Source: a virus
Virus record (IMG/VR): IMGVR_UViG_3300021425_000044
Coordinates: 1-57,013 of that record
DNA: 57,013 nucleotides
Direction: 5' to 3' (one strand)
Shown: piece by piece, positions 1-57,013 of the stretch
Layout of the letters: each line of letters starts with the position of its first letter
Numbering within the stretch: position 1 is the first letter of the stretch
The notes under the pieces: generated by a model
What the model was told of the DNA's origin: nothing
What the model saw: only the letters and a program-made list of their open reading frames with translations
Database searches by the model: none
Made by a program: the position numbers and the translations under genes

Positions 1-267
1 CTCCAACACCTCGGCGTGATAGCGGATCGCATCGGCACGGAAGTCGCCGTGGCTCTCGTACGGGCCGTTCTCGTTGGCTTCGCTCAGCGCCTCGGACGCC
101 CACTCGCAAGTCGACTTGTACATGCCCTCGTCGTTGCCGAAGTGCAGAGCGACCGCCCACGTCTGACGGTTCTTCCAGCCGTTGTACCCGTCGGCGTTGC
201 TCAGCATCAGGTCGTCGGGCGTCTGTCGGTCGATGGTGTTGTTGTTGTTGTTGTTGGTTGCTTCCAT
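1..267 (-). CDS. Conserved phage protein, partial (NGWKNRQTW family)
   Basis: The 3' part runs off the left edge; 89 codons are visible. After a start and a run of six Asn, the protein has YNGWKNRQTWAVALHFGNDE, close to the NGWxNyeTWxVaLwxxND signature of a small phage family of unknown function (DUF7249-like). The codons are GC-rich, more like the 15-25 kb arm than the genes just to the right, which suggests a mosaic origin. It has no good ribosome binding site; a promoter sits 7 nt before the ATG, so a leaderless mRNA is likely. I am fairly sure of the gene and moderately sure of the family. Confidence 0.75.
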   Translation of the reverse strand, partial: MEATNNNNNNTIDRQTPDDLMLSNADGYNGWKNRQTWAVALHFGNDEGMYKSTCEWASEALSEANENGPYESHGDFRADAIRYHAEVLE

Positions 268-274
268 GTAGGAC

Positions 275-303
275 ACCATAACTCCCCTCGACACTTAACA
301 CAA
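275..303 (-). promoter_or_regulatory. Promoter for the left-edge gene
   Basis: On the minus strand TTGTGT is followed by 17 nt and then TATGGT, and the -10 box ends 7 nt before the ATG at 267. This leaves almost no 5' leader. The rest of the gap up to 503 shows only short imperfect hairpins (for example ACCCG-TAGT-CGGGT near 341-353) and no gene. Confidence 0.5.
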
Positions 304-503
304 CACCGTGGGGCTATTTATTTCAGAACAGCGGGCGGCACCCGTAGTCGGGTTCGTCCACTAATAGTGGGTAAGGGAACTTACGTATTATGCAAGGAGT
401 ATAGACAAGTAGTGTATAAGTGTGCGTATACACAGGATAACTAGCAGATACGATAGTTGTAGAGAGATGCCTTAACTTCTAAAAGGATGTATAAAGGTCT
501 TAC

Positions 504-677
504 TCACTCTTCGTCGTCTTTCTGATCTCCTGCAATGTAAGCCCCAAGCGCCACCATACCGGCAGCGAGTCCACCGCCAGCAAGCATAGCCTGGGAGCTT
601 CCGTCGCTCTCTGCGATTGCTACAGCACCTGCCAGGAGTCCAGCAGCAACTATGAGTAGCGGGGCAGAGAACTTCAT
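504..677 (-). CDS. Small membrane protein, possible holin
   Basis: This is a 57-aa protein with two hydrophobic stretches (about residues 4-22 and 32-49) separated by a short polar Glu-Ser-Asp-Gly loop, and an acidic tail ending DQKDDEE. Its ATG overlaps the stop of the upstream endolysin (TAATG), so the two are translationally coupled. A small two-segment membrane protein directly coupled to a lysin is the usual arrangement of a class II holin. No holin family was recognised by sequence, so the role rests on size, topology and position. Confidence 0.65.
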   Translation of the reverse strand: MKFSAPLLIVAAGLLAGAVAIAESDGSSQAMLAGGGLAAGMVALGAYIAGDQKDDEE

Positions 678-1672
678 TAGACAGGCATGTTCACAACGTC
701 ACCGGGGAAGAACGTACGGCCACTGCCACCGTTCCAATCGGCAAACGTGTCGAACAGTTGAGTGCTGGGCCAGGCTGTCGTACCCGTAAGACGCCGAATG
801 ATTGAAGCAACACCCTCGCCGTCTTGGACGGTCGTGCGGGTACCCTTCACACCTGGCGTGTCAACAAATACCGGCTTGTTTGCCGTGGAATACGAGTTGA
901 ACTTAGAGGAGTCGAGTTTGCCGTTCTCGGCACCGTTACCATAAACAACCGTTGCTACGCTCCAAGGAGAGTCGCCTTTCTTAACGTACCACTGGGCAGT
1001 ATCCAGTTGCTCAACACCTTCCGCCGGGGGCGGCTTAGGAAGCTCTGGTTCCGGCTCGGGAGCAGGCTCAGGAGCCGGTGGTGGCGGAGTCTCGTCGGCA
1101 TATGCCAACCAGCAGTCGCCACGAAACTTGTCCATGTCCCACAGTGCGCCACCCTTGGCGTACTTGGAGTTGCCCGCTGGATCATACTTGCGGCTCGTCC
1201 ATTCAAAGTGGGCGACGATATCGCCCCACGACAGACCGAGCTTCGTGACGAGAATATGGCACAGCTTGGTGTAGGCGACCTGCTGGACCTCGGGCCACTG
1301 CTCACCAGTTCCAGAATTAGCCGCCTCGATGGAGAGCATGTACCGGTTACCTGCGTCCTTCGGGATAGTGCCCTTAGAGGTCTTGTACGGACCACCCTTT
1401 CCTTGCGTGTTCGTGGCCCCAGCGGCGCAGACAGTCACGGTTCCGGTGCGATCCAGGTACAAGGCCCCGATTGGCTTAGCGTCAGCATTCTTCAACATGT
1501 AGTTCAAGTCATTAGCGGGCGACGTATTAGAAGCGGTATGGTGAACTCCGATAGCCCATACGGCGTCATATCCGCCTGATGAGCGTGAGCGAGTCTCCCA
1601 ACCGGGATACTCCTCGACGTTCAAGCCACCTTCACGCAGCCAAGTAGGAAGGTTCAAAAGCCAGGTACTCAT
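677..1672 (-). CDS. Endolysin: N-acetylmuramoyl-L-alanine amidase with LysM-like tail
   Basis: The enzyme is predicted to cut the amide bond between N-acetylmuramic acid and the stem peptide during lysis. Residues about 20-195 form an amidase-2 (PGRP-like) zinc domain: VHHTAS at 43-48 gives the first ligand His, AHFEW the second, and the following K-x-DPAG the Asp/Cys-type position. A Pro/Glu linker (PPPPAPEPAPEPEPELPKPP) leads to about 100 residues with two LysM-like segments (YVKKGDSPWSVATVVYG and the C-terminal FFPGDVVNMP), probably for wall binding. It overlaps its neighbours by 4 nt upstream and 1 nt downstream, in a lysis cassette. Confidence 0.88.
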   Translation of the reverse strand: MSTWLLNLPTWLREGGLNVEEYPGWETRSRSSGGYDAVWAIGVHHTASNTSPANDLNYMLKNADAKPIGALYLDRTGTVTVCAAGATNTQGKGGPYKTSKGTIPKDAGNRYMLSIEAANSGTGEQWPEVQQVAYTKLCHILVTKLGLSWGDIVAHFEWTSRKYDPAGNSKYAKGGALWDMDKFRGDCWLAYADETPPPPAPEPAPEPEPELPKPPPAEGVEQLDTAQWYVKKGDSPWSVATVVYGNGAENGKLDSSKFNSYSTANKPVFVDTPGVKGTRTTVQDGEGVASIIRRLTGTTAWPSTQLFDTFADWNGGSGRTFFPGDVVNMPV

Positions 1673-1869
1673 TGTGGCACATCCAGTTTCTCACCGTAGA
1701 TAGCCTTGAGAGCCTCTAGCGGTGTGTTGTTAGCGAATACTTCAGCAAGCTCTTCAAGGCGTTCCCAGTTGATTGGGGGATCGCCGTCAGCGTCTTGCTC
1801 ATCTGCATCAGCAAAGTTAGCGAAGTCGTCATCGGTGACAGGGGAAGGAGTTTCTTCTCGTCGTTTCAT
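1669..1869 (-). CDS. Small acidic protein upstream of endolysin
   Basis: A 66-aa acidic protein of unknown function (DDDFANFADADEQDADGD), with a helical C-terminal half (WERLEELAEVFANN). It overlaps the endolysin start by ATGA and is the first gene of the lysis operon. No family was recognised. Confidence 0.7.
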   Translation of the reverse strand: MKRREETPSPVTDDDFANFADADEQDADGDPPINWERLEELAEVFANNTPLEALKAIYGEKLDVPQ

Positions 1870-1876
1870 AAAGAAC

Positions 1877-1882
1877 AGTGTA
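1877..1882 (-). promoter_or_regulatory. Candidate -10 box for the lysis operon
   Basis: TACACT lies 7 nt before the ATG at 1869 on the minus strand, matching the leaderless layout seen elsewhere in the window. No clear -35 hexamer lies 17 nt upstream. Confidence 0.35.
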
Positions 1883-2009
1883 ACACAATTACAGCTATGA
1901 GAACTGAATCTAGGTCAAAAGTCTCTAATTGATCTAACGCGGGATAACCGGTCATTATTTCGCCAAATGACGCGCCCTATTTCCCCCTATTGGCTGCTTG
2001 CTGTGCAAG

Positions 2010-2306
2010 CTACCACTTTTCCTTGGAACTCCAGTAAGCAGCCGACATCTTACCCTTCTTGATGTTCTTGCCGTGTCGGGCCTTAAAGGATGCACGCTTC
2101 TTCTTTGTAGCCTCTGACTCGCCCGCCTTTGGCTTACCGGCAGTCTTAGCACCTTGCTCACCAAAACGGATGAGCTTGACGGTCTCCCCCTCTTTAGCGA
2201 GGACAGCATGTGACTTAGTTGGATGACCGGGGGTCTTCTTAGGCTTGTTGTAACCAGAGAAGGTAATACCTCCCCGAGTATACTTAGATGTCTTGCCGTC
2301 ACTCAT
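2010..2306 (-). CDS. Conserved basic phage protein (HPTKSHAVLAKEG family)
   Basis: A 98-aa Lys/Arg-rich protein. The central TPGHPTKSHAVLAKEGE, then LIRFGEQGAKTAGKP and the end KKRASFKARHGKN...MSAAYWSSKEKW, resembles a small family of unknown function common in marine and actinobacterial phages. Its positive charge suggests nucleic-acid contact or virion location. The start overlaps the stop of the upstream gene by ATGA. Confidence 0.8.
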   Translation of the reverse strand: MSDGKTSKYTRGGITFSGYNKPKKTPGHPTKSHAVLAKEGETVKLIRFGEQGAKTAGKPKAGESEATKKKRASFKARHGKNIKKGKMSAAYWSSKEKW

Positions 2307-2620
2307 GATGTCGTTGGGTTTCCACTATAGCTACCGTACACCGGCTTATAAGACTCACCAGTCGAAGGTGTTTGGGGCGCTGCCATTTGAGGAGTAGCAG
2401 GTTGAGGAGTAGCAGGTTGGGAACCTCCACCGCCGACTCCACTCATAATAGACCGAGCACCCATACGACCACCAATTTGGGCGGTCTTTGAGGCTGTCGA
2501 TGATGCTACTGAACGGGTAGCTGTAGAAGCTGCCCCCCTCGCAGCGGCACCTGCACCTGCACGAGCAGCGGTTCCTGCAATGAGTCTTGCTCCAATAGCG
2601 GCTACAGCGGGTAATGCCAT
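2303..2620 (-). CDS. Ala/Gly-rich hypothetical protein
   Basis: A 105-aa low-complexity protein: an Ala-rich N-terminal half (IAGTAARAGAGAAARG), then a Gly run and QPATP repeats (QPATPQPATPQMAAPQTP). It is coupled to the downstream basic protein by a 4-nt overlap. Composition suggests a structural or scaffold-like part, but nothing specific can be recognised. Confidence 0.65.
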   Translation of the reverse strand: MALPAVAAIGARLIAGTAARAGAGAAARGAASTATRSVASSTASKTAQIGGRMGARSIMSGVGGGGSQPATPQPATPQMAAPQTPSTGESYKPVYGSYSGNPTTS

Positions 2621-2709
2621 GATCTAGCTTCTTTCTGAGTCGGGTGAAGATTTACCTACCATATTAACACTCTCAATGCAATGATGTCCACTTTTCTTGG
2701 GTATCTGCT

Positions 2710-2976
2710 CTACTTCTTACCCCTGTTACGGGCGCGATTAGTGGAGGGGTCCTCAGCTACGAGCTTGCCCTCTTTGGTGTGGCTCATGTCTGGACCACCC
2801 TTCCCATCAATGCCCCGCTTACGACGTTCAGTACGACGCTCAGCTTTCTTGTCCTTGACAGACTCCTTCTTATCGTATTCCTTCATGTACTCCGCTTTCT
2901 TCTTGCGGGCGTCAGGGTTGTCCTGATAGTATTTTGCTGTCTTTCGGGGTTTGGCTACCTTTCGGTTGTCAGCCAT
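2710..2976 (-). CDS. Conserved basic phage protein
   Basis: An 88-aa highly charged protein with a probable coiled or helical Lys/Glu core (KKKAEYMKEYDKKESVKDKK) and the C-terminal pattern GPDMSHTKEGKLV...PSTNRARNRGKK. This resembles small conserved phage proteins of unknown function that carry xDxSH and sxNRgr motifs. The ribosome site AAGGAG precedes the ATG well. Confidence 0.72.
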   Translation of the reverse strand: MADNRKVAKPRKTAKYYQDNPDARKKKAEYMKEYDKKESVKDKKAERRTERRKRGIDGKGGPDMSHTKEGKLVAEDPSTNRARNRGKK

Positions 2977-3003
2977 AGTTATTCTCCTTATCTAGTTTGT
3001 CGA

Positions 3004-3240
3004 TCACGTTAGTCCCCGGTTCTCAAGCTCAGTCCACAGGGCGACAATCGCATCTACACACATGCGAACCTCCTCTGCTGAGTTGCCGGTCGCATTGTCT
3101 AACGAGCTACTACCTCGCCATGCGTCGAATGACTGGCCGAGTGCCATGATGCTGTTGTCAAAGTATCGAACAGCCTCTTCGTTGCTCAGCTTCTGTGCTC
3201 TCTTGTACGCTGCGGGGTCGATAGAGCGTGTAATTCTCAT
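3004..3240 (-). CDS. Hypothetical protein
   Basis: A protein of about 78 aa (MRITRSIDPAAYKRAQ...) with no recognised domain. The ATG at 3240 overlaps the upstream stop as ATGA and is preferred over a GTG six bases earlier. It contains one central Trp (FDAWRGSSS) and a hydrophobic end (VDAIVALWTELEN). Confidence 0.65.
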   Translation of the reverse strand: MRITRSIDPAAYKRAQKLSNEEAVRYFDNSIMALGQSFDAWRGSSSLDNATGNSAEEVRMCVDAIVALWTELENRGLT

Positions 3241-3572
3241 CCCCACTGTCGAATCTCCTCAGGCGAGTCGGACAGCTCTCTGCCGTCTAGCTGGTCCAGG
3301 CGGCTCTTCCCCTTTCCTGTAAGGATGCCGATTTGCAGTATGTACTTCTTCCTTCGGAACTGAATACCTTGCCCTCTCCAGAAGGGGGCAGAGTTCTGGC
3401 GCATGAATGCTCGACAGAGCCGGGGGTCATCGTCCCAACCAGTATCCCTGACAAGCCAGTAGACGCGGAGCCACGTGATGGCCTGGAGCTTGTTCATGGT
3501 GTTGTAGAACAGTAAGTAAATGTTGAATGAAATGGACGCCACCAATAGGGCGATCAAGATAAAAGTAGTCAT
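3237..3572 (-). CDS. Membrane-anchored hypothetical protein
   Basis: A 111-aa protein with one strong N-terminal membrane segment (about residues 4-24, FILIALLVASISFNIYLLFY) followed by a basic soluble domain rich in Arg and Trp. TATAAT sits upstream at the end of the neighbouring gene and AAAGG serves as the ribosome site. Function unknown; its nearness to the lysis genes makes an accessory lysis role possible but unproven. Confidence 0.68.
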   Translation of the reverse strand: MTTFILIALLVASISFNIYLLFYNTMNKLQAITWLRVYWLVRDTGWDDDPRLCRAFMRQNSAPFWRGQGIQFRRKKYILQIGILTGKGKSRLDQLDGRELSDSPEEIRQWG

Positions 3573-3588
3573 TTTGTGAACCTTTCAA

Positions 3589-4041
3589 TTATACACCGTT
3601 AAAGAATTGAGCCTCTTCTTGTGCCGTAGCACGTCGATAAGGAAAATGGTTAAGGGTCGAGTTAATGTAGCGACCTTTGGAGTCGGTACTATGGAAACCG
3701 TCCCACACAGAGACAGGCACGTTACTGTAGATCCAGGGAGTAGCGTACTTGATGAAGCGGACACGGATGTCCTTAGTATCATAGTCGTACTGGTATGCAA
3801 GGACTCTGGAGCTATCGGGAAAGTACCACTTTGTGGATGTTAGAGCGTGACCGCCGTCTTGACCATCAGAAGACTGCTGGTGTCCAGCGATAGTGTCACC
3901 ACTACCAGAGAGTGTATTCCCGCTAGTGTTGGCAAACAGCGTCCTACTAAGGACCTCATCCTCGGTCGATGTCGATGGGTCTGCAATAGACTTCCACCTT
4001 TCCCGACCCCAATCACCTAGACCGTTCTTACGTGCTGACAC
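3589..4041 (-). CDS. KTSC-domain protein
   Basis: The C-terminal two thirds (about residues 75-140) matches the KTSC domain: SSRVLAYQYDYDTKDIRVRF, then WIYSNVPVSVWDGFHSTDSK and GRYINSTLNHFPYRR. KTSC domains are small beta-rich modules found in phages and near lysyl-tRNA synthetases; their molecular role is unknown. The N-terminal 70 residues are polar and Ser/Gly-rich. The start is GTG, six bases after a TATACT box, so the mRNA appears leaderless. Confidence 0.8.
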   Translation of the reverse strand: MSARKNGLGDWGRERWKSIADPSTSTEDEVLSRTLFANTSGNTLSGSGDTIAGHQQSSDGQDGGHALTSTKWYFPDSSRVLAYQYDYDTKDIRVRFIKYATPWIYSNVPVSVWDGFHSTDSKGRYINSTLNHFPYRRATAQEEAQFFNGV

Positions 4042-4047
4042 CCCTAC

Positions 4048-4076
4048 AGTATACCATTAGTCTGTAAGAATAACAA
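4048..4076 (-). promoter_or_regulatory. Promoter for KTSC gene (leaderless)
   Basis: On the minus strand TTGTTA is followed by 17 nt and TATACT; the -10 box ends 6 nt before the GTG start at 4041, which places the start codon at or next to the transcription start. Confidence 0.65.
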
Positions 4077-4089
4077 TAGCTAACGTTAG

Positions 4090-4521
4090 CTATACCTTCT
4101 TCTTACGCTTTTTCATGGGGCCGGTCAATGGCAGTTCTTCCAGGGGCTGAACTGCCATCGTGTCGGAAGGCATGGGTGAAATGTTCTCGTACGTCGAGAC
4201 CTTGAGGGTTCCCTTGCTAACGACCTTAGTTTCGTTCGGATCACCCTTGTACATATAGTTTGAGCGACTAATCGTTGCCACAACATCGAACGGGTAAGTA
4301 CCGTCCTTGAGCCACTCTGTGTTAAACTCGTTCATCGAGAGGAGAATACCCCCCTCCCACGTCAGCTCATGGGGGATGATGTATTTCTTACCCTCGTAGA
4401 GCATCGTAGCTGCGGCAGACTCAGGCTTACGCACACGGTGCGTCCACGAGTCCTTGACGATGATTAACCGTTCCCAGACTTCACCTCGATTGATATGGTA
4501 ACGAGTAGTCTTAGCAGCCAT
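4090..4521 (-). CDS. Conserved phage protein, possibly structural
   Basis: A 143-aa protein beginning KTTRYHINRGEVWERLIIVK and continuing as beta-rich sequence (YIIPHELTWEGGILLSM, FDVVATISRS) with a very basic end (MKKRKKKV). This looks like small phage proteins found near tail genes, but I cannot name a function. TAAGCT lies 6 nt before the ATG, a possible leaderless -10 box. Confidence 0.7.
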   Translation of the reverse strand: MAAKTTRYHINRGEVWERLIIVKDSWTHRVRKPESAAATMLYEGKKYIIPHELTWEGGILLSMNEFNTEWLKDGTYPFDVVATISRSNYMYKGDPNETKVVSKGTLKVSTYENISPMPSDTMAVQPLEELPLTGPMKKRKKKV

Positions 4522-4580
4522 CCTGATAGCTTACCACACAGTCACATCGTGGGGGGCTGAGAAAACTTGCACGTCTAAGG

Positions 4581-4609
4581 TTGCAAAGCTGAGACGGGTC
4601 CGCTATAGT
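4581..4609 (+). promoter_or_regulatory. Promoter firing into the structured RNA region
   Basis: TTGCAA, a 17-nt spacer and TATAGT read rightward. Transcription would begin near 4616, inside the long gene-free stretch, and no open reading frame follows for about 450 nt. Confidence 0.65.
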
Positions 4610-4615
4610 ACCTCT

Positions 4616-4975
4616 CACCGAACAACTGAGCCGGGGTTAAGAACCCCAGGTGTGGCTAACCTGAGAAAGCCTGACAAGGTGTAAAGCCCCCCGCTTCGTT
4701 AGCGTGAGGAACCCCCGTTAGATGGTGTATCTTAACCAACCCCTTAACACGGGTGAACCTAGACCAACGGTGACGACACAGAGTGTCGAGCCTGAACATT
4801 CAGGCTGTCTATAAAACTACCGGAACTGAAGTGAAAGCATCTCAGTGGTAAGCATAACTATGTCTACAGTTATGGTGAGCATGTGTTCTCTACTCGCTTC
4901 CGCTCGCAGAGATAGAGAAAGATCACTGTTAATCTCTCTCACTGACTGAGCGGGAGCGAAGGAAGCAACATGGTC
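4616..4975 (+). ncRNA. Candidate structured non-coding RNA
   Basis: About 360 nt downstream of a well-formed promoter hold at least seven helices and no gene: GGGGTT/AACCCC (4633-4647), CGCT/AGCG (4692-4704), GTTAGAT/ATCTTAAC with one bulge (4717-4736), CGACAC/GTGTCG (4774-4788), the directly abutting AGCCTGAA/TTCAGGCT (4789-4806), CATAACT/AGTTATG (4853-4874), and AGAGAT/ATCTCT (4908-4937) nested inside TTCCGCTC/GAGCGGGA (4898-4955). Loops and ends are uncertain. No tmRNA, RNase P or group I intron core motif was recognised. It could be a long regulatory leader, but a separate promoter precedes the next gene. Confidence 0.55.
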
Positions 4976-5014
4976 AACACTTTAGGTTTATGCACCCTTA
5001 TGTCCATTTTCAGG

Positions 5015-5043
5015 TTGACTTTGTATACCCTTCCAGGTATACT
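5015..5043 (+). promoter_or_regulatory. Promoter with embedded palindromic operator
   Basis: TTGACT, a 17-nt spacer and TATACT form a near-consensus sigma-70-type promoter. The inverted repeat GTATACC-N6-GGTATAC (5023-5042) fills the spacer and overlaps the -10 box, so a bound dimer would block transcription of the 5.07-6.22 kb operon. Confidence 0.7.
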
Positions 5044-5069
5044 GTGGGTACAAGACTACGAAGGAGATA

Positions 5070-5261
5070 ATGACATGGAAAAGCTGTTCAGCTAAGATGG
5101 GGACGATGATGGCAGACGACAAAGTTAACAGTCTGATGGGACTGTCAGTCCCTGACCTGTCTGACTCAGAACGCCTTGACTTAGCCAAGGTTAAACATGT
5201 TTTACTTAATATGTCCCCGCAAGAACTATCTGAGTTTATGAAAGGAACACCAGATGAGTAA
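5070..5261 (+). CDS. Small hypothetical protein, start uncertain
   Basis: Up to 63 aa, acidic, ending in a helix-like segment (LSDSERLDLAKVKHVLLNMS). The ATG at 5070 lies only 3 nt from AAGGAG, too close for normal use. ATG at 5097, 5106 or 5109 (MADDKVNSLMG) may be the true start, reached by coupling from a six-codon frame that has ideal spacing to the same AAGGAG. The end overlaps the next gene by 8 nt. Function unknown. Confidence 0.55.
   Translation: MTWKSCSAKMGTMMADDKVNSLMGLSVPDLSDSERLDLAKVKHVLLNMSPQELSEFMKGTPDE
5075..5095 (+). CDS. Possible six-codon leader peptide MEKLFS
   Basis: ATG lies 8 nt after AAGGAG, the best spacing available, and the frame stops after Ser. It overlaps the candidate start of the following gene in another frame and could tune its translation by reinitiation. 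Confidence 0.25.
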   Translation: MEKLFS

Positions 5262-5586
5262 CGTAGAAGAGGTAGTGAAGGTAGACGAAGGGCTTTACGT
5301 ACTGCGGGAAGGTGAGGATGCCCTCTCCCTCTCAGGTAAACTGTACGGCAGCCGGATGCATCACCAACGTCTCAGGGACGCTAACCCTACATCTGAATGG
5401 TTAGCGGGGGACACTATTAAGGTCCCAGGTAAGGCGGGTCGCGTAACCGTCTACACAGACGAGACCACTGATCTCCTTATACGCCGCATGTTCCCAGGGC
5501 ACCCGGTGTATATTCACAAGCCTCTACTTCTCAAGTGGAACCCTGATCCAATGCCAGGCGATGCCGTGTTCGTCCCTGAGCGATGA
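5254..5586 (+). CDS. LysM-like double-repeat protein
   Basis: A 110-aa protein with two LysM-like segments: YVLREGEDALSLSGKLYG...LAGDTIKVP in the first half and TVYTDETTDLLIRRMFPG...MPGDAVFVP in the second. LysM modules bind peptidoglycan sugars; in myovirus tails, gp53- or gpX-like proteins also carry them at the baseplate or tube. Each copy ends with the typical (G/P)GDxxxVP strand. It is coupled to the methyltransferase downstream by ATGA. The domain call is reasonable; the location is inferred. Confidence 0.65.
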   Translation: MSNVEEVVKVDEGLYVLREGEDALSLSGKLYGSRMHHQRLRDANPTSEWLAGDTIKVPGKAGRVTVYTDETTDLLIRRMFPGHPVYIHKPLLLKWNPDPMPGDAVFVPER

Positions 5587-6221
5587 AGTTCAAGGAGTCT
5601 GCCCTCGCTCACCAGTACCTAGACGGTCTCGTAGGTGTTGAGATTGGGGGCGCAGCCCACAACCCATTTGGACTTGATACTATCAACGTAGACGTTACTA
5701 AGCCAGGTAGCCCCCACAGGATTATGTACGACAAGTCTCAGATTGACCTGTGCGGAGAAGCTCTGCCCGTAGACGTGGTTGCCCCCGGTAACCTGTTACC
5801 TTTCGATAACAAGTCGTACGACTTTGTACTCGCATCGCATGTTATTGAGCACCTCTTCGACCCCCTCGGTGCTTTAGAAGAATGGTCTAGAGTAGCCAGG
5901 AAGTACCTGTTTATCATTTGTCCCCATCCTGATTCCCTCCCTAGCGACGTGGGTAAACCTCTAACTACTCCAGAAGACACCCTCCTTCGGCACGAGATGC
6001 ATGTTCGTAAAAGCCACCCAGTACATGGGGATGGTTGGGAACCCGAGGATCTAGGTATCGATGAACACTGGTCGAGGTGGACACCTCCCCTGTTCAAACA
6101 GATGCTCAACCATGCGGGGCTTTGGGACGTTGTTGATATCCAGGACCCAGACGATAAGGTTGGTAACGGGTTTACGGTAGTAGTAGACCTAGACGCTAAG
6201 ACTGTTCCGCATCACCACTAG
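5583..6221 (+). CDS. SAM-dependent methyltransferase (type 11-like)
   Basis: A 212-aa protein with a class I methyltransferase pattern: GVEIGGAAHNPFG as the glycine-rich motif I, then NLLPFDNKSYDFVLASHVIEHLFDP, the typical post-II/motif IV region, then YLFIICPHPD. The His/Trp-rich C-terminal half may recognise the substrate. Type 11-like enzymes in phages often act on sugars or small molecules and work with glycosyltransferases; the target here is unknown. Its last 26 bases overlap the converging gene on the other strand. Confidence 0.75.
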   Translation: MKFKESALAHQYLDGLVGVEIGGAAHNPFGLDTINVDVTKPGSPHRIMYDKSQIDLCGEALPVDVVAPGNLLPFDNKSYDFVLASHVIEHLFDPLGALEEWSRVARKYLFIICPHPDSLPSDVGKPLTTPEDTLLRHEMHVRKSHPVHGDGWEPEDLGIDEHWSRWTPPLFKQMLNHAGLWDVVDIQDPDDKVGNGFTVVVDLDAKTVPHHH

Positions 6222-6396
6222 CTTGAGCTTCGTCAAACGCTGCTAGAGCGTTGCCGATGTGACGTTCCTTCATACTATTGAACTGTCCGTCTGATAGGTT
6301 ACGATCCATCTTTCGACTCGGGCTGGCTGCTTCTCGCAGCTTGCGGCGGTACGCCTGCTCCTTTTCGATGCGGTCGTCTTCGCTAATGTAGTTCAT
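6196..6396 (-). CDS. Small charged hypothetical protein
   Basis: A 66-aa protein rich in Arg/Glu (DDRIEKEQAYRRKLREAA), probably helical. It overlaps the upstream ART-like gene by ATGA and its 3' end overlaps the converging methyltransferase gene. No family recognised. Confidence 0.65.
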   Translation of the reverse strand: MNYISEDDRIEKEQAYRRKLREAASPSRKMDRNLSDGQFNSMKERHIGNALAAFDEAQASGDAEQS

Positions 6397-7316
6397 CCTT
6401 GTGCCCGCCCCCGATCGTCGTAGCGCTGTTCTATAATGGTGCGGAACTGAGGTCCCATGCCTATCCTGCGCCCGACCAATGCACCCCCGGTGGAGGTGGA
6501 GAGGGGTAGAGGTTCCTGATAAGGTCTATTCTTAACTGAGACAGCCGACCGGAAAGGTACCTTACCCTCGTTACCTTTCTCTATACGCTTGTAAGCGAAA
6601 TCCTGAGCCATAGGAGTGCTCCCAGGGTCATCTAGTACGTCCCTCTCCCAGGAGGTTACTGCGGTGCGCGGGGCGATGATGCTCTTCTTGAATCCAGGAG
6701 TCTCTTCGGTGTCTTCAAGGTTATCCCCTTCGATGTAATTATGGTACTGGATGGGCCTTCCCTGGTGTAGCGCTCGGGCACCCGCCTGCGCCCTAGCCGT
6801 CCCATTTTGCCACTCAAGGGAGTCATAATTATCCCTGGGGGCCATATCGCCCGCAGACTCTACGATGGACTCCGGTATTTCGTCCTCGTACTCTCCACTC
6901 TCTAGGCGGGCACCGTACTCGGCAGCGTTAGCCTCCCGGTCAGTGAACACACCGGGAGCCTTCTTCTTGGTCAGGCGGCGAGCGTAGACGCTAGCTGTGT
7001 CTCCAGACGGCTTGCTCACATCGTCAAACAAGTCGTAGTTGTCGTACGCTTCGCCCAGGTACTGAGCACGGCTCTTGGCACGCTGGGAGGTGCCGTCACC
7101 ACCGAGGGGGAGCGCCCCTGCACGGTCAGCAGCTTGGCCCCTGGTCCCGTAGTGAGCCATGGGGGCGTTCCCGAAGTCAGAACGCCCAGAGCCGTGGTAG
7201 ATCGGGTTCTCCGTCGCTAGCCACTCGTCCATACTCTTCTGTCCAGGGCGTTTAGCGGCAGTCTGGTACTCAGACGAGTCGAACAACGATAGCTGCTGAG
7301 AAAGGTTATCCTTCAT
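6393..7316 (-). CDS. ADP-ribosyltransferase-like protein with clamp-binding-like peptide
   Basis: A 307-aa protein. Near the N-terminus (8-12) is QLSLF, identical to the bacterial sliding-clamp binding consensus. After SMDEWL it has NPIYHGSGRSDF (His41), then AHYGTRGQA and SVYARRL, resembling the N-terminal H-motif and core strands of Arr-like and other ADP-ribosyltransferases. The catalytic Glu cannot be assigned by eye. The paralogue at 10.9-11.8 kb shares SMD-W, NP-YHGS, YARRL and TSWERDVL, so these residues are under selection. Target and activity are unknown. Confidence 0.6.
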   Translation of the reverse strand: MKDNLSQQLSLFDSSEYQTAAKRPGQKSMDEWLATENPIYHGSGRSDFGNAPMAHYGTRGQAADRAGALPLGGDGTSQRAKSRAQYLGEAYDNYDLFDDVSKPSGDTASVYARRLTKKKAPGVFTDREANAAEYGARLESGEYEDEIPESIVESAGDMAPRDNYDSLEWQNGTARAQAGARALHQGRPIQYHNYIEGDNLEDTEETPGFKKSIIAPRTAVTSWERDVLDDPGSTPMAQDFAYKRIEKGNEGKVPFRSAVSVKNRPYQEPLPLSTSTGGALVGRRIGMGPQFRTIIEQRYDDRGRAQG

Positions 7317-7372
7317 AGTCCTATATATTCAACTTTAACTGACCAGGGACTTGTTGTTTATGCCCTGGTAGC

Positions 7373-7792
7373 TCACGCTCCACCGTCTCCACCGTCTCCC
7401 ATATCTCCACCGTCTCCCATATCTCCACCTTCATAGTAGCTGGTCGGGAACCGGTCTAGGGCTTCCATCGGGTAACCCATCATGTTATCAAATGCGTTGC
7501 TGGGTCCACTTACCTTGTAACGTTCTCCTACTTTCCCCTCAGCGAAGCCCTCGGGCAGAGGCTCCAGGACGTGAGGGTTCGCAGTTGGGAACTGGTTATC
7601 GTAACCGTCCCCATCCACACCGCCTCCACGAGCAGAGTCCAAAAGCGTATCAGGAGCGTTGGCGTTACCATCACTCATAACGTCTGCGGGGTGACGGGCT
7701 GCACCCATGTTTCCCTGGTTCGGGTAGATCTGCCGGGACCCTTGTGGGTACTTGAAGTCTTTGGAGTTTGAGAATTGATGGTCTGAAAGCAT
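7373..7792 (-). CDS. Gly/Asp-rich hypothetical protein
   Basis: A 139-aa low-complexity protein (Tyr/Pro/Asn-rich start, RGGGVDGDGYDNQFP in the middle) with GDMGDGG repeats at the C-terminus. It resembles the unknown low-complexity proteins at 30.7-32.9 kb in style. A TATGAT box lies 6 nt before the ATG. Confidence 0.6.
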   Translation of the reverse strand: MLSDHQFSNSKDFKYPQGSRQIYPNQGNMGAARHPADVMSDGNANAPDTLLDSARGGGVDGDGYDNQFPTANPHVLEPLPEGFAEGKVGERYKVSGPSNAFDNMMGYPMEALDRFPTSYYEGGDMGDGGDMGDGGDGGA

Positions 7793-7798
7793 AGAGAT

Positions 7799-7804
7799 AT
7801 CATA
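7799..7804 (-). promoter_or_regulatory. -10 box, leaderless layout
   Basis: TATGAT on the minus strand ends 6 nt before the ATG at 7792. No strong -35 box is visible. Confidence 0.5.
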
Positions 7805-7860
7805 TCACAACCCATCTCCAAATAATTGCAAGATTAACTTATTACTACCTCGCTGTGTGT

Positions 7861-7889
7861 TTGAAAACGTCAATCCTAGCCGATAGAAT
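7861..7889 (+). promoter_or_regulatory. Promoter of nrdJ
   Basis: TTGAAA, 17 nt, TAGAAT read rightward. The -10 box ends 10 nt before the ATG at 7900, giving a leader of only a few bases and ruling out use of upstream in-frame GTG codons. Confidence 0.65.
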
Positions 7890-7899
7890 AGCTTGTCCT

Positions 7900-10086
7900 A
7901 TGACACTTACAGACTCCTCTCTCGCTACCCCGCCCGCCCTCACAGACGAAGTTATCACCTCGTTTATGGATGACAAGATCCTTGCAGAGGATCTTCCTGC
8001 CCCCCAGTGGGGGCCGGTTGGTCGGGAGGTTTTTGAGAGAAGTTACTCTAGGGACATCATCGATCCCTCGGGCCTGGTGGTGGATAACTGGACCTGGCAG
8101 GTCCCCGAGTCTCGTACCACCGAGTTGTGGGGTGACACCGTGCGTCGTGTTGTCAGTGGAAACATTGGGTACGCAGACGACATGGGGATTAATACCAGCC
8201 CGTGTGAGGTGTTGGACCTGTTCCGCATGATCTACGATTTCAAGATCGTCCCCGCAGGTCGTCATCTGTGGATGACTGGCGTACCGGGTGCGGCCCTCAA
8301 GAACTGTCACCGCGCAGGCTGGAGCAAGGATATTACAGACCACTTCCGATTCCTGGCTATACAGCTTTTCCAGGGTGGCGGTGTCGGTGCAAACTACTCC
8401 AAGTTCTATCGTGAGCGTGGTGGTAACGTCGTCGGTAATGTGGACGTTCGTGTCACCATTTCGGAGAGCCACGATGACTACGCATCAGTCAAGTCGTCTG
8501 CTGACGGTATGTGGATTGGGGACGAAGACTTCAACGTGCTTCCGTTCGTAGTTGAGGACACCCGAGAGGGTTGGGTTGACGCATGGGTTGAGCTTATTCG
8601 CCTGTACCACACCCCAGGAGATCACCATGTTGTGTTTGACCTGACAGAAGTTCGTCCACATGGTGCCCCTCTCCGTGCGTTCGGTGGTAGGGCATCCGGC
8701 CCATCGCCTCTTGCAGGCTCACTCGTTTCTATTTCGGCTATCCTTGAAAAGGTTGAAACTGACACCCTTATGTCGGCCATCGACGCCATGGTCATCGACC
8801 ACTACATCGCTTCTGCAATCGTCGCAGGCGGTACCCGCCGCAGCGCCCGTATGTCACAGCTTAACTGGAATGACCCAGAAGTATTCGACTTCATCAAGCA
8901 TAAGCGCAATGATCCCTCGGTCTCGTGGAGCACTAATATCTCTGTTGTTCTGGACGATGACTTCCACGCAGCCCTTGAGGGTGGAGACGCTCACGCTTCC
9001 GAGGTTCTCCACGCTATCGCAGAAGGTATGGCCGCTGACGGCGAGCCGGGTATCTACAACCTATCTCTCGCTCAGGTAGGAGAGAAGCGGGACGTGGGTG
9101 CCACCAACCCTTGTGGAGAGGCCATCTTAGAAGAGCATTACGACCCTGAGACAGGTGAAGGCTCTGCCAGCGGTGAGTCGTGCAACCTGGGATCGGTGGA
9201 CATGGATGCCATCGGAAACAACCATACGGAGACTATTGAGGCATTCCGCCTAATGTCACGATTCCTGTACCGTGCAACGCTCGCCCCCATCTATGACGCT
9301 GACCAGGCTGAGATTGAGTTCCGCAACCGCCGTCTCGGTGTGGGCATCATGGGCTTCCAGGGTTGGTGCGCCAGCCATGGTATCAAGCTGACCGAGTTCC
9401 CTGACAGCGAAGATCTAATGAACAAGATGGTAGAGTATCGTCTTGCGTGTCGTGACGCCGCCGATACCCTGGCTGAGGAGCTTGGTCTCCCTGCGCCGAT
9501 CAAGGTTACAGCTATTGCCCCGACTGGCTCTATTGCACAGCTACGGGGTACTACGGCAGGGCTTCACCCAGTGTACGCCCGGTACTTCATCCGTCGTATC
9601 CAGTACGCTGACACCGCCCCCACGCTTCAGGAGATGATCGACGCCGGATACCCTATTGAGGATTCCATTTACGCTGCCCATACCAAGGTCGTATCTATCC
9701 CTGTTAAAGACATCATCCTCGACCGCCATGCGGAGGAACTCATCGAGCAGTCCGACGAGGTTGGTGTCGGTAGCTTCCTGGCAGTTCAGGCATCTCTACA
9801 GGACACCTTCTGTGGGGGGCTTGATGGTCAAGCTATTTCTGCTACGGCCCAGATCCCGCCAGACACTAACCCTGACCTCCTTACAGAGACACTATACGAG
9901 TACGTTCACCGTATTAAGGGTGCCACTGTGTTCCCTGCTCTCAGCCGCCCCCAGCAGCCCATTACTTCAGTGTCTAAGGGTGACTGGGCTATTGCTCTTC
10001 TGGAATTGAGTAACTCATCTACTACCACTCTTCACGGAGACTCCAACGACGGTGATTGCGTTGGGGGAGCTTGTCCCATCCGGTAA
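7900..10086 (+). CDS. nrdJ: Class II adenosylcobalamin-dependent ribonucleotide reductase
   Basis: Reduces ribonucleotides to deoxyribonucleotides using a thiyl radical generated from coenzyme B12, supplying dNTPs for phage replication. The 728-aa length fits the monomeric RTPR type (about 740 aa). NPCGE at 403-407 carries the radical Cys405 with its Asn and Glu partners; Cys136 (NCHRAGW) and Cys428 (SCNLGS) fit the reducing pair; Cys720 and Cys725 (CVGGAC) at the tail fit the re-reducing pair. PTGSIAQLRGTTAGLHPVYA is the typical active-site barrel region. The start at 7900 is set by the promoter. It is transcribed alone, between two leftward operons, and ends before strong hairpins. Confidence 0.93.
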   Translation: MTLTDSSLATPPALTDEVITSFMDDKILAEDLPAPQWGPVGREVFERSYSRDIIDPSGLVVDNWTWQVPESRTTELWGDTVRRVVSGNIGYADDMGINTSPCEVLDLFRMIYDFKIVPAGRHLWMTGVPGAALKNCHRAGWSKDITDHFRFLAIQLFQGGGVGANYSKFYRERGGNVVGNVDVRVTISESHDDYASVKSSADGMWIGDEDFNVLPFVVEDTREGWVDAWVELIRLYHTPGDHHVVFDLTEVRPHGAPLRAFGGRASGPSPLAGSLVSISAILEKVETDTLMSAIDAMVIDHYIASAIVAGGTRRSARMSQLNWNDPEVFDFIKHKRNDPSVSWSTNISVVLDDDFHAALEGGDAHASEVLHAIAEGMAADGEPGIYNLSLAQVGEKRDVGATNPCGEAILEEHYDPETGEGSASGESCNLGSVDMDAIGNNHTETIEAFRLMSRFLYRATLAPIYDADQAEIEFRNRRLGVGIMGFQGWCASHGIKLTEFPDSEDLMNKMVEYRLACRDAADTLAEELGLPAPIKVTAIAPTGSIAQLRGTTAGLHPVYARYFIRRIQYADTAPTLQEMIDAGYPIEDSIYAAHTKVVSIPVKDIILDRHAEELIEQSDEVGVGSFLAVQASLQDTFCGGLDGQAISATAQIPPDTNPDLLTETLYEYVHRIKGATVFPALSRPQQPITSVSKGDWAIALLELSNSSTTTLHGDSNDGDCVGGACPIR

Positions 10087-10117
10087 AGTCCCACTGGTGT
10101 AATCGTTACCATATTTG

Positions 10118-10163
10118 GACCATCATTTTCCCGTTCTAAGAGCTGAATAGGAAAATGATGGTC
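10118..10163 (+). terminator. Hairpin after nrdJ
   Basis: A perfect 14-bp stem (GACCATCATTTTCC / GGAAAATGATGGTC) closes an 18-nt loop between converging genes. A/T runs inside the arms would supply U-tracts in either direction, so it may act bidirectionally. Confidence 0.6.
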
Positions 10164-10166
10164 TAG

Positions 10167-10252
10167 GGGATATCAGGGATATAAACTTGATGGTTTAATT
10201 GTCGCGGTCGAGGTGTACCCCTGATATCCCTTTAGAGGGGATATGATATCCC
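10167..10252. repeat. GATATC-rich inverted repeats
   Basis: GGGATATCAGGG at 10167-10178 pairs with CCCTGATATCCC at 10219-10230 (12-bp stem, 40-nt loop), followed by the near-palindrome GGGATATGATATCCC at 10238-10252. The CTGATATCCC word also occurs in the 11-bp repeat array at 19.77 kb. Probably part of the convergent terminator zone. Confidence 0.45.
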
Positions 10253-10254
10253 TT

Positions 10255-10416
10255 CTAATTATCGCTAAAAAGTGTACCCTGCTCACCTTGTGACTTTTGT
10301 CTTTTGCCTAGGACCGACCTTAGGGTGCGCCTAAGCGATCGTCGCTTAACTTGACTGGGGTGTCTATACGACGGAATTGGAGACCCTTTTTCTTCATGTA
10401 GAAGAGTCTCACACAC
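10255..10416 (-). CDS. Small basic protein ending in a clamp-like peptide
   Basis: With the GTG at 10416 the product is 53 aa, strongly basic (KRRSLRRTLRSVLGKRQK), ending GEQGTLFSDN. The end resembles the QxxLF peptides on neighbouring genes. An upstream TTG (10455) would lengthen it into the previous gene. No homologue recognised; the reading frame is only moderately supported. Confidence 0.45.
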   Translation of the reverse strand: MCETLLHEEKGSPIPSYRHPSQVKRRSLRRTLRSVLGKRQKSQGEQGTLFSDN

Positions 10417-10423
10417 TACTGTA

Positions 10424-10585
10424 TTATCGGCCCCTGGCCCAGCCCCCGCCGACAAAGTTAGCTACAACAGACTCATCCTTATAGGAACGTCTGGAGATAA
10501 CACCGCAGCACTGTGGGGGGCTTTCACGGTCCTCACCATTAAGAGTCTTAGAACACTCTTTACACCTGAATGCGTAGTTAGCCAT
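10424..10585 (-). CDS. FmdB-like zinc-ribbon miniprotein
   Basis: A 53-aa protein starting MANYAFRCKECSKTL with a second pair, PPQCCG, giving a CxxC...CC(x) metal-binding pattern like the N-terminal FmdB-type zinc ribbon. It overlaps the upstream gene by one base (TGATG). Such proteins are proposed regulators, but the role here is unknown. It is the third of three consecutive zinc-finger miniproteins. Confidence 0.65.
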   Translation of the reverse strand: MANYAFRCKECSKTLNGEDRESPPQCCGVISRRSYKDESVVANFVGGGWARGR

Positions 10586-10749
10586 CAGGACTTATCCTCT
10601 TTGTCAGGATCAGCTTCTCCTCCGAACATGCTGCTAATCCCTTCCTTCTTATTGGTAAGGTTTTCACCACACACCTGACAATGCTTAGCAGGGGGACCTG
10701 TCATACGTGTGATGGTGCGTACGCTTGGGTGCTTACATACTCCAGTCAC
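10585..10749 (-). CDS. Zinc-finger miniprotein
   Basis: A 54-aa protein with GTG start (VTGVCKHPSV) and a central KHCQVCGENL, giving C-x-H and C-x2-C ligand pairs. The start overlaps the upstream stop and the end overlaps the next ATG, so the three miniproteins are read as a coupled unit. No specific family. Confidence 0.6.
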   Translation of the reverse strand: MTGVCKHPSVRTITRMTGPPAKHCQVCGENLTNKKEGISSMFGGEADPDKEDKS

Positions 10750-10907
10750 GACGGCACCTTCACTGACTTCTTAACACCGTGCGTTGGCACTTTATTAAAG
10801 GTGAACTTGGTCCAGATGAAACCGCACTCAGGGCACTCGTCCCCGTTGATCGCTTTCTTACCTGATCCAGGGCACTCTGTAGGGAAGTTGTAGTTGTCGT
10901 AAATCAT
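10746..10907 (-). CDS. Zinc-ribbon miniprotein
   Basis: A 53-aa protein with TECPGSGKKAI followed by DECPECGFIW, a short zinc ribbon similar to many phage miniproteins (C-P-G-S-G, then C-P-x-C-G). The basic tail (KKSVKVPS) may bind nucleic acid. First of three coupled small genes. Confidence 0.65.
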   Translation of the reverse strand: MIYDNYNFPTECPGSGKKAINGDECPECGFIWTKFTFNKVPTHGVKKSVKVPS

Positions 10908-10928
10908 GGGGCGTAGCCTACCATATAA

Positions 10929-11828
10929 TTAGTCTTTTGGCAACTCAATCTTCTGAGTAACTGCCCCCTGGTTCTCAGCACTCGACATTGCCGAGGAGAA
11001 CTGGTAGGAGCTAATGTTGGGGGCCATGTCTTTGAAAGACCCTGTATGAGGCTCTCTGAAAGGTACAGACCCTTCCTTACCGGAGTCGATACGCTGTCGG
11101 GCGTATCTCTTTGCATCCTCTGATGCCCGAGGGGCCTTTAACACATCCCGCTCCCAGGAGGTAGTTGCCTCGGGGGGCGCTACGTACGAAGGCATTGAGG
11201 AGCCTCCATCCTCGTACTCGTTCTTATATGATATGGAATGGCCCTGTTGCATATCTTTCATACCCTGTCTAGCGGTACGGGCACCCGGCTCATTCCTATC
11301 AAATAGTGCTTCGTTCCCCCCATCACCGTGTACACCATAATCAGGACGTAGCACTCCAGCACTGCCCTCGGTAGACGGAGGAATACTTGCCCCCTCTTCC
11401 CACCGGAAGCCAACCTCAGCAGCATTAGCTTGCTGGTCAGACATTGGAAGGTTCTTAGATATCCCCATAGAGGGGTCTTCACGAGGAGTCTGGTCGATCA
11501 ACCGCCGAGCGTAAATACGCCCTTCATGCTCCGTTTTGACCGGCGTCATCGGATCATCCGACTTCACCCCGTAGTACCTGTTGTTGTCAGATGCACTATG
11601 AGCAATGCTGGAAGACATGTCCTCGATACGCGCAAGGGCCTGGTCTTTGGTACCAAAATGATGTACAGGTGCCTTAGTCCAGTCTGAGCGCATGGAGCCG
11701 TGGTAGACAGGGTTAGTCTTGTCCACCCAGTCATCCATTGACAGCTCTCCTAATTCAGGGGGTGGGCTGTTGTAGTCGTCCTTGTCGAAGAGGGTGAGCT
11801 GCTCAAACTGGTCTTTATTCAGAGTCAT
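10929..11828 (-). CDS. ADP-ribosyltransferase-like protein with clamp-binding-like peptide
   Basis: A 299-aa paralogue of the 6.4-7.3 kb protein. It has QLTLF at residues 10-14, SMDDW, NPVYHGSMRSDW (His43), VHHFGTKDQALAR and RIYARRL, then TSWERDVL. The YHGS strand and the HFGT/A-R helix fit an ADP-ribosyltransferase fold, but the catalytic Glu is not assignable by eye. The ATG at 11828 is chosen over the GTG at 11834 because the promoter's -10 box ends directly before that GTG, making the upper codon untranscribed. Confidence 0.6.
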   Translation of the reverse strand: MTLNKDQFEQLTLFDKDDYNSPPPELGELSMDDWVDKTNPVYHGSMRSDWTKAPVHHFGTKDQALARIEDMSSSIAHSASDNNRYYGVKSDDPMTPVKTEHEGRIYARRLIDQTPREDPSMGISKNLPMSDQQANAAEVGFRWEEGASIPPSTEGSAGVLRPDYGVHGDGGNEALFDRNEPGARTARQGMKDMQQGHSISYKNEYEDGGSSMPSYVAPPEATTSWERDVLKAPRASEDAKRYARQRIDSGKEGSVPFREPHTGSFKDMAPNISSYQFSSAMSSAENQGAVTQKIELPKD

Positions 11829-11834
11829 GTACAC

Positions 11835-11862
11835 ATCATACCACGTCGTACCCTGTTGTCAA
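11835..11862 (-). promoter_or_regulatory. Promoter, leaderless layout
   Basis: TTGACA, a 16-nt spacer and TATGAT on the minus strand; the -10 box ends 6 nt before the ATG at 11828. This is the clearest leaderless promoter in the window. Confidence 0.7.
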
Positions 11863-11872
11863 ACCACTACCG

Positions 11873-12640
11873 CTAGGTGTAGGGGTACGGATCGGTCGAA
11901 GATCCTTTAGACCTAGCCTCTTTAATGTCGTTGTGGTGTACAACCGGGATGAGGGTGTCGGGGGCGATGTCCATAGACGCTGCAATACGGTGGTGGCCCC
12001 CCACTATTTGAGGCTTACCCTTCATCCCCTTTGTCTGACCTAGATGCACCGGGTTCTTTACTCCTTCGGATTTGATCTTAGAGTGTAGGGTGTTACCAAA
12101 GCTGTAATAGTTGTCAACCCTGTCGTTGTACTCTTGATCGACACGGTTATCAAACGATTCCAGTGCCTCATCGTACGTGTTGGTACCTCCAGTACGGTAT
12201 TCAGGGTAGCCGTCACGATCGCCCACGTGGTCGTGAGCATCGGTGTAGCCAGGCTCCATTTCCTTTACCTGCTCAGTACCCCCAATGGCGTGCATATAGT
12301 CCGATTTCCTCATTTGGGACTCTTCTAACTTTCGGCTCCATAGCTCCTCGTCAGTCTCTTCCCCAGGGTTGTACTTATAGGGAAAGGTAGTGCCCCCCTC
12401 TCGTGGGGGCTTGGAAAACCCGCTATGGGTATAGTTAGGGTCTCCTTTAGTGTTGTGAGAACGGAACGTCCCCGAGGTGTCGCCCATCCATCCACGAACA
12501 TGATCGTAGTACCCGTGTTCGTTTTTCTGCATACGATCTCCGTCCAGGGGCTGGTACTTACTCGTAATCTCTTTGGGGGTCATAAACATTTTGAGCTGCT
12601 CGCCGCCCGTTGCCGAGGTACTAGGACTAACTCGTCTCAT
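11873..12640 (-). CDS. ParB-like domain protein
   Basis: A 255-aa protein whose C-terminal region has the ParB/Srx-type core: GVKNPVHLGQ, then PQIVGGHHRIAASMDI with the GHHR nucleotide-binding motif, then DTLIPVVHHND. Such domains bind or hydrolyse nucleotides, or act as nucleases in phages. The N-terminus has GEQLKMFMTPKE (clamp-peptide-like QLKMF) and a long Tyr/Asp-rich linker. It lies between two ART-like genes, overlapping the upstream one by 14 nt. No ParB HTH region is present, so plasmid-type partitioning is unlikely. Confidence 0.7.
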   Translation of the reverse strand: MRRVSPSTSATGGEQLKMFMTPKEITSKYQPLDGDRMQKNEHGYYDHVRGWMGDTSGTFRSHNTKGDPNYTHSGFSKPPREGGTTFPYKYNPGEETDEELWSRKLEESQMRKSDYMHAIGGTEQVKEMEPGYTDAHDHVGDRDGYPEYRTGGTNTYDEALESFDNRVDQEYNDRVDNYYSFGNTLHSKIKSEGVKNPVHLGQTKGMKGKPQIVGGHHRIAASMDIAPDTLIPVVHHNDIKEARSKGSSTDPYPYT

Positions 12641-13097
12641 TTGCTGTCTCCTGAAAGATGTGATACCCGTCTTTGGTGCGCCGTTCGCTCGGGAATACGA
12701 ACCCTACATGTCTCTTCACTTCAAAGCCCTCACGGTCGATGGGCAGTGTATTGGACTCAGGCATGTAGACCCGAGGGTCACCGTCCTTGGCATACTTCTT
12801 CGACTTCTCGATGTCGATATGGAGCGCAGGGTGGACCTCGTACTCGCTCTTGGGACCGACCTCGTAGACACTGGCAAACAACCGGCCCTGACCTTCACGT
12901 GGCTCCGCAGCCCCCTTGAGACCAAAGTAGCTCGCTGTGGATGTGCTATCGGCCCCGAACGCTGCCCTCTCACCTTTCATATGAATGGTGTCAGGAGTAG
13001 GGTCAACAGTGTCGCCTGGGGAGAACCCATGTCCGCTGCCGTGGTACACAGGACCGTCAGGCTGCATGGCGAACTGGGAAGAAAGATTATCTTTCAT
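12627..13097 (-). CDS. Arr-like ADP-ribosyltransferase
   Basis: A 156-aa protein, the most Arr-like of the three ART candidates: GPVYHGSGHGFSPGDTVDP near residues 15-33 matches the H-motif and GD loop of rifampin ADP-ribosyltransferase, FGADSTSTASYFG fits the Tyr/Ser helix, and GRLFASVYEVGP the central strand. Arr-type enzymes modify small molecules or macromolecules with NAD+; the substrate here is unknown. It begins MKDNLSSQFAM, echoing the MKDNLSQQLSLF start of the paralogue at 6.4-7.3 kb, but the clamp-like peptide has decayed. Confidence 0.6.
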   Translation of the reverse strand: MKDNLSSQFAMQPDGPVYHGSGHGFSPGDTVDPTPDTIHMKGERAAFGADSTSTASYFGLKGAAEPREGQGRLFASVYEVGPKSEYEVHPALHIDIEKSKKYAKDGDPRVYMPESNTLPIDREGFEVKRHVGFVFPSERRTKDGYHIFQETANETS

Positions 13098-13277
13098 CCT
13101 TGTGACCTTCTCGGTAGCCGCCCCCCGTATCTACGGTAGAGTACGTGAACTGGGTATCGTTAATAACACTCATCAAGCGCGCCCCTATGGTGTGAGTGAG
13201 TAGACATGTATAGAGTATAGCTTACCTATCAAGACGCCGACTGCGAAACCATTTTCTCAGAGGTATAATTATCAGCG

Positions 13278-13309
13278 TAGGTATAACAATAGGTATAACA
13301 ATAGGTACA
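13278..13309. repeat. 12-bp tandem repeats (TAGGTATAACAA)
   Basis: Two exact copies and a partial third of TAGGTATAACAA, A/T-rich, in a 225-bp gap between leftward genes. A related AGGTATAA begins at 13261. It may hold operators for the gene starting at 13097; no complete promoter could be fitted. Confidence 0.55.
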
Positions 13310-13322
13310 GGACCTATAACGG

Positions 13323-14000
13323 TCAGGTATCCAGCGACAACTGTTCCTGTTCCTGTTTCTGAGTCTGTCGAGCGTCACTCTTGCGCCCGAGGATAGACCG
13401 CACCGTATTGCGGCCCCTGTTTACTTCCCCTGGAGAAACAACTTCTCCACCAGACCAGTCTCCCTTCGGTGCCCTCCAGAAACCTACCGAATTCGTGGCG
13501 TGTCTCTCAAAGCCCTTATCAACGGCCCCCTTATCTTTCAGTCTACCCACCAGATTGTCCGAGTGTTCACTCAGGTCCGTGTCTGGAGTGAGCGAGTAGC
13601 CTCTCTTCATTGCGTCATTTTGGGCAATTCCTAGGAGGTTCATGCCAGCGACCTTAGCAGAGGTGGTGTTCGTACCTCCCATGCTCACTACGGTTGCCGA
13701 ACCGGGGGAGTTGAAGTGGTCAAAGAGCTTTTGTTGGCCTTGTTCCGGCTGTACGATCTTCGACGGAATACCCGACGTGTCCCAAGTGTCCGACACCACT
13801 TCATCCTCATCGTTCCAGTTTCTATAAACGTCCGCAGGGGGGCGATAGCTTACAACCACGTGGCTGTCCATATCATGCTCATCGGGGGCGATATTAGACG
13901 GTTGGGGGCGTGAGTCCGACGAAGCGTGGTTGTAGTGTATTTCTCCAACCGAATTCCATCGGCTAGCGTCCCGAACATAGGCACCTTTTTTAATGGTCAT
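13323..14000 (-). CDS. Hypothetical protein with terminal QLSL motif
   Basis: A 225-aa protein of unknown function, first gene left of the origin-like region. It contains GQQKLFDHF near the middle and ends EQEQLSLDT, both resembling clamp-binding peptides. The central helix region (TSAKVAGMNLLGIAQNDAMKRG) and the KGFERHATNSVGFWR segment show no recognised fold. The ATG is fixed by a TATGAT box 6 nt upstream. Confidence 0.62.
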   Translation of the reverse strand: MTIKKGAYVRDASRWNSVGEIHYNHASSDSRPQPSNIAPDEHDMDSHVVVSYRPPADVYRNWNDEDEVVSDTWDTSGIPSKIVQPEQGQQKLFDHFNSPGSATVVSMGGTNTTSAKVAGMNLLGIAQNDAMKRGYSLTPDTDLSEHSDNLVGRLKDKGAVDKGFERHATNSVGFWRAPKGDWSGGEVVSPGEVNRGRNTVRSILGRKSDARQTQKQEQEQLSLDT

Positions 14001-14006
14001 ACCCTT

Positions 14007-14012
14007 ATCATA
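14007..14012 (-). promoter_or_regulatory. -10 box, leaderless layout
   Basis: TATGAT on the minus strand with AAGGGT between it and the ATG at 14000. The -35 region is not near consensus. Confidence 0.5.
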
Positions 14013-14072
14013 CCACTTTGGGGGCCTATTGGACCACTTTTTGGGTGTGGGTGCCGTGTGTTACCTACCCAC

Positions 14073-14485
14073 TTATCCACAGGTTATCCCCAATTTATGG
14101 TGGGGGGGGTGTGGATAACCTGACCCCCCTTATCCCCAGCCTCTATCCCCATGTTATACACAGGGGGGGGCGATACGTGGAGTGGTGTGACCATTGTCAC
14201 GTGACAGTTGTCACACCGACAAGGTTATCCACAATCACCGACGACTTATCCACACCCTGTGGATAAAGGTGTGGATAACACACCCCATGTGACCATGGTC
14301 ACATCCTCTGAGTCCGCCTGTGTTGCGTTCTAAGGCGTCGACCCCCCTCTGCGCCCCCGTCATACCAAAATGAGATTCTAAGAGCTTAGGGGGCAACGTT
14401 TTTCTGTGGATAACTCCAACGGCCCATATGCCATAAGGCTCAGATCAGATCCTGAAATAATGGACGCCTCACAGGGTTATCCACA
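14073..14485. other. DnaA-box cluster, candidate replication origin
   Basis: Eight exact TTATCCACA boxes occur in about 410 bp of gene-free DNA: forward at 14073, 14225, 14246 and 14477, reverse at 14110, 14258, 14270 and 14405. TTATACACA (14154) and two TTATCCCCA (14084, 14130) add to the cluster. This is the consensus of host DnaA. The cluster lies where leftward genes (to 14000) and rightward genes (from 15550) diverge, as expected of an origin. Confidence 0.7.
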
Positions 14486-14793
14486 GCCCATGGTGTGACA
14501 TTTGTCACACCATTTCATGTGACATTTGTCACACCGTTTCATGTGACATTTGTCACACCGTACCCCTGGAACCGCCCCCCACTTGATCAGATAGTTAGGC
14601 CTACTTAACATGGACAGTTAGGACTTGCTATCACATGGTAGGAAACACACCCGATATGGGATATGAACCATTGCTAACCTGAGAATGATCCCGTCTGATA
14701 GCTAACGAGAACCGTTCTCAGATCTATTCCTCTATAGAATCATTCTCAATAAGTTGGGGGGCGATGTTGGGGGGCGATGTGACGAATGTCACA
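14186..14793. repeat. TGTGAC-N4-GTCACA palindrome family
   Basis: Seven copies start at 14186, 14200, 14288, 14494, 14518, 14542 and 14778; the first two overlap and each has one arm-end mismatch. All keep GTGAC-N4-GTCAC, and five match TGTGA-N6-TCACA, the classic CRP/GlxR site, exactly. The 14494, 14518 and 14542 copies are spaced exactly 24 bp apart, like iterons. No CRP-type gene is present in the window, so the binder is either a host factor or an unrecognised phage protein. Confidence 0.75.
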
Positions 14794-15549
14794 CGCCCAT
14801 GACGAGGAACGGCACCCCCCATGGGCTATCTTGATTCACGTCGCCGCAGGACTGCGACCGAAGGCCAGTAGCTCCCGGCGACGGGGGCGAGGGCCGGGGA
14901 TTCTTGACAACACAGCACCCCCGCTCGGGCGAGATCGGCCAGCCACCAGGCCCGCCACCAACCGCGCCGTGCGAGCACCACGCTCGCCGGTAGCCACACT
15001 CGCCGCCACCGTTGCACACGCACCGGACACGGGCACCGGGCGGGGGGCGAAGAAACGACACGACGGCGACACGCAGTCCAGGGTTCCTCCTGCACACGCA
15101 CCTGAGCCGCTCGGAACCACGCCCGTAAGGGCCGCAGCATCGCAACCCCCGCACCCTGGTCGTCCCAGGGCCGGGGGGCGCAGCTTGCAGGGGGACGAAC
15201 GGCGAGACGGCAGCGTGTGCGGGTTCCCAGGAACGCACCGTAGATCACCCTCTACACGCAGGCGTGACAGGCACCGACCACACTCAGACGAGCAAGAGAT
15301 CGGAGCCTGCTAGGGCCGTCGTACTGCAGCGTAAACGTGGGGGATGACGCCTCTCAGACCGGCAACGGTCAGGCCACTACGAACCACGCACTGGAGCCAC
15401 GGCAAGGCTCAAGGGATGACGACGCTGCGAGCACTCCCCCCGACACCGGACAACCCGGTGGGGGGTGTTGCTCAGGGTTCTCGACTCCGGTCGAGCACCC
15501 TGAGGAGCACTGCTCCATACCCATCAACGCCTAGGAAGGACATGCATCC
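14786..15549. other. GC-rich region without a convincing gene
   Basis: About 760 bp with open frames on both strands, but all translate to Arg/Pro/Ala-rich low-complexity sequence, a by-product of high GC; none has a good ribosome site or familiar motif. The end carries two consecutive hairpins. It may encode a long leader or a structured RNA for the rightward operon, or be degenerate DNA. Confidence 0.5.
15436..15504 (+). promoter_or_regulatory. Double hairpin in the leader of the rightward operon
   Basis: A first stem pairs the C-run and CACCGG (15436-15449) with CCGGTG and the G-run (to 15466). A second, CTCAGGGT-T-CTCGAC / GTCGAG-C-ACCCTGAG with a TCCG loop (15471-15504), follows directly. 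There is no U-tract, so an attenuator or mRNA-stabilising element is as likely as a terminator. Confidence 0.45.
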
Positions 15550-15828
15550 ATGACCACCACCACCACCTCCGCAGTCATCGACGGCGGCGCACTCGCAGCC
15601 GAGGCCGACCGCATCAGCCACCACCCGGCGATCGTTGAGATGGCCCACGGGCTCATCGCCACCGGCCAGCACCGGGACATCATGTTCGCAGCGCCCGACG
15701 CCCTGCCGTTTGATTTCATCAACGCAGCCAACCGCGAGGCGAACCGCCGCGGCGTCGGCCAATTGCGGATCGGCGCACCGGCCCGAGCCGTCCGGGCGGC
15801 GCTGTTCGACATCGTGTTCCCCCGCTGA
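15550..15828 (+). CDS. Hypothetical protein
   Basis: A 92-aa protein beginning MTTTTTSAVIDGG, with His residues (ISHHPAIVEMAHG) and an Arg/Ala-rich end (ANREANRRGVGQLRIGAPARAV). Codon use and the AAGGA ribosome site support a real gene. No family recognised. First protein-coding gene of the rightward arm. Confidence 0.6.
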   Translation: MTTTTTSAVIDGGALAAEADRISHHPAIVEMAHGLIATGQHRDIMFAAPDALPFDFINAANREANRRGVGQLRIGAPARAVRAALFDIVFPR

Positions 15829-15874
15829 CCGACCGACCACCATGTTCATCCGCCAACAACAAGGAGACACCACC

Positions 15875-16207
15875 ATGACCACACCCCACGCACAGGAGGC
15901 CGCCGCTTACCGAGCAGAGCTGCAGGCCCGCCAGACGATTGCGGCGGGATTCCCCCGATCCCCCCACAAGCCGTCGTGCCCGAGCGACGTGAGCACCATC
16001 AGACGCATACGTCCAGGTCTCTACGAGACGGTCGACCACGCCAGCCCCCGGCACGCCTGCACGATCGAGGAGATTCGCCCAGGGCACGAGTGCCATGAGC
16101 ACCTGGGCACTGGCTGGATGCTCTATGACGCCCTCAGCAGGCCGGTGTGTATGTTCGACACGCTGCGCGAGGCCGCCACTTACCACGCAGATTCCACCAC
16201 CACCTGA
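15875..16207 (+). CDS. Hypothetical protein
   Basis: A 110-aa protein started by AAGGAGACACCACC-ATG. It has two similar segments, IRRIRPGLYETVDHASPRHA and IEEIRPGHECHEHLGTGW, possibly an internal duplication. Two Cys and several His may bind metal. The 40 aa before this start in the same frame overlap the previous gene and are not used. Confidence 0.58.
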   Translation: MTTPHAQEAAAYRAELQARQTIAAGFPRSPHKPSCPSDVSTIRRIRPGLYETVDHASPRHACTIEEIRPGHECHEHLGTGWMLYDALSRPVCMFDTLREAATYHADSTTT

Positions 16208-16251
16208 TACCCACCTGATACCCACTGTCATACCCACCTGATAGGGTGACA
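16204..16251 (+). repeat. 11-bp CTGATACCC repeat array, copy 1
   Basis: CTGATACCCAC twice in tandem (16204-16225), a variant TGTCATACCCAC, then CTGATAGGGTG. The last part folds as TGTCA(T)ACCC / GGGTGACA. It lies 41 bp before the MoxR-like gene. An 11-bp period places the words on one face of the helix, as for cooperatively bound operators. Confidence 0.55.
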
Positions 16252-16291
16252 CTTTCAATCCACCACCAACGTCTCGAAAGGACACAACAGC

Positions 16292-17545
16292 ATGGCTTCA
16301 TCCGCAGACCTCACGAAGGGCGACGACGTATTCGTCAACGCCGGACCATTCAAGGGCATGACCGGCACGGTTATCGACCCTAAGGCCGTCCCTGACGGTC
16401 TCCCCAACCAGCGAAAGGTTCTGGTCTCGATCGAAGGCGAAGAGACCTACATCCTCCCCCGCCTCCTCGACCTGGGGGCGGGCGTCGCACCGGCACCGGC
16501 AGCGCTGACCGTGGCCGATATCACCGACGCCACCCCCGGTGCCACGCTCACCGTGGCCGAGCCGATCACGGACCCGATGGACCCGGCCCTCGACCGGTTC
16601 CGGCCAGACCCGAAGGTCGTCCAGGGCTACATCAATCGCACCGTGCCTGGGGGCATGACTGACGTGGACTTCCTGCTGGCTCTGCGGGAGGATCGTGACA
16701 CCAACGGGTACTCCCCGAACATCGCCATGGTGGGCGATACCCAGTCCGGCAAGACCATGCTGGTTCAGGTGTTGGCAGTCCTCGCCGCCGAGCGTGACGG
16801 TCTCCCTAAGCCGTACCCGATCTTCACGATTCAGGGCAGCATCGGCGTCACGAATATGGACATGTTCGGCATGACCACGGCGGTTGTGGTCGACGGTCGA
16901 GAAACACTGGTCTGGATGGAGGGTCTCGTACCCCTGGCTGCACGGTGCGGGGGCATCCTCTACCTGGACGAGATCAACGCCGTGCCCCCGGCGCAGGCCG
17001 TGGCCCTGCACCCCCTGATGGACGGTCGTCGTCAGTTCGTCAACACTCAGAAGGCAGTACCGGACGGTCACGGTGGCTACGCCCCCGAGGTGGTCACCGC
17101 CCACCAGAATCTCTGGACCATCACGACGATCAACCCAGAGTACAAGGGCACCCAGAACCTGGGCGATGCCTTCAAGGCTCGGTCCCGCTGGATTCCCTGG
17201 GATTACGACGACGCCACCGAGCGTCGCCTCATCAAGTCCGCAACGGTGCGGACGCTGGGCAGCCTGCTCCGGTCAGCCCGTAGCCGCAATGCCATCACGA
17301 CGGCGGTCGGCACCAGTGCCCTCCAGCGGTTCAACATGGACGTGGCGACCTACGGCACTGAGACGGCAATATGGTCGTTCCTGGCGATGTTCCCGCTGCG
17401 GGAACGCCCAAGTGTCGAGACCATCATCGAGGATGGAGGAATCACGGCCATGCTTGAGGCTGAGTATCCGATACCGACCAGCGGACTCGTTAAGAGGGAA
17501 GACCCCGCAGAAGCGGTGGGCACGTCAGCCGTCGACCCCTTCTGA
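16292..17545 (+). CDS. MoxR/CobS-like AAA+ ATPase
   Basis: A 417-aa ATPase. It starts with a small KOW-like segment (FVNAGPFKGMTGTVID) and continues as a MoxR-type AAA+ module: GDTQSGKT (148-155, Walker A), ILYLDEIN with Asp226-Glu227 (Walker B), WTITTINPEY (sensor 1) and SRWIPWDYDD with the following Arg residues. MoxR ATPases act as chaperones that load or remodel partners of VWA proteins; the CobS subunit of cobaltochelatase is the best-known relative. The partner VWA gene follows. KOW fusion to a MoxR ATPase is unusual. Confidence 0.85.
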   Translation: MASSADLTKGDDVFVNAGPFKGMTGTVIDPKAVPDGLPNQRKVLVSIEGEETYILPRLLDLGAGVAPAPAALTVADITDATPGATLTVAEPITDPMDPALDRFRPDPKVVQGYINRTVPGGMTDVDFLLALREDRDTNGYSPNIAMVGDTQSGKTMLVQVLAVLAAERDGLPKPYPIFTIQGSIGVTNMDMFGMTTAVVVDGRETLVWMEGLVPLAARCGGILYLDEINAVPPAQAVALHPLMDGRRQFVNTQKAVPDGHGGYAPEVVTAHQNLWTITTINPEYKGTQNLGDAFKARSRWIPWDYDDATERRLIKSATVRTLGSLLRSARSRNAITTAVGTSALQRFNMDVATYGTETAIWSFLAMFPLRERPSVETIIEDGGITAMLEAEYPIPTSGLVKREDPAEAVGTSAVDPF

Positions 17546-17559
17546 TTCACTGACGACAG

Positions 17560-17586
17560 GTGTGGGGGGCGCACTGCCCCCCGCAC
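17560..17586 (+). terminator. GC hairpin after the MoxR-like gene
   Basis: GGGGGGC-GCACT-GCCCCCC at 17564-17582, extended by four more pairs (one wobble) to 17560-17586. No U-run follows; it may protect mRNA ends or act as an intrinsic terminator. Confidence 0.5.
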
Positions 17587-17619
17587 CTGATACCCTACTG
17601 ATACCCTACTGATACCAAC
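17587..17619 (+). repeat. 11-bp CTGATACCC repeat array, copy 2
   Basis: CTGATACCCTA twice, then CTGATACCAAC, in exact 11-bp register, 28 bp before the VWA gene and directly after the hairpin. Confidence 0.6.
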
Positions 17620-17646
17620 ACCCCTACCGAGGAGATCACCACCACC

Positions 17647-19677
17647 ATGAGCAAGAGCAAAGCAAAGCCAAGAGGACTCGCCCCAGCCCCGCAGAAGGGG
17701 ATCTCTAAAGAGATCGCCGCCGACCGGCGTAGGGCGCAGGCCGCTGACCGCCGTCAGCGGGAGAAGAAGAAAGAGATGGAACAAGCCGCCGCACGGCAGC
17801 GACTCAGCCAGCGCCAGGGGTCGAAGCCCAGCGAGGAGCAGCTTCTGCTCTCCCACATTCAGAGTATCGTTGCGCCCGCCCAGACCGCCCTCCTTCGGGC
17901 GTGGGGGTACGACATCACCGTACGTGGTGGCTGCAAGGAATACGGCAATGGTCAGACCGTTGCCTGGACTGACTTCAAGACCGTCTACGTCGGGGCGGGT
18001 CGAGACCTCGTGATGCCACGAGACGGTCAGGACAAGTTCGACCGTATCGTCTCCGCTGTAGCGTCCCTCAAGGGTGTGTATCAGCACGAGTTTGGGCACG
18101 TTCGCTTCACCGTTCCATTCAATATCCTCAGGAAGTCCACCGCCAGCGAGCTTGGTGACAACCCCCTGACCGCTTACCACCAGCAGACCTGGAACCTCCT
18201 GGAAGATCAGCGTATGGAGTCGGCGGTTGTGGCATCGGTGCCTAGCATCGCTGAGTACTTCAAGGTGATGGTATCGGACATCGTACTGGCCGGGGAGATG
18301 AACGACCGTGCTTGGATGTTCATCGCTGGGCGTAAGTACATGAGCGCCGCCCTACGTCAGGCCGCTCGTGACCTATTCGCAGCCCAGCACGGCGACGCCG
18401 CCGCCACCAGGTGGGAGGAGATTGTCGCCGCCTACAAGGCAGCGACGACCAACATCGACCTGGCTGAGACGGTCATCCTCGCCAAGACGTTCCTCGATGA
18501 CCTAGGTGTTGACAGCAACCGGAGCGTGGGCGAGCACCGGGCCGCAGACGACGGTCGTCGTCGCTTCGCTAGTAACGAGGAACCGGCCAAGGGCGCAGAC
18601 CCCGATGCCGGTGCCACCGACCACGACGAAGACGCTGACGGCGTAGACGCTGACGGCGACGACACTGACGGCGACGACACTGACAGTGCAGCCGGTGCCG
18701 GTGCCACCGTCGACGGCGACGACGGCGAAGGCGACGACACTGACGCTATCGCCCAGGGCGGTGGCGAGAACATCACCGACGACGAGGCTCAAACTACTGA
18801 TACCGATAACCCTTCCAATGGTGTCGGTAGCGGTGACAGTCTCAAGTCGCTCGCAGAGCAGGAGCGCCGTGAGGCTCAAGAGGAAGTAGCAGAGCACCAC
18901 GACGTGCAGGCGATGGCGTACAGCGTCAACGAAGCATCAAGCACTGGTCAGGGTTCGGATTACCCGGTATACACCGGGCTCAAGCGGGATTTCGACGCCG
19001 ACGTAGTTTCCTCCTGCGAACAGAATGCCACGGCAATAGTTGAAGGGTTCAACAGTTTCATGGCTGCACGCTCGCCCCATATGATGGGCGGTCAAGAGAC
19101 CGGTTACCTCGACCCCTTGGCATACCGTACTCGTGAGGTCGGCAGCCGTAGCTACCGTCGAGATATGGACGGTGAGGTAAACCAGACCCTCGACATGCAC
19201 CTTTCGGTGCTGGTCGATAATAGCGGGTCAATGATCGGCGCTCCGATGGACGAGGCAAGCCAAGCTATCTACACGCTGCATACAGCGGCCAATGAGATCG
19301 GGCTGCCCACCAACTTCCTCCTCTGGTCAAGCCACAGGCAGGTATACCAGGTTGCTACCGGAGACCCCGAGCCAGTCCACTACGAGACCGGGGGCGGTAC
19401 CCACCCTGATGAAGCCGTTAAGGACAGTATGAACCACTGCGAGGATTCGGTCAGCAATCACCTCGTGGTCATCGTCACGGACGGTTCATGGGGCGACGAG
19501 TCAAGGTATTCGATCCTGAGTACCGAGCGCCGGGACAACACGAAGTACCTCTTGATATGTATCGGAAACTCGACCCCTCCCGATGGTCACTCCTACGCTG
19601 ACGCTACGGTGACTATCAGCAGCGCCTCGCAGATGGGTCCGGTCATCGAGTCTGCGTTGCACGCCTTGGTTGGCTAA
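17647..19677 (+). CDS. VWA-domain protein with HEFGH metallopeptidase motif (CobT-like)
   Basis: A 676-aa protein with three parts. Residues about 70-280 carry QHEFGHVRF (HEFGH at 147-151) and, further on, NLLEDQRMES, which together fit a zinc metallopeptidase-like core with a distal acidic ligand. Residues about 300-410 are an Asp/Gly-rich acidic linker. The C-terminal VWA domain has the MIDAS residues DNSGS (524-528), Thr585 in GGGTHP and Asp612 in TDGS. This architecture matches CobT/CoxE-type partners of MoxR ATPases. No CobN subunit is present, so true cobalt chelation is not supported; protease or substrate-remodelling roles are possible. Confidence 0.82.
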   Translation: MSKSKAKPRGLAPAPQKGISKEIAADRRRAQAADRRQREKKKEMEQAAARQRLSQRQGSKPSEEQLLLSHIQSIVAPAQTALLRAWGYDITVRGGCKEYGNGQTVAWTDFKTVYVGAGRDLVMPRDGQDKFDRIVSAVASLKGVYQHEFGHVRFTVPFNILRKSTASELGDNPLTAYHQQTWNLLEDQRMESAVVASVPSIAEYFKVMVSDIVLAGEMNDRAWMFIAGRKYMSAALRQAARDLFAAQHGDAAATRWEEIVAAYKAATTNIDLAETVILAKTFLDDLGVDSNRSVGEHRAADDGRRRFASNEEPAKGADPDAGATDHDEDADGVDADGDDTDGDDTDSAAGAGATVDGDDGEGDDTDAIAQGGGENITDDEAQTTDTDNPSNGVGSGDSLKSLAEQERREAQEEVAEHHDVQAMAYSVNEASSTGQGSDYPVYTGLKRDFDADVVSSCEQNATAIVEGFNSFMAARSPHMMGGQETGYLDPLAYRTREVGSRSYRRDMDGEVNQTLDMHLSVLVDNSGSMIGAPMDEASQAIYTLHTAANEIGLPTNFLLWSSHRQVYQVATGDPEPVHYETGGGTHPDEAVKDSMNHCEDSVSNHLVVIVTDGSWGDESRYSILSTERRDNTKYLLICIGNSTPPDGHSYADATVTISSASQMGPVIESALHALVG

Positions 19678-19688
19678 GGCAGTTGGTC

Positions 19689-19715
19689 GGGGAGCGTTTG
19701 TGGTGGGCGCTCCCC
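19689..19715 (+). terminator. Hairpin after the VWA gene
   Basis: GGGGAGCG / CGCTCCCC, an 8-bp perfect stem with an 11-nt loop, 12 nt after the stop codon. No U-run follows. Confidence 0.5.
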
Positions 19716-19717
19716 GG

Positions 19718-19762
19718 CACAACGTCATGGCATTACCTGCCAGGTAATGCCATGACGTTGTG
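19718..19762. repeat. Perfect 22-bp inverted repeat
   Basis: CACAACGTCATGGCATTACCTG and its exact reverse complement flank one central C, making a 45-bp near-palindrome. It abuts the preceding hairpin by 2 nt and the 11-bp repeats by 3 nt. Arms this long without a loop are more typical of cruciform or protein-binding DNA than of terminators. Confidence 0.8.
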
Positions 19763-19765
19763 CTT

Positions 19766-19787
19766 CTGATATCCCCCTGATACCCTT
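19766..19787 (+). repeat. 11-bp CTGATACCC repeat array, copy 3
   Basis: CTGATATCCCC followed by CTGATACCCTT in 11-bp register, 31 bp before the next gene. Confidence 0.5.
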
Positions 19788-19818
19788 CTTGTTCCACCTA
19801 ATACCTTAAGGAGTAGCT

Positions 19819-20487
19819 ATGACCACCAAGCAAGACGCCTTCATCACCAAGCTCGTGAGCGAGCGACTCACAGCACTGGGCATGGCTGATCTCAGTGAAG
19901 CCATGGCGACGATACCCCTCGTCGCTATGTCATCCAAGGACAAGTCGGCACTGATCGACAAGCTCCTCAAGTGTCAGATCGACGGCGACGAGTCAGGTTG
20001 GTGCCCCAACCGTGCCAGTGACAAGCAGATCAGCTTCATCCAGAAGCTGATCGGGTCGTGTGATCGTACCGACGAACGCACCAACGCAACGTGCGAGACT
20101 TTCGAGATGTTGATCGATACCAAGCAGATGAACAAGGCTGCTGCTTCGGGGGCGATTGATACCCTCAAAGGTTTGCCCAAAGCTATGACGGCGACTGTCG
20201 AGCAGTCCGGTGGTCCTAGCAGCGAAGGCTTCTTCGCCAGGGGCGACGACATATGGAAGGTCAAGGCAACCAGGGTCGGCAAACTCTGGGCGCACCGTAA
20301 AGTTGAGTCGGGCTGGGAGTTTGACCGTGATGCCTCCTTCTCGCTGACAGACTCCGACAGGATCACAGTCGAGCAGGCAGCGGCGTACGGTCACCGAACC
20401 GGCAACTGCCTGATCTGCTCACGAGAGTTGACCGATCCGTCGAGTGTCGAGCGAGGAATAGGCCCGGTCTGCATCACAAAGATATGA
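19819..20487 (+). CDS. DUF6011-like Cys-motif protein
   Basis: A 222-aa protein ending with HRTGNCLICSRELTDPSSVE and then RGIGPVC, a short metal-binding signature (CxxC...GxGPxC) common in phage and actinobacterial proteins of unknown function. Upstream lies a helical region with two copies of a KQ-x-(A/S)FI-x-KL motif (KQDAFITKLV and KQISFIQKLI), resembling the repeats in related phage proteins. The AAGGAG ribosome site precedes it. Sharing the repeat-hairpin leader with the MoxR and VWA genes suggests a common regulon. Confidence 0.75.
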   Translation: MTTKQDAFITKLVSERLTALGMADLSEAMATIPLVAMSSKDKSALIDKLLKCQIDGDESGWCPNRASDKQISFIQKLIGSCDRTDERTNATCETFEMLIDTKQMNKAAASGAIDTLKGLPKAMTATVEQSGGPSSEGFFARGDDIWKVKATRVGKLWAHRKVESGWEFDRDASFSLTDSDRITVEQAAAYGHRTGNCLICSRELTDPSSVERGIGPVCITKI

Positions 20488-20495
20488 CCTGTAGC

Positions 20496-20534
20496 GGGAG
20501 CGGGCTTGACAGCCCGCTCCCCGTGAACTACTAT
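20496..20534 (+). promoter_or_regulatory. Promoter embedded in a terminator-like hairpin
   Basis: TTGACA (20506-20511), 17 nt and TACTAT (20529-20534) form a good promoter. The -35 box forms the loop of an 11-bp perfect stem, GGGAGCGGGCT / AGCCCGCTCCC (20496-20521). The stem may end the upstream transcript while the promoter starts the helicase mRNA, with an ATG 33 nt after the -10 box. Confidence 0.65.
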
Positions 20535-20567
20535 GACAATTCCACCACCAAACGATTAGGATCTGAT

Positions 20568-22043
20568 ATGAACTTGAACGATATGCTCTCCGATATCGGT
20601 GTTTCACCGACGACAACCCCCGCCCCGTCGACGCCCGCCGTGCGTCCTGGTGACACGACCATCCCGCTGTACGACTTCCAGCGTGAGGCCGTCGAACACG
20701 CCCTGAGGTCGAACACTGACCAGTACGGATACATCGGCCTGGAGATGGGCCTGGGCAAGACCCCCTGCGGCATCAGCATCGCTGTAGGTTGCAAGGACGC
20801 AGGCATCACGCCCACGCTCATCATCGTCCCCCCGAGCCTCCGTATCAACTGGGTACGTGAGATCAAGAAGTTCGCCCCCGGCCTCAAGGGTTACGTCTTG
20901 AAGGGGACCAAGCCTCACGACGTTCCGGCTGACGCCGACGTGCTCGTGATGGGCGACAGCAGTGTCATGGCTTGGCACGAGTCACTCATCGGTCAGGTGG
21001 GGGCGCTCGTGGTCGATGAGGCTCACCGGTTCAAGAACCGTGAGTCCAAGCGCTCTAAGGCTCTCGATACCCTATCCAAAAGCATTACAGGGCCACGAGT
21101 GCTCATGTCCGGTACGCCGATGCCCAACGGTCGCCACGCCGAGCTTGCCAAGCAGATCGACGTGCTTGGCAACGGCGCATGGTCTGATATCGGTGGTATC
21201 GGAAACTTCTGGCAGAACTATGCTCCCCAGACAGACTCGTGGGGCGGTCGTGGCAACAACGACAGCGAGGGTCTGCACAAGCGTATGACCAACTCGTGGT
21301 TCTTCCGCAGGCTTCGTGACGACGTTATCGAGATGCCCAACAAGGGCCGCACGTCTCTCGCCCTGGAAGGTAAAGGTAAGGCCGTCTCAAAGTACAAGCG
21401 TATGCACGAAGACATCATCTCGTTCCTCGCTGACAACAACGACGGCAAGGTGACCGCTGGGCAGAAGCGTGCAGAGGCTCTCATTCGGCTCACGTCGCTC
21501 CGTAAGGCGGCGGGAGAGGCCAAGGTGGAGTCAGCAGTCACTCACATCAAAGAGCTGTTAGACAGCGAACCAGGCGGAGTGTTCGTTGTTGCCGAGCACG
21601 GTGACGTGATGGACGGGCTTGTCGACGGTCTGTCGAAGTACAATGCCACGACGGTTCGGGGCGGTATGAGCGACACGGCCAAGGCCGAGGCGGTCGATAG
21701 CTTCAACTCCGGTACAAGCCGGGTGCTCGTTGGTCAGATCACAGCGGCTGGCGTCGGCCTCACCCTTCACGGCGACGGTCGTAACCACCGGGTCGTCGTC
21801 GTGCAGCTTCCTTGGACTCCTGCGGACCTCAAGCAGGCCGAGGACCGTCTGCACCGTATCGGCCAGACCAAGGACGTGCATGTCGAGATTGCCTTGTGCG
21901 CCATCGACAACATCTGGACCATCGATGAGCGGCTGTGGGGAATCCTGGAGGCTAAGAACTTCAACACCACCTCAGCTATCGACGGCGACGGTGAGTACCT
22001 GTTGTCAAACGCTCAGGACTCCCTACTCGACACCTACCGATGA
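20568..22043 (+). CDS. SNF2-family DNA helicase/translocase (first copy)
   Basis: A 491-aa superfamily 2 ATPase: LYDFQREAV (Q-like motif), GLEMGLGKT (Walker A, ending near 65), VVDEAH (Asp150), LMSGTPMPNGR (motif III), then RVLVGQITAAGVGLTL (motif V) and QAEDRLHRIGQT (motif VI). This is the short SMARCAL1/HepA-like form that translocates on DNA and remodels forks or displaces proteins. The start is set by the promoter; an earlier in-frame extension lies in the hairpin. A second, diverged SNF2 gene lies in the leftward replication operon. Confidence 0.9.
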   Translation: MNLNDMLSDIGVSPTTTPAPSTPAVRPGDTTIPLYDFQREAVEHALRSNTDQYGYIGLEMGLGKTPCGISIAVGCKDAGITPTLIIVPPSLRINWVREIKKFAPGLKGYVLKGTKPHDVPADADVLVMGDSSVMAWHESLIGQVGALVVDEAHRFKNRESKRSKALDTLSKSITGPRVLMSGTPMPNGRHAELAKQIDVLGNGAWSDIGGIGNFWQNYAPQTDSWGGRGNNDSEGLHKRMTNSWFFRRLRDDVIEMPNKGRTSLALEGKGKAVSKYKRMHEDIISFLADNNDGKVTAGQKRAEALIRLTSLRKAAGEAKVESAVTHIKELLDSEPGGVFVVAEHGDVMDGLVDGLSKYNATTVRGGMSDTAKAEAVDSFNSGTSRVLVGQITAAGVGLTLHGDGRNHRVVVVQLPWTPADLKQAEDRLHRIGQTKDVHVEIALCAIDNIWTIDERLWGILEAKNFNTTSAIDGDGEYLLSNAQDSLLDTYR

Positions 22044-22056
22044 TTACTCGTAAGGG

Positions 22057-22085
22057 TTGCGGCACCCGTAGCCCTTTGGTAAGGT
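22057..22085 (+). promoter_or_regulatory. Promoter for the small-gene cluster
   Basis: TTGCGG, 17 nt, TAAGGT, followed by a short leader with a (CAA)n run at about 22094-22113 and AGGAGGT before the ATG at 22131. The CAA run should be unstructured and may enhance translation. Confidence 0.55.
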
Positions 22086-22130
22086 GTAACCACACAACAA
22101 CAACAACAACAACCGACCTAGGAGGTCACG

Positions 22131-22256
22131 ATGTCAGAAGAAATACGAACCAACTCCAGGGGTGAAGTTATCATCCCATTCAATCGCCCTGGCGCTCCAG
22201 AGATCGATCTTGCAGAGCTTATGGAGGCTTTGCGAGACCATAAGAACCGTGGCTAA
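22131..22256 (+). CDS. 41-aa hypothetical protein
   Basis: A 41-aa protein (MSEEIRTNSRGEVIIPFNRP...LMEALRDHKNRG) with a strong AGGAGGT ribosome site. First of five tightly coupled small genes. No family recognised. Confidence 0.65.
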   Translation: MSEEIRTNSRGEVIIPFNRPGAPEIDLAELMEALRDHKNRG

Positions 22257-22422
22257 GTACACGGTTCGACAGGCTTGGAGCACGTCCGACCGTCAGAGGT
22301 TCTCTGATGGTGACGTGCTCCGAGCCTCCGCTCGCCCAGGGCGTAGAGACCTCGGTCCCTCTAAAGATGAGTGGGACTATGACGACAACGAAACCGACAA
22401 CGGTAAGGACATTATAAAATGA
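22249..22422 (+). CDS. 57-aa hypothetical protein
   Basis: A GTG start inside the end of the previous gene gives VAKYTVRQAWSTSDRQRF, then an acidic end (KDEWDYDDNETDNG). It is coupled downstream by ATGA. Function unknown. Confidence 0.6.
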   Translation: MAKYTVRQAWSTSDRQRFSDGDVLRASARPGRRDLGPSKDEWDYDDNETDNGKDIIK

Positions 22423-22628
22423 TTGGCGACATGGAGCTACAAGAACTACAGGAACTAATCGACCAAGATGCTGAGGATCTCGGAATCTATGATATCGACT
22501 TCGATGATATCGATGATATCGAAGATTACGAGTGGGATATGTCATCGGAAGAACCAGACGTGGAGATGGATCTGGTCGACGGTCTCACCGAGCTTATCGA
22601 CGGCATGTTCGTAGAAAGCCGGTACTGA
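22419..22628 (+). CDS. Highly acidic protein, DNA-mimic candidate
   Basis: A 69-aa protein with 27 Asp/Glu and one Arg; the core reads IYDIDFDDIDDIEDYEWD. Such composition is typical of phage DNA-mimic inhibitors of restriction enzymes, RNA polymerase or nucleoid proteins, though no specific family is recognisable. It is coupled to both neighbours in the small-gene cluster. Confidence 0.7.
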   Translation: MIGDMELQELQELIDQDAEDLGIYDIDFDDIDDIEDYEWDMSSEEPDVEMDLVDGLTELIDGMFVESRY

Positions 22629-22629
22629 T

Positions 22630-22797
22630 ATGGGTATGAATTCTGCTGAGAAACAGGAGCAGATGCGTAAGAATCGTCAAAAGCACTTCTACAAGTGCGA
22701 GGCGGGGCATACCATGGGCGCTCCCCGCCCCCAGACACACTGCCGGGTATGCGTACACGGCGTCCCTTGTACCGCCGCCCTTAAGAAGCTGCGATGA
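22630..22797 (+). CDS. Zinc-finger miniprotein
   Basis: A 55-aa basic protein: FYKCEAGHTMG, then HCRVCVHGVPCTAA, giving C-x3-H and C-x2-C-x4-C ligands. It resembles phage miniproteins that bind zinc; the role is unknown. ATGA overlap with the next gene. Confidence 0.65.
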   Translation: MGMNSAEKQEQMRKNRQKHFYKCEAGHTMGAPRPQTHCRVCVHGVPCTAALKKLR

Positions 22798-22955
22798 TCT
22801 ACATATTGTTTGCTATGGGATTCCTATTGGTATGGGTTGTGTCTGCGATCAGATCTCTCTGGTTCGCCGTGATGCACACCTTACAAGGTGAGGGCAGCGA
22901 GTTGTTCACCGACGACGTGGCAGATGATAACGACGAAGAGTCGTGTTGTCGATAA
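22794..22955 (+). CDS. Single-pass membrane miniprotein
   Basis: A 53-aa protein with one N-terminal hydrophobic segment (IYILFAMGFLLVWVVSAI) and an acidic tail ending DDNDEESCCR. Function unknown; its topology suggests a short membrane anchor with a cytoplasmic acidic tail. Confidence 0.65.
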   Translation: MIYILFAMGFLLVWVVSAIRSLWFAVMHTLQGEGSELFTDDVADDNDEESCCR

Positions 22956-23006
22956 CCTAAATACCCTATACACTGACTACCAACCCAGAAAGGCAGGTGA
23001 GTTATT

Positions 23007-23459
23007 ATGCAAACGTTTATTCCCGAAGGGCAAGACATTGCAGCCGGATTCAGTTCTCTTGATTACCGGAGGCTCGGCAAGCAACGTGTAGAGACCTGGC
23101 AGATCCTCAATGTTCTGCGGGGAGTAGACAACGAAGGCAATCCCAAAGACCACAAGGGCTGGGTCAATCACCCGGCCACCAAGATGTGGCGGGGTCATCC
23201 CGGTGGCCTCGCCATGTACGGTCTTCTCAACTGCAACGAGTGGACACGTCGTGGTTACAATGACACTATGACCCCCCGCTTCCAAGCAGTGCTCGATACG
23301 TTAGACGTGACGTTCCCTGAGTGGTTCACCAACGACTCTCGTATCGGGCAGATTGCCCTTACACACCAGTCCAACCTCATCCGTAAGGACGAGGATCATT
23401 ACAAGCCCCTGTGGCCGAACGTACCCAACAACCTTGAGTACGACTGGCCCGTTAGTTAA
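23007..23459 (+). CDS. MSMEG_6728-type / pyrimidine-dimer-lyase-like protein
   Basis: A 150-aa protein starting MQTFIPEGQDIAAGFSSLDY, then RRLGKQRVETWQILNVL, HPATKMWRGHPGGLAMYGL and CNEWTRRGYNDT. These motifs define a family common in actinobacteria and their phages (MSMEG_6728-like), related to the pyrimidine-dimer excision fold of T4 endonuclease V. A base-excision repair role is possible but unproven. AGGTGAG precedes the ATG. Confidence 0.8.
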   Translation: MQTFIPEGQDIAAGFSSLDYRRLGKQRVETWQILNVLRGVDNEGNPKDHKGWVNHPATKMWRGHPGGLAMYGLLNCNEWTRRGYNDTMTPRFQAVLDTLDVTFPEWFTNDSRIGQIALTHQSNLIRKDEDHYKPLWPNVPNNLEYDWPVS

Positions 23460-23491
23460 AGCACAAGCTGACCCGATACCGAGGAGACACC

Positions 23492-23650
23492 ATGACCGTG
23501 CTGACATTCCCAATCTGCGCCCCCGAGCGATGCGGGTGCGGAAACGCCGCGACCACCATTACCTTCAATGGGAAGCACCACCTGCCGAGCTGCCAGCCAT
23601 GCGCGCAGTCGCTGAAGATAAAGGGATCGCCACGGCCTTCGCCGTCGTGA
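23492..23650 (+). CDS. Cys-rich miniprotein
   Basis: A 52-aa protein with PICAPERCGCGNAA and HHLPSCQPCAQ, giving several metal-ligand pairs. GAGGAGA precedes the ATG. Typical phage zinc-binding miniprotein with no known function. Confidence 0.6.
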   Translation: MTVLTFPICAPERCGCGNAATTITFNGKHHLPSCQPCAQSLKIKGSPRPSPS

Positions 23651-23686
23651 TGACTGGTACTGACCCAGCTTCGGCTGGGCGCTGCG

Positions 23687-23803
23687 ATGAGTCTCTCAGC
23701 CGAGAGCGGGACCGAAAGGACCGACAAAGGCTTCCGTGGTTGGTGGGCCTTGATTGAGGCTGAGAGATTCATCGGAGCGACCGCTCCACCTGACCGATCT
23801 TGA
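23687..23803 (+). CDS. Possible 38-aa protein
   Basis: The frame reads MSLSAESGTERTDKGFRGWW then ALIEAERFIGATAPPDRS, which looks protein-like, but no clear ribosome site precedes it. A stable CCCAGC-TTCG-GCTGGG hairpin lies just upstream and could block or expose the start. Confidence 0.4.
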   Translation: MSLSAESGTERTDKGFRGWWALIEAERFIGATAPPDRS

Positions 23804-23815
23804 AAGGATCACAAA

Positions 23816-24064
23816 ATGAACGACGATACTCTCCCCCCGCCGCCCCAGGCAGTTACCCAAGAGGATGTTATGCAGAATCTCCCGATTCTCGAAATCCTCA
23901 TTAATACCATCGATGGCGATAGTCACGCTTACGTCGGTCGGCTGGTGGTCAATACCCAAGAGGGATGGGCGCAAGTTCTAGTCAGCGAAGACGGCCAGCC
24001 CCTCTCCGTTGTAATGTTCGTGCTTGACAAGGTTGTCAAGATCACGTCCCAAGAACTATCCTAA
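23816..24064 (+). CDS. Hypothetical protein
   Basis: An 82-aa protein (NDDTLPPPPQAVTQEDVMQN...) with a beta-rich C-terminal half (GRLVVNTQEGWAQVLVSED). AAAGGATCACAAA precedes the ATG. No family recognised. Confidence 0.65.
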   Translation: MNDDTLPPPPQAVTQEDVMQNLPILEILINTIDGDSHAYVGRLVVNTQEGWAQVLVSEDGQPLSVVMFVLDKVVKITSQELS

Positions 24065-24098
24065 CTCCCCTCGTAATTAACAGAAAGGCACACACGCT

Positions 24099-24473
24099 AT
24101 GTGGTACGCATTCCTTATCTTTATGGTAGTCGGCTCGCTTGCCGCCGTCGCAATGTTCATCATCGGGGGGATCTCCCTCGTCACAGAAGGTCGGAGCCTC
24201 TCTCTTCGGCCCACACTCAACCAGTACGCTTACTACCTGGCTGATTCGTACAATGCGTACTTTAACGCAGGGCGCATCACTGAGTGGACGCCATACATCG
24301 ATGAGGATATCAACCTGTGGTGGACTGGATGGGTAGCCAGCCAGTCCAAGAAGGACAGGAAGGTAGCCGTCACTTATGCCGGTTATCTCTACGATCACTT
24401 CAACGATGCACAGAGGTGCAACCAGCGTATCAATAAGTACGGTAAGCCCTTTAAGAACGTTTGGGGTAGATAA
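24099..24473 (+). CDS. Membrane-anchored hypothetical protein
   Basis: A 124-aa protein with an N-terminal membrane segment (about residues 3-27, AFLIFMVVGSLAAVAMFIIG) and a soluble Tyr/Trp-rich domain ending in basic residues. Function unknown; expected to sit in the host inner membrane with a cytoplasmic domain. Confidence 0.65.
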   Translation: MWYAFLIFMVVGSLAAVAMFIIGGISLVTEGRSLSLRPTLNQYAYYLADSYNAYFNAGRITEWTPYIDEDINLWWTGWVASQSKKDRKVAVTYAGYLYDHFNDAQRCNQRINKYGKPFKNVWGR

Positions 24474-24569
24474 GTAACCGTGCCACATATCATCCTGAGC
24501 ATGATGTTAAACTGCTCGCACAAGGGACTGCGGCCCGACCGGGCCGCTCAAACAACCAAGGAGAAAGCA

Positions 24570-24836
24570 ATGCCCCAAAAAACACCAACCCTGTACGACA
24601 TCTTTGATGCCGAGACCGGCGAGATGATTCTTGTGGCGGAAACCTACGCCGACGCACGGTTCATTCTTGGCGACCGCTTCGATACGACGACACGTTCGTT
24701 GTCTCTCAGCCTGCCGGACACCGACGACCTTCCTGCCGAGAAGTTCACGAAGCGGGTTCGCAACAAGCGCGAAGATCCCAGGGTGATTGAAGCAATCACC
24801 CGAAATCTCAAAGGTCAGCGCCGAGCAGGTACCTGA
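24570..24836 (+). CDS. Hypothetical protein
   Basis: An 88-aa protein (MPQKTPTLYDIFDAETGEMI...) with AAGGAGAAAGCA before the ATG. Strand-rich start and a basic helical end (ITRNLKGQRRAGT). A GCGGCCC-GACC-GGGCCGC hairpin lies upstream. No family recognised. Confidence 0.62.
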   Translation: MPQKTPTLYDIFDAETGEMILVAETYADARFILGDRFDTTTRSLSLSLPDTDDLPAEKFTKRVRNKREDPRVIEAITRNLKGQRRAGT

Positions 24837-24893
24837 CCGACCGCCCCAACCAACCAGAGAAAGAAGAAGAAAGTGACAGACGAGGAGGAAACT

Positions 24894-25208
24894 ATGACCA
24901 CTCAAGATGATTATTCGGACATCCCGACCATGTGGCAGTGGCGGTTTGTGCTGCTTCGTGACGGAACTTTGAGACTGTATGAAACCTATTGGAACGGGGA
25001 TCGCCTCCTCGCATATAGAGATGAAAGCCAGCTTTTTGATGCACACGACGCCGACCGGGGCGAGCGCTTCTTTGGCGGTGATGCTTTCGCCGTCGTCAGT
25101 AGGGCGATGGAGCTTCCCGTTCTGCACGTCGATCAACTCCCACCTAATGAGTTGAAAGATTCCACGATGGCAAAGATACTTCGTCGTGTGTGCAAGACGG
25201 TGGCGTGA
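24894..25208 (+). CDS. Hypothetical protein
   Basis: A 104-aa protein; ATG at 24894 after GAGGAGGAAACT is preferred over the GTG at 24873. Beta-rich and aromatic (MWQWRFVLLRDGTLRLYETY). It ends the rightward arm; the next gene converges from the other strand 46 bp away, with no clear terminator between them. Confidence 0.62.
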   Translation: MTTQDDYSDIPTMWQWRFVLLRDGTLRLYETYWNGDRLLAYRDESQLFDAHDADRGERFFGGDAFAVVSRAMELPVLHVDQLPPNELKDSTMAKILRRVCKTVA

Positions 25209-25254
25209 GCGGGCTGATGGTTGAGTTGCTGATCGAAGCTGCCCCCTCGGAGGT

Positions 25255-26334
25255 TTACAGGGATCTAAGAAGCTCTAGCCATAGATCAGCACCTCGTCTG
25301 ATATCCCGGCTCTTAACCCTATCGAATACCTCGTCAGACTTCTCCTGACGGTATGACAGATCGGTGTATTTCTTGATCGCTCTGATCCAGTCCTTGGGCT
25401 TGTACGCAATATCGAAAGAGCCACCCCAGGATGTCCTGAGAGCCTCGTAGGAGGGGCTGTAGGAGCTTATAAAGGGTATCCCGCAGGCTGCGTACTCAAG
25501 ACCCTTAATGTCGCTCTTAGCGTGATTGAAGGGGATGTCACGCAAGGGGATGATCCCTAGCTGCATAGACATCAGATTAGGGTAGTACTCTGGTAAGCAC
25601 CAAGATACCTTCTCAACCACATCTTCGGGCAAGCCCACTCTGTGGGCGAACGTCTCTGCCTGGGGATTATGTGGGTTGTCTCCACCATGGTACATCTGGT
25701 AGTCGTCCGTAAACTGACGGAGGATACCTCTCATCAACTCAAGGTCTCCGCTACGGTGAGCAGTAGAACCGACCCAGCCCAGCTTGGGGGCAGTCACGTC
25801 CTGCTCGACTCGTGTAAACCTATCGATATCAACGTAGTTAGGTATGATCTCGGTGGGCAGCGAGAACTTAGAAGCACTCATGTCAGCGATCCAGGGAGTA
25901 GACGCCACAACCATTGACGACGCCAGTATCGACCGGGTGTAGTGGTCAGTGTTCCTAGCTTTGTTGTACTTAGGGTGTGCCCCTTTCCATGCAGCGTTAC
26001 GGTGGTCGAGCGCCCAGTACCAATCATCTATATCCTGGATAACAACCATACCGGAGTTGACGGAGTGCCTACAGTCGTTAGCGATACCGTCGTTCATAAG
26101 ACGCTGAGTGATAAGGATATCGGGGGTGTACAGTCTCTTAGTGATATCGCACTCGACTCCTAAGAACCCCTTATTTGAGTACAGGGTTCCGTATACAACG
26201 TTGTACTCCTCCTTAAAGTAAGGAATATACTGACCAATCCTCGCCCAGCCAGATCCACCCCAACTAGGGGTTTTACCCCCAGGACTGTCTTGGCAGCTTC
26301 TAAAATCTCCACTAGCTATGCCTAAAGTTTTCAT
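25255..26334 (-). CDS. Glycosyltransferase (GT-B, group 1-like)
   Basis: A 359-aa protein with a glycosyltransferase-B pattern: N-terminal Gly-rich loop (GGSGWARIGQYIPYF), then STPWIADMSASKFSLPTEII before NYVD, LGWVGSTAHRSGDLELM, and the donor-site segment AKSDIKGLEYAACGIPFISS. It probably moves a sugar onto phage DNA, virion protein or host envelope; the target is not shown. It overlaps nothing and sits last in the leftward WhiB-led unit. Confidence 0.82.
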   Translation of the reverse strand: MKTLGIASGDFRSCQDSPGGKTPSWGGSGWARIGQYIPYFKEEYNVVYGTLYSNKGFLGVECDITKRLYTPDILITQRLMNDGIANDCRHSVNSGMVVIQDIDDWYWALDHRNAAWKGAHPKYNKARNTDHYTRSILASSMVVASTPWIADMSASKFSLPTEIIPNYVDIDRFTRVEQDVTAPKLGWVGSTAHRSGDLELMRGILRQFTDDYQMYHGGDNPHNPQAETFAHRVGLPEDVVEKVSWCLPEYYPNLMSMQLGIIPLRDIPFNHAKSDIKGLEYAACGIPFISSYSPSYEALRTSWGGSFDIAYKPKDWIRAIKKYTDLSYRQEKSDEVFDRVKSRDIRRGADLWLELLRSL

Positions 26335-26335
26335 A

Positions 26336-26710
26336 CTACGCCTTTGTTATGTGTTTACGGATACTGGAACGGATATCAGGGATATTGAGCCGTCTCTCTG
26401 GCTCTGGTAATAACATATCACCTGGAGGAGGAAGTAGGTTAATCTTCTCTGGATCTAGCCTCTTACTCGGATTGAACGGTATACCCTCTCTACGCTCCTT
26501 CGGGGTGCGGCCTCCCCACATACCGTGCTCTTCATCGGCTCCTAAAGCGTCACACGCCTCTCTCTGTGTGCAGTTACCACAAACCAGACGCCCTATGTCA
26601 TAGTATTTAGACTCGGGGGCGGTTCTCTCCTCGCTGAATATCGGAGGAAAGAACAGATCAACATGAACGTCTTTGCACAGAGCTTTGCTGTCATCCAGTA
26701 GGTCAGCCAT
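26336..26710 (-). CDS. WhiB-family iron-sulfur transcription factor
   Basis: A 124-aa WhiB-like protein with four cluster ligands Cys12, Cys44, Cys47 and Cys53 (VCGNC, REACD), then GMWGGRTPKERR, the signature turn and basic stretch. WhiB proteins bind [4Fe-4S] clusters and sigma factor domain 4, and are essentially restricted to actinobacteria and their phages; phage copies can override host regulation. The C-terminal extension (about 45 residues, Pro-rich) exceeds the usual length. This is the strongest host indicator in the window. Confidence 0.9.
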   Translation of the reverse strand: MADLLDDSKALCKDVHVDLFFPPIFSEERTAPESKYYDIGRLVCGNCTQREACDALGADEEHGMWGGRTPKERREGIPFNPSKRLDPEKINLLPPPGDMLLPEPERRLNIPDIRSSIRKHITKA

Positions 26711-26711
26711 A

Positions 26712-27434
26712 TCAGTCCTCCCTTAGGATAAGCTGTCGAAGGTATGCGATACGGGCAACCTGTCGAGGGTCATTCTCCGCCCTCAATATGTTGTCCAGTA
26801 CGGTCAACTGCTCGATACGTGCATCGTTTGATACCTCATCATCTAGCACGTCGTCTACTACGTCATCCGCTACCAAACGGAGGACCGGGCTACCGGGAGA
26901 CTTAGAAGACTTGTGGTCGTCCTGCACATACTTAATGAAGTCATCATCGTCTAGGTTACGTTTTGCACGGTCACGGAGGTTAAAGGCTGGGTGTGTACTT
27001 TCGTCCCCACCAAACACTTGTTCGATACCAGCAGACCCTTCCTGTATAGCTATGATGATGTCCTCTTTGTCAATACCTGTGATATGGGATATCTTTTCCA
27101 GCAGACCCATAATCTGATGGTCTTCCATATCATCGCTGAAACCCTGTCCGTACGCAGTGATGATGAGCTTGCGGAAGATATCTATCATACCCTCGTCCTC
27201 GGGGATATCGACTTTGGGGTCTCTGTCGTATCCCTCTGACCTATCGATACTGAACATGATATGGTCAGCCCCCAGAGTGGTAAGGTCATCATCTAAGATT
27301 CCCTTGATATTATTCCATTGAATGTTCTGTACGTCTTGCAACCACTCCTCAAATGCATCATCATCATCATCATTGAAGTCGTATGGATCTACATCGAAGT
27401 CCTCTGGCTCTCCGTAGTCCTCATCATCCATCAT
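26712..27434 (-). CDS. Acidic hypothetical protein
   Basis: A 240-aa protein with a very acidic N-terminus (DPYDFNDDDDDAFEEW) and a mixed C-terminal half (DDVVDDVLDDEVSNDARIEQ). The middle (HQIMGLLEKISHITGIDKED) is helix-like. No family recognised; strong GGAG ribosome site. Confidence 0.65.
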   Translation of the reverse strand: MMDDEDYGEPEDFDVDPYDFNDDDDDAFEEWLQDVQNIQWNNIKGILDDDLTTLGADHIMFSIDRSEGYDRDPKVDIPEDEGMIDIFRKLIITAYGQGFSDDMEDHQIMGLLEKISHITGIDKEDIIIAIQEGSAGIEQVFGGDESTHPAFNLRDRAKRNLDDDDFIKYVQDDHKSSKSPGSPVLRLVADDVVDDVLDDEVSNDARIEQLTVLDNILRAENDPRQVARIAYLRQLILRED

Positions 27435-27464
27435 ATTATGCTCCTTATATTTGGTCTGTTTTGG

Positions 27465-28922
27465 TTATGTATCAATGGGGGGGTCATCGAGAAGGTCAGC
27501 CTCGATGATGGCCTGGTCTAGCTCGTTGGCGGTCATAGGGGTGGAAAGCTGATTAGCCTTATCTGCGATATCTGATCCGAATATCTTACTGAGCACGCCC
27601 CCACTACCCTTTGCCTCGACCTCCATACGGAACACATCACGAGTGTCTTGGATGTCCTTAAAGTCCTTCACGAGCCTGAAGAGGCGGTCCATCTCAGCCG
27701 ATAGCTCGGCATCGATACCTTGACCCTCTACGTCCTCTGCGAACTTAGCGAACATAACTCGACTCGCTTGCATCTCCACCATGGCGGTGAGTAGGGACTG
27801 GAGTTGGGACTTGCTCTTAAGCTCCATAGGTAGGTCATACGCACAATCCATATGTTCCTCAAAACGAGGACAACGGGGAGCTAAATAGCAACTATCACAT
27901 TGCCTCACACTCTTGCTACTGAGGGCTACTACGCTCTCTTCATGTGGGCGTAAATCGTAGGTTTCATCACCGTTTGCGCCCTTTTTGGCCTCGGTGGAAA
28001 GTACCTTATCTAGACCAAATACCGGTAGCAATTCCCGGTCACTCTCGTGCCTACTTTCTGGCCCATAGGTAGCAATAGTACTATGGTTAGAAACCGTGTT
28101 ATCGGGTTTCGCAGAATCGGGGGGTATAGTTGCTATGTTGCCCTCTGAGGGGTGTTCAGACCCCTCATCGAGTTCACCTGCCGAGGGGTCATAGGCCGCA
28201 GAACTGGGGGTATCGTAGGTCCTTTTCTCCCACTCCAACCACGACATTACGGCCATCTTAGCCACCTCTTTAACGTCATCTTCCATGACGGCATCGAAGT
28301 CCACCCCAAGACGGGTGATATCATTACGGTGCTTCTGTCGTACCTGCTGCTTCTTAGCTGCAGGGTATCGCCGTAGTCCATGACCATCCCATATCTGGGT
28401 TTCGCCATACCTTACAACACTCTTCCACGACGTTACGATAGCCACATCCCAGTCGACTGACTCTATGATGTCGACCTTACCGGTGATGACAACCATAAAG
28501 GCGTTCCACCTCTGCTTCAATTGCTTGATACGTTTGGTCGTGGATGACGTGATAGCCCTATCGGATATCGCCACCCGCCCGTATCGCTCACAGAGGTGAG
28601 CCAGTCTTTCGATGTCTTCTGGATCGTTCCAGATAGGGATGTACTTATCCCCTAACCACTCACCGTTGTAGTCGGGGCGACCGATAACCGAGGTGATATC
28701 GCCCCCGTGTTGACGGATGAAGCTATCGAAACCGTCGATATCAGAGTCATCATCGCTGGTATATAGGTACACATCCTCGGTACCGAAATACTCCTTGATC
28801 TCCAGCTCCTTACGCTTCGGCACTGCGAAGTGTGTGAGGTTCATAGCTACCGACTGAGCGTTGTTATCCTTGAGAACGTTTCTATAGGTACCCTTCTCGG
28901 CACCTGCGAGGACTACCTTCAT
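27465..28922 (-). CDS. Large conserved hypothetical protein with CxxC cluster
   Basis: A 485-aa protein. Residues 1-240 look like a nucleotide- or sugar-binding Rossmann-like region (MKVVLAGAEKGTY, RLAHLCERYGRVAISDR). The C-terminal third has CDSCYLAPRCPRFEEHMDC, four Cys that could bind iron-sulfur or zinc, and a helical tail. A variable acidic linker separates the parts. I do not recognise the family. Confidence 0.6.
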   Translation of the reverse strand: MKVVLAGAEKGTYRNVLKDNNAQSVAMNLTHFAVPKRKELEIKEYFGTEDVYLYTSDDDSDIDGFDSFIRQHGGDITSVIGRPDYNGEWLGDKYIPIWNDPEDIERLAHLCERYGRVAISDRAITSSTTKRIKQLKQRWNAFMVVITGKVDIIESVDWDVAIVTSWKSVVRYGETQIWDGHGLRRYPAAKKQQVRQKHRNDITRLGVDFDAVMEDDVKEVAKMAVMSWLEWEKRTYDTPSSAAYDPSAGELDEGSEHPSEGNIATIPPDSAKPDNTVSNHSTIATYGPESRHESDRELLPVFGLDKVLSTEAKKGANGDETYDLRPHEESVVALSSKSVRQCDSCYLAPRCPRFEEHMDCAYDLPMELKSKSQLQSLLTAMVEMQASRVMFAKFAEDVEGQGIDAELSAEMDRLFRLVKDFKDIQDTRDVFRMEVEAKGSGGVLSKIFGSDIADKANQLSTPMTANELDQAIIEADLLDDPPIDT

Positions 28923-29401
28923 TCTTTACTCCAGTCTCGCTCTGCTCGTTCTAGCTTCTGTTTCTGTACTTCCTCAACTAACGTTTCCCACGATCTGGGG
29001 GAGGCTGAGAGGTTCTTCCATTCAGGACGAACGGTGTAGGGGTCTGCGAGCAGTAGAGCGGTCATACCCAGCTTCATACAGTGCTCGACTGTGGAGGGGT
29101 CAACGTCAACGTACCAGTTGGTCATTGATGACCCTGCCGATGTAGCCAGTGTAAACACCTTCTCTGCTTTGATCTCGGGGGCGGTGGCGTAGAGTACGTC
29201 ATAGATCGCCGCCTTGACCCCATTGACCTTCATCCAGGTCTCAAGTACAAACGTGTCATCACACTCGTCTATAACCACAGCCAGACGACCGTGTAGAGAC
29301 TCATGCAAGATCCTCCAGAGGGCCATGCCCCCTGTACGTGGGACACGTTGTACGATTTCACTAGCGGGCTGGGCAATAACATCAAAGTTAACGACAATCA
29401 T
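28919..29401 (-). CDS. HAD-like hypothetical protein
   Basis: A 160-aa protein whose C-terminal half, NWYVDVDPSTVEHCMKLGMT then ALLLADPYTVRPEW, resembles the final motif of HAD hydrolases; the usual N-terminal DxD nucleophile is not obvious, though VVIDECDD is present. It could be an inactive or rearranged HAD domain. Coupled by ATGA to the neighbour. Confidence 0.55.
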   Translation of the reverse strand: MIVVNFDVIAQPASEIVQRVPRTGGMALWRILHESLHGRLAVVIDECDDTFVLETWMKVNGVKAAIYDVLYATAPEIKAEKVFTLATSAGSSMTNWYVDVDPSTVEHCMKLGMTALLLADPYTVRPEWKNLSASPRSWETLVEEVQKQKLERAERDWSKE

Positions 29402-29619
29402 TCTGTCTCCTCCACAGGTTCAAGGAAGTGCCACGATACGTAACCGCACCATAGCCATAGTGTGAGCCTTCCTAGATGGTGACGGTTGCCCCAGCGCTTA
29501 AGAACTCGGGTAATTGTGGGAGCCTTCTTCGTGGTAATAGCAAGGACCTCATAGACGCACCCCACTACCAGAACAGCGTTCATAGCTTCCTGGGTACTGA
29601 TGGTGCGTCTCACTTCCAA
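29398..29619 (-). CDS. Small membrane protein
   Basis: A 73-aa protein with two hydrophobic stretches (MNAVLVVGCVYEVLAI and LTLWLWCGYVSWHFL) around a basic central loop. Unknown function, overlapping both neighbours slightly. Confidence 0.6.
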   Translation of the reverse strand: MEVRRTISTQEAMNAVLVVGCVYEVLAITTKKAPTITRVLKRWGNRHHLGRLTLWLWCGYVSWHFLEPVEETE

Positions 29620-30092
29620 GTGACCTTACGGTTACTGTAGTGTTCGACATAGCTATGGTATGGACAGAAATCGCAGACATACGACCACTCCTCTTTGGGG
29701 ATACCGATAGTACGTCCGATCGCTTTCTTCTTATCACGGTAATCCGAGCAGCCGACGCCATAACCAAACCCGTAGGTGGGGCGGTTGTGTAGGTTGTAAC
29801 AACCCATGGCGTCTTCTTTGTAGTTCTCACGCTCGTTGCGGATAAACTCCTCCAGCTTATTATCGTGGACAGCCTGCTTAAGAGCACCCTCATCGATAAG
29901 CGCAAGCTCTGCGTCTGAGATGTTAAATAACTGGGCAGCGTGAACGTCACCAGCCCTGGGGTACTTCATCTTATGAGTATCACAAGCGTCGATCAACTCG
30001 TGATCGTGAAGGGATTGGGGATCGTTTTCTGTCGCATAGTCATTGAGCTTGTCTACAGTTTTGCAGGTGTTGCAGATGAGCAATCGGGCCAT
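29610..30092 (-). CDS. Cys-containing hypothetical protein
   Basis: A 160-aa protein with LLICNTCKTVD at the start and YVCDFCPYHS near the end, two CxxC pairs that may form a split zinc site. Helical middle region. A -10-like TAGAAT lies upstream and AGGAGAAA before the ATG. Confidence 0.65.
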   Translation of the reverse strand: MARLLICNTCKTVDKLNDYATENDPQSLHDHELIDACDTHKMKYPRAGDVHAAQLFNISDAELALIDEGALKQAVHDNKLEEFIRNERENYKEDAMGCYNLHNRPTYGFGYGVGCSDYRDKKKAIGRTIGIPKEEWSYVCDFCPYHSYVEHYSNRKVTWK

Positions 30093-30149
30093 TAGTTTCT
30101 CCTGTTATTGTTACGGATTGTGAACGTATTATGTGTATTCTACCACTTA

Positions 30150-30509
30150 TCAGGTAGTAAATCTATCCATGGGTCCTAGGTACTCGGGGCGGTCGTCGTT
30201 ACCCTTACCACGAGCCTGGAAGGTGGCGAGAGCGGAGGCGTGCCAGAGTACGCTCACGATATGGGGGGTACCCGTTTCCTCATCGATATCCTCACCGTTC
30301 CAGAACTGCCAGAGGTGGCGCTGGAGAGCACCGAACGAGAGGGACCAGTTATATCCTCGCTCCCAGTTACGATCGGCATACTTTTCTGCTCCCCGACCGT
30401 ACGCTTCTGCGAGCATCCATATCGCTTCTTGTGGAATCAGATCAAAGCGAGCTAGTTTTTGTCCTTTCTCTCCTCCGGTGTTGGGATCTACGATGCGTAC
30501 TTCGGACAT
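30150..30509 (-). CDS. DUF5664-type dATP/dGTP diphosphohydrolase-like protein
   Basis: A 119-aa protein matching the MazG-like DUF5664 family: GGEKGQKLARFDLIPQEAIW, YGRGAEKYADRNWERGYNW, ALQRHLWQFWNGEDIDEETG, then H and WHASALATF. Related phage enzymes hydrolyse dATP or dGTP (MazZ and similar). It sits in a nucleotide-metabolism rich phage, but no PurZ-type gene is visible. Its own promoter and terminator bracket it. Confidence 0.82.
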   Translation of the reverse strand: MSEVRIVDPNTGGEKGQKLARFDLIPQEAIWMLAEAYGRGAEKYADRNWERGYNWSLSFGALQRHLWQFWNGEDIDEETGTPHIVSVLWHASALATFQARGKGNDDRPEYLGPMDRFTT

Positions 30510-30535
30510 TTATTACTCCTCCTGCTGAAGGAGCA

Positions 30536-30564
30536 ATTATACCTGAAGGGGAGACTAAAAGCAA
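30536..30564 (-). promoter_or_regulatory. Promoter of the DUF5664 gene
   Basis: TTGCTT, 17 nt, TATAAT on the minus strand, followed by an AGGAGGAG ribosome site. Confidence 0.7.
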
Positions 30565-30582
30565 TACCTGTATAAAGAAAGT

Positions 30583-30632
30583 GGCCCCTTACTGGTGACA
30601 AGAGAGAGAGAAACACACACCAGTAAGGGGCC
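30583..30632 (-). terminator. Intrinsic terminator
   Basis: A perfect 15-bp stem (GGCCCCTTACTGGTG and its complement) with a purine-rich loop; read leftward it is followed by TTTCTTTATA, the expected U-tract. It closes the operon that ends at 30679. Confidence 0.85.
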
Positions 30633-30678
30633 GAAAGTGTTAGGTATGGGTAACCTAACAGACCACGTTTATATATGA

Positions 30679-30897
30679 TTAGCCTTTGATCGTAGTAATA
30701 CGCTTCCCTGCGAGAGCCTTCGCCCGCTGCGAAACAGTGTCGTCATAGAGAACGTCGTGACGGGCGTCTTTTGCGAGGTAAGCGGAGAGGTCATCGTTCG
30801 GGGTGCCACCACGATCAGGGGCGACCTTCTTCACGTAACCATCAGTGATCCCTTCCTGGAGATCAGAGTTCATACTACGAGATTCGTTAACAGCCAT
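30679..30897 (-). CDS. Hypothetical protein
   Basis: A 72-aa protein (MAVNESRSMNSDLQEGITDG...) of unknown function, last gene before the terminator. Confidence 0.55.
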   Translation of the reverse strand: MAVNESRSMNSDLQEGITDGYVKKVAPDRGGTPNDDLSAYLAKDARHDVLYDDTVSQRAKALAGKRITTIKG

Positions 30898-30944
30898 ATC
30901 TATATCCTATCATAATGGTTAAGGGTTTGGGGGCTTACTGCTTA

Positions 30945-31340
30945 TTAACGCTGTTGGGCTTCGGCGTGTCGGGCACGGGTTCCGTACACTCTTGCGTCTG
31001 TAATATCCTGTGCGTCTTTAGCGTTGTTCTTTGAGCTTGGACGTTCTGGCGGCTCGGGGAAGGTCCTACCGTTGTCAGAATCGTCCCCAGAGTCTTTAAC
31101 ACGTGCTGGAGGCTCCAACATACTTGTCACCTGCTCTTTAGCATCTTCCCCGACCTCCTTAGGGTTCTTGGAGGTGTTGTCTAACTCGCTCCAGTAGTTA
31201 GCACCTGCACCACCCGGCTTACCGGAAATGGGGTCAGGTCGATTAGGGCGCTGACGGTACTGGGGCTGACGCAGCCCTGCGCCGTAAGTGAATCCTTGCA
31301 GCTTATTCGCCTGTGGGTTGTAGTTAGGGTTGTTAGACAT
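30945..31340 (-). CDS. Low-complexity hypothetical protein
   Basis: A 131-aa Asn/Gln/Pro/Arg-rich protein (SNNPNYNPQANKLQGF, QPQYRQRPNRPDPISG), no known fold. Resembles other polar proteins in this cassette. Confidence 0.55.
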   Translation of the reverse strand: MSNNPNYNPQANKLQGFTYGAGLRQPQYRQRPNRPDPISGKPGGAGANYWSELDNTSKNPKEVGEDAKEQVTSMLEPPARVKDSGDDSDNGRTFPEPPERPSSKNNAKDAQDITDARVYGTRARHAEAQQR

Positions 31341-31342
31341 TG

Positions 31343-31885
31343 TTATTTCCTATCTTCTCTAAGTTTGTTGAGTGCTCCAAGATTGGCACCCGACTGCTTT
31401 TGACCAGCCTTAGGGCCAGCCTTAGGGGCCACCACGCTCTTCGCACCCTGTTTAGCCTCATTGACTTGATTCTTCCAGGCTTCAATACCTTGCCTTGCCC
31501 GGTCAGGGTCGTCTCCTTCTTCCACTGTAGATGACACTTTGCCGAAAGATGGCACTTTGCCGAGAGATGGCACTTTGCCGAAGGCGTCTGTAGGTGTCTC
31601 GTCTGTAGGTTCATCGTCTGAAGCTGTTACGTGTCCATACAGAAGAGCGTTGGTGAGAGTTTCGGTGCTGGGTAGAGATCTAGCTAACCTATTACCAAGG
31701 CCGGGTGCTTCTGGTTTCCACTGCTTACCGGACCAGTCCGCTACACCACCAGACGTGGTGTTAACGACATGAGAGGGCCTACCCGGTCCCGCATCTTCCC
31801 AGGTACGTTGCCATACACCAGTGTTGGGGTTACCACTTCCTGAGAGGGGCTGACCTGCTCGGTACGGGTTAAACTTACCATCCAT
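31343..31885 (-). CDS. Low-complexity hypothetical protein
   Basis: A protein of about 180 aa starting MDGKFNPYRAGQPLSGSG, with a repeated GKVPSLGKVPSFGKVSS segment and a Lys/Gly/Ala-rich end. The ATG at 31885 after AAGGAG is used. No function recognised. Confidence 0.6.
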   Translation of the reverse strand: MDGKFNPYRAGQPLSGSGNPNTGVWQRTWEDAGPGRPSHVVNTTSGGVADWSGKQWKPEAPGLGNRLARSLPSTETLTNALLYGHVTASDDEPTDETPTDAFGKVPSLGKVPSFGKVSSTVEEGDDPDRARQGIEAWKNQVNEAKQGAKSVVAPKAGPKAGQKQSGANLGALNKLREDRK

Positions 31886-32220
31886 TAGTAAACTCCTTCG
31901 CTCATTGCGTTGCGGGCAGATCCGCCCCATTTGGTATCAGAGTAATCCGATATGATACTCGGCTGTACGACGACCCCACTCACCCATGAACGGTTAGAGG
32001 GTGCAAGACGGTCTGCACTCAGTACGTCGTGGATGCCTGCCTGAGAGGTTGTGAACCCACGTCGCTCGGCGTGAAGGACAACAGGAGCTACGGGGCGAAT
32101 CTGTCTGATAGCCTCGGCGGGGGCGTATGCAATCTGCAACGACTCATCAACCAGGAACTCTTCCCTGCTCTGAAAGGGTGCTTTAGACTGTTGTCGGGGG
32201 GCTTGGTCACGTAGATTCAT
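31885..32220 (-). CDS. Hypothetical protein
   Basis: A 111-aa protein (MNLRDQAPRQQSKAPFQ...) ending YSDTKWGGSARNAMSEGVY. TAATG overlaps join it to both neighbours. No family recognised. Confidence 0.55.
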   Translation of the reverse strand: MNLRDQAPRQQSKAPFQSREEFLVDESLQIAYAPAEAIRQIRPVAPVVLHAERRGFTTSQAGIHDVLSADRLAPSNRSWVSGVVVQPSIISDYSDTKWGGSARNAMSEGVY

Positions 32221-32705
32221 TACTTCCAACTCGGCGCTAGGTTCTGGAGTGCAGTACGACGCTGCGGATCGATATGGCCCATATCTTCTACACGAGGCAG
32301 GCCACTCGGGATACCACGGGGGCCGACTTTACCATCATTAGTAAGTCGAACAGGCTCAGCACCTGGGGGTGCCCACTTGGCCCCTGACACCTGACGTTCT
32401 AACCCTGTCATAAGGTTAAACTCATCAGGCCATAGGTAATCACCTTGGTTGATACGCTCACCCTTGTGAACTCCTCGGCTGTATGTACGCTTGTTTTGGC
32501 GCATGACACCATCGAGGAGCTTGTCCTGGCGACGTGTCGTGGAGCCGTGGATACCGATATAACCATCTGGGTACTGGGCATCAGGTGTTGCCCCGAAAGC
32601 TGCCAAGCGCCGGTCTTTAGCGTCACGGAAGCTAGGAGTGGGGCCGATAGCACCGTCATTGGGGAGTTCTTCCCCACCCTGCCACTGTGAAAAGGATGTA
32701 CTCAT
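32220..32705 (-). CDS. Hypothetical protein
   Basis: A 161-aa protein with GYIGIHGSTTRRQDKLLDG and a Pro/Arg-rich end. Part of the coupled low-complexity cassette. No known domain. Confidence 0.55.
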   Translation of the reverse strand: MSTSFSQWQGGEELPNDGAIGPTPSFRDAKDRRLAAFGATPDAQYPDGYIGIHGSTTRRQDKLLDGVMRQNKRTYSRGVHKGERINQGDYLWPDEFNLMTGLERQVSGAKWAPPGAEPVRLTNDGKVGPRGIPSGLPRVEDMGHIDPQRRTALQNLAPSWK

Positions 32706-32905
32706 ACCCTTTGACCCCCATTAGAGAATCCCGCAGCCATGGCGAAGGCTTGGAAACTACTTCCACGCCCTCCTCCTAGGTGGGATACGGGGCGTGGTCC
32801 ATCTTGTTCGTCCTCGATTACCGGTTGACTGGTAGCTTGTCGATCAGCCATACTTCGCATACCTTGAAGTGTTTTACGGGCACGGTCGGCCTCGGGAGAG
32901 AACAT
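32702..32905 (-). CDS. Small hypothetical protein
   Basis: A 67-aa Arg/Gln/Gly-rich protein (FSPEADRARKTLQGMRSMADR). The ATG lies exactly 6 nt after TATACT, so it begins a leaderless transcript for the cassette. Confidence 0.55.
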   Translation of the reverse strand: MFSPEADRARKTLQGMRSMADRQATSQPVIEDEQDGPRPVSHLGGGRGSSFQAFAMAAGFSNGGQRV

Positions 32906-32911
32906 GCAGTA

Positions 32912-32917
32912 AGTATA
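32912..32917 (-). promoter_or_regulatory. -10 box, leaderless layout
   Basis: TATACT on the minus strand with six bases before the ATG at 32905. It lies between this gene and the SpoVS stop codon. Confidence 0.55.
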
Positions 32918-33208
32918 TCAGATACTGTAGTCAGGAGTCCATGTAATCGCTGAAATTGGCTTACCAGAATCACCTTCGATATCATCAAATCCAATGATAT
33001 AACTAAGGTCGATACCTCTAGGGGCCACGAAACCACGAGCGATAGCGCAAGCCTTGGTAGCCTGGTTGACGGCAGCCGCTCCGATTGCTCGGATCTTCGG
33101 CTTGCCCCCTCCTACTACTGCTCGTGCAATAACTGATGCAATAGCGCCAGCATTACTGTCGCCCCGCACTCGGATAACGTCGTCTACATTCGTATTCTTT
33201 TTAGTCAT
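32918..33208 (-). CDS. spoVS: SpoVS-like protein
   Basis: A 96-aa protein with the SpoVS core: VRGDSNAGAIASVIARAV, then KIRAIGAAAVNQATKACAIA and RGFVAPRGIDLSYI. SpoVS proteins (Alba-like fold) act in sporulation or cell-cycle control in Firmicutes and Thermus-like bacteria and bind nucleic acid. Finding one in an actinophage suggests a borrowed regulatory or nucleic-acid-binding role, not sporulation. A TATACT box lies in the gap upstream. Confidence 0.85.
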   Translation of the reverse strand: MTKKNTNVDDVIRVRGDSNAGAIASVIARAVVGGGKPKIRAIGAAAVNQATKACAIARGFVAPRGIDLSYIIGFDDIEGDSGKPISAITWTPDYSI

Positions 33209-33258
33209 TTCTAATCCTTCTGATATGCGAGTTGTGTACTTGGTCTAAGTATACCAGA

Positions 33259-33630
33259 CTACTTGTCCAGGAGTCCGTTTTCACGCATAACCAGGATCAT
33301 ACTGTTTAGAACCTCGACTGGCATGATTGCGACCCAATCTTCCCCGACGTTACGGGAGCCCGCCTTCTTTGCGACAACAGCACCGTAGTCGTGGCCGTTG
33401 TTTGCCATCTCTTCTCTCAGTTCCTTGATATGGCTATGGACGTTAGAGATAGCTCCCTGCCCGCCTTTGACCTCGACTGTGAAGTTAGTACCGTCCTGGA
33501 GACGTACGTCCCCTCGGTCATTGATACCAGACAGGGTGAGACGGTCTGCATGGGGCCACCCGTTGGCCCGTAGGTAGTCTCGTACACGGTTCTCTGCGTC
33601 GGTACCAGTCTGTTTAGGCTTGTTGGTCAT
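33259..33630 (-). CDS. PD-(D/E)XK nuclease, Holliday-junction resolvase-like
   Basis: A 123-aa protein with AENRVRDYLRANGW (first Glu), NDRGDVRLQDG (Asp) and FTVEVKGGQG (E-x-K), the compact PD-(D/E)XK core of archaeal-type resolvases and small nucleases. It would cut branched DNA during replication or packaging. ATGA overlap with thyX. Confidence 0.7.
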   Translation of the reverse strand: MTNKPKQTGTDAENRVRDYLRANGWPHADRLTLSGINDRGDVRLQDGTNFTVEVKGGQGAISNVHSHIKELREEMANNGHDYGAVVAKKAGSRNVGEDWVAIMPVEVLNSMILVMRENGLLDK

Positions 33631-34337
33631 GGGGCCACCCTATTACGACTCACGTAAGACGAATACGTTAGGGGGAAGTCTTCTGAGAAGTAGCTCTCCA
33701 TCATGTTGGCTACCTGCTCAATCTCGTACTGAGGATACGAGGGGTAGGCGGCGGTGTCGTCGTGGACCCTCAGGCTTAAGAAGTTCATTAGGGAGCGGGC
33801 GTTGCAGGTGACATACGCTGAGGACATGATGTTCAGGGGGAGCACCATACGAGCTACCTCCCGAGCCACCCCCTCCGAAAGGAGGTCCCTGTAATGCCCA
33901 TACGAGTGAGCACTCGCAATCTCCATGATGGCTTTCATCTCCTCGCTAACGTGATCGCCATCCTCAGCGTGAGTGATATCGTAGTGACCAGGCTTACCCT
34001 CCTGATACCTAGCTCGGGAAGGGATGTAGAACTCGGGCTTGAGTTCCCGGTACCGGGCTGACTCCTCGTTGTAGGAGAACCCTACCCGATGTCGCATGAA
34101 CTCACGCCACACAAAGATCGGTGCCTTTATACGAAAGGTCATAGAGGTATGCTCAAAGGGGGAGCCGTGACGATTACGCATGAGGAAGTCAATAAAAGAA
34201 GACATTGACTCAGGATCTATCTCACCAATAAGGTCACCTCTAACAGACACTTTGGCAGCATTAACGATGGACTCGTCGTCTCCCATAGAGTTAAATAGAG
34301 ATACTTCGGGAGAGGTAACAAAGCTAACAGCTTCCAT
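33627..34337 (-). CDS. thyX: Flavin-dependent thymidylate synthase
   Basis: Makes dTMP from dUMP with FAD, NADPH and methylene-tetrahydrofolate. The 236-aa protein has the ThyX signature RHRVGFSYNEESARY (Arg82-His83-Arg84, Ser88) and the adjoining SFIDFLMRNRHGSPFEH region. With NrdJ it makes phage dNTP supply independent of host thymidylate synthase. Confidence 0.93.
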   Translation of the reverse strand: MEAVSFVTSPEVSLFNSMGDDESIVNAAKVSVRGDLIGEIDPESMSSFIDFLMRNRHGSPFEHTSMTFRIKAPIFVWREFMRHRVGFSYNEESARYRELKPEFYIPSRARYQEGKPGHYDITHAEDGDHVSEEMKAIMEIASAHSYGHYRDLLSEGVAREVARMVLPLNIMSSAYVTCNARSLMNFLSLRVHDDTAAYPSYPQYEIEQVANMMESYFSEDFPLTYSSYVSRNRVAP

Positions 34338-34365
34338 TTCACAGTTCCTTATCTAGGGATTAACC

Positions 34366-34635
34366 TTACCTAGTAGACATTATATAGGTTAAATAGAGGA
34401 ATCCCTCCATCATTACGATTAAATCATGGAGTTCCTGGGAAGATAGATCCTTCCAGGAACCAGAGAACTCCTCGGGCACTCCTGGTAACCACCGAGCTAG
34501 TTGGTATCGCTCTTCCCTCGATAGCTTGAGATCGTCCTTTAGTGCCATGGCCTTTTTAAAGCGCCTCTGCCAAGTAGCGTCGTACGCCTTCTGTTCTTCT
34601 TCCTGGGTTAGCTCTCTCTTTATAACTTTACGCAT
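34366..34635 (-). CDS. Small hypothetical protein
   Basis: An 89-aa basic-to-mixed helical protein (MRKVIKRELTQEEEQK, KLSREERYQLARW). The ATG at 34635 after GGAGGGG is used; it overlaps the Cas4-like gene end. Unknown function. Confidence 0.6.
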   Translation of the reverse strand: MRKVIKRELTQEEEQKAYDATWQRRFKKAMALKDDLKLSREERYQLARWLPGVPEEFSGSWKDLSSQELHDLIVMMEGFLYLTYIMSTR

Positions 34636-35533
34636 TGTCTGCCCCTCCATTCCAGCAGTAATCTTTGTATGTACAGAACCGGCATTGTTTAGACTTCATA
34701 AAACCTTCGGGTATAGGGGGTGCAACCTTATCCTCAATCGAGTCGAGGACGGCTGTAGCCCCGTCAAGCATCGGCTGAACAACGTCTTTATCTAGGGTAA
34801 CGTGGAACTCTTTAACGTCCTGGCTCGCCTTGAACTCATAGATAACGATACCCTTTTCCAAACCTAAGCAGTACATATACAAGTAGAGTTGGCGTAAGTG
34901 GGGCGCAAACGGACGCTTGATAGCTTTCCATAAATCATCCAACTTCATCTCACCACTCTCATAGCCTGCGTACAAACCAGGAGCATCCCACCTAATAGTA
35001 CCGAGGCCGATGGACTTAATCTCTACCAGGGCATCGCCCTGGTCGTCTTTAATCCAACCATCGGTGTTACCAATGATGTGATGTTTGCGGTTGTAGATAC
35101 TGACCTCAAGGTACTTGAACTTGTCCTCAGCACGGCACTCGGGACAGGTCGTCGGTGATTGAGCCGTGAACTTATGCCCACAGGACTCACACTTCCAGTC
35201 TCCCCATAGAATCCCTGCACGACGCATCCACTCTTGCCACTTGTCATGGATATCGTGCCCCGTACGAAAGATGTTCATACGCTTGAGGCTCACAGATGAA
35301 GGGTTAGACTCAGGAGCTTCTGTGATCTTGAAGTAAGTACTTCGGGGGCACCAGTCGGTCTTAGCGAGATCGCTGGGGTGTAGGTGTGCCGTATCACGAC
35401 TGGCGTTACGGTCCTCCATCTCATCCAGCATAACGTTCTCAACGACAGGTATAATCCTCTGGTTACCTTTGGATGAGAATCGCTTTTTGTAGCTCTCTAC
35501 CTTGTGCCAGTTCTTTAGGGGATCGTTACTCAT
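34628..35533 (-). CDS. Cas4-type PD-(D/E)XK exonuclease
   Basis: A 301-aa protein with the Cas4/RecB-like fold: Cys62 (DWCPRSTYF), Cys284-Cys287-Cys293 (CRFCTYKDYC) for a [4Fe-4S] cluster, and NTDGWI plus LVEIKS for the D-(E)XK active site. An extra zinc ribbon (CESCGHKF...CPECRAE) is inserted near residues 115-135. Phage Cas4-like enzymes act in recombination; no CRISPR genes are present here. Confidence 0.85.
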   Translation of the reverse strand: MSNDPLKNWHKVESYKKRFSSKGNQRIIPVVENVMLDEMEDRNASRDTAHLHPSDLAKTDWCPRSTYFKITEAPESNPSSVSLKRMNIFRTGHDIHDKWQEWMRRAGILWGDWKCESCGHKFTAQSPTTCPECRAEDKFKYLEVSIYNRKHHIIGNTDGWIKDDQGDALVEIKSIGLGTIRWDAPGLYAGYESGEMKLDDLWKAIKRPFAPHLRQLYLYMYCLGLEKGIVIYEFKASQDVKEFHVTLDKDVVQPMLDGATAVLDSIEDKVAPPIPEGFMKSKQCRFCTYKDYCWNGGADNA

Positions 35534-35856
35534 TCTGTCTCCTCCGTACCTATCAGGTCTAGAAAGTCGTCCTCTGGCATTGTCACGTAGCTATGGGAGC
35601 CGAACTCAAAAACGTAGAGAGGAAGGCGACCTTCCTTGTAAGCCCTTTTGGAGAGGTCCCTGAGATCCGAATGACGTATAGTACAGGTCTTAGCGTCGTC
35701 TTTCATCTTAGTCTTGGCCTCCACCATGTACTCATCAGTACGAACGTCGGCTTTGCGGACCCACCCTGCGCCTGACATGGCATTCACGGAGCCTCCCAGG
35801 GTCTTTGCAAGACGCTTCTCCTGCTTCTGGCTCTTTATCTGCTCAGGACTTGGCAT
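35530..35856 (-). CDS. PD-(D/E)XK resolvase-like nuclease
   Basis: A 108-aa protein: KQEKRLAKTLGG then SGAGWVRKADVRTDEYMVE, leading to AKTKMK, matching a small nuclease family where GAG..RKxDVR-(D/E)-E-x-K forms the active site. Overlaps both neighbours slightly. A second, unlike resolvase lies at 33.3 kb. Confidence 0.7.
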   Translation of the reverse strand: MPSPEQIKSQKQEKRLAKTLGGSVNAMSGAGWVRKADVRTDEYMVEAKTKMKDDAKTCTIRHSDLRDLSKRAYKEGRLPLYVFEFGSHSYVTMPEDDFLDLIGTEETE

Positions 35857-36487
35857 CGTTGCCCCCTGTACGTACTGCGCTGCGGAGGGTTATCCATAGG
35901 GCGGCGAACTCTTCTTTGGCTTCGTGGGGGGCTAGTTTGCCAACACCATCAACGGTGCGGCGAGCTTTCTCTTCTTGCTCATATACGAACAAGTCAGCAC
36001 GCCGTACTAGATCCCAACGACGAGTCCAAGCGTGACGCAGATTGATGCTCTCTGCGATGTGCCATTCCACAATGGCGACCATCATATCCCTCTCAATATC
36101 CTCGTAATCTACTCCCCCAATCGTAACGAGGTGCTTCCAGGGACGAGGGATGTCCAGGAGGTACGCTTCTGTGGCGTCGTGGATGAGTCCAAGCAACTGA
36201 ACGTCGGGGGGAGCGCCCCAGTCTTTCAATGTCTCAGACACCCGTACCGAGTGCTCTGCCACTGAGTAGAACTTGCTAAGGTGACCAGAAAACCGGCTGA
36301 GGTTAGACAGGGCAGTGGAGATATCAGTCATGTTGAAGATCCATGTATCGGGGTCTGAAACATCAAAGTTTATCCCAGTCTGGGTACGGATGTGGCTACC
36401 TTCCTTGGGGGCGACTACAGGAGGGGGTTGATGTAGATCGAACTGCCGTTGTCCTTGTTCTGTTCGTTCGATGATTGTCTTATCCAT
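35843..36487 (-). CDS. HD-domain hydrolase (YfbR-like)
   Basis: A 214-aa protein with HD-type metal motifs: YSVAEHSVRVSETL (His), LLGLIHDATEAYLLDI (His-Asp), and a downstream Asp in YEDIERDM. The layout fits the YfbR 5'-deoxynucleotidase group that trims dNMPs. The ATG at 36487 follows GAGGAG. Nucleotide-pool control next to recA and nucleases is sensible. Confidence 0.8.
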   Translation of the reverse strand: MDKTIIERTEQGQRQFDLHQPPPVVAPKEGSHIRTQTGINFDVSDPDTWIFNMTDISTALSNLSRFSGHLSKFYSVAEHSVRVSETLKDWGAPPDVQLLGLIHDATEAYLLDIPRPWKHLVTIGGVDYEDIERDMMVAIVEWHIAESINLRHAWTRRWDLVRRADLFVYEQEEKARRTVDGVGKLAPHEAKEEFAALWITLRSAVRTGGNDAKS

Positions 36488-36522
36488 GATGTACTCCTCC
36501 TTTAAGTGGTGAGGACATCTTA

Positions 36523-37623
36523 TCAAGCGGATTGATCAACGTCAACCTCCTCTAAGGACTGCTCTGAGTCCTCTTCTGACAAATCAAAGTTGCGGAAGGT
36601 ATCAACGTTCTTAGACAGGATCTTCATAGCAGCTTCCTTGATACGAGAACAAAGTGCCTCATCCTCAGCTACTGCAACGTATAGGTCGTCTTTGGACTTA
36701 CCGATACGCTCCCCCTCAAACTTGTAACGTCCCTCAAATAGTTCAAGAGCCAGGGCCACAGTAACAACGTCTTTCGCTAGGTCGAACTGACCCAGGCCGA
36801 ACCCTGACTTACTGTCTGCGAAGTAGAAGTCGACCTCTGCTGTCTGCTGGGGGCGATACGTCTTGTTCTTAAAACAACGCATCTTGATGGTCTGGCCGAC
36901 ACGAGACTCGATAGACGAGGCATCCTTGAGCCACTCGTCTCGACGTACCTCGATACGGATGAAGTAAAAGTAGTTCTTAGCCTTACCGCCTGGAGTGGTG
37001 CGGGGGTCGCCAAACATAACGCCAATACTGTCTCGCCATTGGTTAATGGCGATCAGAGTACAATCACGTTCTCCCTCAGAGCGACGTTGTGCAGCAGCGC
37101 ACTTGCGGAAGAACTTACCCAGGAGACGGGCACCTACGGCCATACCTGCCTGGTCCATGGACTTCTCAACCTCATCACTAGGTACGAGGGCCGGGATCGA
37201 GTCGATGACGACCATATCAACTGCATGGTTCTCGACGGACTTGAGCACCAGCTCCAGGGCTGTCTCCATCTCGTTAGTCTCGACCACCCATAACCTATCG
37301 ATATCGATACCAAACGATGCCGCATAGTCAGGGACGTACTCCTCAGCAGCTACCCAGAGGGCGAGGAACTCAGGATCTTCTCGCATGTTATGGGCAATAG
37401 TCTGGTATGCGATAGCCGTCTTGCCCGACGACTCATTACCTACAATCTCGTTCCACTGGTTAGCGGCGAACCCTCCACCCATAGCCAGGTCGTAGTCCAG
37501 AATGCCAGTGCTAAGGTGTGGTACATCCTGCCGAGCCGTACTGCCCCGCATAAGGACTCCAGCCCCCAGCTTCTTGTTCACGTCTGCTGCTAGTTCATCA
37601 ATAGTCTTAAAGTTATCGCTCAT
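36523..37623 (-). CDS. recA: RecA/UvsX-like recombinase
   Basis: A 366-aa strand-exchange ATPase. GNESSGKT (62-69) is Walker A, MVVIDSIPALVPSDEVE the Walker B region, and LIAINQWRDSIGVMFGDP the L2-side segment. Acidic C-terminal tail (EEDSEQSLEEVDVDQ) as in host RecA. It supports recombination-driven replication together with the adjoining nucleases. Confidence 0.92.
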   Translation of the reverse strand: MSDNFKTIDELAADVNKKLGAGVLMRGSTARQDVPHLSTGILDYDLAMGGGFAANQWNEIVGNESSGKTAIAYQTIAHNMREDPEFLALWVAAEEYVPDYAASFGIDIDRLWVVETNEMETALELVLKSVENHAVDMVVIDSIPALVPSDEVEKSMDQAGMAVGARLLGKFFRKCAAAQRRSEGERDCTLIAINQWRDSIGVMFGDPRTTPGGKAKNYFYFIRIEVRRDEWLKDASSIESRVGQTIKMRCFKNKTYRPQQTAEVDFYFADSKSGFGLGQFDLAKDVVTVALALELFEGRYKFEGERIGKSKDDLYVAVAEDEALCSRIKEAAMKILSKNVDTFRNFDLSEEDSEQSLEEVDVDQSA

Positions 37624-37683
37624 ATTGTGCTTCCTTCGTTGTCATTCATATGTTCACACCACCGGACGGTAGCATGTTGAGGG

Positions 37684-38112
37684 TCACGACCAGTTTGCTT
37701 GGTCACCCTGTTGGTAAGCGCCGTTATAACCGCACTCAAAACAGTGAGAGCGGGGGGCGTGACCCGCTACACGGGAGCTACCACCGGAGTAGTTAGTGTA
37801 CCCCGTAAGGCTCCCACACTCGGGACAGCTAAGACCTCCCTCTCTCCTATGGGCTTCCCCACCCTCCCATAGACGGAGAGCTTCACCCATGCTGACCTGC
37901 TCACTATCATGCCTATTGGGGTCAAGTACCTTCTGGCGACCGGGAGCGGCCTGGGGAGATGGGGTTTGTTGAGGAGTAGGTTGGGGCTGCACAGGCTCAG
38001 GTTGGGACCGTACAGGCTCAGGAACGCTCTGAGGCCTCTCTCGTACCGTGATACCAAACTGAGGCTGAGGCTTATCACTTCCTAGCTTCTTGGCCCACCA
38101 ATCATTCGCCAT
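37684..38112 (-). CDS. Pro/Gln-rich linker protein with zinc ribbon
   Basis: A protein of about 142 aa: a Pro/Gln-rich middle (QPTPQQTPSPQAAPGRQ) and a C-terminal zinc ribbon (LSCPECGSLTG, then HCFECGYNG). The ATG at 38112 follows AAGGAAAG. Function unknown, though such ribbon-tailed proteins often accompany phage replication operons. Confidence 0.65.
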   Translation of the reverse strand: MANDWWAKKLGSDKPQPQFGITVRERPQSVPEPVRSQPEPVQPQPTPQQTPSPQAAPGRQKVLDPNRHDSEQVSMGEALRLWEGGEAHRREGGLSCPECGSLTGYTNYSGGSSRVAGHAPRSHCFECGYNGAYQQGDQANWS

Positions 38113-38584
38113 CTTTCTTTCCTTTCTGTGTAATGGTCTGTTCCAGTTTATCAATAATATGACGCTCGTCGCTACTTAGCGCACCGACATCCATGAGGAC
38201 ATCAGGGATATCGGGGTCATCGACCCAATCGACTACGCCAGAATCGATAAGCTCGTACAGTACAGCACCTACGAAAGAGATAAGCTCACTGTGCCGTTCA
38301 TCGAGAGCCTCCCTAGAGAGGCGGTGAGTGGGGTCCATGAGACGTGCCATCCACCACGATAGGTCCATGATATCATCGATACCACCTGACCTCGACAACT
38401 TGAGCCAGTGTTGTACAGAGTCCCGTATTTCGTACGCTACTCCATCGTCGGCGGGGCTTAGGTATCCCATAGCCTCAGCAATCTCTGCACCACGTCCAGC
38501 GGGGTTGAGGTTCATGTAGAACCTACGTTGCCGGATAGCTAGTTCAGCGGATTCACCATCGTACTTATAATTATCTTTGGACAT
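38102..38584 (-). CDS. Hypothetical protein
   Basis: A 160-aa acidic helical protein (YMNLNPAGRGAEIAEAMG, HSELISFVGAVLYELID) without a recognised family. Overlaps the next gene. Confidence 0.6.
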   Translation of the reverse strand: MSKDNYKYDGESAELAIRQRRFYMNLNPAGRGAEIAEAMGYLSPADDGVAYEIRDSVQHWLKLSRSGGIDDIMDLSWWMARLMDPTHRLSREALDERHSELISFVGAVLYELIDSGVVDWVDDPDIPDVLMDVGALSSDERHIIDKLEQTITQKGKKDGE

Positions 38585-38593
38585 AATGTCTCC

Positions 38594-40765
38594 TCATTTG
38601 GCTTCGGCCCAGGATAGGGCATGACCTGCTTCGACTTCCAAAGGAACACCCATGAGAGTGCGCCCGTTACCCATAGCTGTCTCGATACGAGGCTTCCAGT
38701 CGAAAACCTCATCACTCGGTACAGATACTACCACCTCATCGTGGACTTGTACAAGCATACGATGAGTAGGAAAGGGCAGTATACCATCGATATTGACAAT
38801 TGCCTCTTTCATAATCTCAGCAGCAGTACCTTGTACTACAGCGTTGATCGCCTGACGTTCTGCCCTTGAACGCTTACGCCAGGAGTCGGAGTCATTACCT
38901 TCTGTAAGGATGTCTGGAACCCTACGTCGTCGTCCATATAGGGTCTCGACGTACCCCTTAGAGCGAGCAGTGTCCAGTACGTTACGTTTCCAGTCAGTCA
39001 TCCCGGCATACGCCGAGTTGTACTTATCGATGACTTCCTGTGCCTGCTCCTCTGTGAGATGACCCTGCGTAGACTCCACCAACTTCTTTGCAAAGCCTCC
39101 ATATCCCATAAGGAAGTTCGGGGTCTTTCCAAATATCTGTCGCTCCTCTCCTGATACCTCGTCCTTACCCAGGATCAGCTTGGCTGTCTCCTCGTGAAGG
39201 TCGATATCAGGGTTGGCAAAGATACGTAGAAGCTCCTGGTCCTGGCTGAACATACCCATGATACGCATTTCGATCTGCGAGTAGTCAGCCACGATAAGGG
39301 TCTCTCCCTCTCCTGCGGTAAACAGGGAGCGAATCTTCGTATCACGAGGGATGTTCTGTAGGTTCGGCCCGCTAGACGCGAATCGACCTGTGGCCGTGCG
39401 ATGGAAGTGGAACTGGGGATGCAGTCTGCTCTTGTGGAGCATGGGTGTCAGCCCCTCAACGTACGTAGACTTGAGTTTCTTAAGCTCAGAGTAGTCAATG
39501 AGATGCTGGATCACCTCGTGCTTACCCTTGAGCTTACCCAGGGTGTCTCTGTCTGTTGAGGGCTTGCCCCCGGCTGTCAGCTTGACAGGCTTAAGACCTA
39601 GCCCCTTGATATAGTCAGACGGATACCCCTTACCTATACGAGTTTTGTTGAATAGTAGAGTAGCCAGATCGTTGTTGGAGTCAGGGTTGAAACCAGGGAA
39701 CGAGTGGAAGCTAATCTCTCGCAAGCATTTATTGATATCCATATCCAAATCCTTACCCACATTGGTCATCCTGCGGGTATTGACGTGGATGCCGTTCATC
39801 TCCATCTGTGCGACAGGGCGGATACAGTCAATGTCGAGCATGAGAGCCTTATGGAGACCCTCTACTTTGCAAATCTTGTTGTACATCTTGCGGTACAGAA
39901 GCCATGCCCAGCGAACATCTCTATGCACATACGCCGTCGCCTTACTGAACGCCTCTGACGTGATGGTTGCACCGATCTTACCGTCTGCTGCATAGGGGTC
40001 GTGCCCTGCGAAGTTCTCTTTGATGATGCTGCCGAGGTCGTACCTCATCAGGTTCTCATCGAGAATATGCATAAGGATAAGGGTATCGATATACCTACCA
40101 GTAGGAAGTTGACCTCCGTAATACTTGGCGATGCTCTTGCAGTCGAACTTGATGTTCTGGTTAACCTTGACAATGTTCTCGTCAAAGAACAGAGGCTCAA
40201 GAGCTTTGAACACTGTCTCCTGGTCTAGCTGAGTCGGGGGAGGTGTGAATACCGCTGGGATATGGTACTTCGACTTCCGTAATGATTCCTTACCTGAGGA
40301 GAGGATGTCTCTGTAACCAGGGGGCGGGACGGTGCTACCATCTCCCCTGACCTCCTCAACGAGGATCTCACCGTTAGGGTGCCCCATGGGGACTGCCCAT
40401 GACATACCCTCGGTAGCCAGACCGATCCAGAATACGTCGTTACGTAAAGGATCGAGAGCCATGTTACTCGTCCAACGGTCCTCGATAGCCTGACGGCTGC
40501 GGGCGATAACGCTGGGGTGAGTGGACTTGAGGGAGGCTTGCTTCTCCTCCCAATCTTGCTCTACCTGAGCAAGGACCTCGCTGTTCTTGTGGATGTTCCC
40601 ACGAGTCTCAACGTCGAAGGAGAACTCTCCTACGCCTTTTATGTACTCAACAAGTTCTTCTAGTTCCTCGACAGTAGAGACGTAGGGGGCACGGACGAGA
40701 CCACCACTCGCCCGTACCCCCCTTGCCTGCCGTGACCCGTCAAGACTAGGGGTCACGGCCCCCAT
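38594..40765 (-). CDS. polA: DNA polymerase I family (family A) with 3'-5' exonuclease
   Basis: A 723-aa replicative-type family A polymerase lacking the 5' nuclease. Exonuclease motifs: FDVETRG (Asp51, Glu53), IKFDCKSIA, and YVHRD (YxxxD). Polymerase motifs: VADYSQIEMR (Asp494), RQIFGKTPNFLMGYG (motif B with Phe at the 762-equivalent), and VQVHDEVVVS (HDE at 675-677). It shares one base with the SSB-like gene and copies phage DNA with the primase and helicase encoded nearby. Confidence 0.95.
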   Translation of the reverse strand: MGAVTPSLDGSRQARGVRASGGLVRAPYVSTVEELEELVEYIKGVGEFSFDVETRGNIHKNSEVLAQVEQDWEEKQASLKSTHPSVIARSRQAIEDRWTSNMALDPLRNDVFWIGLATEGMSWAVPMGHPNGEILVEEVRGDGSTVPPPGYRDILSSGKESLRKSKYHIPAVFTPPPTQLDQETVFKALEPLFFDENIVKVNQNIKFDCKSIAKYYGGQLPTGRYIDTLILMHILDENLMRYDLGSIIKENFAGHDPYAADGKIGATITSEAFSKATAYVHRDVRWAWLLYRKMYNKICKVEGLHKALMLDIDCIRPVAQMEMNGIHVNTRRMTNVGKDLDMDINKCLREISFHSFPGFNPDSNNDLATLLFNKTRIGKGYPSDYIKGLGLKPVKLTAGGKPSTDRDTLGKLKGKHEVIQHLIDYSELKKLKSTYVEGLTPMLHKSRLHPQFHFHRTATGRFASSGPNLQNIPRDTKIRSLFTAGEGETLIVADYSQIEMRIMGMFSQDQELLRIFANPDIDLHEETAKLILGKDEVSGEERQIFGKTPNFLMGYGGFAKKLVESTQGHLTEEQAQEVIDKYNSAYAGMTDWKRNVLDTARSKGYVETLYGRRRRVPDILTEGNDSDSWRKRSRAERQAINAVVQGTAAEIMKEAIVNIDGILPFPTHRMLVQVHDEVVVSVPSDEVFDWKPRIETAMGNGRTLMGVPLEVEAGHALSWAEAK

Positions 40766-41460
40766 CAGGCCCCCAAATCCTCGCTGGCGATCGTCGCCAG
40801 GGTCTTTCGGGAGGGGATGGGAATGATGCTCTCGTCGTACATCTTGAGGCGAAGTTCCTCAAGTGATGTGTCGTTGAGAGGTTCAATCAACGGCCACTCT
40901 TCCGCAAGATCACGCTCACGCACCATCTGGTGTGCTCGCTGGGAAGTTGGACCTGAACCCGTACGGGAGATTGCCCAGTAGTGCTTACTGAGGGGACCCT
41001 GAGTCGGATGATTGTGGAAGTTCTTGAGTGAATCGATGTCACGAGGACCAACCTCATAACTACGAAGCAACGGACCATCCTCAGTCATCAGAGCTACGTT
41101 GAACGCAAACCGTGCGCTCGGACGGTGGCCCGCTGCACACAGCGGGCAACCTTGCTCATGTACTCCATCGATGCAGGTAAAGGACTTTTGCCCCTGACGC
41201 TCGTTGATCCAGTGCTGACGATAGTGAGCATAGGGATCATCCTGCAAGAAGCGTACAAGGACGGGATCTGCCGTAACCTTAACACGCTGTGCGTATGGAC
41301 TGTCCTGCTGCTTAACGGTATCAACACTGCCCCAGCCTCCACGGAATACCTTGCGGGCGCTCTGCTTAGCTGCAATGTCTTCGGATGAAGCAGACCCATC
41401 GTCAGTACTACCCGTACTGCCTGCGGTGTCCGCCACTACTACGTCGTCAAAACGACCCAT
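40765..41460 (-). CDS. Single-stranded DNA-binding protein (gp32-like)
   Basis: A 231-aa protein with FLQDDPYAHYRQHWINE and FTCIDGVHEQGCPLCAAG then FAFNVALM, the pattern of gp32-like phage SSBs with a CxxxxxxxxCxxC zinc site. The ATG at 41460 after AGAAGG is preferred over an earlier ATG. It sits directly upstream of the polymerase, as usual for phage SSBs. Confidence 0.75.
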   Translation of the reverse strand: MGRFDDVVVADTAGSTGSTDDGSASSEDIAAKQSARKVFRGGWGSVDTVKQQDSPYAQRVKVTADPVLVRFLQDDPYAHYRQHWINERQGQKSFTCIDGVHEQGCPLCAAGHRPSARFAFNVALMTEDGPLLRSYEVGPRDIDSLKNFHNHPTQGPLSKHYWAISRTGSGPTSQRAHQMVRERDLAEEWPLIEPLNDTSLEELRLKMYDESIIPIPSRKTLATIASEDLGA

Positions 41461-41500
41461 CTTGTTACCTTCTTTCTTTGTCATTATCGCTGATATTTGG

Positions 41501-42004
41501 TTAACGCTTGGGATAATAGCGCTTTATGTATGTCCTAAACCCCGGCCAATTGGCCTTTGAGGGGGTCAGGATGTATGAGTTGTACGCCTTAACCAGAAAC
41601 ATAACCTGCTCCTGGCTATAAAGCCGCTTGCCCTGTACTGCTTTACCGGGCACTTGCTCACCCCTGGGCTTTGACGTACGGTAGGTGGCCTTTGGAAGCC
41701 ACCCCTTTGACTCCCACGAGCGGATGGTAACGGGCTTGTTACCGAGAGCCTCAGACAGCGCACCAATGGTGTACATCTTCTTGGTCTCTCGTTCCTTGCC
41801 CACTACCATCTTCTTGTAGGGTAAAGACCCTAACACAGAAGACACCTCTTTGTCAAGAGTCTCCTGACTATTCCTGGGAGGGGTATTACCTGGGAAGGAG
41901 GGTGCCGGTGTGGGATCTTGTTTAAGTGACTCCCCGTCTGGCATCTCAAACCCAGGCTCGCTTGCAGCGAGTTTGTAGAATCTATCGAGGGCAGGGTCTT
42001 TCAT
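41501..42004 (-). CDS. MerR-like helix-turn-helix protein
   Basis: A 167-aa protein whose middle, MYTIGALSEALGNKPVTIRS then WESKGWLPKA, is a MerR-type winged helix, followed by a basic arm and RLYSQEQVMFLV. It could be a regulator or excisionase-like factor; no effector domain follows. ATGA overlap with the upstream small gene. Confidence 0.75.
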   Translation of the reverse strand: MKDPALDRFYKLAASEPGFEMPDGESLKQDPTPAPSFPGNTPPRNSQETLDKEVSSVLGSLPYKKMVVGKERETKKMYTIGALSEALGNKPVTIRSWESKGWLPKATYRTSKPRGEQVPGKAVQGKRLYSQEQVMFLVKAYNSYILTPSKANWPGFRTYIKRYYPKR

Positions 42005-42192
42005 AGCTCTGGCCTCGGCACAGGCAAATTGTTGACAAAGAAGTCAGCCTGTTTTACTGCGCCCCGACGTGTACGGGCCGTGAACTCAAAGAAACTGTTA
42101 AGGCAGGGAACTACCGCTACCCATTTCAGAAAGCCGTCGTGCATTACAGTGTAACGGTCTTCTGGTTCGTGTGTCTCGTCGGATGTGTTCAC
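42001..42192 (-). CDS. Small hypothetical protein
   Basis: A 63-aa protein with GTG start after GAGGAG; strand-rich (FLKWVAVVPCLNSFFEF). Coupled to the MerR-like gene, driven by a clear promoter. Confidence 0.6.
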   Translation of the reverse strand: MNTSDETHEPEDRYTVMHDGFLKWVAVVPCLNSFFEFTARTRRGAVKQADFFVNNLPVPRPEL

Positions 42193-42224
42193 TTCGGCTC
42201 CTCAACCTGCTCCAATAGATTCTC

Positions 42225-42253
42225 AGTATACCATGTGATGGTATTGTTTGCAA
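42225..42253 (-). promoter_or_regulatory. Promoter of the MerR-like unit
   Basis: TTGCAA, 17 nt, TATACT on the minus strand. The GGTATACTG word is shared with the promoters near 4048, 5038 and 53219. Confidence 0.7.
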
Positions 42254-42254
42254 C

Positions 42255-42674
42255 TTAGTAGTCGTTGTACTTGTCCTCTACGGGCGTTTGGAACGCAAAC
42301 GTAGGCTTAGGGGCAACGTACAACTCCTTGAGCTTGGACTCAAAGTCAGTGTCCTCTCTGTTATCAAAGGCATATGACATGAGTTTATCCTCGTCAAGCA
42401 CTTCGATCGTAGAGGACACCTTGTCCCAGAAGCCCTCTTCCTTGGCCCACTCGGTGGCAGCATCCCTATCAAGGCGGGGTTCCCCCTGCCTACGCTGTAC
42501 CTGGAGTGACCAGGGACCGACCTGCGCCCACGTGTGGCCCACATCGTCTGGCGTGCCCGCATTCTGGACGTAGAGCATGAGTTCATTCTTCTCTTCGGCA
42601 GCCATCTTCTCAAGCACCTTAATGTGGTGCTTATGCTGCACGTAGTCCTCAACCAACTTCTTCAAGTTATCCAT
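42255..42674 (-). CDS. Coiled-coil hypothetical protein (Gam-like)
   Basis: A 139-aa protein: coiled-coil start (KKLVEDYVQHKHHIKVLEKM), then QVQRRQGEPRLDRDAATEWA. This resembles phage Gam-like DNA-end binding proteins and related proteins of unknown function. Position among replication genes fits a nuclease-modulating role, but identity is uncertain. Confidence 0.55.
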   Translation of the reverse strand: MDNLKKLVEDYVQHKHHIKVLEKMAAEEKNELMLYVQNAGTPDDVGHTWAQVGPWSLQVQRRQGEPRLDRDAATEWAKEEGFWDKVSSTIEVLDEDKLMSYAFDNREDTDFESKLKELYVAPKPTFAFQTPVEDKYNDY

Positions 42675-42981
42675 GTTTAGCCTTTCTAATGCTTACGATA
42701 GGGACGTTCCGATAGAGGACGTTATCAGGAAGGTCCTCACGAGAGAAGCGCGAGTCTGCTGGAAGAGCCTGTCGGTATCGGTTGACAGCACGAGCGGTGT
42801 CCCATATCATAATGTTATGGACACGCCACTGGTTGTCAATGATACGGTTCCACCGACGCATCTTCCAGCGGAGCCAGAACGGGGCGCGGTACTTACGGGG
42901 GTAACCTCCCACAGGCTCTAGGGGCCGGGAGTACGGATGGGGGGCATTATCTAGATGTAGGGTACGGTCAAGTGGGCGCAT
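42667..42981 (-). CDS. Hypothetical protein
   Basis: A 104-aa Arg/Tyr-rich basic protein (WLRWKMRRWNRIIDNQW) that may bind nucleic acid. Overlaps the next gene by 8 nt. No family recognised. Confidence 0.6.
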   Translation of the reverse strand: MRPLDRTLHLDNAPHPYSRPLEPVGGYPRKYRAPFWLRWKMRRWNRIIDNQWRVHNIMIWDTARAVNRYRQALPADSRFSREDLPDNVLYRNVPIVSIRKAKHG

Positions 42982-43011
42982 TTCTTAGTTCCTTAATAGT
43001 GAGAGTACATA

Positions 43012-43030
43012 TTACACCCTGAGGGTGTAA
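43012..43030. promoter_or_regulatory. Palindromic operator TTACACCC-TGA-GGGTGTAA
   Basis: A perfect 8-bp inverted repeat with a 3-nt centre just upstream of the gene ending at 42667, between it and the SNF2 gene's stop. TAATAT within it may be a -10 box for the downstream genes, so binding would repress. Confidence 0.5.
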
Positions 43031-43038
43031 ACACAACG

Positions 43039-44580
43039 TCACACCATAGATTCCTTCATAAATGTACTTAAATTATCCAGCGTGAGAGAGAAACCCTGTT
43101 CCATATCATGGTGCTTACCGTCGATGAACGCTTCGTTAGTCTTCAGCTTCTCCTGAAGCATCTGGTACTGGCGCTCCTCAATACTGCCAGCCATCACAAA
43201 TGTAGCAATGGTGACGTGGGGCCACTGGGACGACAGTCGAATGATGCGTGCCTCCCGCTGCTCTAGCTTACCCGAGGACCAGGGAAGGTCATATGATATA
43301 AGGTAGTTAGCCTGGGGGAGATCGACACCGTACCCTCCCGCATCACTCGATAGAAACAGCCTGGTGTTTGGATCGCTTTGAAACTTGTTCTTGTTATCCT
43401 GCTTCTCGTCTGCCGTCATACCGCCCATGAACAGGACGCTGTTTGTAATCTTACGGGTGGCCTCCTGTATCAGCCTCAGGTTCTCCTTAAAGAACGAGAA
43501 GAGAACGACCTTGTTGTCAGGAGACTCCTCTAGTACCTCTGTTATGTAATCTACCACGGCGTCTAGTTTGGGGGCGGCGGAAACACCGTCCATGATACCG
43601 GCGTTTACGATAGTGTTAGCGTACTCGCTCCCGTGCTTTGTGTCAGGGTTAGCGTACTCGCCAGAGGACCAGCGAACTAGAGCAGGGTTATCGCAAAGCA
43701 TACGCAGGGTAGTAAGCCGGGTCATCACTTCGCCCTGCTCCTCCCCGCCGTCCCCATCGTTGTTATAGTGGTCCCACAGGGAGAATCCACTACCCCCTTT
43801 ACGGAGCGCTTTAGAGAGAGTGTCAACGAGATCTGACTGGATACGTCGATATACCGCTGCACCTTTGGTATCAAAGGGTACTGGTATCACCTGATGGATG
43901 ATATTGGGCAGTTGGTCCGCTATATCCTCGCGTGTCTTCCTGACCATACACTCTTTCATGGTCTTGTGCATCTTGTCGAGGTTCCGATACCGGGCGGGCT
44001 TACCCCAATGGTCACGGACGATGAACGTACGGTCGAACTGCTCAAAGCTACCTAGTACGTCCTTGTCTACGAACTCCATGATACTGAACAGTTCTTCGGG
44101 GCGATTCTCAATAGGCTGTCCGGTAAGAGCGAACCTAAAGGGGACGGTCTTTCCTAGGCGCTTCATCAATTTAGACCTCTTGGCCGACCTGTTCTTGATG
44201 ATCGTGGACTCATCAATGACGATAGCTTGAATCTGTCCTATCAACTTGTAGTCGTTGAGGAGGGTCTCGGGATTGACAATGACATAGCGAGCATCGCCCG
44301 ATGTCCTCCACTGTCGTTCACGCTTCTTCTTAGTACCGTCAATAACCATGGTACGTCCGTTAGTGAACTTCTTGATCTCGTCCCTCCACTGTAGCTTGAG
44401 AGATGCGGGGACGACGATCAGAGCACGGTCGATATCCCCCTCCTCGTACATCTGCTCGATAGCCCCGAGAGTCGTAGGGGTCTTTCCGGCACCCATGGTC
44501 ATAGCGAGCATCATCTGGCCTCTCTCGACCATACGGTCCACAGCATCTTGTTGGTACTTACGCAAACTGCCGATAAACAC
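43039..44580 (-). CDS. SNF2-family helicase (second copy)
   Basis: A 513-aa superfamily 2 ATPase: LRKYQQDAV, TMGAGKTPTTL (Walker A, near 28-38), IVIDESTIIKN (DExx box), LTGQPIENRPEEL (motif III) and AGGYGVDLPQANYLI plus EQREARIIRLSSQ (motif VI). GTG start after GAGGAGGATC; it overlaps the primase gene. It differs from the rightward copy at the DEST and motif VI, suggesting separate roles at the fork. Confidence 0.9.
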   Translation of the reverse strand: MFIGSLRKYQQDAVDRMVERGQMMLAMTMGAGKTPTTLGAIEQMYEEGDIDRALIVVPASLKLQWRDEIKKFTNGRTMVIDGTKKKRERQWRTSGDARYVIVNPETLLNDYKLIGQIQAIVIDESTIIKNRSAKRSKLMKRLGKTVPFRFALTGQPIENRPEELFSIMEFVDKDVLGSFEQFDRTFIVRDHWGKPARYRNLDKMHKTMKECMVRKTREDIADQLPNIIHQVIPVPFDTKGAAVYRRIQSDLVDTLSKALRKGGSGFSLWDHYNNDGDGGEEQGEVMTRLTTLRMLCDNPALVRWSSGEYANPDTKHGSEYANTIVNAGIMDGVSAAPKLDAVVDYITEVLEESPDNKVVLFSFFKENLRLIQEATRKITNSVLFMGGMTADEKQDNKNKFQSDPNTRLFLSSDAGGYGVDLPQANYLISYDLPWSSGKLEQREARIIRLSSQWPHVTIATFVMAGSIEERQYQMLQEKLKTNEAFIDGKHHDMEQGFSLTLDNLSTFMKESMV

Positions 44581-45469
44581 TGCTGATCCTCCTCATTCCG
44601 TCCATAATCTGTCCATCTGTCATGTCCCCTAAGTCTTTGGGGTCGTCTTTGTCATAGATCCAGTAACGGAGACCTTTTCGAGGGGATATGTACTTGGCAA
44701 CTCTATTGGTCTCTTTATATCCAGCGATATCGTTATCAAGGGCTAACACGACCGTATCAAAGGTACGTTCTAATAGGCGAGCCTGGTCAGAGGAAACGTT
44801 AGCACCGAAGGAAGACACCGCGCTGAACTCAGAGCCTCCGTACACGGAATGGAAGCGAACGACATCGAGGGGGGATTCCAGTAGGATACCGATAGGGTTA
44901 ACCGCTCTTTCAATACCAAACAGCGTATCCTTCTTGTGTACTCCCTGGGGGAAGTTGTTGACCCACCCTGACTTCTTCTGTTGGTAGCCCCTTAGCTCTC
45001 CTAGGGGGGAGACGATAGGTGTGAGGACCGCCTTGATATCTGAGTCCCAACGTACACCATGACGTAGTGCCACGTCTGGATCTACTTTACGTAAGTTGAT
45101 AATAGACTGCGGGAGCTTGTCAAACTCAGCGTACTTGAGCCAGTCCAGGGTCACAGGAGCCTCATAGACATCCTCTTCAGGCTCAAGCCTGCTCACACCC
45201 TTCTGGATCATGCCACTTTGGATACGCCACAGTTGACTGGGGTCGTCGGTAAGCTCATTGATTAGCTGATACAGACTCCCTCTAGCACCACATGTAAAAC
45301 AGTGGAACAGGTAGCTATCTGTGTTGATATAGAAGGTGTAGCGGGTGGACTCTCTACCCTTGAACTTGTGGTGAACGGGGCAGCGGCATTGAACCTCGTC
45401 CCCCGTCACCTTGTGGACTTCTACATCTAGATCCTCTAGTACCTCTACTAAGTCTCCTGCCCTGCTCAC
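44558..45469 (-). CDS. dnaG: DnaG-type primase
   Basis: A 303-aa primase: a CHC2-type zinc finger (C30-PV-H33, HCFTCG with Cys57 and Cys60) and a compact Toprim domain (ILLESPLDVVRF with Glu, TVVLALDNDIAGYKE with D-x-D). The short length lacks the usual C-terminal helicase-interaction domain. Overlaps the DnaB gene by ATGA. Confidence 0.85.
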   Translation of the reverse strand: MSRAGDLVEVLEDLDVEVHKVTGDEVQCRCPVHHKFKGRESTRYTFYINTDSYLFHCFTCGARGSLYQLINELTDDPSQLWRIQSGMIQKGVSRLEPEEDVYEAPVTLDWLKYAEFDKLPQSIINLRKVDPDVALRHGVRWDSDIKAVLTPIVSPLGELRGYQQKKSGWVNNFPQGVHKKDTLFGIERAVNPIGILLESPLDVVRFHSVYGGSEFSAVSSFGANVSSDQARLLERTFDTVVLALDNDIAGYKETNRVAKYISPRKGLRYWIYDKDDPKDLGDMTDGQIMDGMRRISSVYRQFA

Positions 45470-46734
45470 GGTACGAACCCTTCACTCTCAAGCTCACTGG
45501 CATCCTCACCCTGGTGTAGCTCTGTGAAGTTCATCGATTTCCAGTCCCAAGCGACGTGGACTTCGCCTCGGGGGGCGGTTCTAGCCTCCACAACACGGAT
45601 AATGCTCTGGTCATCAGCGTCTGGGTTGCGCTCTACACCGAGAACAAGGTCGGCGTCCTGCACGAATGACGAGGTGTAACCGATGGAATCGGCTGTAATG
45701 GCTCGTGTCTTTTTGTTACCGAGCTTCCAGGATAGGACCTGGGTGGTGAGGATAACGGGTATATCCCACTTCTGAGCGAGGCGCTTCATGGAGCGGGTGA
45801 TGTTCGTGAGAGCTTGAGGTGACCCCTTTGGCTCTCCGTTATCGTCGTCCATCAAGTACCCACCGTCTACGTAGAGAGCGTCAGGGCGAAACTCTTGCAC
45901 CTTGGCGTCCAAAGCACTAACGGTGGTCAGGGACGTAGAGTCCTCAGACATAATGAAAGGGTGCATGTTTTTAGCCAACAACATCTGACGTTCAATGCGG
46001 TCCATCTCAGCATTAGAAAGGTTGCCAGTAAGGATATTGTTATAGTCAACCTTGGCTCGGAGTGCGTCCCACCGAGACAACTGCTCCTGCACCGACATCT
46101 CAAACGATACGAACAAAGGGGTCCGACCCGAATAGTGAGCAGCGTTTGCCATAATCAACTCAAACAGAGACTTACCACGCTTAGGCTCACCCACAAGGAC
46201 CACGAACTGCTGGGGACGAAAGCCCTGAGTGATCTGGTCGAGGCCGTGGAAGCCGGTGGGGATACCCCTTAGAGCGTTCGGATTGTCACGCATCTCGTTG
46301 TATTTAGCAAGACGCTCTTCCCAGTCCTGAATGATGTCGAAGTCTCTGAGCTTGCTGGTCTGCTTTGTAGCCTCGGTAAGCCCCGATTGGATAGTCGAGA
46401 TGGCCTTCTCAACGTCGCCGTTATCAAGTTCACCAGAAGAGCGTGTGAGCACGTCTGCGATGGTTCTAAACTTGTACTGGACCATCATCTCGTCTACAAG
46501 ACCCGACCAGGATTCTGCGGAAGCATCGTCAAGAAGGATGGAACCATGAGCCTTTGCGAAAGCTCTGTCAGTGGGGACGGAGCCGTGCTCCTGGTTGTAA
46601 GCTAATATCCACTCGTAGACCGGACGGTACGTGGTTGTGAAGTGCTCCGCACGTAGCCCGAACTTGATAGTCGATTCCAAGGACTGTTCATCGATTACTT
46701 TGCTGATGATTAGCGATTCTAGCGATGCTGACAT
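45466..46734 (-). CDS. dnaB: DnaB-like replicative helicase
   Basis: A 422-aa RecA-fold helicase: GEPKRGKS (182-189, Walker A), PLFVSFEMSVQEQLSRWDAL, and ILTTQVLSWKLG (motif H3). The N-terminal 130 residues fit a DnaB-type N-domain. It unwinds the fork with the primase and loader alongside. Confidence 0.88.
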   Translation of the reverse strand: MSASLESLIISKVIDEQSLESTIKFGLRAEHFTTTYRPVYEWILAYNQEHGSVPTDRAFAKAHGSILLDDASAESWSGLVDEMMVQYKFRTIADVLTRSSGELDNGDVEKAISTIQSGLTEATKQTSKLRDFDIIQDWEERLAKYNEMRDNPNALRGIPTGFHGLDQITQGFRPQQFVVLVGEPKRGKSLFELIMANAAHYSGRTPLFVSFEMSVQEQLSRWDALRAKVDYNNILTGNLSNAEMDRIERQMLLAKNMHPFIMSEDSTSLTTVSALDAKVQEFRPDALYVDGGYLMDDDNGEPKGSPQALTNITRSMKRLAQKWDIPVILTTQVLSWKLGNKKTRAITADSIGYTSSFVQDADLVLGVERNPDADDQSIIRVVEARTAPRGEVHVAWDWKSMNFTELHQGEDASELESEGFVP

Positions 46735-47205
46735 TTAGTATCCAAACTTTCCATCGGGGTTGACTACCGTGGCACGATGCCATCCGATTGCCTTAGCGTC
46801 CTCTTCGTAAGGGGTGAAGAGGGTGTGAATCTCACGGTTGTAGCGCATGTCGTCTGACAGGTCTTCTAATTTGTCGTAAGAGTATACCCGGCAATCAGCC
46901 CCTTTCCTCGCCAGGTAGTTCTCAATGTGCTCAACCATGAAGTCATCATAGTACGTGTACACGTCAACCGCAATTCCTAACTGGTTCCTGAGGTGTATCA
47001 GGGAGCGAAGTGGCATCTCGTTGATACGCCATAGAGACATCGTACGCTTAACCCAGTCGTCAGCCTCAACGTAATCGTGTTTCTTGAGTATCCTGGATAG
47101 GAGACCCGGTTGTTTTACCGGCTCCTGCTCTACGTTTACGACTAAACCCTCAAACCAGCAGGCGATACGACTATGTATAGTTACACCGATGTCGCCCTTC
47201 TCCAT
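46735..47205 (-). CDS. Conserved hypothetical protein (HAD-like?)
   Basis: A 156-aa protein with MSLWRINEMPLRSLIHLRNQ then LGIAVDVYTYYDDFMV, somewhat HAD-like in order but lacking the nucleophile motif. Sits between loader and helicase genes. Function unknown. Confidence 0.55.
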   Translation of the reverse strand: MEKGDIGVTIHSRIACWFEGLVVNVEQEPVKQPGLLSRILKKHDYVEADDWVKRTMSLWRINEMPLRSLIHLRNQLGIAVDVYTYYDDFMVEHIENYLARKGADCRVYSYDKLEDLSDDMRYNREIHTLFTPYEEDAKAIGWHRATVVNPDGKFGY

Positions 47206-47786
47206 TAGAGGGTTTCCAATTCAAAAGAGGCCAACGGACTGCTTAGTCTATCTCCAAACCGTGCCTTGATATCCGTAACGGAGAGGGAAGTGGTGATAAC
47301 GGTCGTGAGCATTGCGTCATACCTAGAACGTATGAGGGTGCCGATCTCGTGAGCGGCGAACTCCGTCTTGCGGGTTCCCTCAAGATCATCGAGGAGCAGA
47401 ACATCATACGAAGCTCGGATGTGTTTGAGAGCGTAGGGATCGTTGTATTCGTCTGACAAGATGCCGTCCCCATCCTCTTCAAAGCTATTCTTAATCATAT
47501 CAACATAAGCATCAGCCGTAATCATACGAGCCGAAGCACCGTGCTCGGTGATGAGGTCCTCTACTAATCGGATCGCAGTAGTGGTTTTACCAGACCCGGC
47601 ACGTCCTGAGAGGATGAGACTTGCTCCCTCCTCGTACTCGTCTACGAAGTCGTCTAAGTCATGGGATACATCTCTTGACTCTCTGAGGGGGCGTCCTTTA
47701 ACACTCCCAAGGAAGTGAGACATGCGATCACCTTCGGAAAGGTGTGACCACCACTTCTTACTCTTCCACTGTTGAGGCGTTTTCAT
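47205..47786 (-). CDS. DnaC/IstB-type helicase loader ATPase
   Basis: A 193-aa AAA+ protein: SGRAGSGKTTTAIRLVEDL (Walker A), YDVLLLDDLEGTRKTEFAAH (Walker B) and TTVITTSLSVTDIKARFGDR (sensor/arginine region). This is the DnaC/IstB loader fold; it likely loads the DnaB-like helicase encoded 1 bp beyond the next gene. Confidence 0.85.
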   Translation of the reverse strand: MKTPQQWKSKKWWSHLSEGDRMSHFLGSVKGRPLRESRDVSHDLDDFVDEYEEGASLILSGRAGSGKTTTAIRLVEDLITEHGASARMITADAYVDMIKNSFEEDGDGILSDEYNDPYALKHIRASYDVLLLDDLEGTRKTEFAAHEIGTLIRSRYDAMLTTVITTSLSVTDIKARFGDRLSSPLASFELETL

Positions 47787-48544
47787 CCTGCGATCTCCTC
47801 ATACTCCTTAACGTTCTGACGTTTTGATAGGTACGCAATAATGTACTGAGAGAGTGTGTCCCGCTGGGGTCTAATACCTCGGGGAGCGGGGACTGGGCTG
47901 ACTAGCTCCTTAGGCAGGGCACACCACTCAATCAGTGCGAGGTGCGGCTCGACATCAGACTTGTCGTACGGCTTACCTGCCATATTGTACTTAACCACGC
48001 TTTCCAGCGAGGACAACAAAGCATACGTGTACACGAACGACTTGTCGGCAGACAGGATCTCCGCAATAACCTCTGGATATCTAAAACACTCGTTACAGGC
48101 TAACAGCACGGCCCGTCTCTTGTCTTTCACCTCGCTGAGAGCCTCAGACTTGCCCATGCCCTCTAACAGCCAGTGGAAGATGGGATGCTCCTCGGGACTG
48201 ACAGTGACGGCTACCCCGGCCAAGCAAGCGTCCATAACCTCCCGAGAGAGGAATGCTCGTGCAGGCTTATTACTATCTGAGGCGATGCTTTGAAAGAAAA
48301 CGTCAACCGATGTTCGTAGAGAAATGTCGGTATAACCTGCCTTGGCGAGACGTATGAAGGTATACCCGAGGAGGTTCTTGTCCTCCTGATCGACTACCTT
48401 AGTCATGTCCCCCATCGATTTATGGTAAGAGAAATAATCGATAAGGTCTTTGATATTCCTACGGAAGAATACGGGGCGGGGGCGGGGGTTTTCCCAGTCC
48501 GTGGCATCGCCATCGTTATCCGGCCAATCGTCCCAATCACCCAC
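47783..48544 (-). CDS. Conserved hypothetical replication-operon protein
   Basis: A 253-aa helical protein (MTKVVDQEDKNLLGYTFIRL, FLSREVMDACLAGVAVTV) between the loader and the operon's first gene. It may help the loader or polymerase but shows no recognised domain. ATGA overlaps both sides. Confidence 0.6.
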   Translation of the reverse strand: MGDWDDWPDNDGDATDWENPRPRPVFFRRNIKDLIDYFSYHKSMGDMTKVVDQEDKNLLGYTFIRLAKAGYTDISLRTSVDVFFQSIASDSNKPARAFLSREVMDACLAGVAVTVSPEEHPIFHWLLEGMGKSEALSEVKDKRRAVLLACNECFRYPEVIAEILSADKSFVYTYALLSSLESVVKYNMAGKPYDKSDVEPHLALIEWCALPKELVSPVPAPRGIRPQRDTLSQYIIAYLSKRQNVKEYEEIAG

Positions 48545-49383
48545 TACTTAGCCCCTTCATCGAGCATCCCTTGATCTTGTAACACCTCAATCGTAGCAGT
48601 TGAGGTCGAGGCTAGGAGGATAAGGAGATCACGGAGGGGTTTCAAAGCCTCGTCAATGATACTCTCATTGACCTGGGGAGCGGGTTTGTCTGTGATTCCT
48701 ACAACCTCTAATGCGTCCTTGACAGCATTATCAACCTGTCGTGGACCCGGCCCCATGATGGACGTACCACTATCTGGGAAAAGCTCAGCAATGATCGCTG
48801 ACTTAGTAGTTCCTGTGGCCCCGATACGGGCACCGTAACGTTTCACAGCATGTGCAGTCATAGTGTCAAGCTCCATCTTAGTGAAGGAGCGGTCGTCGTC
48901 CGGTTCGGAGTCCTCTACGACAACCTCTGAGGAAGGTGATTCCTGGGGAACCACTACGTCTTCCTCGTCTACCAAGATGATAGGCTCAAGGCCGTTGGTA
49001 AGCTCAAGGTATCTGACCTCTTCACCTGTCACGTTAAAGGCGTTCATTAGCATGTCCTCAGTCTCCTGATCCTCTCCCCACATCAGAAGTACCTGGTCAA
49101 CGTCCGACACTGTGGACGACAACTTGTTCCGTGTCTTACGGATATCGACGTGTTCAAGCCCTTTCAGGAGAGGGACTACTTTGTCCCCGTCCTCGTACAT
49201 AAGGACGGTAGGGACTTCAAAGTCAAGCAGGTAGTCCCACAGGGAGCCTTCGTCCACGGTCATAGATGAACTCCCCCATGCGACCTTGACAGAATCCCCT
49301 TCTTTGAGAGAGTCCTTGAGACCAGCGACGATGACCTCTTTCGGTGTGTTAGCTCCTCGTCCGATGATGGCATATGTACCCAT
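48544..49383 (-). CDS. Hypothetical protein, first of replication operon
   Basis: A 279-aa protein with a strand-rich N-terminus (MGTYAIIGRGANTPKEVIVA), an acidic linker (DEEDVVVPQESPSSEVVVED) and a C-terminal helical segment with SIMGPGPRQVDNAVKDALEV. Unknown function. Driven by a strong promoter. Confidence 0.65.
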   Translation of the reverse strand: MGTYAIIGRGANTPKEVIVAGLKDSLKEGDSVKVAWGSSSMTVDEGSLWDYLLDFEVPTVLMYEDGDKVVPLLKGLEHVDIRKTRNKLSSTVSDVDQVLLMWGEDQETEDMLMNAFNVTGEEVRYLELTNGLEPIILVDEEDVVVPQESPSSEVVVEDSEPDDDRSFTKMELDTMTAHAVKRYGARIGATGTTKSAIIAELFPDSGTSIMGPGPRQVDNAVKDALEVVGITDKPAPQVNESIIDEALKPLRDLLILLASTSTATIEVLQDQGMLDEGAK

Positions 49384-49414
49384 TGTTGAGTCCTTCCTGT
49401 AGTGAGTGACAGGT

Positions 49415-49443
49415 ACTCTACCACCTAATCTCTACAGATGCAA
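49415..49443 (-). promoter_or_regulatory. Promoter of the replication operon
   Basis: TTGCAT, 17 nt, TAGAGT on the minus strand, with AGGAAGGA ahead of the ATG at 49383. It separates replication genes from the tail genes to the right. Confidence 0.65.
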
Positions 49444-49456
49444 CACCTAGCACCAA

Positions 49457-51250
49457 TTAGTCGGGGCTTGGGGGCAGATCGCTCAGCACTGCGGCGTAGT
49501 CCAGAACATCGTACTTGTCTAGCTCCGTGATAGGTAGGACTTCTTCACGGATTGTATCGAGGAACCCGTTAGTCCTCTCCCACTGATCGGAGTAGAGAGA
49601 ACGTGACTCGTGACGCCCACCTTCCCATCGATAGTCAGATATCGTGTCGTTATCATCCTTGAACCAACCACCACGAATAACATCACCATCAAAGTAGGGT
49701 CCGATATGATTGAGTTCCAGTAGATAGTACGAGTTAAGATTCTCGTTATTCATCTGATCCCAGTCTTTGACCCCGTACTGAACGTAAACCTCGCCCCCTG
49801 GGAAGTCATAGGGCACATCTATCTCAAAATAGTGAACACCGTCGACCTTAATCGGGTATAGGCACAGGGCGGGTCCACCATCGGGGGTAATCACAGGCGA
49901 ACCATCCAAGTTCATACACCTTGCCCACAACACATTGTCTAAGTTAGACCCCCCGGCATGGATGCTAAACACCACCTTATCCAGTGCCACTACGTTGACG
50001 GGGGACGTAATGGTGACAGCGGAAGTGGCTTCATCATCGTCCCCAAGTAAAAGGTCACCGGGTGACCTGTGGGTCACCTCTTCATCCGAGCGACCATCGT
50101 TAAATGGGATATTACGTGGGTTGAGAATGTGGTTAACACGAGATGAGTAGAGTGTCAGAGTTTTGTTATCAACGTCTATACCTACGTCCCGTTCAGTAAG
50201 AGATTCTAAGAATAAGGAGGTTCCGAACTCCGTACCCTTAGTCCTACGGAAAAGCCCTAGGTTGTTCATCATCTGTCGCTGACGAATGGTTCCAAGGTCG
50301 CTCTGCTTGAGGCTAGCTCCGAAGTGCTCTGCGACGGCATCTAGTGTCTCAGGTCCTGTGATATCAGGATCGACGGCAATCATATTGTGGTCGATAATCG
50401 TACGCATACGATCCATCTCATACCCTATGATAGATAAGAACTTAAACAGGGGGCCGATCTTGCCACCGGGTGGAAGCGTCCCGTACTCAGGACAGGTGAC
50501 TTTATCGGGCGAGTCCCCATCACCAACTTCGATAACGGTAGTGTCGGGGGCGGTACCCTGAGCCTCGTCAGCCATTCTGTAATGATTAGGGATACGGCTG
50601 TACAGTCCCATAGTAGACCCGTAATCCTTAGGAACAATTACAGCAAGAGAAGCTACACGTTCGTAGAACCCAGCCCATTCTTTCGGGTCGGAATAGTCTT
50701 CTCCACCAGTGTCCTTAGAAACCCTAGTTGCGTCTGGATTATTACGGTAGTTGACGAACAAGGAGTAGTAAGCCCACCTACCTTCCCTACGTCCGTCGTG
50801 CGTGAAGGATGTAGTAACAATGGTGTCTTCCTTAAATCTGTAGCCCTCGCTAAGTACCTCACCGTTAGAGATCGTCTCGGGGGCACCCTGGTCGGAGTAG
50901 ACCAGCATGTACCCTACCGCTCGCGGATTTACATCCTTAAGAGCATCAATAGACTCAAAAGGAACGCCCCACTTAAGCTGTACACGACCTGTGGCGTACG
51001 GCTCACCAGATGCCGGATTAGGATAACCGTAGGTAGTGGTGTTTACCTCAAAGTAACTGTCTGTAGCACCCCCATATGGGGGCAGCCGCAGACCGCCTGC
51101 CTTTAACTGGTTATCGACATCAAGCCTTTCAAGCTCACGTTGAGGATCGTCGGGGAAGCCTGAGGCTGAGGCTGAGAGTGAGGGGTCATACCTTACATAC
51201 GAACCCTGGTCATCCATTACCCGGCGAAGCTGGAAAGCTATACGTGCCAT
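49457..51250 (-). CDS. Phage tail protein (gpI-like baseplate wedge)
   Basis: A 597-aa baseplate protein. The middle (LFKFLSIIGYEMDRMRTIID, then AEHFGASLKQSDLGTIRQR) resembles the gpI-like tail domain found at baseplate rims, flanked by beta-rich N- and C-terminal regions. Shares its start region with the baseplate J stop (1-nt overlap). Contractile-tail assignment rests on this and the two next genes. Confidence 0.7.
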   Translation of the reverse strand: MARIAFQLRRVMDDQGSYVRYDPSLSASASGFPDDPQRELERLDVDNQLKAGGLRLPPYGGATDSYFEVNTTTYGYPNPASGEPYATGRVQLKWGVPFESIDALKDVNPRAVGYMLVYSDQGAPETISNGEVLSEGYRFKEDTIVTTSFTHDGRREGRWAYYSLFVNYRNNPDATRVSKDTGGEDYSDPKEWAGFYERVASLAVIVPKDYGSTMGLYSRIPNHYRMADEAQGTAPDTTVIEVGDGDSPDKVTCPEYGTLPPGGKIGPLFKFLSIIGYEMDRMRTIIDHNMIAVDPDITGPETLDAVAEHFGASLKQSDLGTIRQRQMMNNLGLFRRTKGTEFGTSLFLESLTERDVGIDVDNKTLTLYSSRVNHILNPRNIPFNDGRSDEEVTHRSPGDLLLGDDDEATSAVTITSPVNVVALDKVVFSIHAGGSNLDNVLWARCMNLDGSPVITPDGGPALCLYPIKVDGVHYFEIDVPYDFPGGEVYVQYGVKDWDQMNNENLNSYYLLELNHIGPYFDGDVIRGGWFKDDNDTISDYRWEGGRHESRSLYSDQWERTNGFLDTIREEVLPITELDKYDVLDYAAVLSDLPPSPD

Positions 51251-52812
51251 CAGCTACCCTCTGTATCCCGATCTACCGATGAGATACCGCCCGTACCATT
51301 AACTACGATTCTGCCCTTTTTCGGGAGTTTGATGTCACTGATTTGGATCTCCTGCAAGACATCAAGTTCATCATCCTCACCAATGATATCGGGTGCGTCG
51401 ACAGCGAAGTCTCTATCGCTAAACCTCTGGACGGTAACGTAGTCAACCCCATCTACACCCAGAGCAAACTGATACACCTGACCTAAGTGCATCTTCTGAC
51501 CGAAGAACACGTTATCAAACATGAACAAACGGTCTAAGTTTTCCTCGACATCCCGTTTAACCCAGTCAGTAACGAAGCGGGGGTTAACGTGTACGACCAT
51601 TTCAATGTCGATGGCGGTCCAATCAACCTTATCTGCTACCTCTATGTCTACCCCAAGGAGGGCACGGGGGGCAATTGATTCTATAATCGCATCCGCAAGG
51701 AGAGGCGAGACAGCATGGTATGATGAAGGGACGACTGTCCCGTCCTCATCGATAGTGTCCGAATTGTTGAGGTAATTACTATCGAAGCTATGGGGGTGCA
51801 ACTTTACCACACCGCTCTCTCCTTGAGCCAATGGTGGGGTGTATTCCACCGCTACCTTACTGACTCCTGGAACCTGGGTTGTCAAAGCCACAAAGTCCTT
51901 CTTAGTAACGGCACGGTTCTGAGAGGCAATGGTGTTCGGGATGTTAGCCTTCATCGACGCTATGGACTCTTCGTCCTGCCCCCCAATAAACGTATCGGAG
52001 CCACGGATCTCCATTCCGATAATGGGAGATGAGTACCAGGACAAGAACTCACTGGACTTGGCAGGGTAGTTACCGGCACTACCCTTACAAGTAGCATACG
52101 TAGCCGTAATCTTGGTGCCTGTGAAGGGTGCTACACCGTTAATCGAACTACCGAAGTGGATCTCCGTGTAACCGTCTGAGTTGGTACGGGTACTAAACAC
52201 GCGGTCCCCAGCGTTTGCGTTAATCAGACGATCAACGTGCTGATAGATAACGGGGCGATCTTCAGCCTCATATACACGGACAACAATAGAGGAAATTACT
52301 ACACCCTTTTTCGGGAGGGTGTAACTCTGGCGGTCCCTGCCCGACGCTGAGGCAGTGAGAACTCGCTCTTGGATAATCTCCCCCTCTGCAACCAGAATCT
52401 TGGATGCACCCTCTGGGGGGATAGTGAAGTTACCCGTAGAGTATACGTTGTTAGACTTTCCATCATGCTGGAGAATAAAGCGGGTGTACATGGGAACGTC
52501 CACAGACTCTTCTAGGTTGTTAAACAAAGTAATAGAAGACGTAGCACCGACCCGGTTGCTTGGGAGGTAATCAAACAGGTTGGCGTGAGCCAAGACTGAC
52601 TCTCTCATCTGCGCTGTGGGGAGGAAAGCCTCACCCGCTCCACGATCGATGTAGTAGTGCATGGAGTCACCTGCGTACGCCCATAAGTCAATAAGCTGCA
52701 TCATAAAGTCTGACGGGTCGCGGTCGGTCCACTCGGGGAGAGCGAGACTGGCACGAGCCAGTAGATCGTTTTTGATTGTGGTGTACGTTCTAGAGGTGTA
52801 GTTAAATGCCAT
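51250..52812 (-). CDS. Baseplate J-like protein
   Basis: A 520-aa protein with DPSDFMMQLIDLWAYAGDSM then HYYIDRGAGEAFLPTAQMRE and AVTKKDFVALTTQVPGVSKV, motifs of the baseplate J/gp6 family that builds the wedge around the tail hub. The C-terminal half is strand-rich. It overlaps the gp25-like gene by 11 nt. Confidence 0.85.
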   Translation of the reverse strand: MAFNYTSRTYTTIKNDLLARASLALPEWTDRDPSDFMMQLIDLWAYAGDSMHYYIDRGAGEAFLPTAQMRESVLAHANLFDYLPSNRVGATSSITLFNNLEESVDVPMYTRFILQHDGKSNNVYSTGNFTIPPEGASKILVAEGEIIQERVLTASASGRDRQSYTLPKKGVVISSIVVRVYEAEDRPVIYQHVDRLINANAGDRVFSTRTNSDGYTEIHFGSSINGVAPFTGTKITATYATCKGSAGNYPAKSSEFLSWYSSPIIGMEIRGSDTFIGGQDEESIASMKANIPNTIASQNRAVTKKDFVALTTQVPGVSKVAVEYTPPLAQGESGVVKLHPHSFDSNYLNNSDTIDEDGTVVPSSYHAVSPLLADAIIESIAPRALLGVDIEVADKVDWTAIDIEMVVHVNPRFVTDWVKRDVEENLDRLFMFDNVFFGQKMHLGQVYQFALGVDGVDYVTVQRFSDRDFAVDAPDIIGEDDELDVLQEIQISDIKLPKKGRIVVNGTGGISSVDRDTEGS

Positions 52813-53194
52813 CGGTCAGGGCGCTCTCTTCGTTAAAGGGTGTGGGAAGGTTTAGTGTAAGCCTAGCTACCGCCGAAAGGGGGGTAGAGTATAAAACAGT
52901 GATGCTCACTACACCTGGTTCCGGCTTAGTAAACAACACGTCACGGACGGTTACGGAGGATACGTTTCTGGATATAGAAGAGATTAGGTCTACCTTATAG
53001 TCTGCCTGCTCCAATTCGCCAAAGGTATCAAATAAATTAGCCCAGACATTTCCCCCATAACCGGGTCTGGTAGGACGTTCGTTAGATGAGGTTATCAAAA
53101 CATCAGTAATCTTCTGTTTGATAATCGTATCAAAGGTTCTAGTAGTAGACGTTGACCCGTCTTCGACGGAGAATGGTGTTTTAATACTTTTCAT
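52802..53194 (-). CDS. gp25/W-like baseplate protein
   Basis: A 130-aa protein with VEDGSTSTTRTFDTIIKQKI, TSSNERPTRPGYGGNVW and LFDTFGELEQADYKVDLISS, matching the GPW/gp25 lysozyme-like baseplate family. Such proteins nucleate the sheath at the wedge. Preceded by a promoter with TATACT and GGAG. Confidence 0.82.
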   Translation of the reverse strand: MKSIKTPFSVEDGSTSTTRTFDTIIKQKITDVLITSSNERPTRPGYGGNVWANLFDTFGELEQADYKVDLISSISRNVSSVTVRDVLFTKPEPGVVSITVLYSTPLSAVARLTLNLPTPFNEESALTDGI

Positions 53195-53218
53195 AATCTG
53201 TAATCTCCGTTCTCGTAC

Positions 53219-53224
53219 AGTATA
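53219..53224 (-). promoter_or_regulatory. -10 box before the baseplate genes
   Basis: TATACT on the minus strand within the shared GGTATACTG word; a normal leader with GGAG follows before the ATG at 53194. No good -35 box. Confidence 0.45.
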
Positions 53225-53269
53225 CCATGATTCTGGGGGTTTTACACGGGCGGGTGCATGGCATATAGG

Positions 53270-55351
53270 TCAGCCGAGGCACCAGACGGCGACCTTGCCC
53301 GAGTAAGCCTGCGAGGCTTTAGATTGAAGGATCATGTAGTTCGCTGACGAGTCGTCGCGGACACCGAACCCCTGGAACACGCCGGACATCACATGGTCCC
53401 ACACGCTGTTCGGGATGTCGAAGTCGGAAGGGTTGTTCACAGTCCAGCCGATCGTCCCCACGAACTGCTGTCGGGTGACCGGCTCCAGATGCGTCTCGGA
53501 CGACGGCGGAACATAAGTGAAGCCGTGGACGCCGACGTACACGTTACGAGCCTGCGAAACACCGCCAGACTGCTGACGGAAGATCGCGATCTTCTTCCCC
53601 GTCACATCGACGTGGGTGCCGCAATGAGAGCCGGACGCCTTCAACCCGTTGTAGATCGTGTTCGCCCCGTATGTCCAGATGCCGTTGTACTTCTTGCTCG
53701 GGTCGCTGTAATAGCCCTGGATCGGCTTCCCAGCGTTAGACGACACGATGTTGAACCGGTTGCCCTGCCAGTGCGCCGAGTCGGTTGCGTAGAACTCGAT
53801 GAAGTTCGGCTTCAACGTGTAGTACGCCGAGAACGACGGCGCACGCTCGTTGCCGTACACGTCGCGAGTGTAGAAGCCGACATAGATGGTCTTGCCAGCG
53901 ACGAACGCATCAGACGTGCCCCAGTTGTACGAATACGACGTTGAGTTGTTGACACGAGTCCAGGCGTACCCAGTGCCGTACACCTTGCCATCGACACGGA
54001 ACACCGGCTTGACTTCGTAGTTGTCGCTGCTCGCCGTCGTGTACCGAACCGTCATCCGTCCGTACGACGACTCAGGCTTGAACGACGTGATCGTCGGATG
54101 TGCAGGCGGCGTGCTGTCCCACAGCGGCGTGGCCGACTTCGTGACATAACTGGACGACCCGGCACCATTCGTGGCCCTCACCCGCATGTAACGGGCACCG
54201 GAACCGGAAGAACCAAAGTCGTAAACGTAGCCAGACGACTGATTACCTCGGTTCGTCCAGGACGAGTTGTTCGTTGACGTTTGCACTTGATAGCTCGTCG
54301 GTGCGTCGTGCGTGCTGTCGTTTGTCGGCGCAGACCAGGTGAGCTTCAACTCGCCAACTGTCGAAGTTGCAGTAGCCGACACATTTCTCGGCACGTTCGG
54401 CGCATACAACCATACCGGCGTTGCTGATGCCGAGACATATGCGGAGGCACCGCCAGCCGACAGTGTGCGAACCCTCATCGACTTACTGCCAGACGAACCC
54501 GAGAACGTGTGATAGCTCGGTGATGTCGTGTCGCTCACGTTGACCCATTCGCTATCGTTCGCTTGCACTTGATAGCCGGTACGGCTGCCAGCCGGATGAT
54601 CCCACGACAACTTGAGTTCACCCTTCGTACTGGTCGCCTCGGCAGTCACATTGGTCGGCACATTCGCCGGGATCGCAGACGTAGCCGAGTTGGAGTACGG
54701 GCCATGATTGCCTGAGATGACCGCCCGCACTTGATACGACTCAACGGTGCCTTCCTGGCCGTTAGTGTCGGTGTATGACGTAGTGCCTCTCGCCAGATAC
54801 GCAAGCGACGAATCGCCACGCACCACCTGAATCTGATCGTGATGCCCGACATCCGAAACAGACCAAGCGAGAGCCACGTTGACGCCGCCTGTTGGTGCTG
54901 CTGTCAGCGACGACGGAGCTTGCGCCAGGGTTAATACATTGGATATTGCTTCCGTGTTGCCGTAATCACCCGGTAGGTTAGCTTTAACTGTGTAACCGGC
55001 CTTACCGTCCTGAGGGTTGGTGTCCTTAAAGGATGTGACCGCCGTATTGGTTGTAATCACAGTCCCGTCTACGTTATATACGTTGTAAGAGGTAGCTTGG
55101 GGGACGGCATCCCAGTTCACCGTAACGTCACTATCAACCCCCTCGTTCGACACAGTAGCAACGGGGGGGTTCGGGAACGTACCAGCGGCTATAGCGTCCC
55201 ATACGAGGACCCATGCCCCATCCTTAAATACCCATGCCTTTTTAGCATCTTTCCAAGAACCGCTAACATATGCAGACGGCTTTTTCCAAGACTTCCAGCC
55301 CCCAACGTACACGTTGGTCTTGTTAGGGTAAACGTCGTTAAGAGATGACAT
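53270..55351 (-). CDS. Tail fibre with fibronectin type III domains
   Basis: A 693-aa virion fibre. Residues 1-140 hold an N-terminal module (VYVGGWKSWKKPSAYVSGSW) and an FN3-like domain; then four or so FN3 repeats follow, two very alike (NVPTNVTAEATSTKGELKLS and NVPRNVSATATSTVGELKLT). The C-terminal 200 residues are Tyr/Asn-rich and may be the receptor-binding tip. DNA from about 53.3 to 54.93 kb is clearly richer in GC than the 5' 400 bp, pointing to a domain swap. Confidence 0.8.
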   Translation of the reverse strand: MSSLNDVYPNKTNVYVGGWKSWKKPSAYVSGSWKDAKKAWVFKDGAWVLVWDAIAAGTFPNPPVATVSNEGVDSDVTVNWDAVPQATSYNVYNVDGTVITTNTAVTSFKDTNPQDGKAGYTVKANLPGDYGNTEAISNVLTLAQAPSSLTAAPTGGVNVALAWSVSDVGHHDQIQVVRGDSSLAYLARGTTSYTDTNGQEGTVESYQVRAVISGNHGPYSNSATSAIPANVPTNVTAEATSTKGELKLSWDHPAGSRTGYQVQANDSEWVNVSDTTSPSYHTFSGSSGSKSMRVRTLSAGGASAYVSASATPVWLYAPNVPRNVSATATSTVGELKLTWSAPTNDSTHDAPTSYQVQTSTNNSSWTNRGNQSSGYVYDFGSSGSGARYMRVRATNGAGSSSYVTKSATPLWDSTPPAHPTITSFKPESSYGRMTVRYTTASSDNYEVKPVFRVDGKVYGTGYAWTRVNNSTSYSYNWGTSDAFVAGKTIYVGFYTRDVYGNERAPSFSAYYTLKPNFIEFYATDSAHWQGNRFNIVSSNAGKPIQGYYSDPSKKYNGIWTYGANTIYNGLKASGSHCGTHVDVTGKKIAIFRQQSGGVSQARNVYVGVHGFTYVPPSSETHLEPVTRQQFVGTIGWTVNNPSDFDIPNSVWDHVMSGVFQGFGVRDDSSANYMILQSKASQAYSGKVAVWCLG

Positions 55352-55353
55352 AC

Positions 55354-55770
55354 TTAGACCTGGATATGGATATCGCCTTCTTCTCCTCCGCTAGGAGGAG
55401 TACCCGTACTAGCTGTAACGGTAACAACGCGGTTACCTTCCACAGTAGCTGAGCCATCAACCTGTAGATTCTGCGTCCATGTGTCTCTTGCCGTAAGATT
55501 ACCTTCAACAAGGAGGTCCCCCATAAGCGCACCACCGTCTAACGAAAGGTAGAGAGCCTCGTGGTTATGACCGCCCCCGTTATTAACGATCTCGTCGCCA
55601 TCTAAAGAAGTAGTATTACCGTCCCATAGGAGTTGACCTTCTTCCCAATCGGCGGGGGGATCGTCGGGATCACCCGTTAGAACATGCTCGCCATCAAACG
55701 TGCCTCCGCCTCCACCTACTCCACCGGATACGGGTATGATATCATCGCCTTGCTTTAACCATAGTCCCAT
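55354..55770 (-). CDS. Tail-fibre-associated repeat protein (short)
   Basis: A 138-aa Gly-rich protein starting MGLWLKQGDDIIPVSGGVGG, with an H-rich centre (NNGGGHNHEALYLSLDGG) typical of tail-fibre collars. The N-terminus parallels the next protein's MGLWMKDENGNAVLVTSG and both begin at a TGATATGGG junction, marking a tandem duplication. An upstream start at 55824 is not preferred. Confidence 0.65.
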   Translation of the reverse strand: MGLWLKQGDDIIPVSGGVGGGGGTFDGEHVLTGDPDDPPADWEEGQLLWDGNTTSLDGDEIVNNGGGHNHEALYLSLDGGALMGDLLVEGNLTARDTWTQNLQVDGSATVEGNRVVTVTASTGTPPSGGEEGDIHIQV

Positions 55771-55771
55771 A

Positions 55772-56842
55772 TCAGGCTCCTTCCAGCTCTTCGATGCGTG
55801 CAGATAGTTCTTTGATCTTGACAAGCATAGCTGCCATGACCTCGTTGACTGTGACTAGGTTATCGCTGGAAGCGAGTGCGTCCTCGTCGTTAATCTCCGG
55901 CAGGACGGCAGTATCGGCACGGTCTAATACGGCAGGGGCGTCAATATCATTAGGGATACCAAACCGTATATTAGGGGCGATAACTTGACCAGGGATCTCC
56001 ACTACCTTGTCCTCACGGAACCTAGCCACGGATGATTCGGGTTTACCGTCTCCAACCCTTACGTCGAAGTAGTTTCGGAGTACAGGCTGGTCTACGTTGA
56101 TCTCCTCGTAGGAGTATGATGAGAGTAGTCGAACAAGAGCATCTACGTTGGGGTTCTCCGTACGGTCTATGGAGAAACCTCTTTCAGCGCTACCTTTAAT
56201 AGTGACATCCGATGAGTAAAGGTACTCTACACCTTCGACGGGAATGGGCTCTACAAAGGTAACATCCCCATAAATGTCTCCATTGATATCTACCGTACCT
56301 TCTAATGTGGTATCGCCTCCGATACTGATATGGCCCCCTATCGAGGCGTCGCCCTCAACCGTTAGGTCACGACCGATCCGTGTGCCACCGGAGTGCCACT
56401 TTTGGGATTCGTACTCTCCCAGCTTTATCACCGCTGTACCAGCGGTGTTCGGGTCCTGGCCCCCATAAAGGGCTAACCGAGCACTATTGTCATCATCTGA
56501 TGACCTAATGACTACCCCTGAGCGGGGGTTGATGTTATTCTTAAGTGCATAGATTCGGGAAGGGTTGAGGACTCCAGCCGAAGAAGAGAAGGACAGGTCA
56601 CCTATCATAGTCCCTCCGGTGATACGGATATAGTCGTCATGTGAGTGGGGGCCGTCTATATCATTACTACCGTTCACACCATCGTACAAAAGCTGGCCCT
56701 CTTCCCATACAGCAAGGATATCAGGGTCCGTGGGGTCGCCTTCTAGAACTACCCACTCGTCATGGTCGTGATCTCCTGTAGCATTCGGACCCGAAGTAAC
56801 CAGGACAGCATTGCCATTCTCGTCCTTCATCCATAGTCCCAT
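55772..56842 (-). CDS. Tail fibre / collar protein (long)
   Basis: A 356-aa protein with MGLWMKDENGNAVLVTSG, HSHDDYIRITGGTMIGDLSF, repeated SIGGHISIGGDTTLEGTVDI beta segments, and a C-terminal coiled coil (AAMLVKIKELSARIEELEGA) suited to trimerisation. These features match phage fibre or collar proteins. Coupled by TGATATGG to the partial gene on its right. Confidence 0.7.
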   Translation of the reverse strand: MGLWMKDENGNAVLVTSGPNATGDHDHDEWVVLEGDPTDPDILAVWEEGQLLYDGVNGSNDIDGPHSHDDYIRITGGTMIGDLSFSSSAGVLNPSRIYALKNNINPRSGVVIRSSDDDNSARLALYGGQDPNTAGTAVIKLGEYESQKWHSGGTRIGRDLTVEGDASIGGHISIGGDTTLEGTVDINGDIYGDVTFVEPIPVEGVEYLYSSDVTIKGSAERGFSIDRTENPNVDALVRLLSSYSYEEINVDQPVLRNYFDVRVGDGKPESSVARFREDKVVEIPGQVIAPNIRFGIPNDIDAPAVLDRADTAVLPEINDEDALASSDNLVTVNEVMAAMLVKIKELSARIEELEGA

Positions 56843-56843
56843 A

Positions 56844-57013
56844 TCAGTTATCCTTCTTAGTAGTAGTAGTATCTTTCTTCTTGAGAAGGAGATCCTTATC
56901 CTCCACTGTTTCGATGCGGGCGGTCAGCGCCTCAATACGCTCTAGAGCCTCAGTGAGACGACGTGACAGAGCACCGACTGCACCGAGGGCGGTTGCAGCT
57001 ACCTGCTCCAGCT
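56844..57013 (-). CDS. Fibre-type protein, partial (5' end missing)
   Basis: Only the last 56 codons are in the window. The visible part has QVAATALGAVGALSRRLTEA then LERIEALTARIE, a helical coiled-coil end like the one on the next gene, and a charged tail (KKKDTTTTKKDN). Probably a third fibre-module protein. Confidence 0.6.
   Translation of the reverse strand, partial: LEQVAATALGAVGALSRRLTEALERIEALTARIETVEDKDLLLKKKDTTTTKKDN

Follow-up and report, generated by a model that had tools for sequence, protein, structure and literature searches.

Does a phage that encodes its own replication enzymes also carry a host-type origin, at which the DnaA protein of its host would be recruited? The question is raised by a locus near 14 kb in the virus record IMGVR_UViG_3300021425_000044, which was analyzed whole (57,013 bp) and is referred to here as the window. 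A motif scan of both strands located eight exact TTATCCACA boxes, one TTATACACA box and two TTATCCCCA near copies within 413 bp (14073–14485; Table 1), matching the counts and positions given in the initial annotation, and no exact TTATCCACA was found outside this interval in the 57,013 bases. Among repeated 9-mers other than simple repeats, none clusters as prominently in the window as this box, and in its density of DnaA boxes the array resembles an oriC-type origin. By comparison, 300 dinucleotide shuffles gave a mean of 0.37 boxes per window-sized sequence and a maximum of 1 per 450 bp. Pairs of TTATCCACA do occur in many viral contigs, as might be expected if the array were an artefact of chance or composition; the shuffle controls, the recurrence of the array in three relatives and the whole-genome scans described below refute this explanation for the window and leave it a negligible probability.

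The array lies between a leftward ORF (13323–14000) and rightward ORFs, and thus at a divergence of transcription, as had been proposed. The accompanying claim of about 410 gene-free bases holds insofar as the region is gene-poor, but the stretch is longer: it starts at 14001 and continues at least as far as 14785, perhaps to ~15550, because ORF 14786–15313 is Arg-rich and had no match in the family search. The region contains no known RNA above curated thresholds and two terminator-like sites (shuffle mean 1.0). Profile searches confirmed that the phage encodes a primase, a DnaB-type helicase, a DnaC-like loader and a PolA-type polymerase, and the window additionally encodes a UvsX-like recombinase, ThyX, ribonucleotide reductase and a WhiB-type regulator. 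The WhiB-type regulator, together with the named relatives of the phage, points to an actinobacterial host. Searches for closer relatives returned no near DNA match among named phages (BLAST with 20 kb of the window), no confirmed relative among viral contigs queried with the AAA ATPase, and, in a search run without a positive control, no prophage-borne copy of the SNF2-type helicase (E ≤ 1e-60) among 395 Acidimicrobiia genomes.

Table 1. Coordinates of the DnaA boxes, palindromes and replication genes in the window.
Feature	Position	Strand	Remarks
Exact DnaA box TTATCCACA	14073–14081	+	
Near DnaA box TTATCCCCA	14084–14092	+	
Exact DnaA box TTATCCACA	14110–14118	-	
Near DnaA box TTATCCCCA	14130–14138	+	
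DnaA box TTATACACA	14154–14162	+	
Two overlapping imperfect GTGAC/GTCAC palindromes	14186–14215		
Exact DnaA box TTATCCACA	14225–14233	+	
Exact DnaA box TTATCCACA	14246–14254	+	
Exact DnaA box TTATCCACA	14258–14266	-	
Exact DnaA box TTATCCACA	14270–14278	-	
Palindrome TGTGACCATGGTCACA	14288–14303		
Exact DnaA box TTATCCACA	14405–14413	-	
Exact DnaA box TTATCCACA	14477–14485	+	
Three TGTGACATTTGTCACA palindromes in tandem, 24-bp period	14494–14561		16-mer shared with several Microtrichaceae chromosomes, where it adjoins parB
AT-richest 60 bp in the region (65% AT)	14696–14755		Candidate unwinding element, weak
Palindrome TGTGACGAATGTCACA	14778–14793		Identical to a copy in Microtrichaceae genome G157
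Gene-poor divergent region with array	14001–14785 (may reach ~15550)		ORF list and translations
PolA-type DNA polymerase	38594–40765	-	phrog_17
DnaG-type primase	44558–45469	-	Profile search
DnaB-like replicative helicase	45466–46734	-	phrog_19
DnaC-like helicase loader	47205–47786	-	phrog_50, E 2e-21
Homolog of C-terminal part of G002 O-like initiator, without N-terminal winged helix	47783–48544	-	

A second element, which the initial annotation had missed, shares the gene-poor stretch with the boxes. It consists of five perfect TGTGAC-N4-GTCACA palindromes, which begin at 14288, 14494, 14518, 14542 and 14778 (span 14288–14793); the window has no others, and the shuffle mean is 0.007. All five fit the operator pattern of the CRP family, TGTGA-N6-TCACA.

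Scanning viral contigs for TGTGACATTTGTCACA identified 66 stretches, three of which (L006, L033 and L060) also contain box clusters, in an arrangement that is the same by sequence and gene order. In whole records, the exact boxes are gathered in a cluster with palindromes adjoining: all nine in G001, six of seven in G002, and three of four in G003, the nearest relative of the window, with which many proteins are 50–70% identical. In the phages that have both elements, boxes and palindromes are interleaved or adjacent. The G002 contig (98,917 bp) closes on itself and represents a complete relative, and no integrase was found in the parts of it scanned, among the first 25 of 45 PHROG families for one ORF set. 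A further phage, G004 (L069), has boxes, several palindromes and LexA-type CGAAC-N4-GTTC sites, and G009 has two perfect palindromes, one of them followed by imperfect copies, with no exact TTATCCACA. The LexA-type sites are mixed with boxes and palindromes at L069:14234–14479 and L060:1262–1470, and box clusters are likewise paired with such sites in L149 and L158. The viral palindrome matches do not form one related set, as many look unrelated; at L014:3770–3785, the 16-mer TGTGACAAATGTCACA can be read in one frame as Cys-Asp-Lys-Cys-His codons, and some viral TGTGACAAATGTCACA matches are therefore coding. Two other features of the gene content were observed. A queuine tRNA-ribosyltransferase-like gene (27465–28922, phrog_887), 50–57% identical in G002, G003 and G009, possibly functions in DpdA-type DNA modification. 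Several proteins of the leftward genes (6393–13097) have a YHGS motif resembling ADP-ribosyltransferases, and G002 has a Pfam ART-PolyVal match.

The palindrome also provides a link to a probable host. A scan for box plus palindrome in a collection with one genome per species (84,980 species) produced 13 matches, for which gene names (parB, cwlM-like and others) were assigned from gene order and sequence. In Candidatus Microthrix, the match follows parB in the order jag, rsmG, parA, parB, cwlM-like, trxB, and two further matches occupy the same place after parB in an Acidimicrobiales MAG from the same family. The 10 matches outside Microtrichaceae had none of the tested host origin-region genes and were set aside. 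A search for parB in Microtrichaceae recovered 30 loci, 12 of which have a perfect palindrome within 400 bp after the gene, in the parB–cwlM intergenic region (L261–L268, L270 and L285–L287). The spacers of the host palindromes are ATTT, AAAT, ATTA, ATAT, ATAA and GAAT, and DnaA-box-like repeats often follow. Two window 16-mers, that at 14494, 14518 and 14542 and that at 14778, are identical to host copies. Whole-genome scans of 10 palindrome-bearing genomes detected a single copy in nine and two copies in G144, and five family members without the palindrome after parB have no copy genome-wide; Microthrix has one, and the Acidimicrobiales MAG has two, on separate contigs, each with parB. Several of the other Microtrichaceae parB loci contain a different palindromic sequence in this place (e.g., TATTGACA..TGTCAATA). 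A distribution across Acidimicrobiia was rejected, with a match in 25 of 119 genomes and neither parB nor cwlM at any of the 24 non-Microthrix loci inspected. Exact boxes are not clustered on either side of dnaA in Microtrichaceae (L291–L320 and L321–L338). Because the same 16-bp palindrome sits between parB and the cwlM-like gene beside DnaA-box-like repeats, the phage host is probably Microtrichaceae-like, and the locus seems to imitate, in multiple copies, an element of the host origin region.

The host copies bear on two other explanations. A CRP-type site in a divergent intergenic position could serve transcription control, with DnaA and a palindrome-binding factor regulating the divergent promoters and tying phage expression to the cell-cycle state of the host. 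The window's last palindrome is near the start of the rightward ORFs, and palindromes or near-palindromes are similarly placed in G002 and G003. However, promoter-like matches are no more frequent than in shuffles, no CRP-type HTH gene was found in the window, and in the parB loci examined the host palindrome is flanked by convergent genes, a position in which a promoter would not be expected. Instead of marking the promoters of many genes, as a CRP operator would, it is present in one or two copies per host genome. We consider transcription control improbable. Alternatively, the position of the host copies directly after parB could reflect a partition or chromosome-organization site, in which case a host segregation factor near parB would bind the palindrome, the phage would use it for positioning, and the DnaA boxes would be incidental. 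The palindromes of G009, which are unaccompanied by an exact DnaA box, fit such a role; the interleaved or adjacent placement of the two elements wherever both are present does not. The palindrome also differs from the parS consensus, a difference that we count against partition, and this explanation is the less probable of the two.

The evidence that the locus is an origin is mixed. Cumulative GC skew, the check called for in the initial annotation, shows no minimum at 14 kb, and the detrended skew drops to the right of the array, with a sign opposite to the usual origin signature; the switch to leading-strand G excess expected of oriC is thus not seen. AT-rich DNA beside the boxes is modest in the window, where the 60-bp peak at 14696 ranks in the top 0.8%, and absent in G002 (55%), and no AT-rich element is conserved. 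The proposal of a host-type DnaA-box origin therefore survives in part: a skew minimum and conserved AT-rich DNA are lacking, but the boxes are much more numerous than chance would give and are conserved among relatives of the phage, which makes recruitment of host DnaA a fair inference from the sequence.

A candidate for an alternative origin is found in G002. The O-like initiator gene of this phage (L202:1010–2323) encodes a winged helix and matches replication-initiation PHROGs, and four 22-bp palindromic iterons within the gene (L202:1862–1961; G002 21862–21961), with AT-rich DNA adjoining, constitute a candidate lambda-type origin predicted from sequence. G002 accordingly combines an initiator containing a DNA-binding domain with iterons; neither a winged helix nor iterons were found in the initiator homologs of the window and G003. 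The iterons are 55 kb from the DnaA array, which G002 has nevertheless retained.

Persistence of the array beside these iterons would be understandable if it were a DnaA sink, in which the multiplying phage copies draw DnaA and the palindrome factor off the host origin region, host initiation stops, resources pass to the phage, and the phage origin lies elsewhere. The datA locus of E. coli, which acts in the chromosome and needs an IHF site, has 2 consensus and 4 one-misfit DnaA boxes (PMC5835720), compared with 8 consensus boxes in the window, where binding is predicted. A sink would also be in keeping with the just 0–2 exact boxes of the host parB–cwlM sites and with the variation in box number between phages, from 3 exact boxes in the G003 cluster to 9 in G001. 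On the other hand, a comparable phage DnaA decoy was not found in the open-licence literature, and the array holds one genomic position at the strand switch, a constancy that a sink would not require. A sink is possible, though we think it unlikely.

In preference to a sink or promoter control, we tentatively favor the reading that the phage has here imitated an element of the host origin region and that the array serves as an origin, or an initiation element, dependent on DnaA, a reading to which we give somewhat less than an even chance. In its favor are the excess of both boxes and palindromes over shuffles, the recurrence of their pairing in G001, G002 and G003 with exact boxes almost wholly in one cluster, the same 16-mers after parB, near DnaA-box-like repeats, at 12 of the 30 loci of Microtrichaceae, the comparable layout of the mycobacterial oriC (PMC4285127), the prominence of the array among the repeated 9-mers of the window, and the DnaC-like loader and DnaB of the window. 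Against it are the skew and AT content, the array of G002 alongside that phage's own iterons and O-like initiator, the palindromes of G009 without exact TTATCCACA, and the lack of either element in the nearest isolated relatives; in addition, the parB–cwlM region is only a candidate for the working origin of the host. As a DnaA-dependent element, the array would be the site at which host DnaA and a putative palindrome-binding host factor assemble. The DnaA complex would then open DNA nearby, perhaps in the AT-richer segment at 14.70–14.76 kb, where the loader and helicase encoded by the phage would be placed, probably for the first rounds of replication. The role of the array would matter most in the lineage of the window, where the O-like initiator is without a DNA-binding domain, an absence that we count in favor of an origin.

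More broadly, there is close to an even chance that this actinophage lineage carries a multicopy replica of host origin-region signals (DnaA boxes and a once-per-genome palindrome for a putative host factor) and thereby captures the host initiation machinery. In that case, the array would be pointing to an origin-region regulator of Microtrichaceae that has so far gone undescribed and, if confirmed, to a phage that has its own replisome and yet borrows or disarms host initiation control. The array also offers a compact piece of DNA with which to look for the palindrome-binding protein. What connects this uncultured phage group with its probable host group is not a gene but a regulatory sequence that both have, and the Microtrichaceae palindrome near parB has apparently not been described before.

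The initial annotation had called a mixed initiation strategy with host DnaA uncommon, which is too strong for DnaA-box clusters per se. At least 120 stretches of viral contigs have two exact boxes within 30 nt, and among the 120 matches listed, 55 have at least 3 exact boxes in 600 bp and 8 have at least 6. Six to seven exact TTATCCACA within 600 bp, without the palindrome, are present in L102, L117, L125, L132, L133, L136, L143 and L172. DnaA boxes have been predicted earlier in a phage origin (PMC11512268). The unusual part is the pairing of a box cluster with a palindrome of which Microtrichaceae have roughly one copy per genome, close to parB; no description of this pairing was found in the open-licence literature, a scope that leaves most subscription papers outside.

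The locus can be compared with several known systems. The nearest isolated phages (Gordonia phage GMA6, Brevibacterium phage Cantare and Actinomycetia phage DSL-LC01) share with the window an AAA ATPase gene (26–28% identity) and a divergent gap to its left, but in these phages the gap has neither the palindrome nor a DnaA-box cluster. As at a lambda-type origin, the genes for initiator, loader and helicase are together in the window, but the initiator is without winged helix or iterons and the DnaA array is >30 kb away. E. coli datA is likewise a cluster of consensus and near-consensus DnaA boxes, with no counterpart to the palindromes. In the mycobacterial oriC, as in the window, sites based on GTCACA are found among the DnaA boxes; the mycobacterial sites are MtrA boxes, direct repeats of GTCACAgcg, whereas the hexamers of the window are inverted, separated by a 4-bp gap and carried by a phage (PMC4285127). 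The parB–cwlM element of Microtrichaceae has identical 16-bp palindromes followed by DnaA-box-like repeats, as in the window, and differs in copy number, with one palindrome and 0–2 exact boxes where the phage has five and eight.

Follow-up and report, generated by a model that had tools for sequence, protein, structure and literature searches.

What a protein of the SpoVS family contributes to a virus is the question raised by one gene in the 57,013-base window analyzed here, a complete IMG/VR virus record. In Bacillus, according to the available part of one report, SpoVS affects sporulation (PMC8510167), and in the accessible parts of the open-access literature searched the family has been assigned no biochemical activity. 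The gene had been predicted as SpoVS-like from the letters of the DNA, and this assignment is confirmed: the product matches the Pfam profile SpoVS PF04232 (E 1.4e-18, 66.9 bits vs. a cut-off of 24), PHROG 35646 “sporulation protein” (E 4.9e-17) and the Thermus SpoVS entry PDB 2eh1 (E 4.7e-10), and PADLOC and NCBIfam searches of the protein itself gave no match. The open reading frame has exactly the bounds listed in Table 1 and starts with ATG, and a GAAGGA stretch lies shortly 5′ of this codon on the reverse complement of the window. The gene is under purifying selection, with dN/dS values of 0.01–0.055 in the five of seven pairs that were unsaturated at synonymous sites (the two saturated pairs were set aside, and the out-of-frame row “L003 709” was excluded from the selection and composition analyses).

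The AlphaFold2 model of the protein (single chain, 63 sequences) has a pLDDT of 90.7 and a pTM of 0.79. Its nearest fold in the PDB is Thermus SpoVS (2eh1_B, Z 15.7, 87 residues, rmsd 1.6), and the YunD-SpoVS cross-link model 9a7h reaches Z 15.4. Since the Pfam cut-off is exceeded and the SpoVS fold is matched, the protein is a member of the SpoVS family. Alba chains rank directly after the SpoVS chains (Z ~9–11, maximum 10.8), and these matches include the nucleic-acid complexes Alba2-DNA (3u6y, Z 9.2) and Alba protein-RNA (3wbm, Z 10.0), with RNase P and MRP subunits also among the fold matches. The protein is thus predicted to have the Alba fold. The model would share it with the archaeal chromatin proteins Alba (Sso10b), to which it is 13–22% identical in the fold alignments, and a sequence-profile search of the PDB with SpoVS gave no match to Alba. 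Alba is a dimer. The Alba superfamily includes SpoVS according to the accessible part of a published account (PMC11621453).

Table 1. The SpoVS gene of the window and the genes discussed with it (coordinates of the window).
Feature	Position	Strand	Basis
SpoVS-family protein (predicted Alba fold), 96 aa	32918..33208	-	Pfam PF04232, AlphaFold2, PDB 2eh1
Resolvase-type nuclease, 123 aa	33259..33630	-	PHROG 244 E 5.7e-19; PDDEXK in clade relatives
ThyX thymidylate synthase	33627..34337	-	PF02511 E 1.6e-48
Cas4-like (PDDEXK) exonuclease, 301 aa (anchor A3)	34628..35533	-	PHROG 2506 exonuclease E 5e-36; Pfam Cas_Cas4 E 3.4e-5
Second Holliday-junction-resolvase-like protein, 108 aa	35530..35856	-	PHROG 2002 E 1.8e-20
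RecA/UvsX-like recombinase, 366 aa	36523..37623	-	PF00154 E 5.7e-55
67-aa protein, between SpoVS and 161-aa gene	32702..32905	-	ORF; variable low-complexity slot in relatives
161-aa protein, clade-conserved (anchor A2)	32220..32705	-	alignment of 10
WhiB-like protein	26486..26689	-	PF02467 38.1 bits, E 6.4e-10; marker of actinobacterial host

In the window, the resolvase-type nuclease gene sits 50 bp upstream of SpoVS. A Pfam search of this nuclease found nothing, while its homologue in the relative L014 matches PDDEXK_15 (PF24608) above the cut-off (E 6.7e-8); the L003 homologue matches the same family below the cut-off (0.0013) and the L025 homologue does not match. Downstream of SpoVS follow the 67-aa, the 161-aa and a 114-aa protein. 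The proteins of the window that are clearly low-complexity by composition are encoded at 31343–31930 and 30945–31340, and the genes beyond them belong to nucleotide and tRNA-base metabolism and are not virion genes. Other phage genes in the window encode a DNA polymerase, a primase, a DnaB-like helicase, a baseplate wedge protein, a ribonucleotide reductase and an endolysin; ARAGORN found no tRNA genes in it.

The virus had been called an actinophage, and this holds. WhiB is encoded in 29 of 30 selected clade records, of which 20, the window included, have the PDDEXK-type nuclease and 10 the RuvC type. None of 12 records from other phages that carry SpoVS encodes it, and among 14 control genomes the WhiB search matched only Corynebacterium glutamicum. 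All cultured relatives that share the gene block are phages of Streptomyces, and matches of the 161-aa gene among annotated phage records are confined to Streptomyces phages (six records). The distribution of WhiB and of the 161-aa gene therefore supports the host assignment well, and the clade is a large one of mostly uncultured viruses of Actinobacteria.

The window protein as query retrieved 26 loci, and a SpoVS profile search 246 confirmed stretches, of which the best 80 were kept. So that the count would not be confined to phages found through SpoVS, three samples were drawn with other block genes as anchors. Sample A2 comprises the best 80 of 584 matches for the 161-aa gene, sample A3 the best 80 of 583 for the Cas4-like exonuclease, and sample A6 the best 80 of 548 for the 161-aa gene in its RuvC-group version. 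In A2, SpoVS follows the nuclease in 74 of the 74 loci that hold the nuclease; the remaining six lack both genes, and the sequence upstream of the anchor is shorter than 2.7 kb in five of them and 5.1 kb long in L218. In A3, SpoVS was found in 67/80 loci and in 54/54 where at least 3 kb follow downstream, and the four loci with a nuclease but no SpoVS are on contigs that end less than 1 kb past the exonuclease match. In A6, it was found in 79/80 loci, and in 78/78 with at least 7 kb upstream. The samples overlap in contigs, so that their counts are not additive, and as each consists of the best 80 matches, distant members are under-sampled. Within these bounds no sampled clade locus with sufficient flank lacks SpoVS, a distribution unlike the sporadic presence expected of a host-derived auxiliary gene. 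The gene is no oddity of a single phage. Broad presence combined with a known virion function had been named as evidence against the original prediction; broad presence was found, a virion function was not.

In the block, RecA and the second Holliday-junction-resolvase-like gene are followed by the Cas4-like exonuclease, by ThyX or other genes, and then by the resolvase-type nuclease and SpoVS; low-complexity genes, which vary, lie between SpoVS and the 161-aa gene. RecA lies upstream in 95/95, 64/64 and 43/43 loci having at least 4.5 kb upstream, and ThyX is also part of the block in the Streptomyces phages BRock and Alone3. The nuclease directly precedes SpoVS in 26 of 27 loci (26 relatives and the window), with one ORF intervening in L025. 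In 50 unique A2-sample sequences the median gap between the two genes is 42 bp, and 49 of them have a gap of 100 bp or less, while the intervals flanking the pair vary (median 816 bp to the Cas4-like gene; median 1368 bp, maximum 6220, to the 161-aa gene). Gap counts and the divergence ratios given below refer to unique SpoVS sequences only. SpoVS had been placed between a nuclease gene and a cassette of low-complexity proteins; a nuclease-family gene (PHROG 244) does precede it and low-complexity proteins are nearby, but the constant neighbours are the upstream recombination genes, and the low-complexity cassette varies.

The type of nuclease at this place differs within the clade. In the group of the window it is a PDDEXK protein (PHROG 244), whereas in the Streptomyces phages and in a “RuvC group” the place is occupied by a RuvC-like resolvase (PHROG 159; E 5.9e-33 for BRock and 8.2e-29 to 1e-18 for four more). 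Among the 79 A6 loci with both genes, 72 have the RuvC type and seven the PDDEXK type. On a tree of the Cas4-like protein (every fifth A3 locus plus the A6 loci; 61 of 75 rows after removal of near-copies), the nuclease type, scored at the SpoVS locus, changes at least five times, all five changes being forced by well supported branches, and SpoVS stays. In the RuvC group the nuclease lies within 100 bp of SpoVS in 19 of 43 unique sequences and up to 1.2 kb away in the others. As the whole block is syntenic, the nuclease may lie near SpoVS because both belong to the block and not because the two form a pair.

Firmicutes and Thermus SpoVS (PF04232; PDB 2EH1/2EK0) share the profile, the fold and the AIGAxAVNQAxKAxAIARGF core with the window protein, to which the best 80 of 576 cellular SpoVS proteins are 41–54% identical. 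There was no actinobacterial title among these best 80 of 576 confirmed hits, which come from a general search and not from Actinobacteria as their own set. The SpoVS proteins of the Streptomyces phages BRock, Alone3, LuckySocke, GiJojo and pSt2308 (PHROG 35646) are 46–48% identical to that of the window; these phages share its gene block and its side of the tree, and differ in their RuvC-like nuclease. In a 68-row SpoVS tree, a 100/100 branch separates 42 clade sequences (four from Streptomyces phages) from 13 bacterial and 13 other-phage sequences, which are mixed with each other, with many inner forks unresolved due to the small number of columns. Another sequence set comprised 62 of 72 non-redundant sequences and the window. 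As judged from its sequences, the clade SpoVS is a distinct, strongly conserved subfamily.

Residue counts over 170 unique clade sequences (72 of the PDDEXK group, 94 of the RuvC group and four of Streptomyces phages) reveal near-fixed charge changes relative to bacteria. Position 40 is R in 170/170 clade sequences and Q in 76/77 bacteria, position 38 is K or R in 162/170 and E in 76/77, and position 64 is R or K in 170/170 and S or H in 71/77; the window protein itself has the clade type, K38, R40 and R64. Most of the 22 SpoVS sequences from other phages have the residues of bacteria, with E38 in 21 and Q40 in 20. Further hallmarks of the clade are S25, G73 and S86. The AlphaFold2 model places positions 38 and 40 on the strand 38–41 and position 64 at the end of the helix 44–64.

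The neighbourhood of bacterial SpoVS is marked by RNase Y and that of the clade by the resolvase. RNase Y is found near bacterial SpoVS in 57 of 80 loci and RecA in 36 of 70 with flank, with the gene order recA - RNase Y - spoVS in Clostridium acidisoli; a relative of RNase Y was found in 0/105, 0/74 and 0/57 clade loci. RecA is therefore a neighbour of SpoVS in both bacteria and this phage clade. Bacterial spoVS was often observed downstream of recA and an RNase Y gene (as in L069, 1868–5213). Unrelated phages (L276–L298) have a SpoVS of another kind, which is scattered and close to the bacterial one; 12 records of these phages were tested and lack WhiB, and the L276 locus carries an integrase gene. 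In these other-phage loci, RecA, RNase Y or either nuclease was found in 0 of 23 within the flanking sequence examined. At least two kinds of viral spoVS thus exist, one bacterial-like and scattered, the other a fixed gene of an actinophage clade.

The reading we favor, at a probability of about 0.5, is that SpoVS is an Alba-fold, fixed component of the actinophage recombination/replication block that binds nucleic acid at recombination or replication intermediates. A nucleic-acid-binding accessory of phage recombination/replication is the most likely role. The nucleic-acid-binding role in infection originally proposed would fit the Alba-like fold and the recombination neighbourhood. The constancy of SpoVS in a block of recombination genes makes it probable that the protein helps with the handling of the virus's own DNA and does not steer spore formation. 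The small protein would bind DNA rather than RNA, probably as a dimer like Alba, and might coat or bend intermediates such as branched or single-stranded DNA, which would let the nuclease and RecA process the phage DNA. We infer a possible contact of SpoVS with the resolvase, but the exchange of the nuclease type while SpoVS stays makes a common DNA substrate likelier than one particular protein contact. Several observations count against this reading: the Alba fold binds RNA as well (3wbm; RNase P and MRP subunits), the RuvC-group nuclease adjoins closely in fewer than half of the sequences, and some ancestral charges (K17, R32) are lost in the clade. A further point against it is that SpoVS, compared with the 161-aa gene, shows no faster divergence from one nuclease group to the other (between/within ratio 3.75 vs. 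3.59; 2.07 for the Cas4-like gene), and co-adaptation of SpoVS to the nuclease change was accordingly rejected. A bolder version, in which the subfamily consists of Alba-type proteins that bind junctions or branches and work with whichever resolvase is present, and bacterial SpoVS has a related, overlooked role in recombination or chromosome organization with the sporulation phenotype being secondary, is unlikely.

The affinity of the fold for RNA raises the alternative of a regulator that, as RNA-binding Alba proteins do, attaches to mRNA of the phage or its host and adjusts how it is translated or degraded. The RNA-bound Alba and the RNase P/MRP subunits among the fold matches speak for it, as does RNase Y beside bacterial SpoVS, but the clade loci lack an RNase Y relative and all constant neighbours are DNA enzymes, making this alternative rather unlikely. 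It is quite improbable that SpoVS is a virion or DNA-packaging protein, which, with the low-complexity proteins encoded downstream, would compact the phage DNA in a chromatin-like manner or enter the head. PDB titles describe Alba as a chromatin protein, low-complexity genes lie directly downstream in most relatives and the model of the 161-aa protein is mostly extended, of low confidence (pLDDT 56); the metabolic genes beyond them in the window, however, are not of the virion.

Viral spoVS as such is not new: soil and ocean virome papers report it, in their available parts, and read it as a sporulation gene without an analysis of the gene block, with whiB named beside it in the soil study (PMC6172770, PMC8940887). 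Applied to this clade, their reading would make SpoVS, with WhiB, an auxiliary that steers sporulation or septation of the host, which agrees with the effect of SpoVS in Bacillus and with WhiB in nearly all clade records. Against it stand the presence of SpoVS in all clade loci with enough flank, its place in a recombination block, its distance from cellular SpoVS in the tree, and an integrase in only two of the 30 clade records; Actinobacteria are moreover not among the phyla named for cellular spoVS in the accessible part of the source (PMC8510167). We regard such a function as very doubtful, and the clade SpoVS is not evidently a host-derived sporulation gene. Not every viral spoVS should be taken as evidence for viral control of sporulation. 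The announcement of BRock, a virulent myovirus, does not contain “sporul” in its available text (PMC7453282).

In the parts accessible, the open-access literature (including PMC8940887, PMC6172770, PMC11621453, PMC9765229, PMC10294663, PMC7453282 and PMC8510167) contains no link of SpoVS to a resolvase or to phage recombination, and similarly no statement tying Alba to Holliday junctions, PMC4200833 included. The place of this known family in actinophage recombination blocks is well supported, its biochemical role being putative. The constant association of SpoVS with recombination genes makes this phage clade a simple system in which to find the activity of SpoVS.

Some observations concern the remainder of the locus. 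The 161-aa protein, with 584 relatives confirmed in viral contigs, is one of the clade's best conserved proteins and has no Pfam, NCBIfam or PADLOC match. In most relatives, one very large, low-complexity and disorder-prone protein (622–1792 aa) is encoded between SpoVS and the 161-aa gene (L008, 8352–11540; L010, 8348–13726; L014, 8334–12932; L018, 8334–12356; L021, 1772–4048; L023, 8298–10166). These proteins show little conservation of length or sequence, and the slot in the window holds only 67 aa. A short motif common to the low-complexity proteins had been suspected by eye, but the regular expression tried hit nothing beyond the 67-aa proteins in the window, L001 and L002, and the idea was discarded. 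A queuine tRNA-ribosyltransferase-like gene lies at 27465–28922 (PHROG 887, E 1.4e-39). Within thyX, a stretch of 116 bases (34060–34175) shares 80% identity with the thyX gene of Gordonia phage Crocheter; among phage records this is the sole megablast match of positions 25000–45000 of the window.
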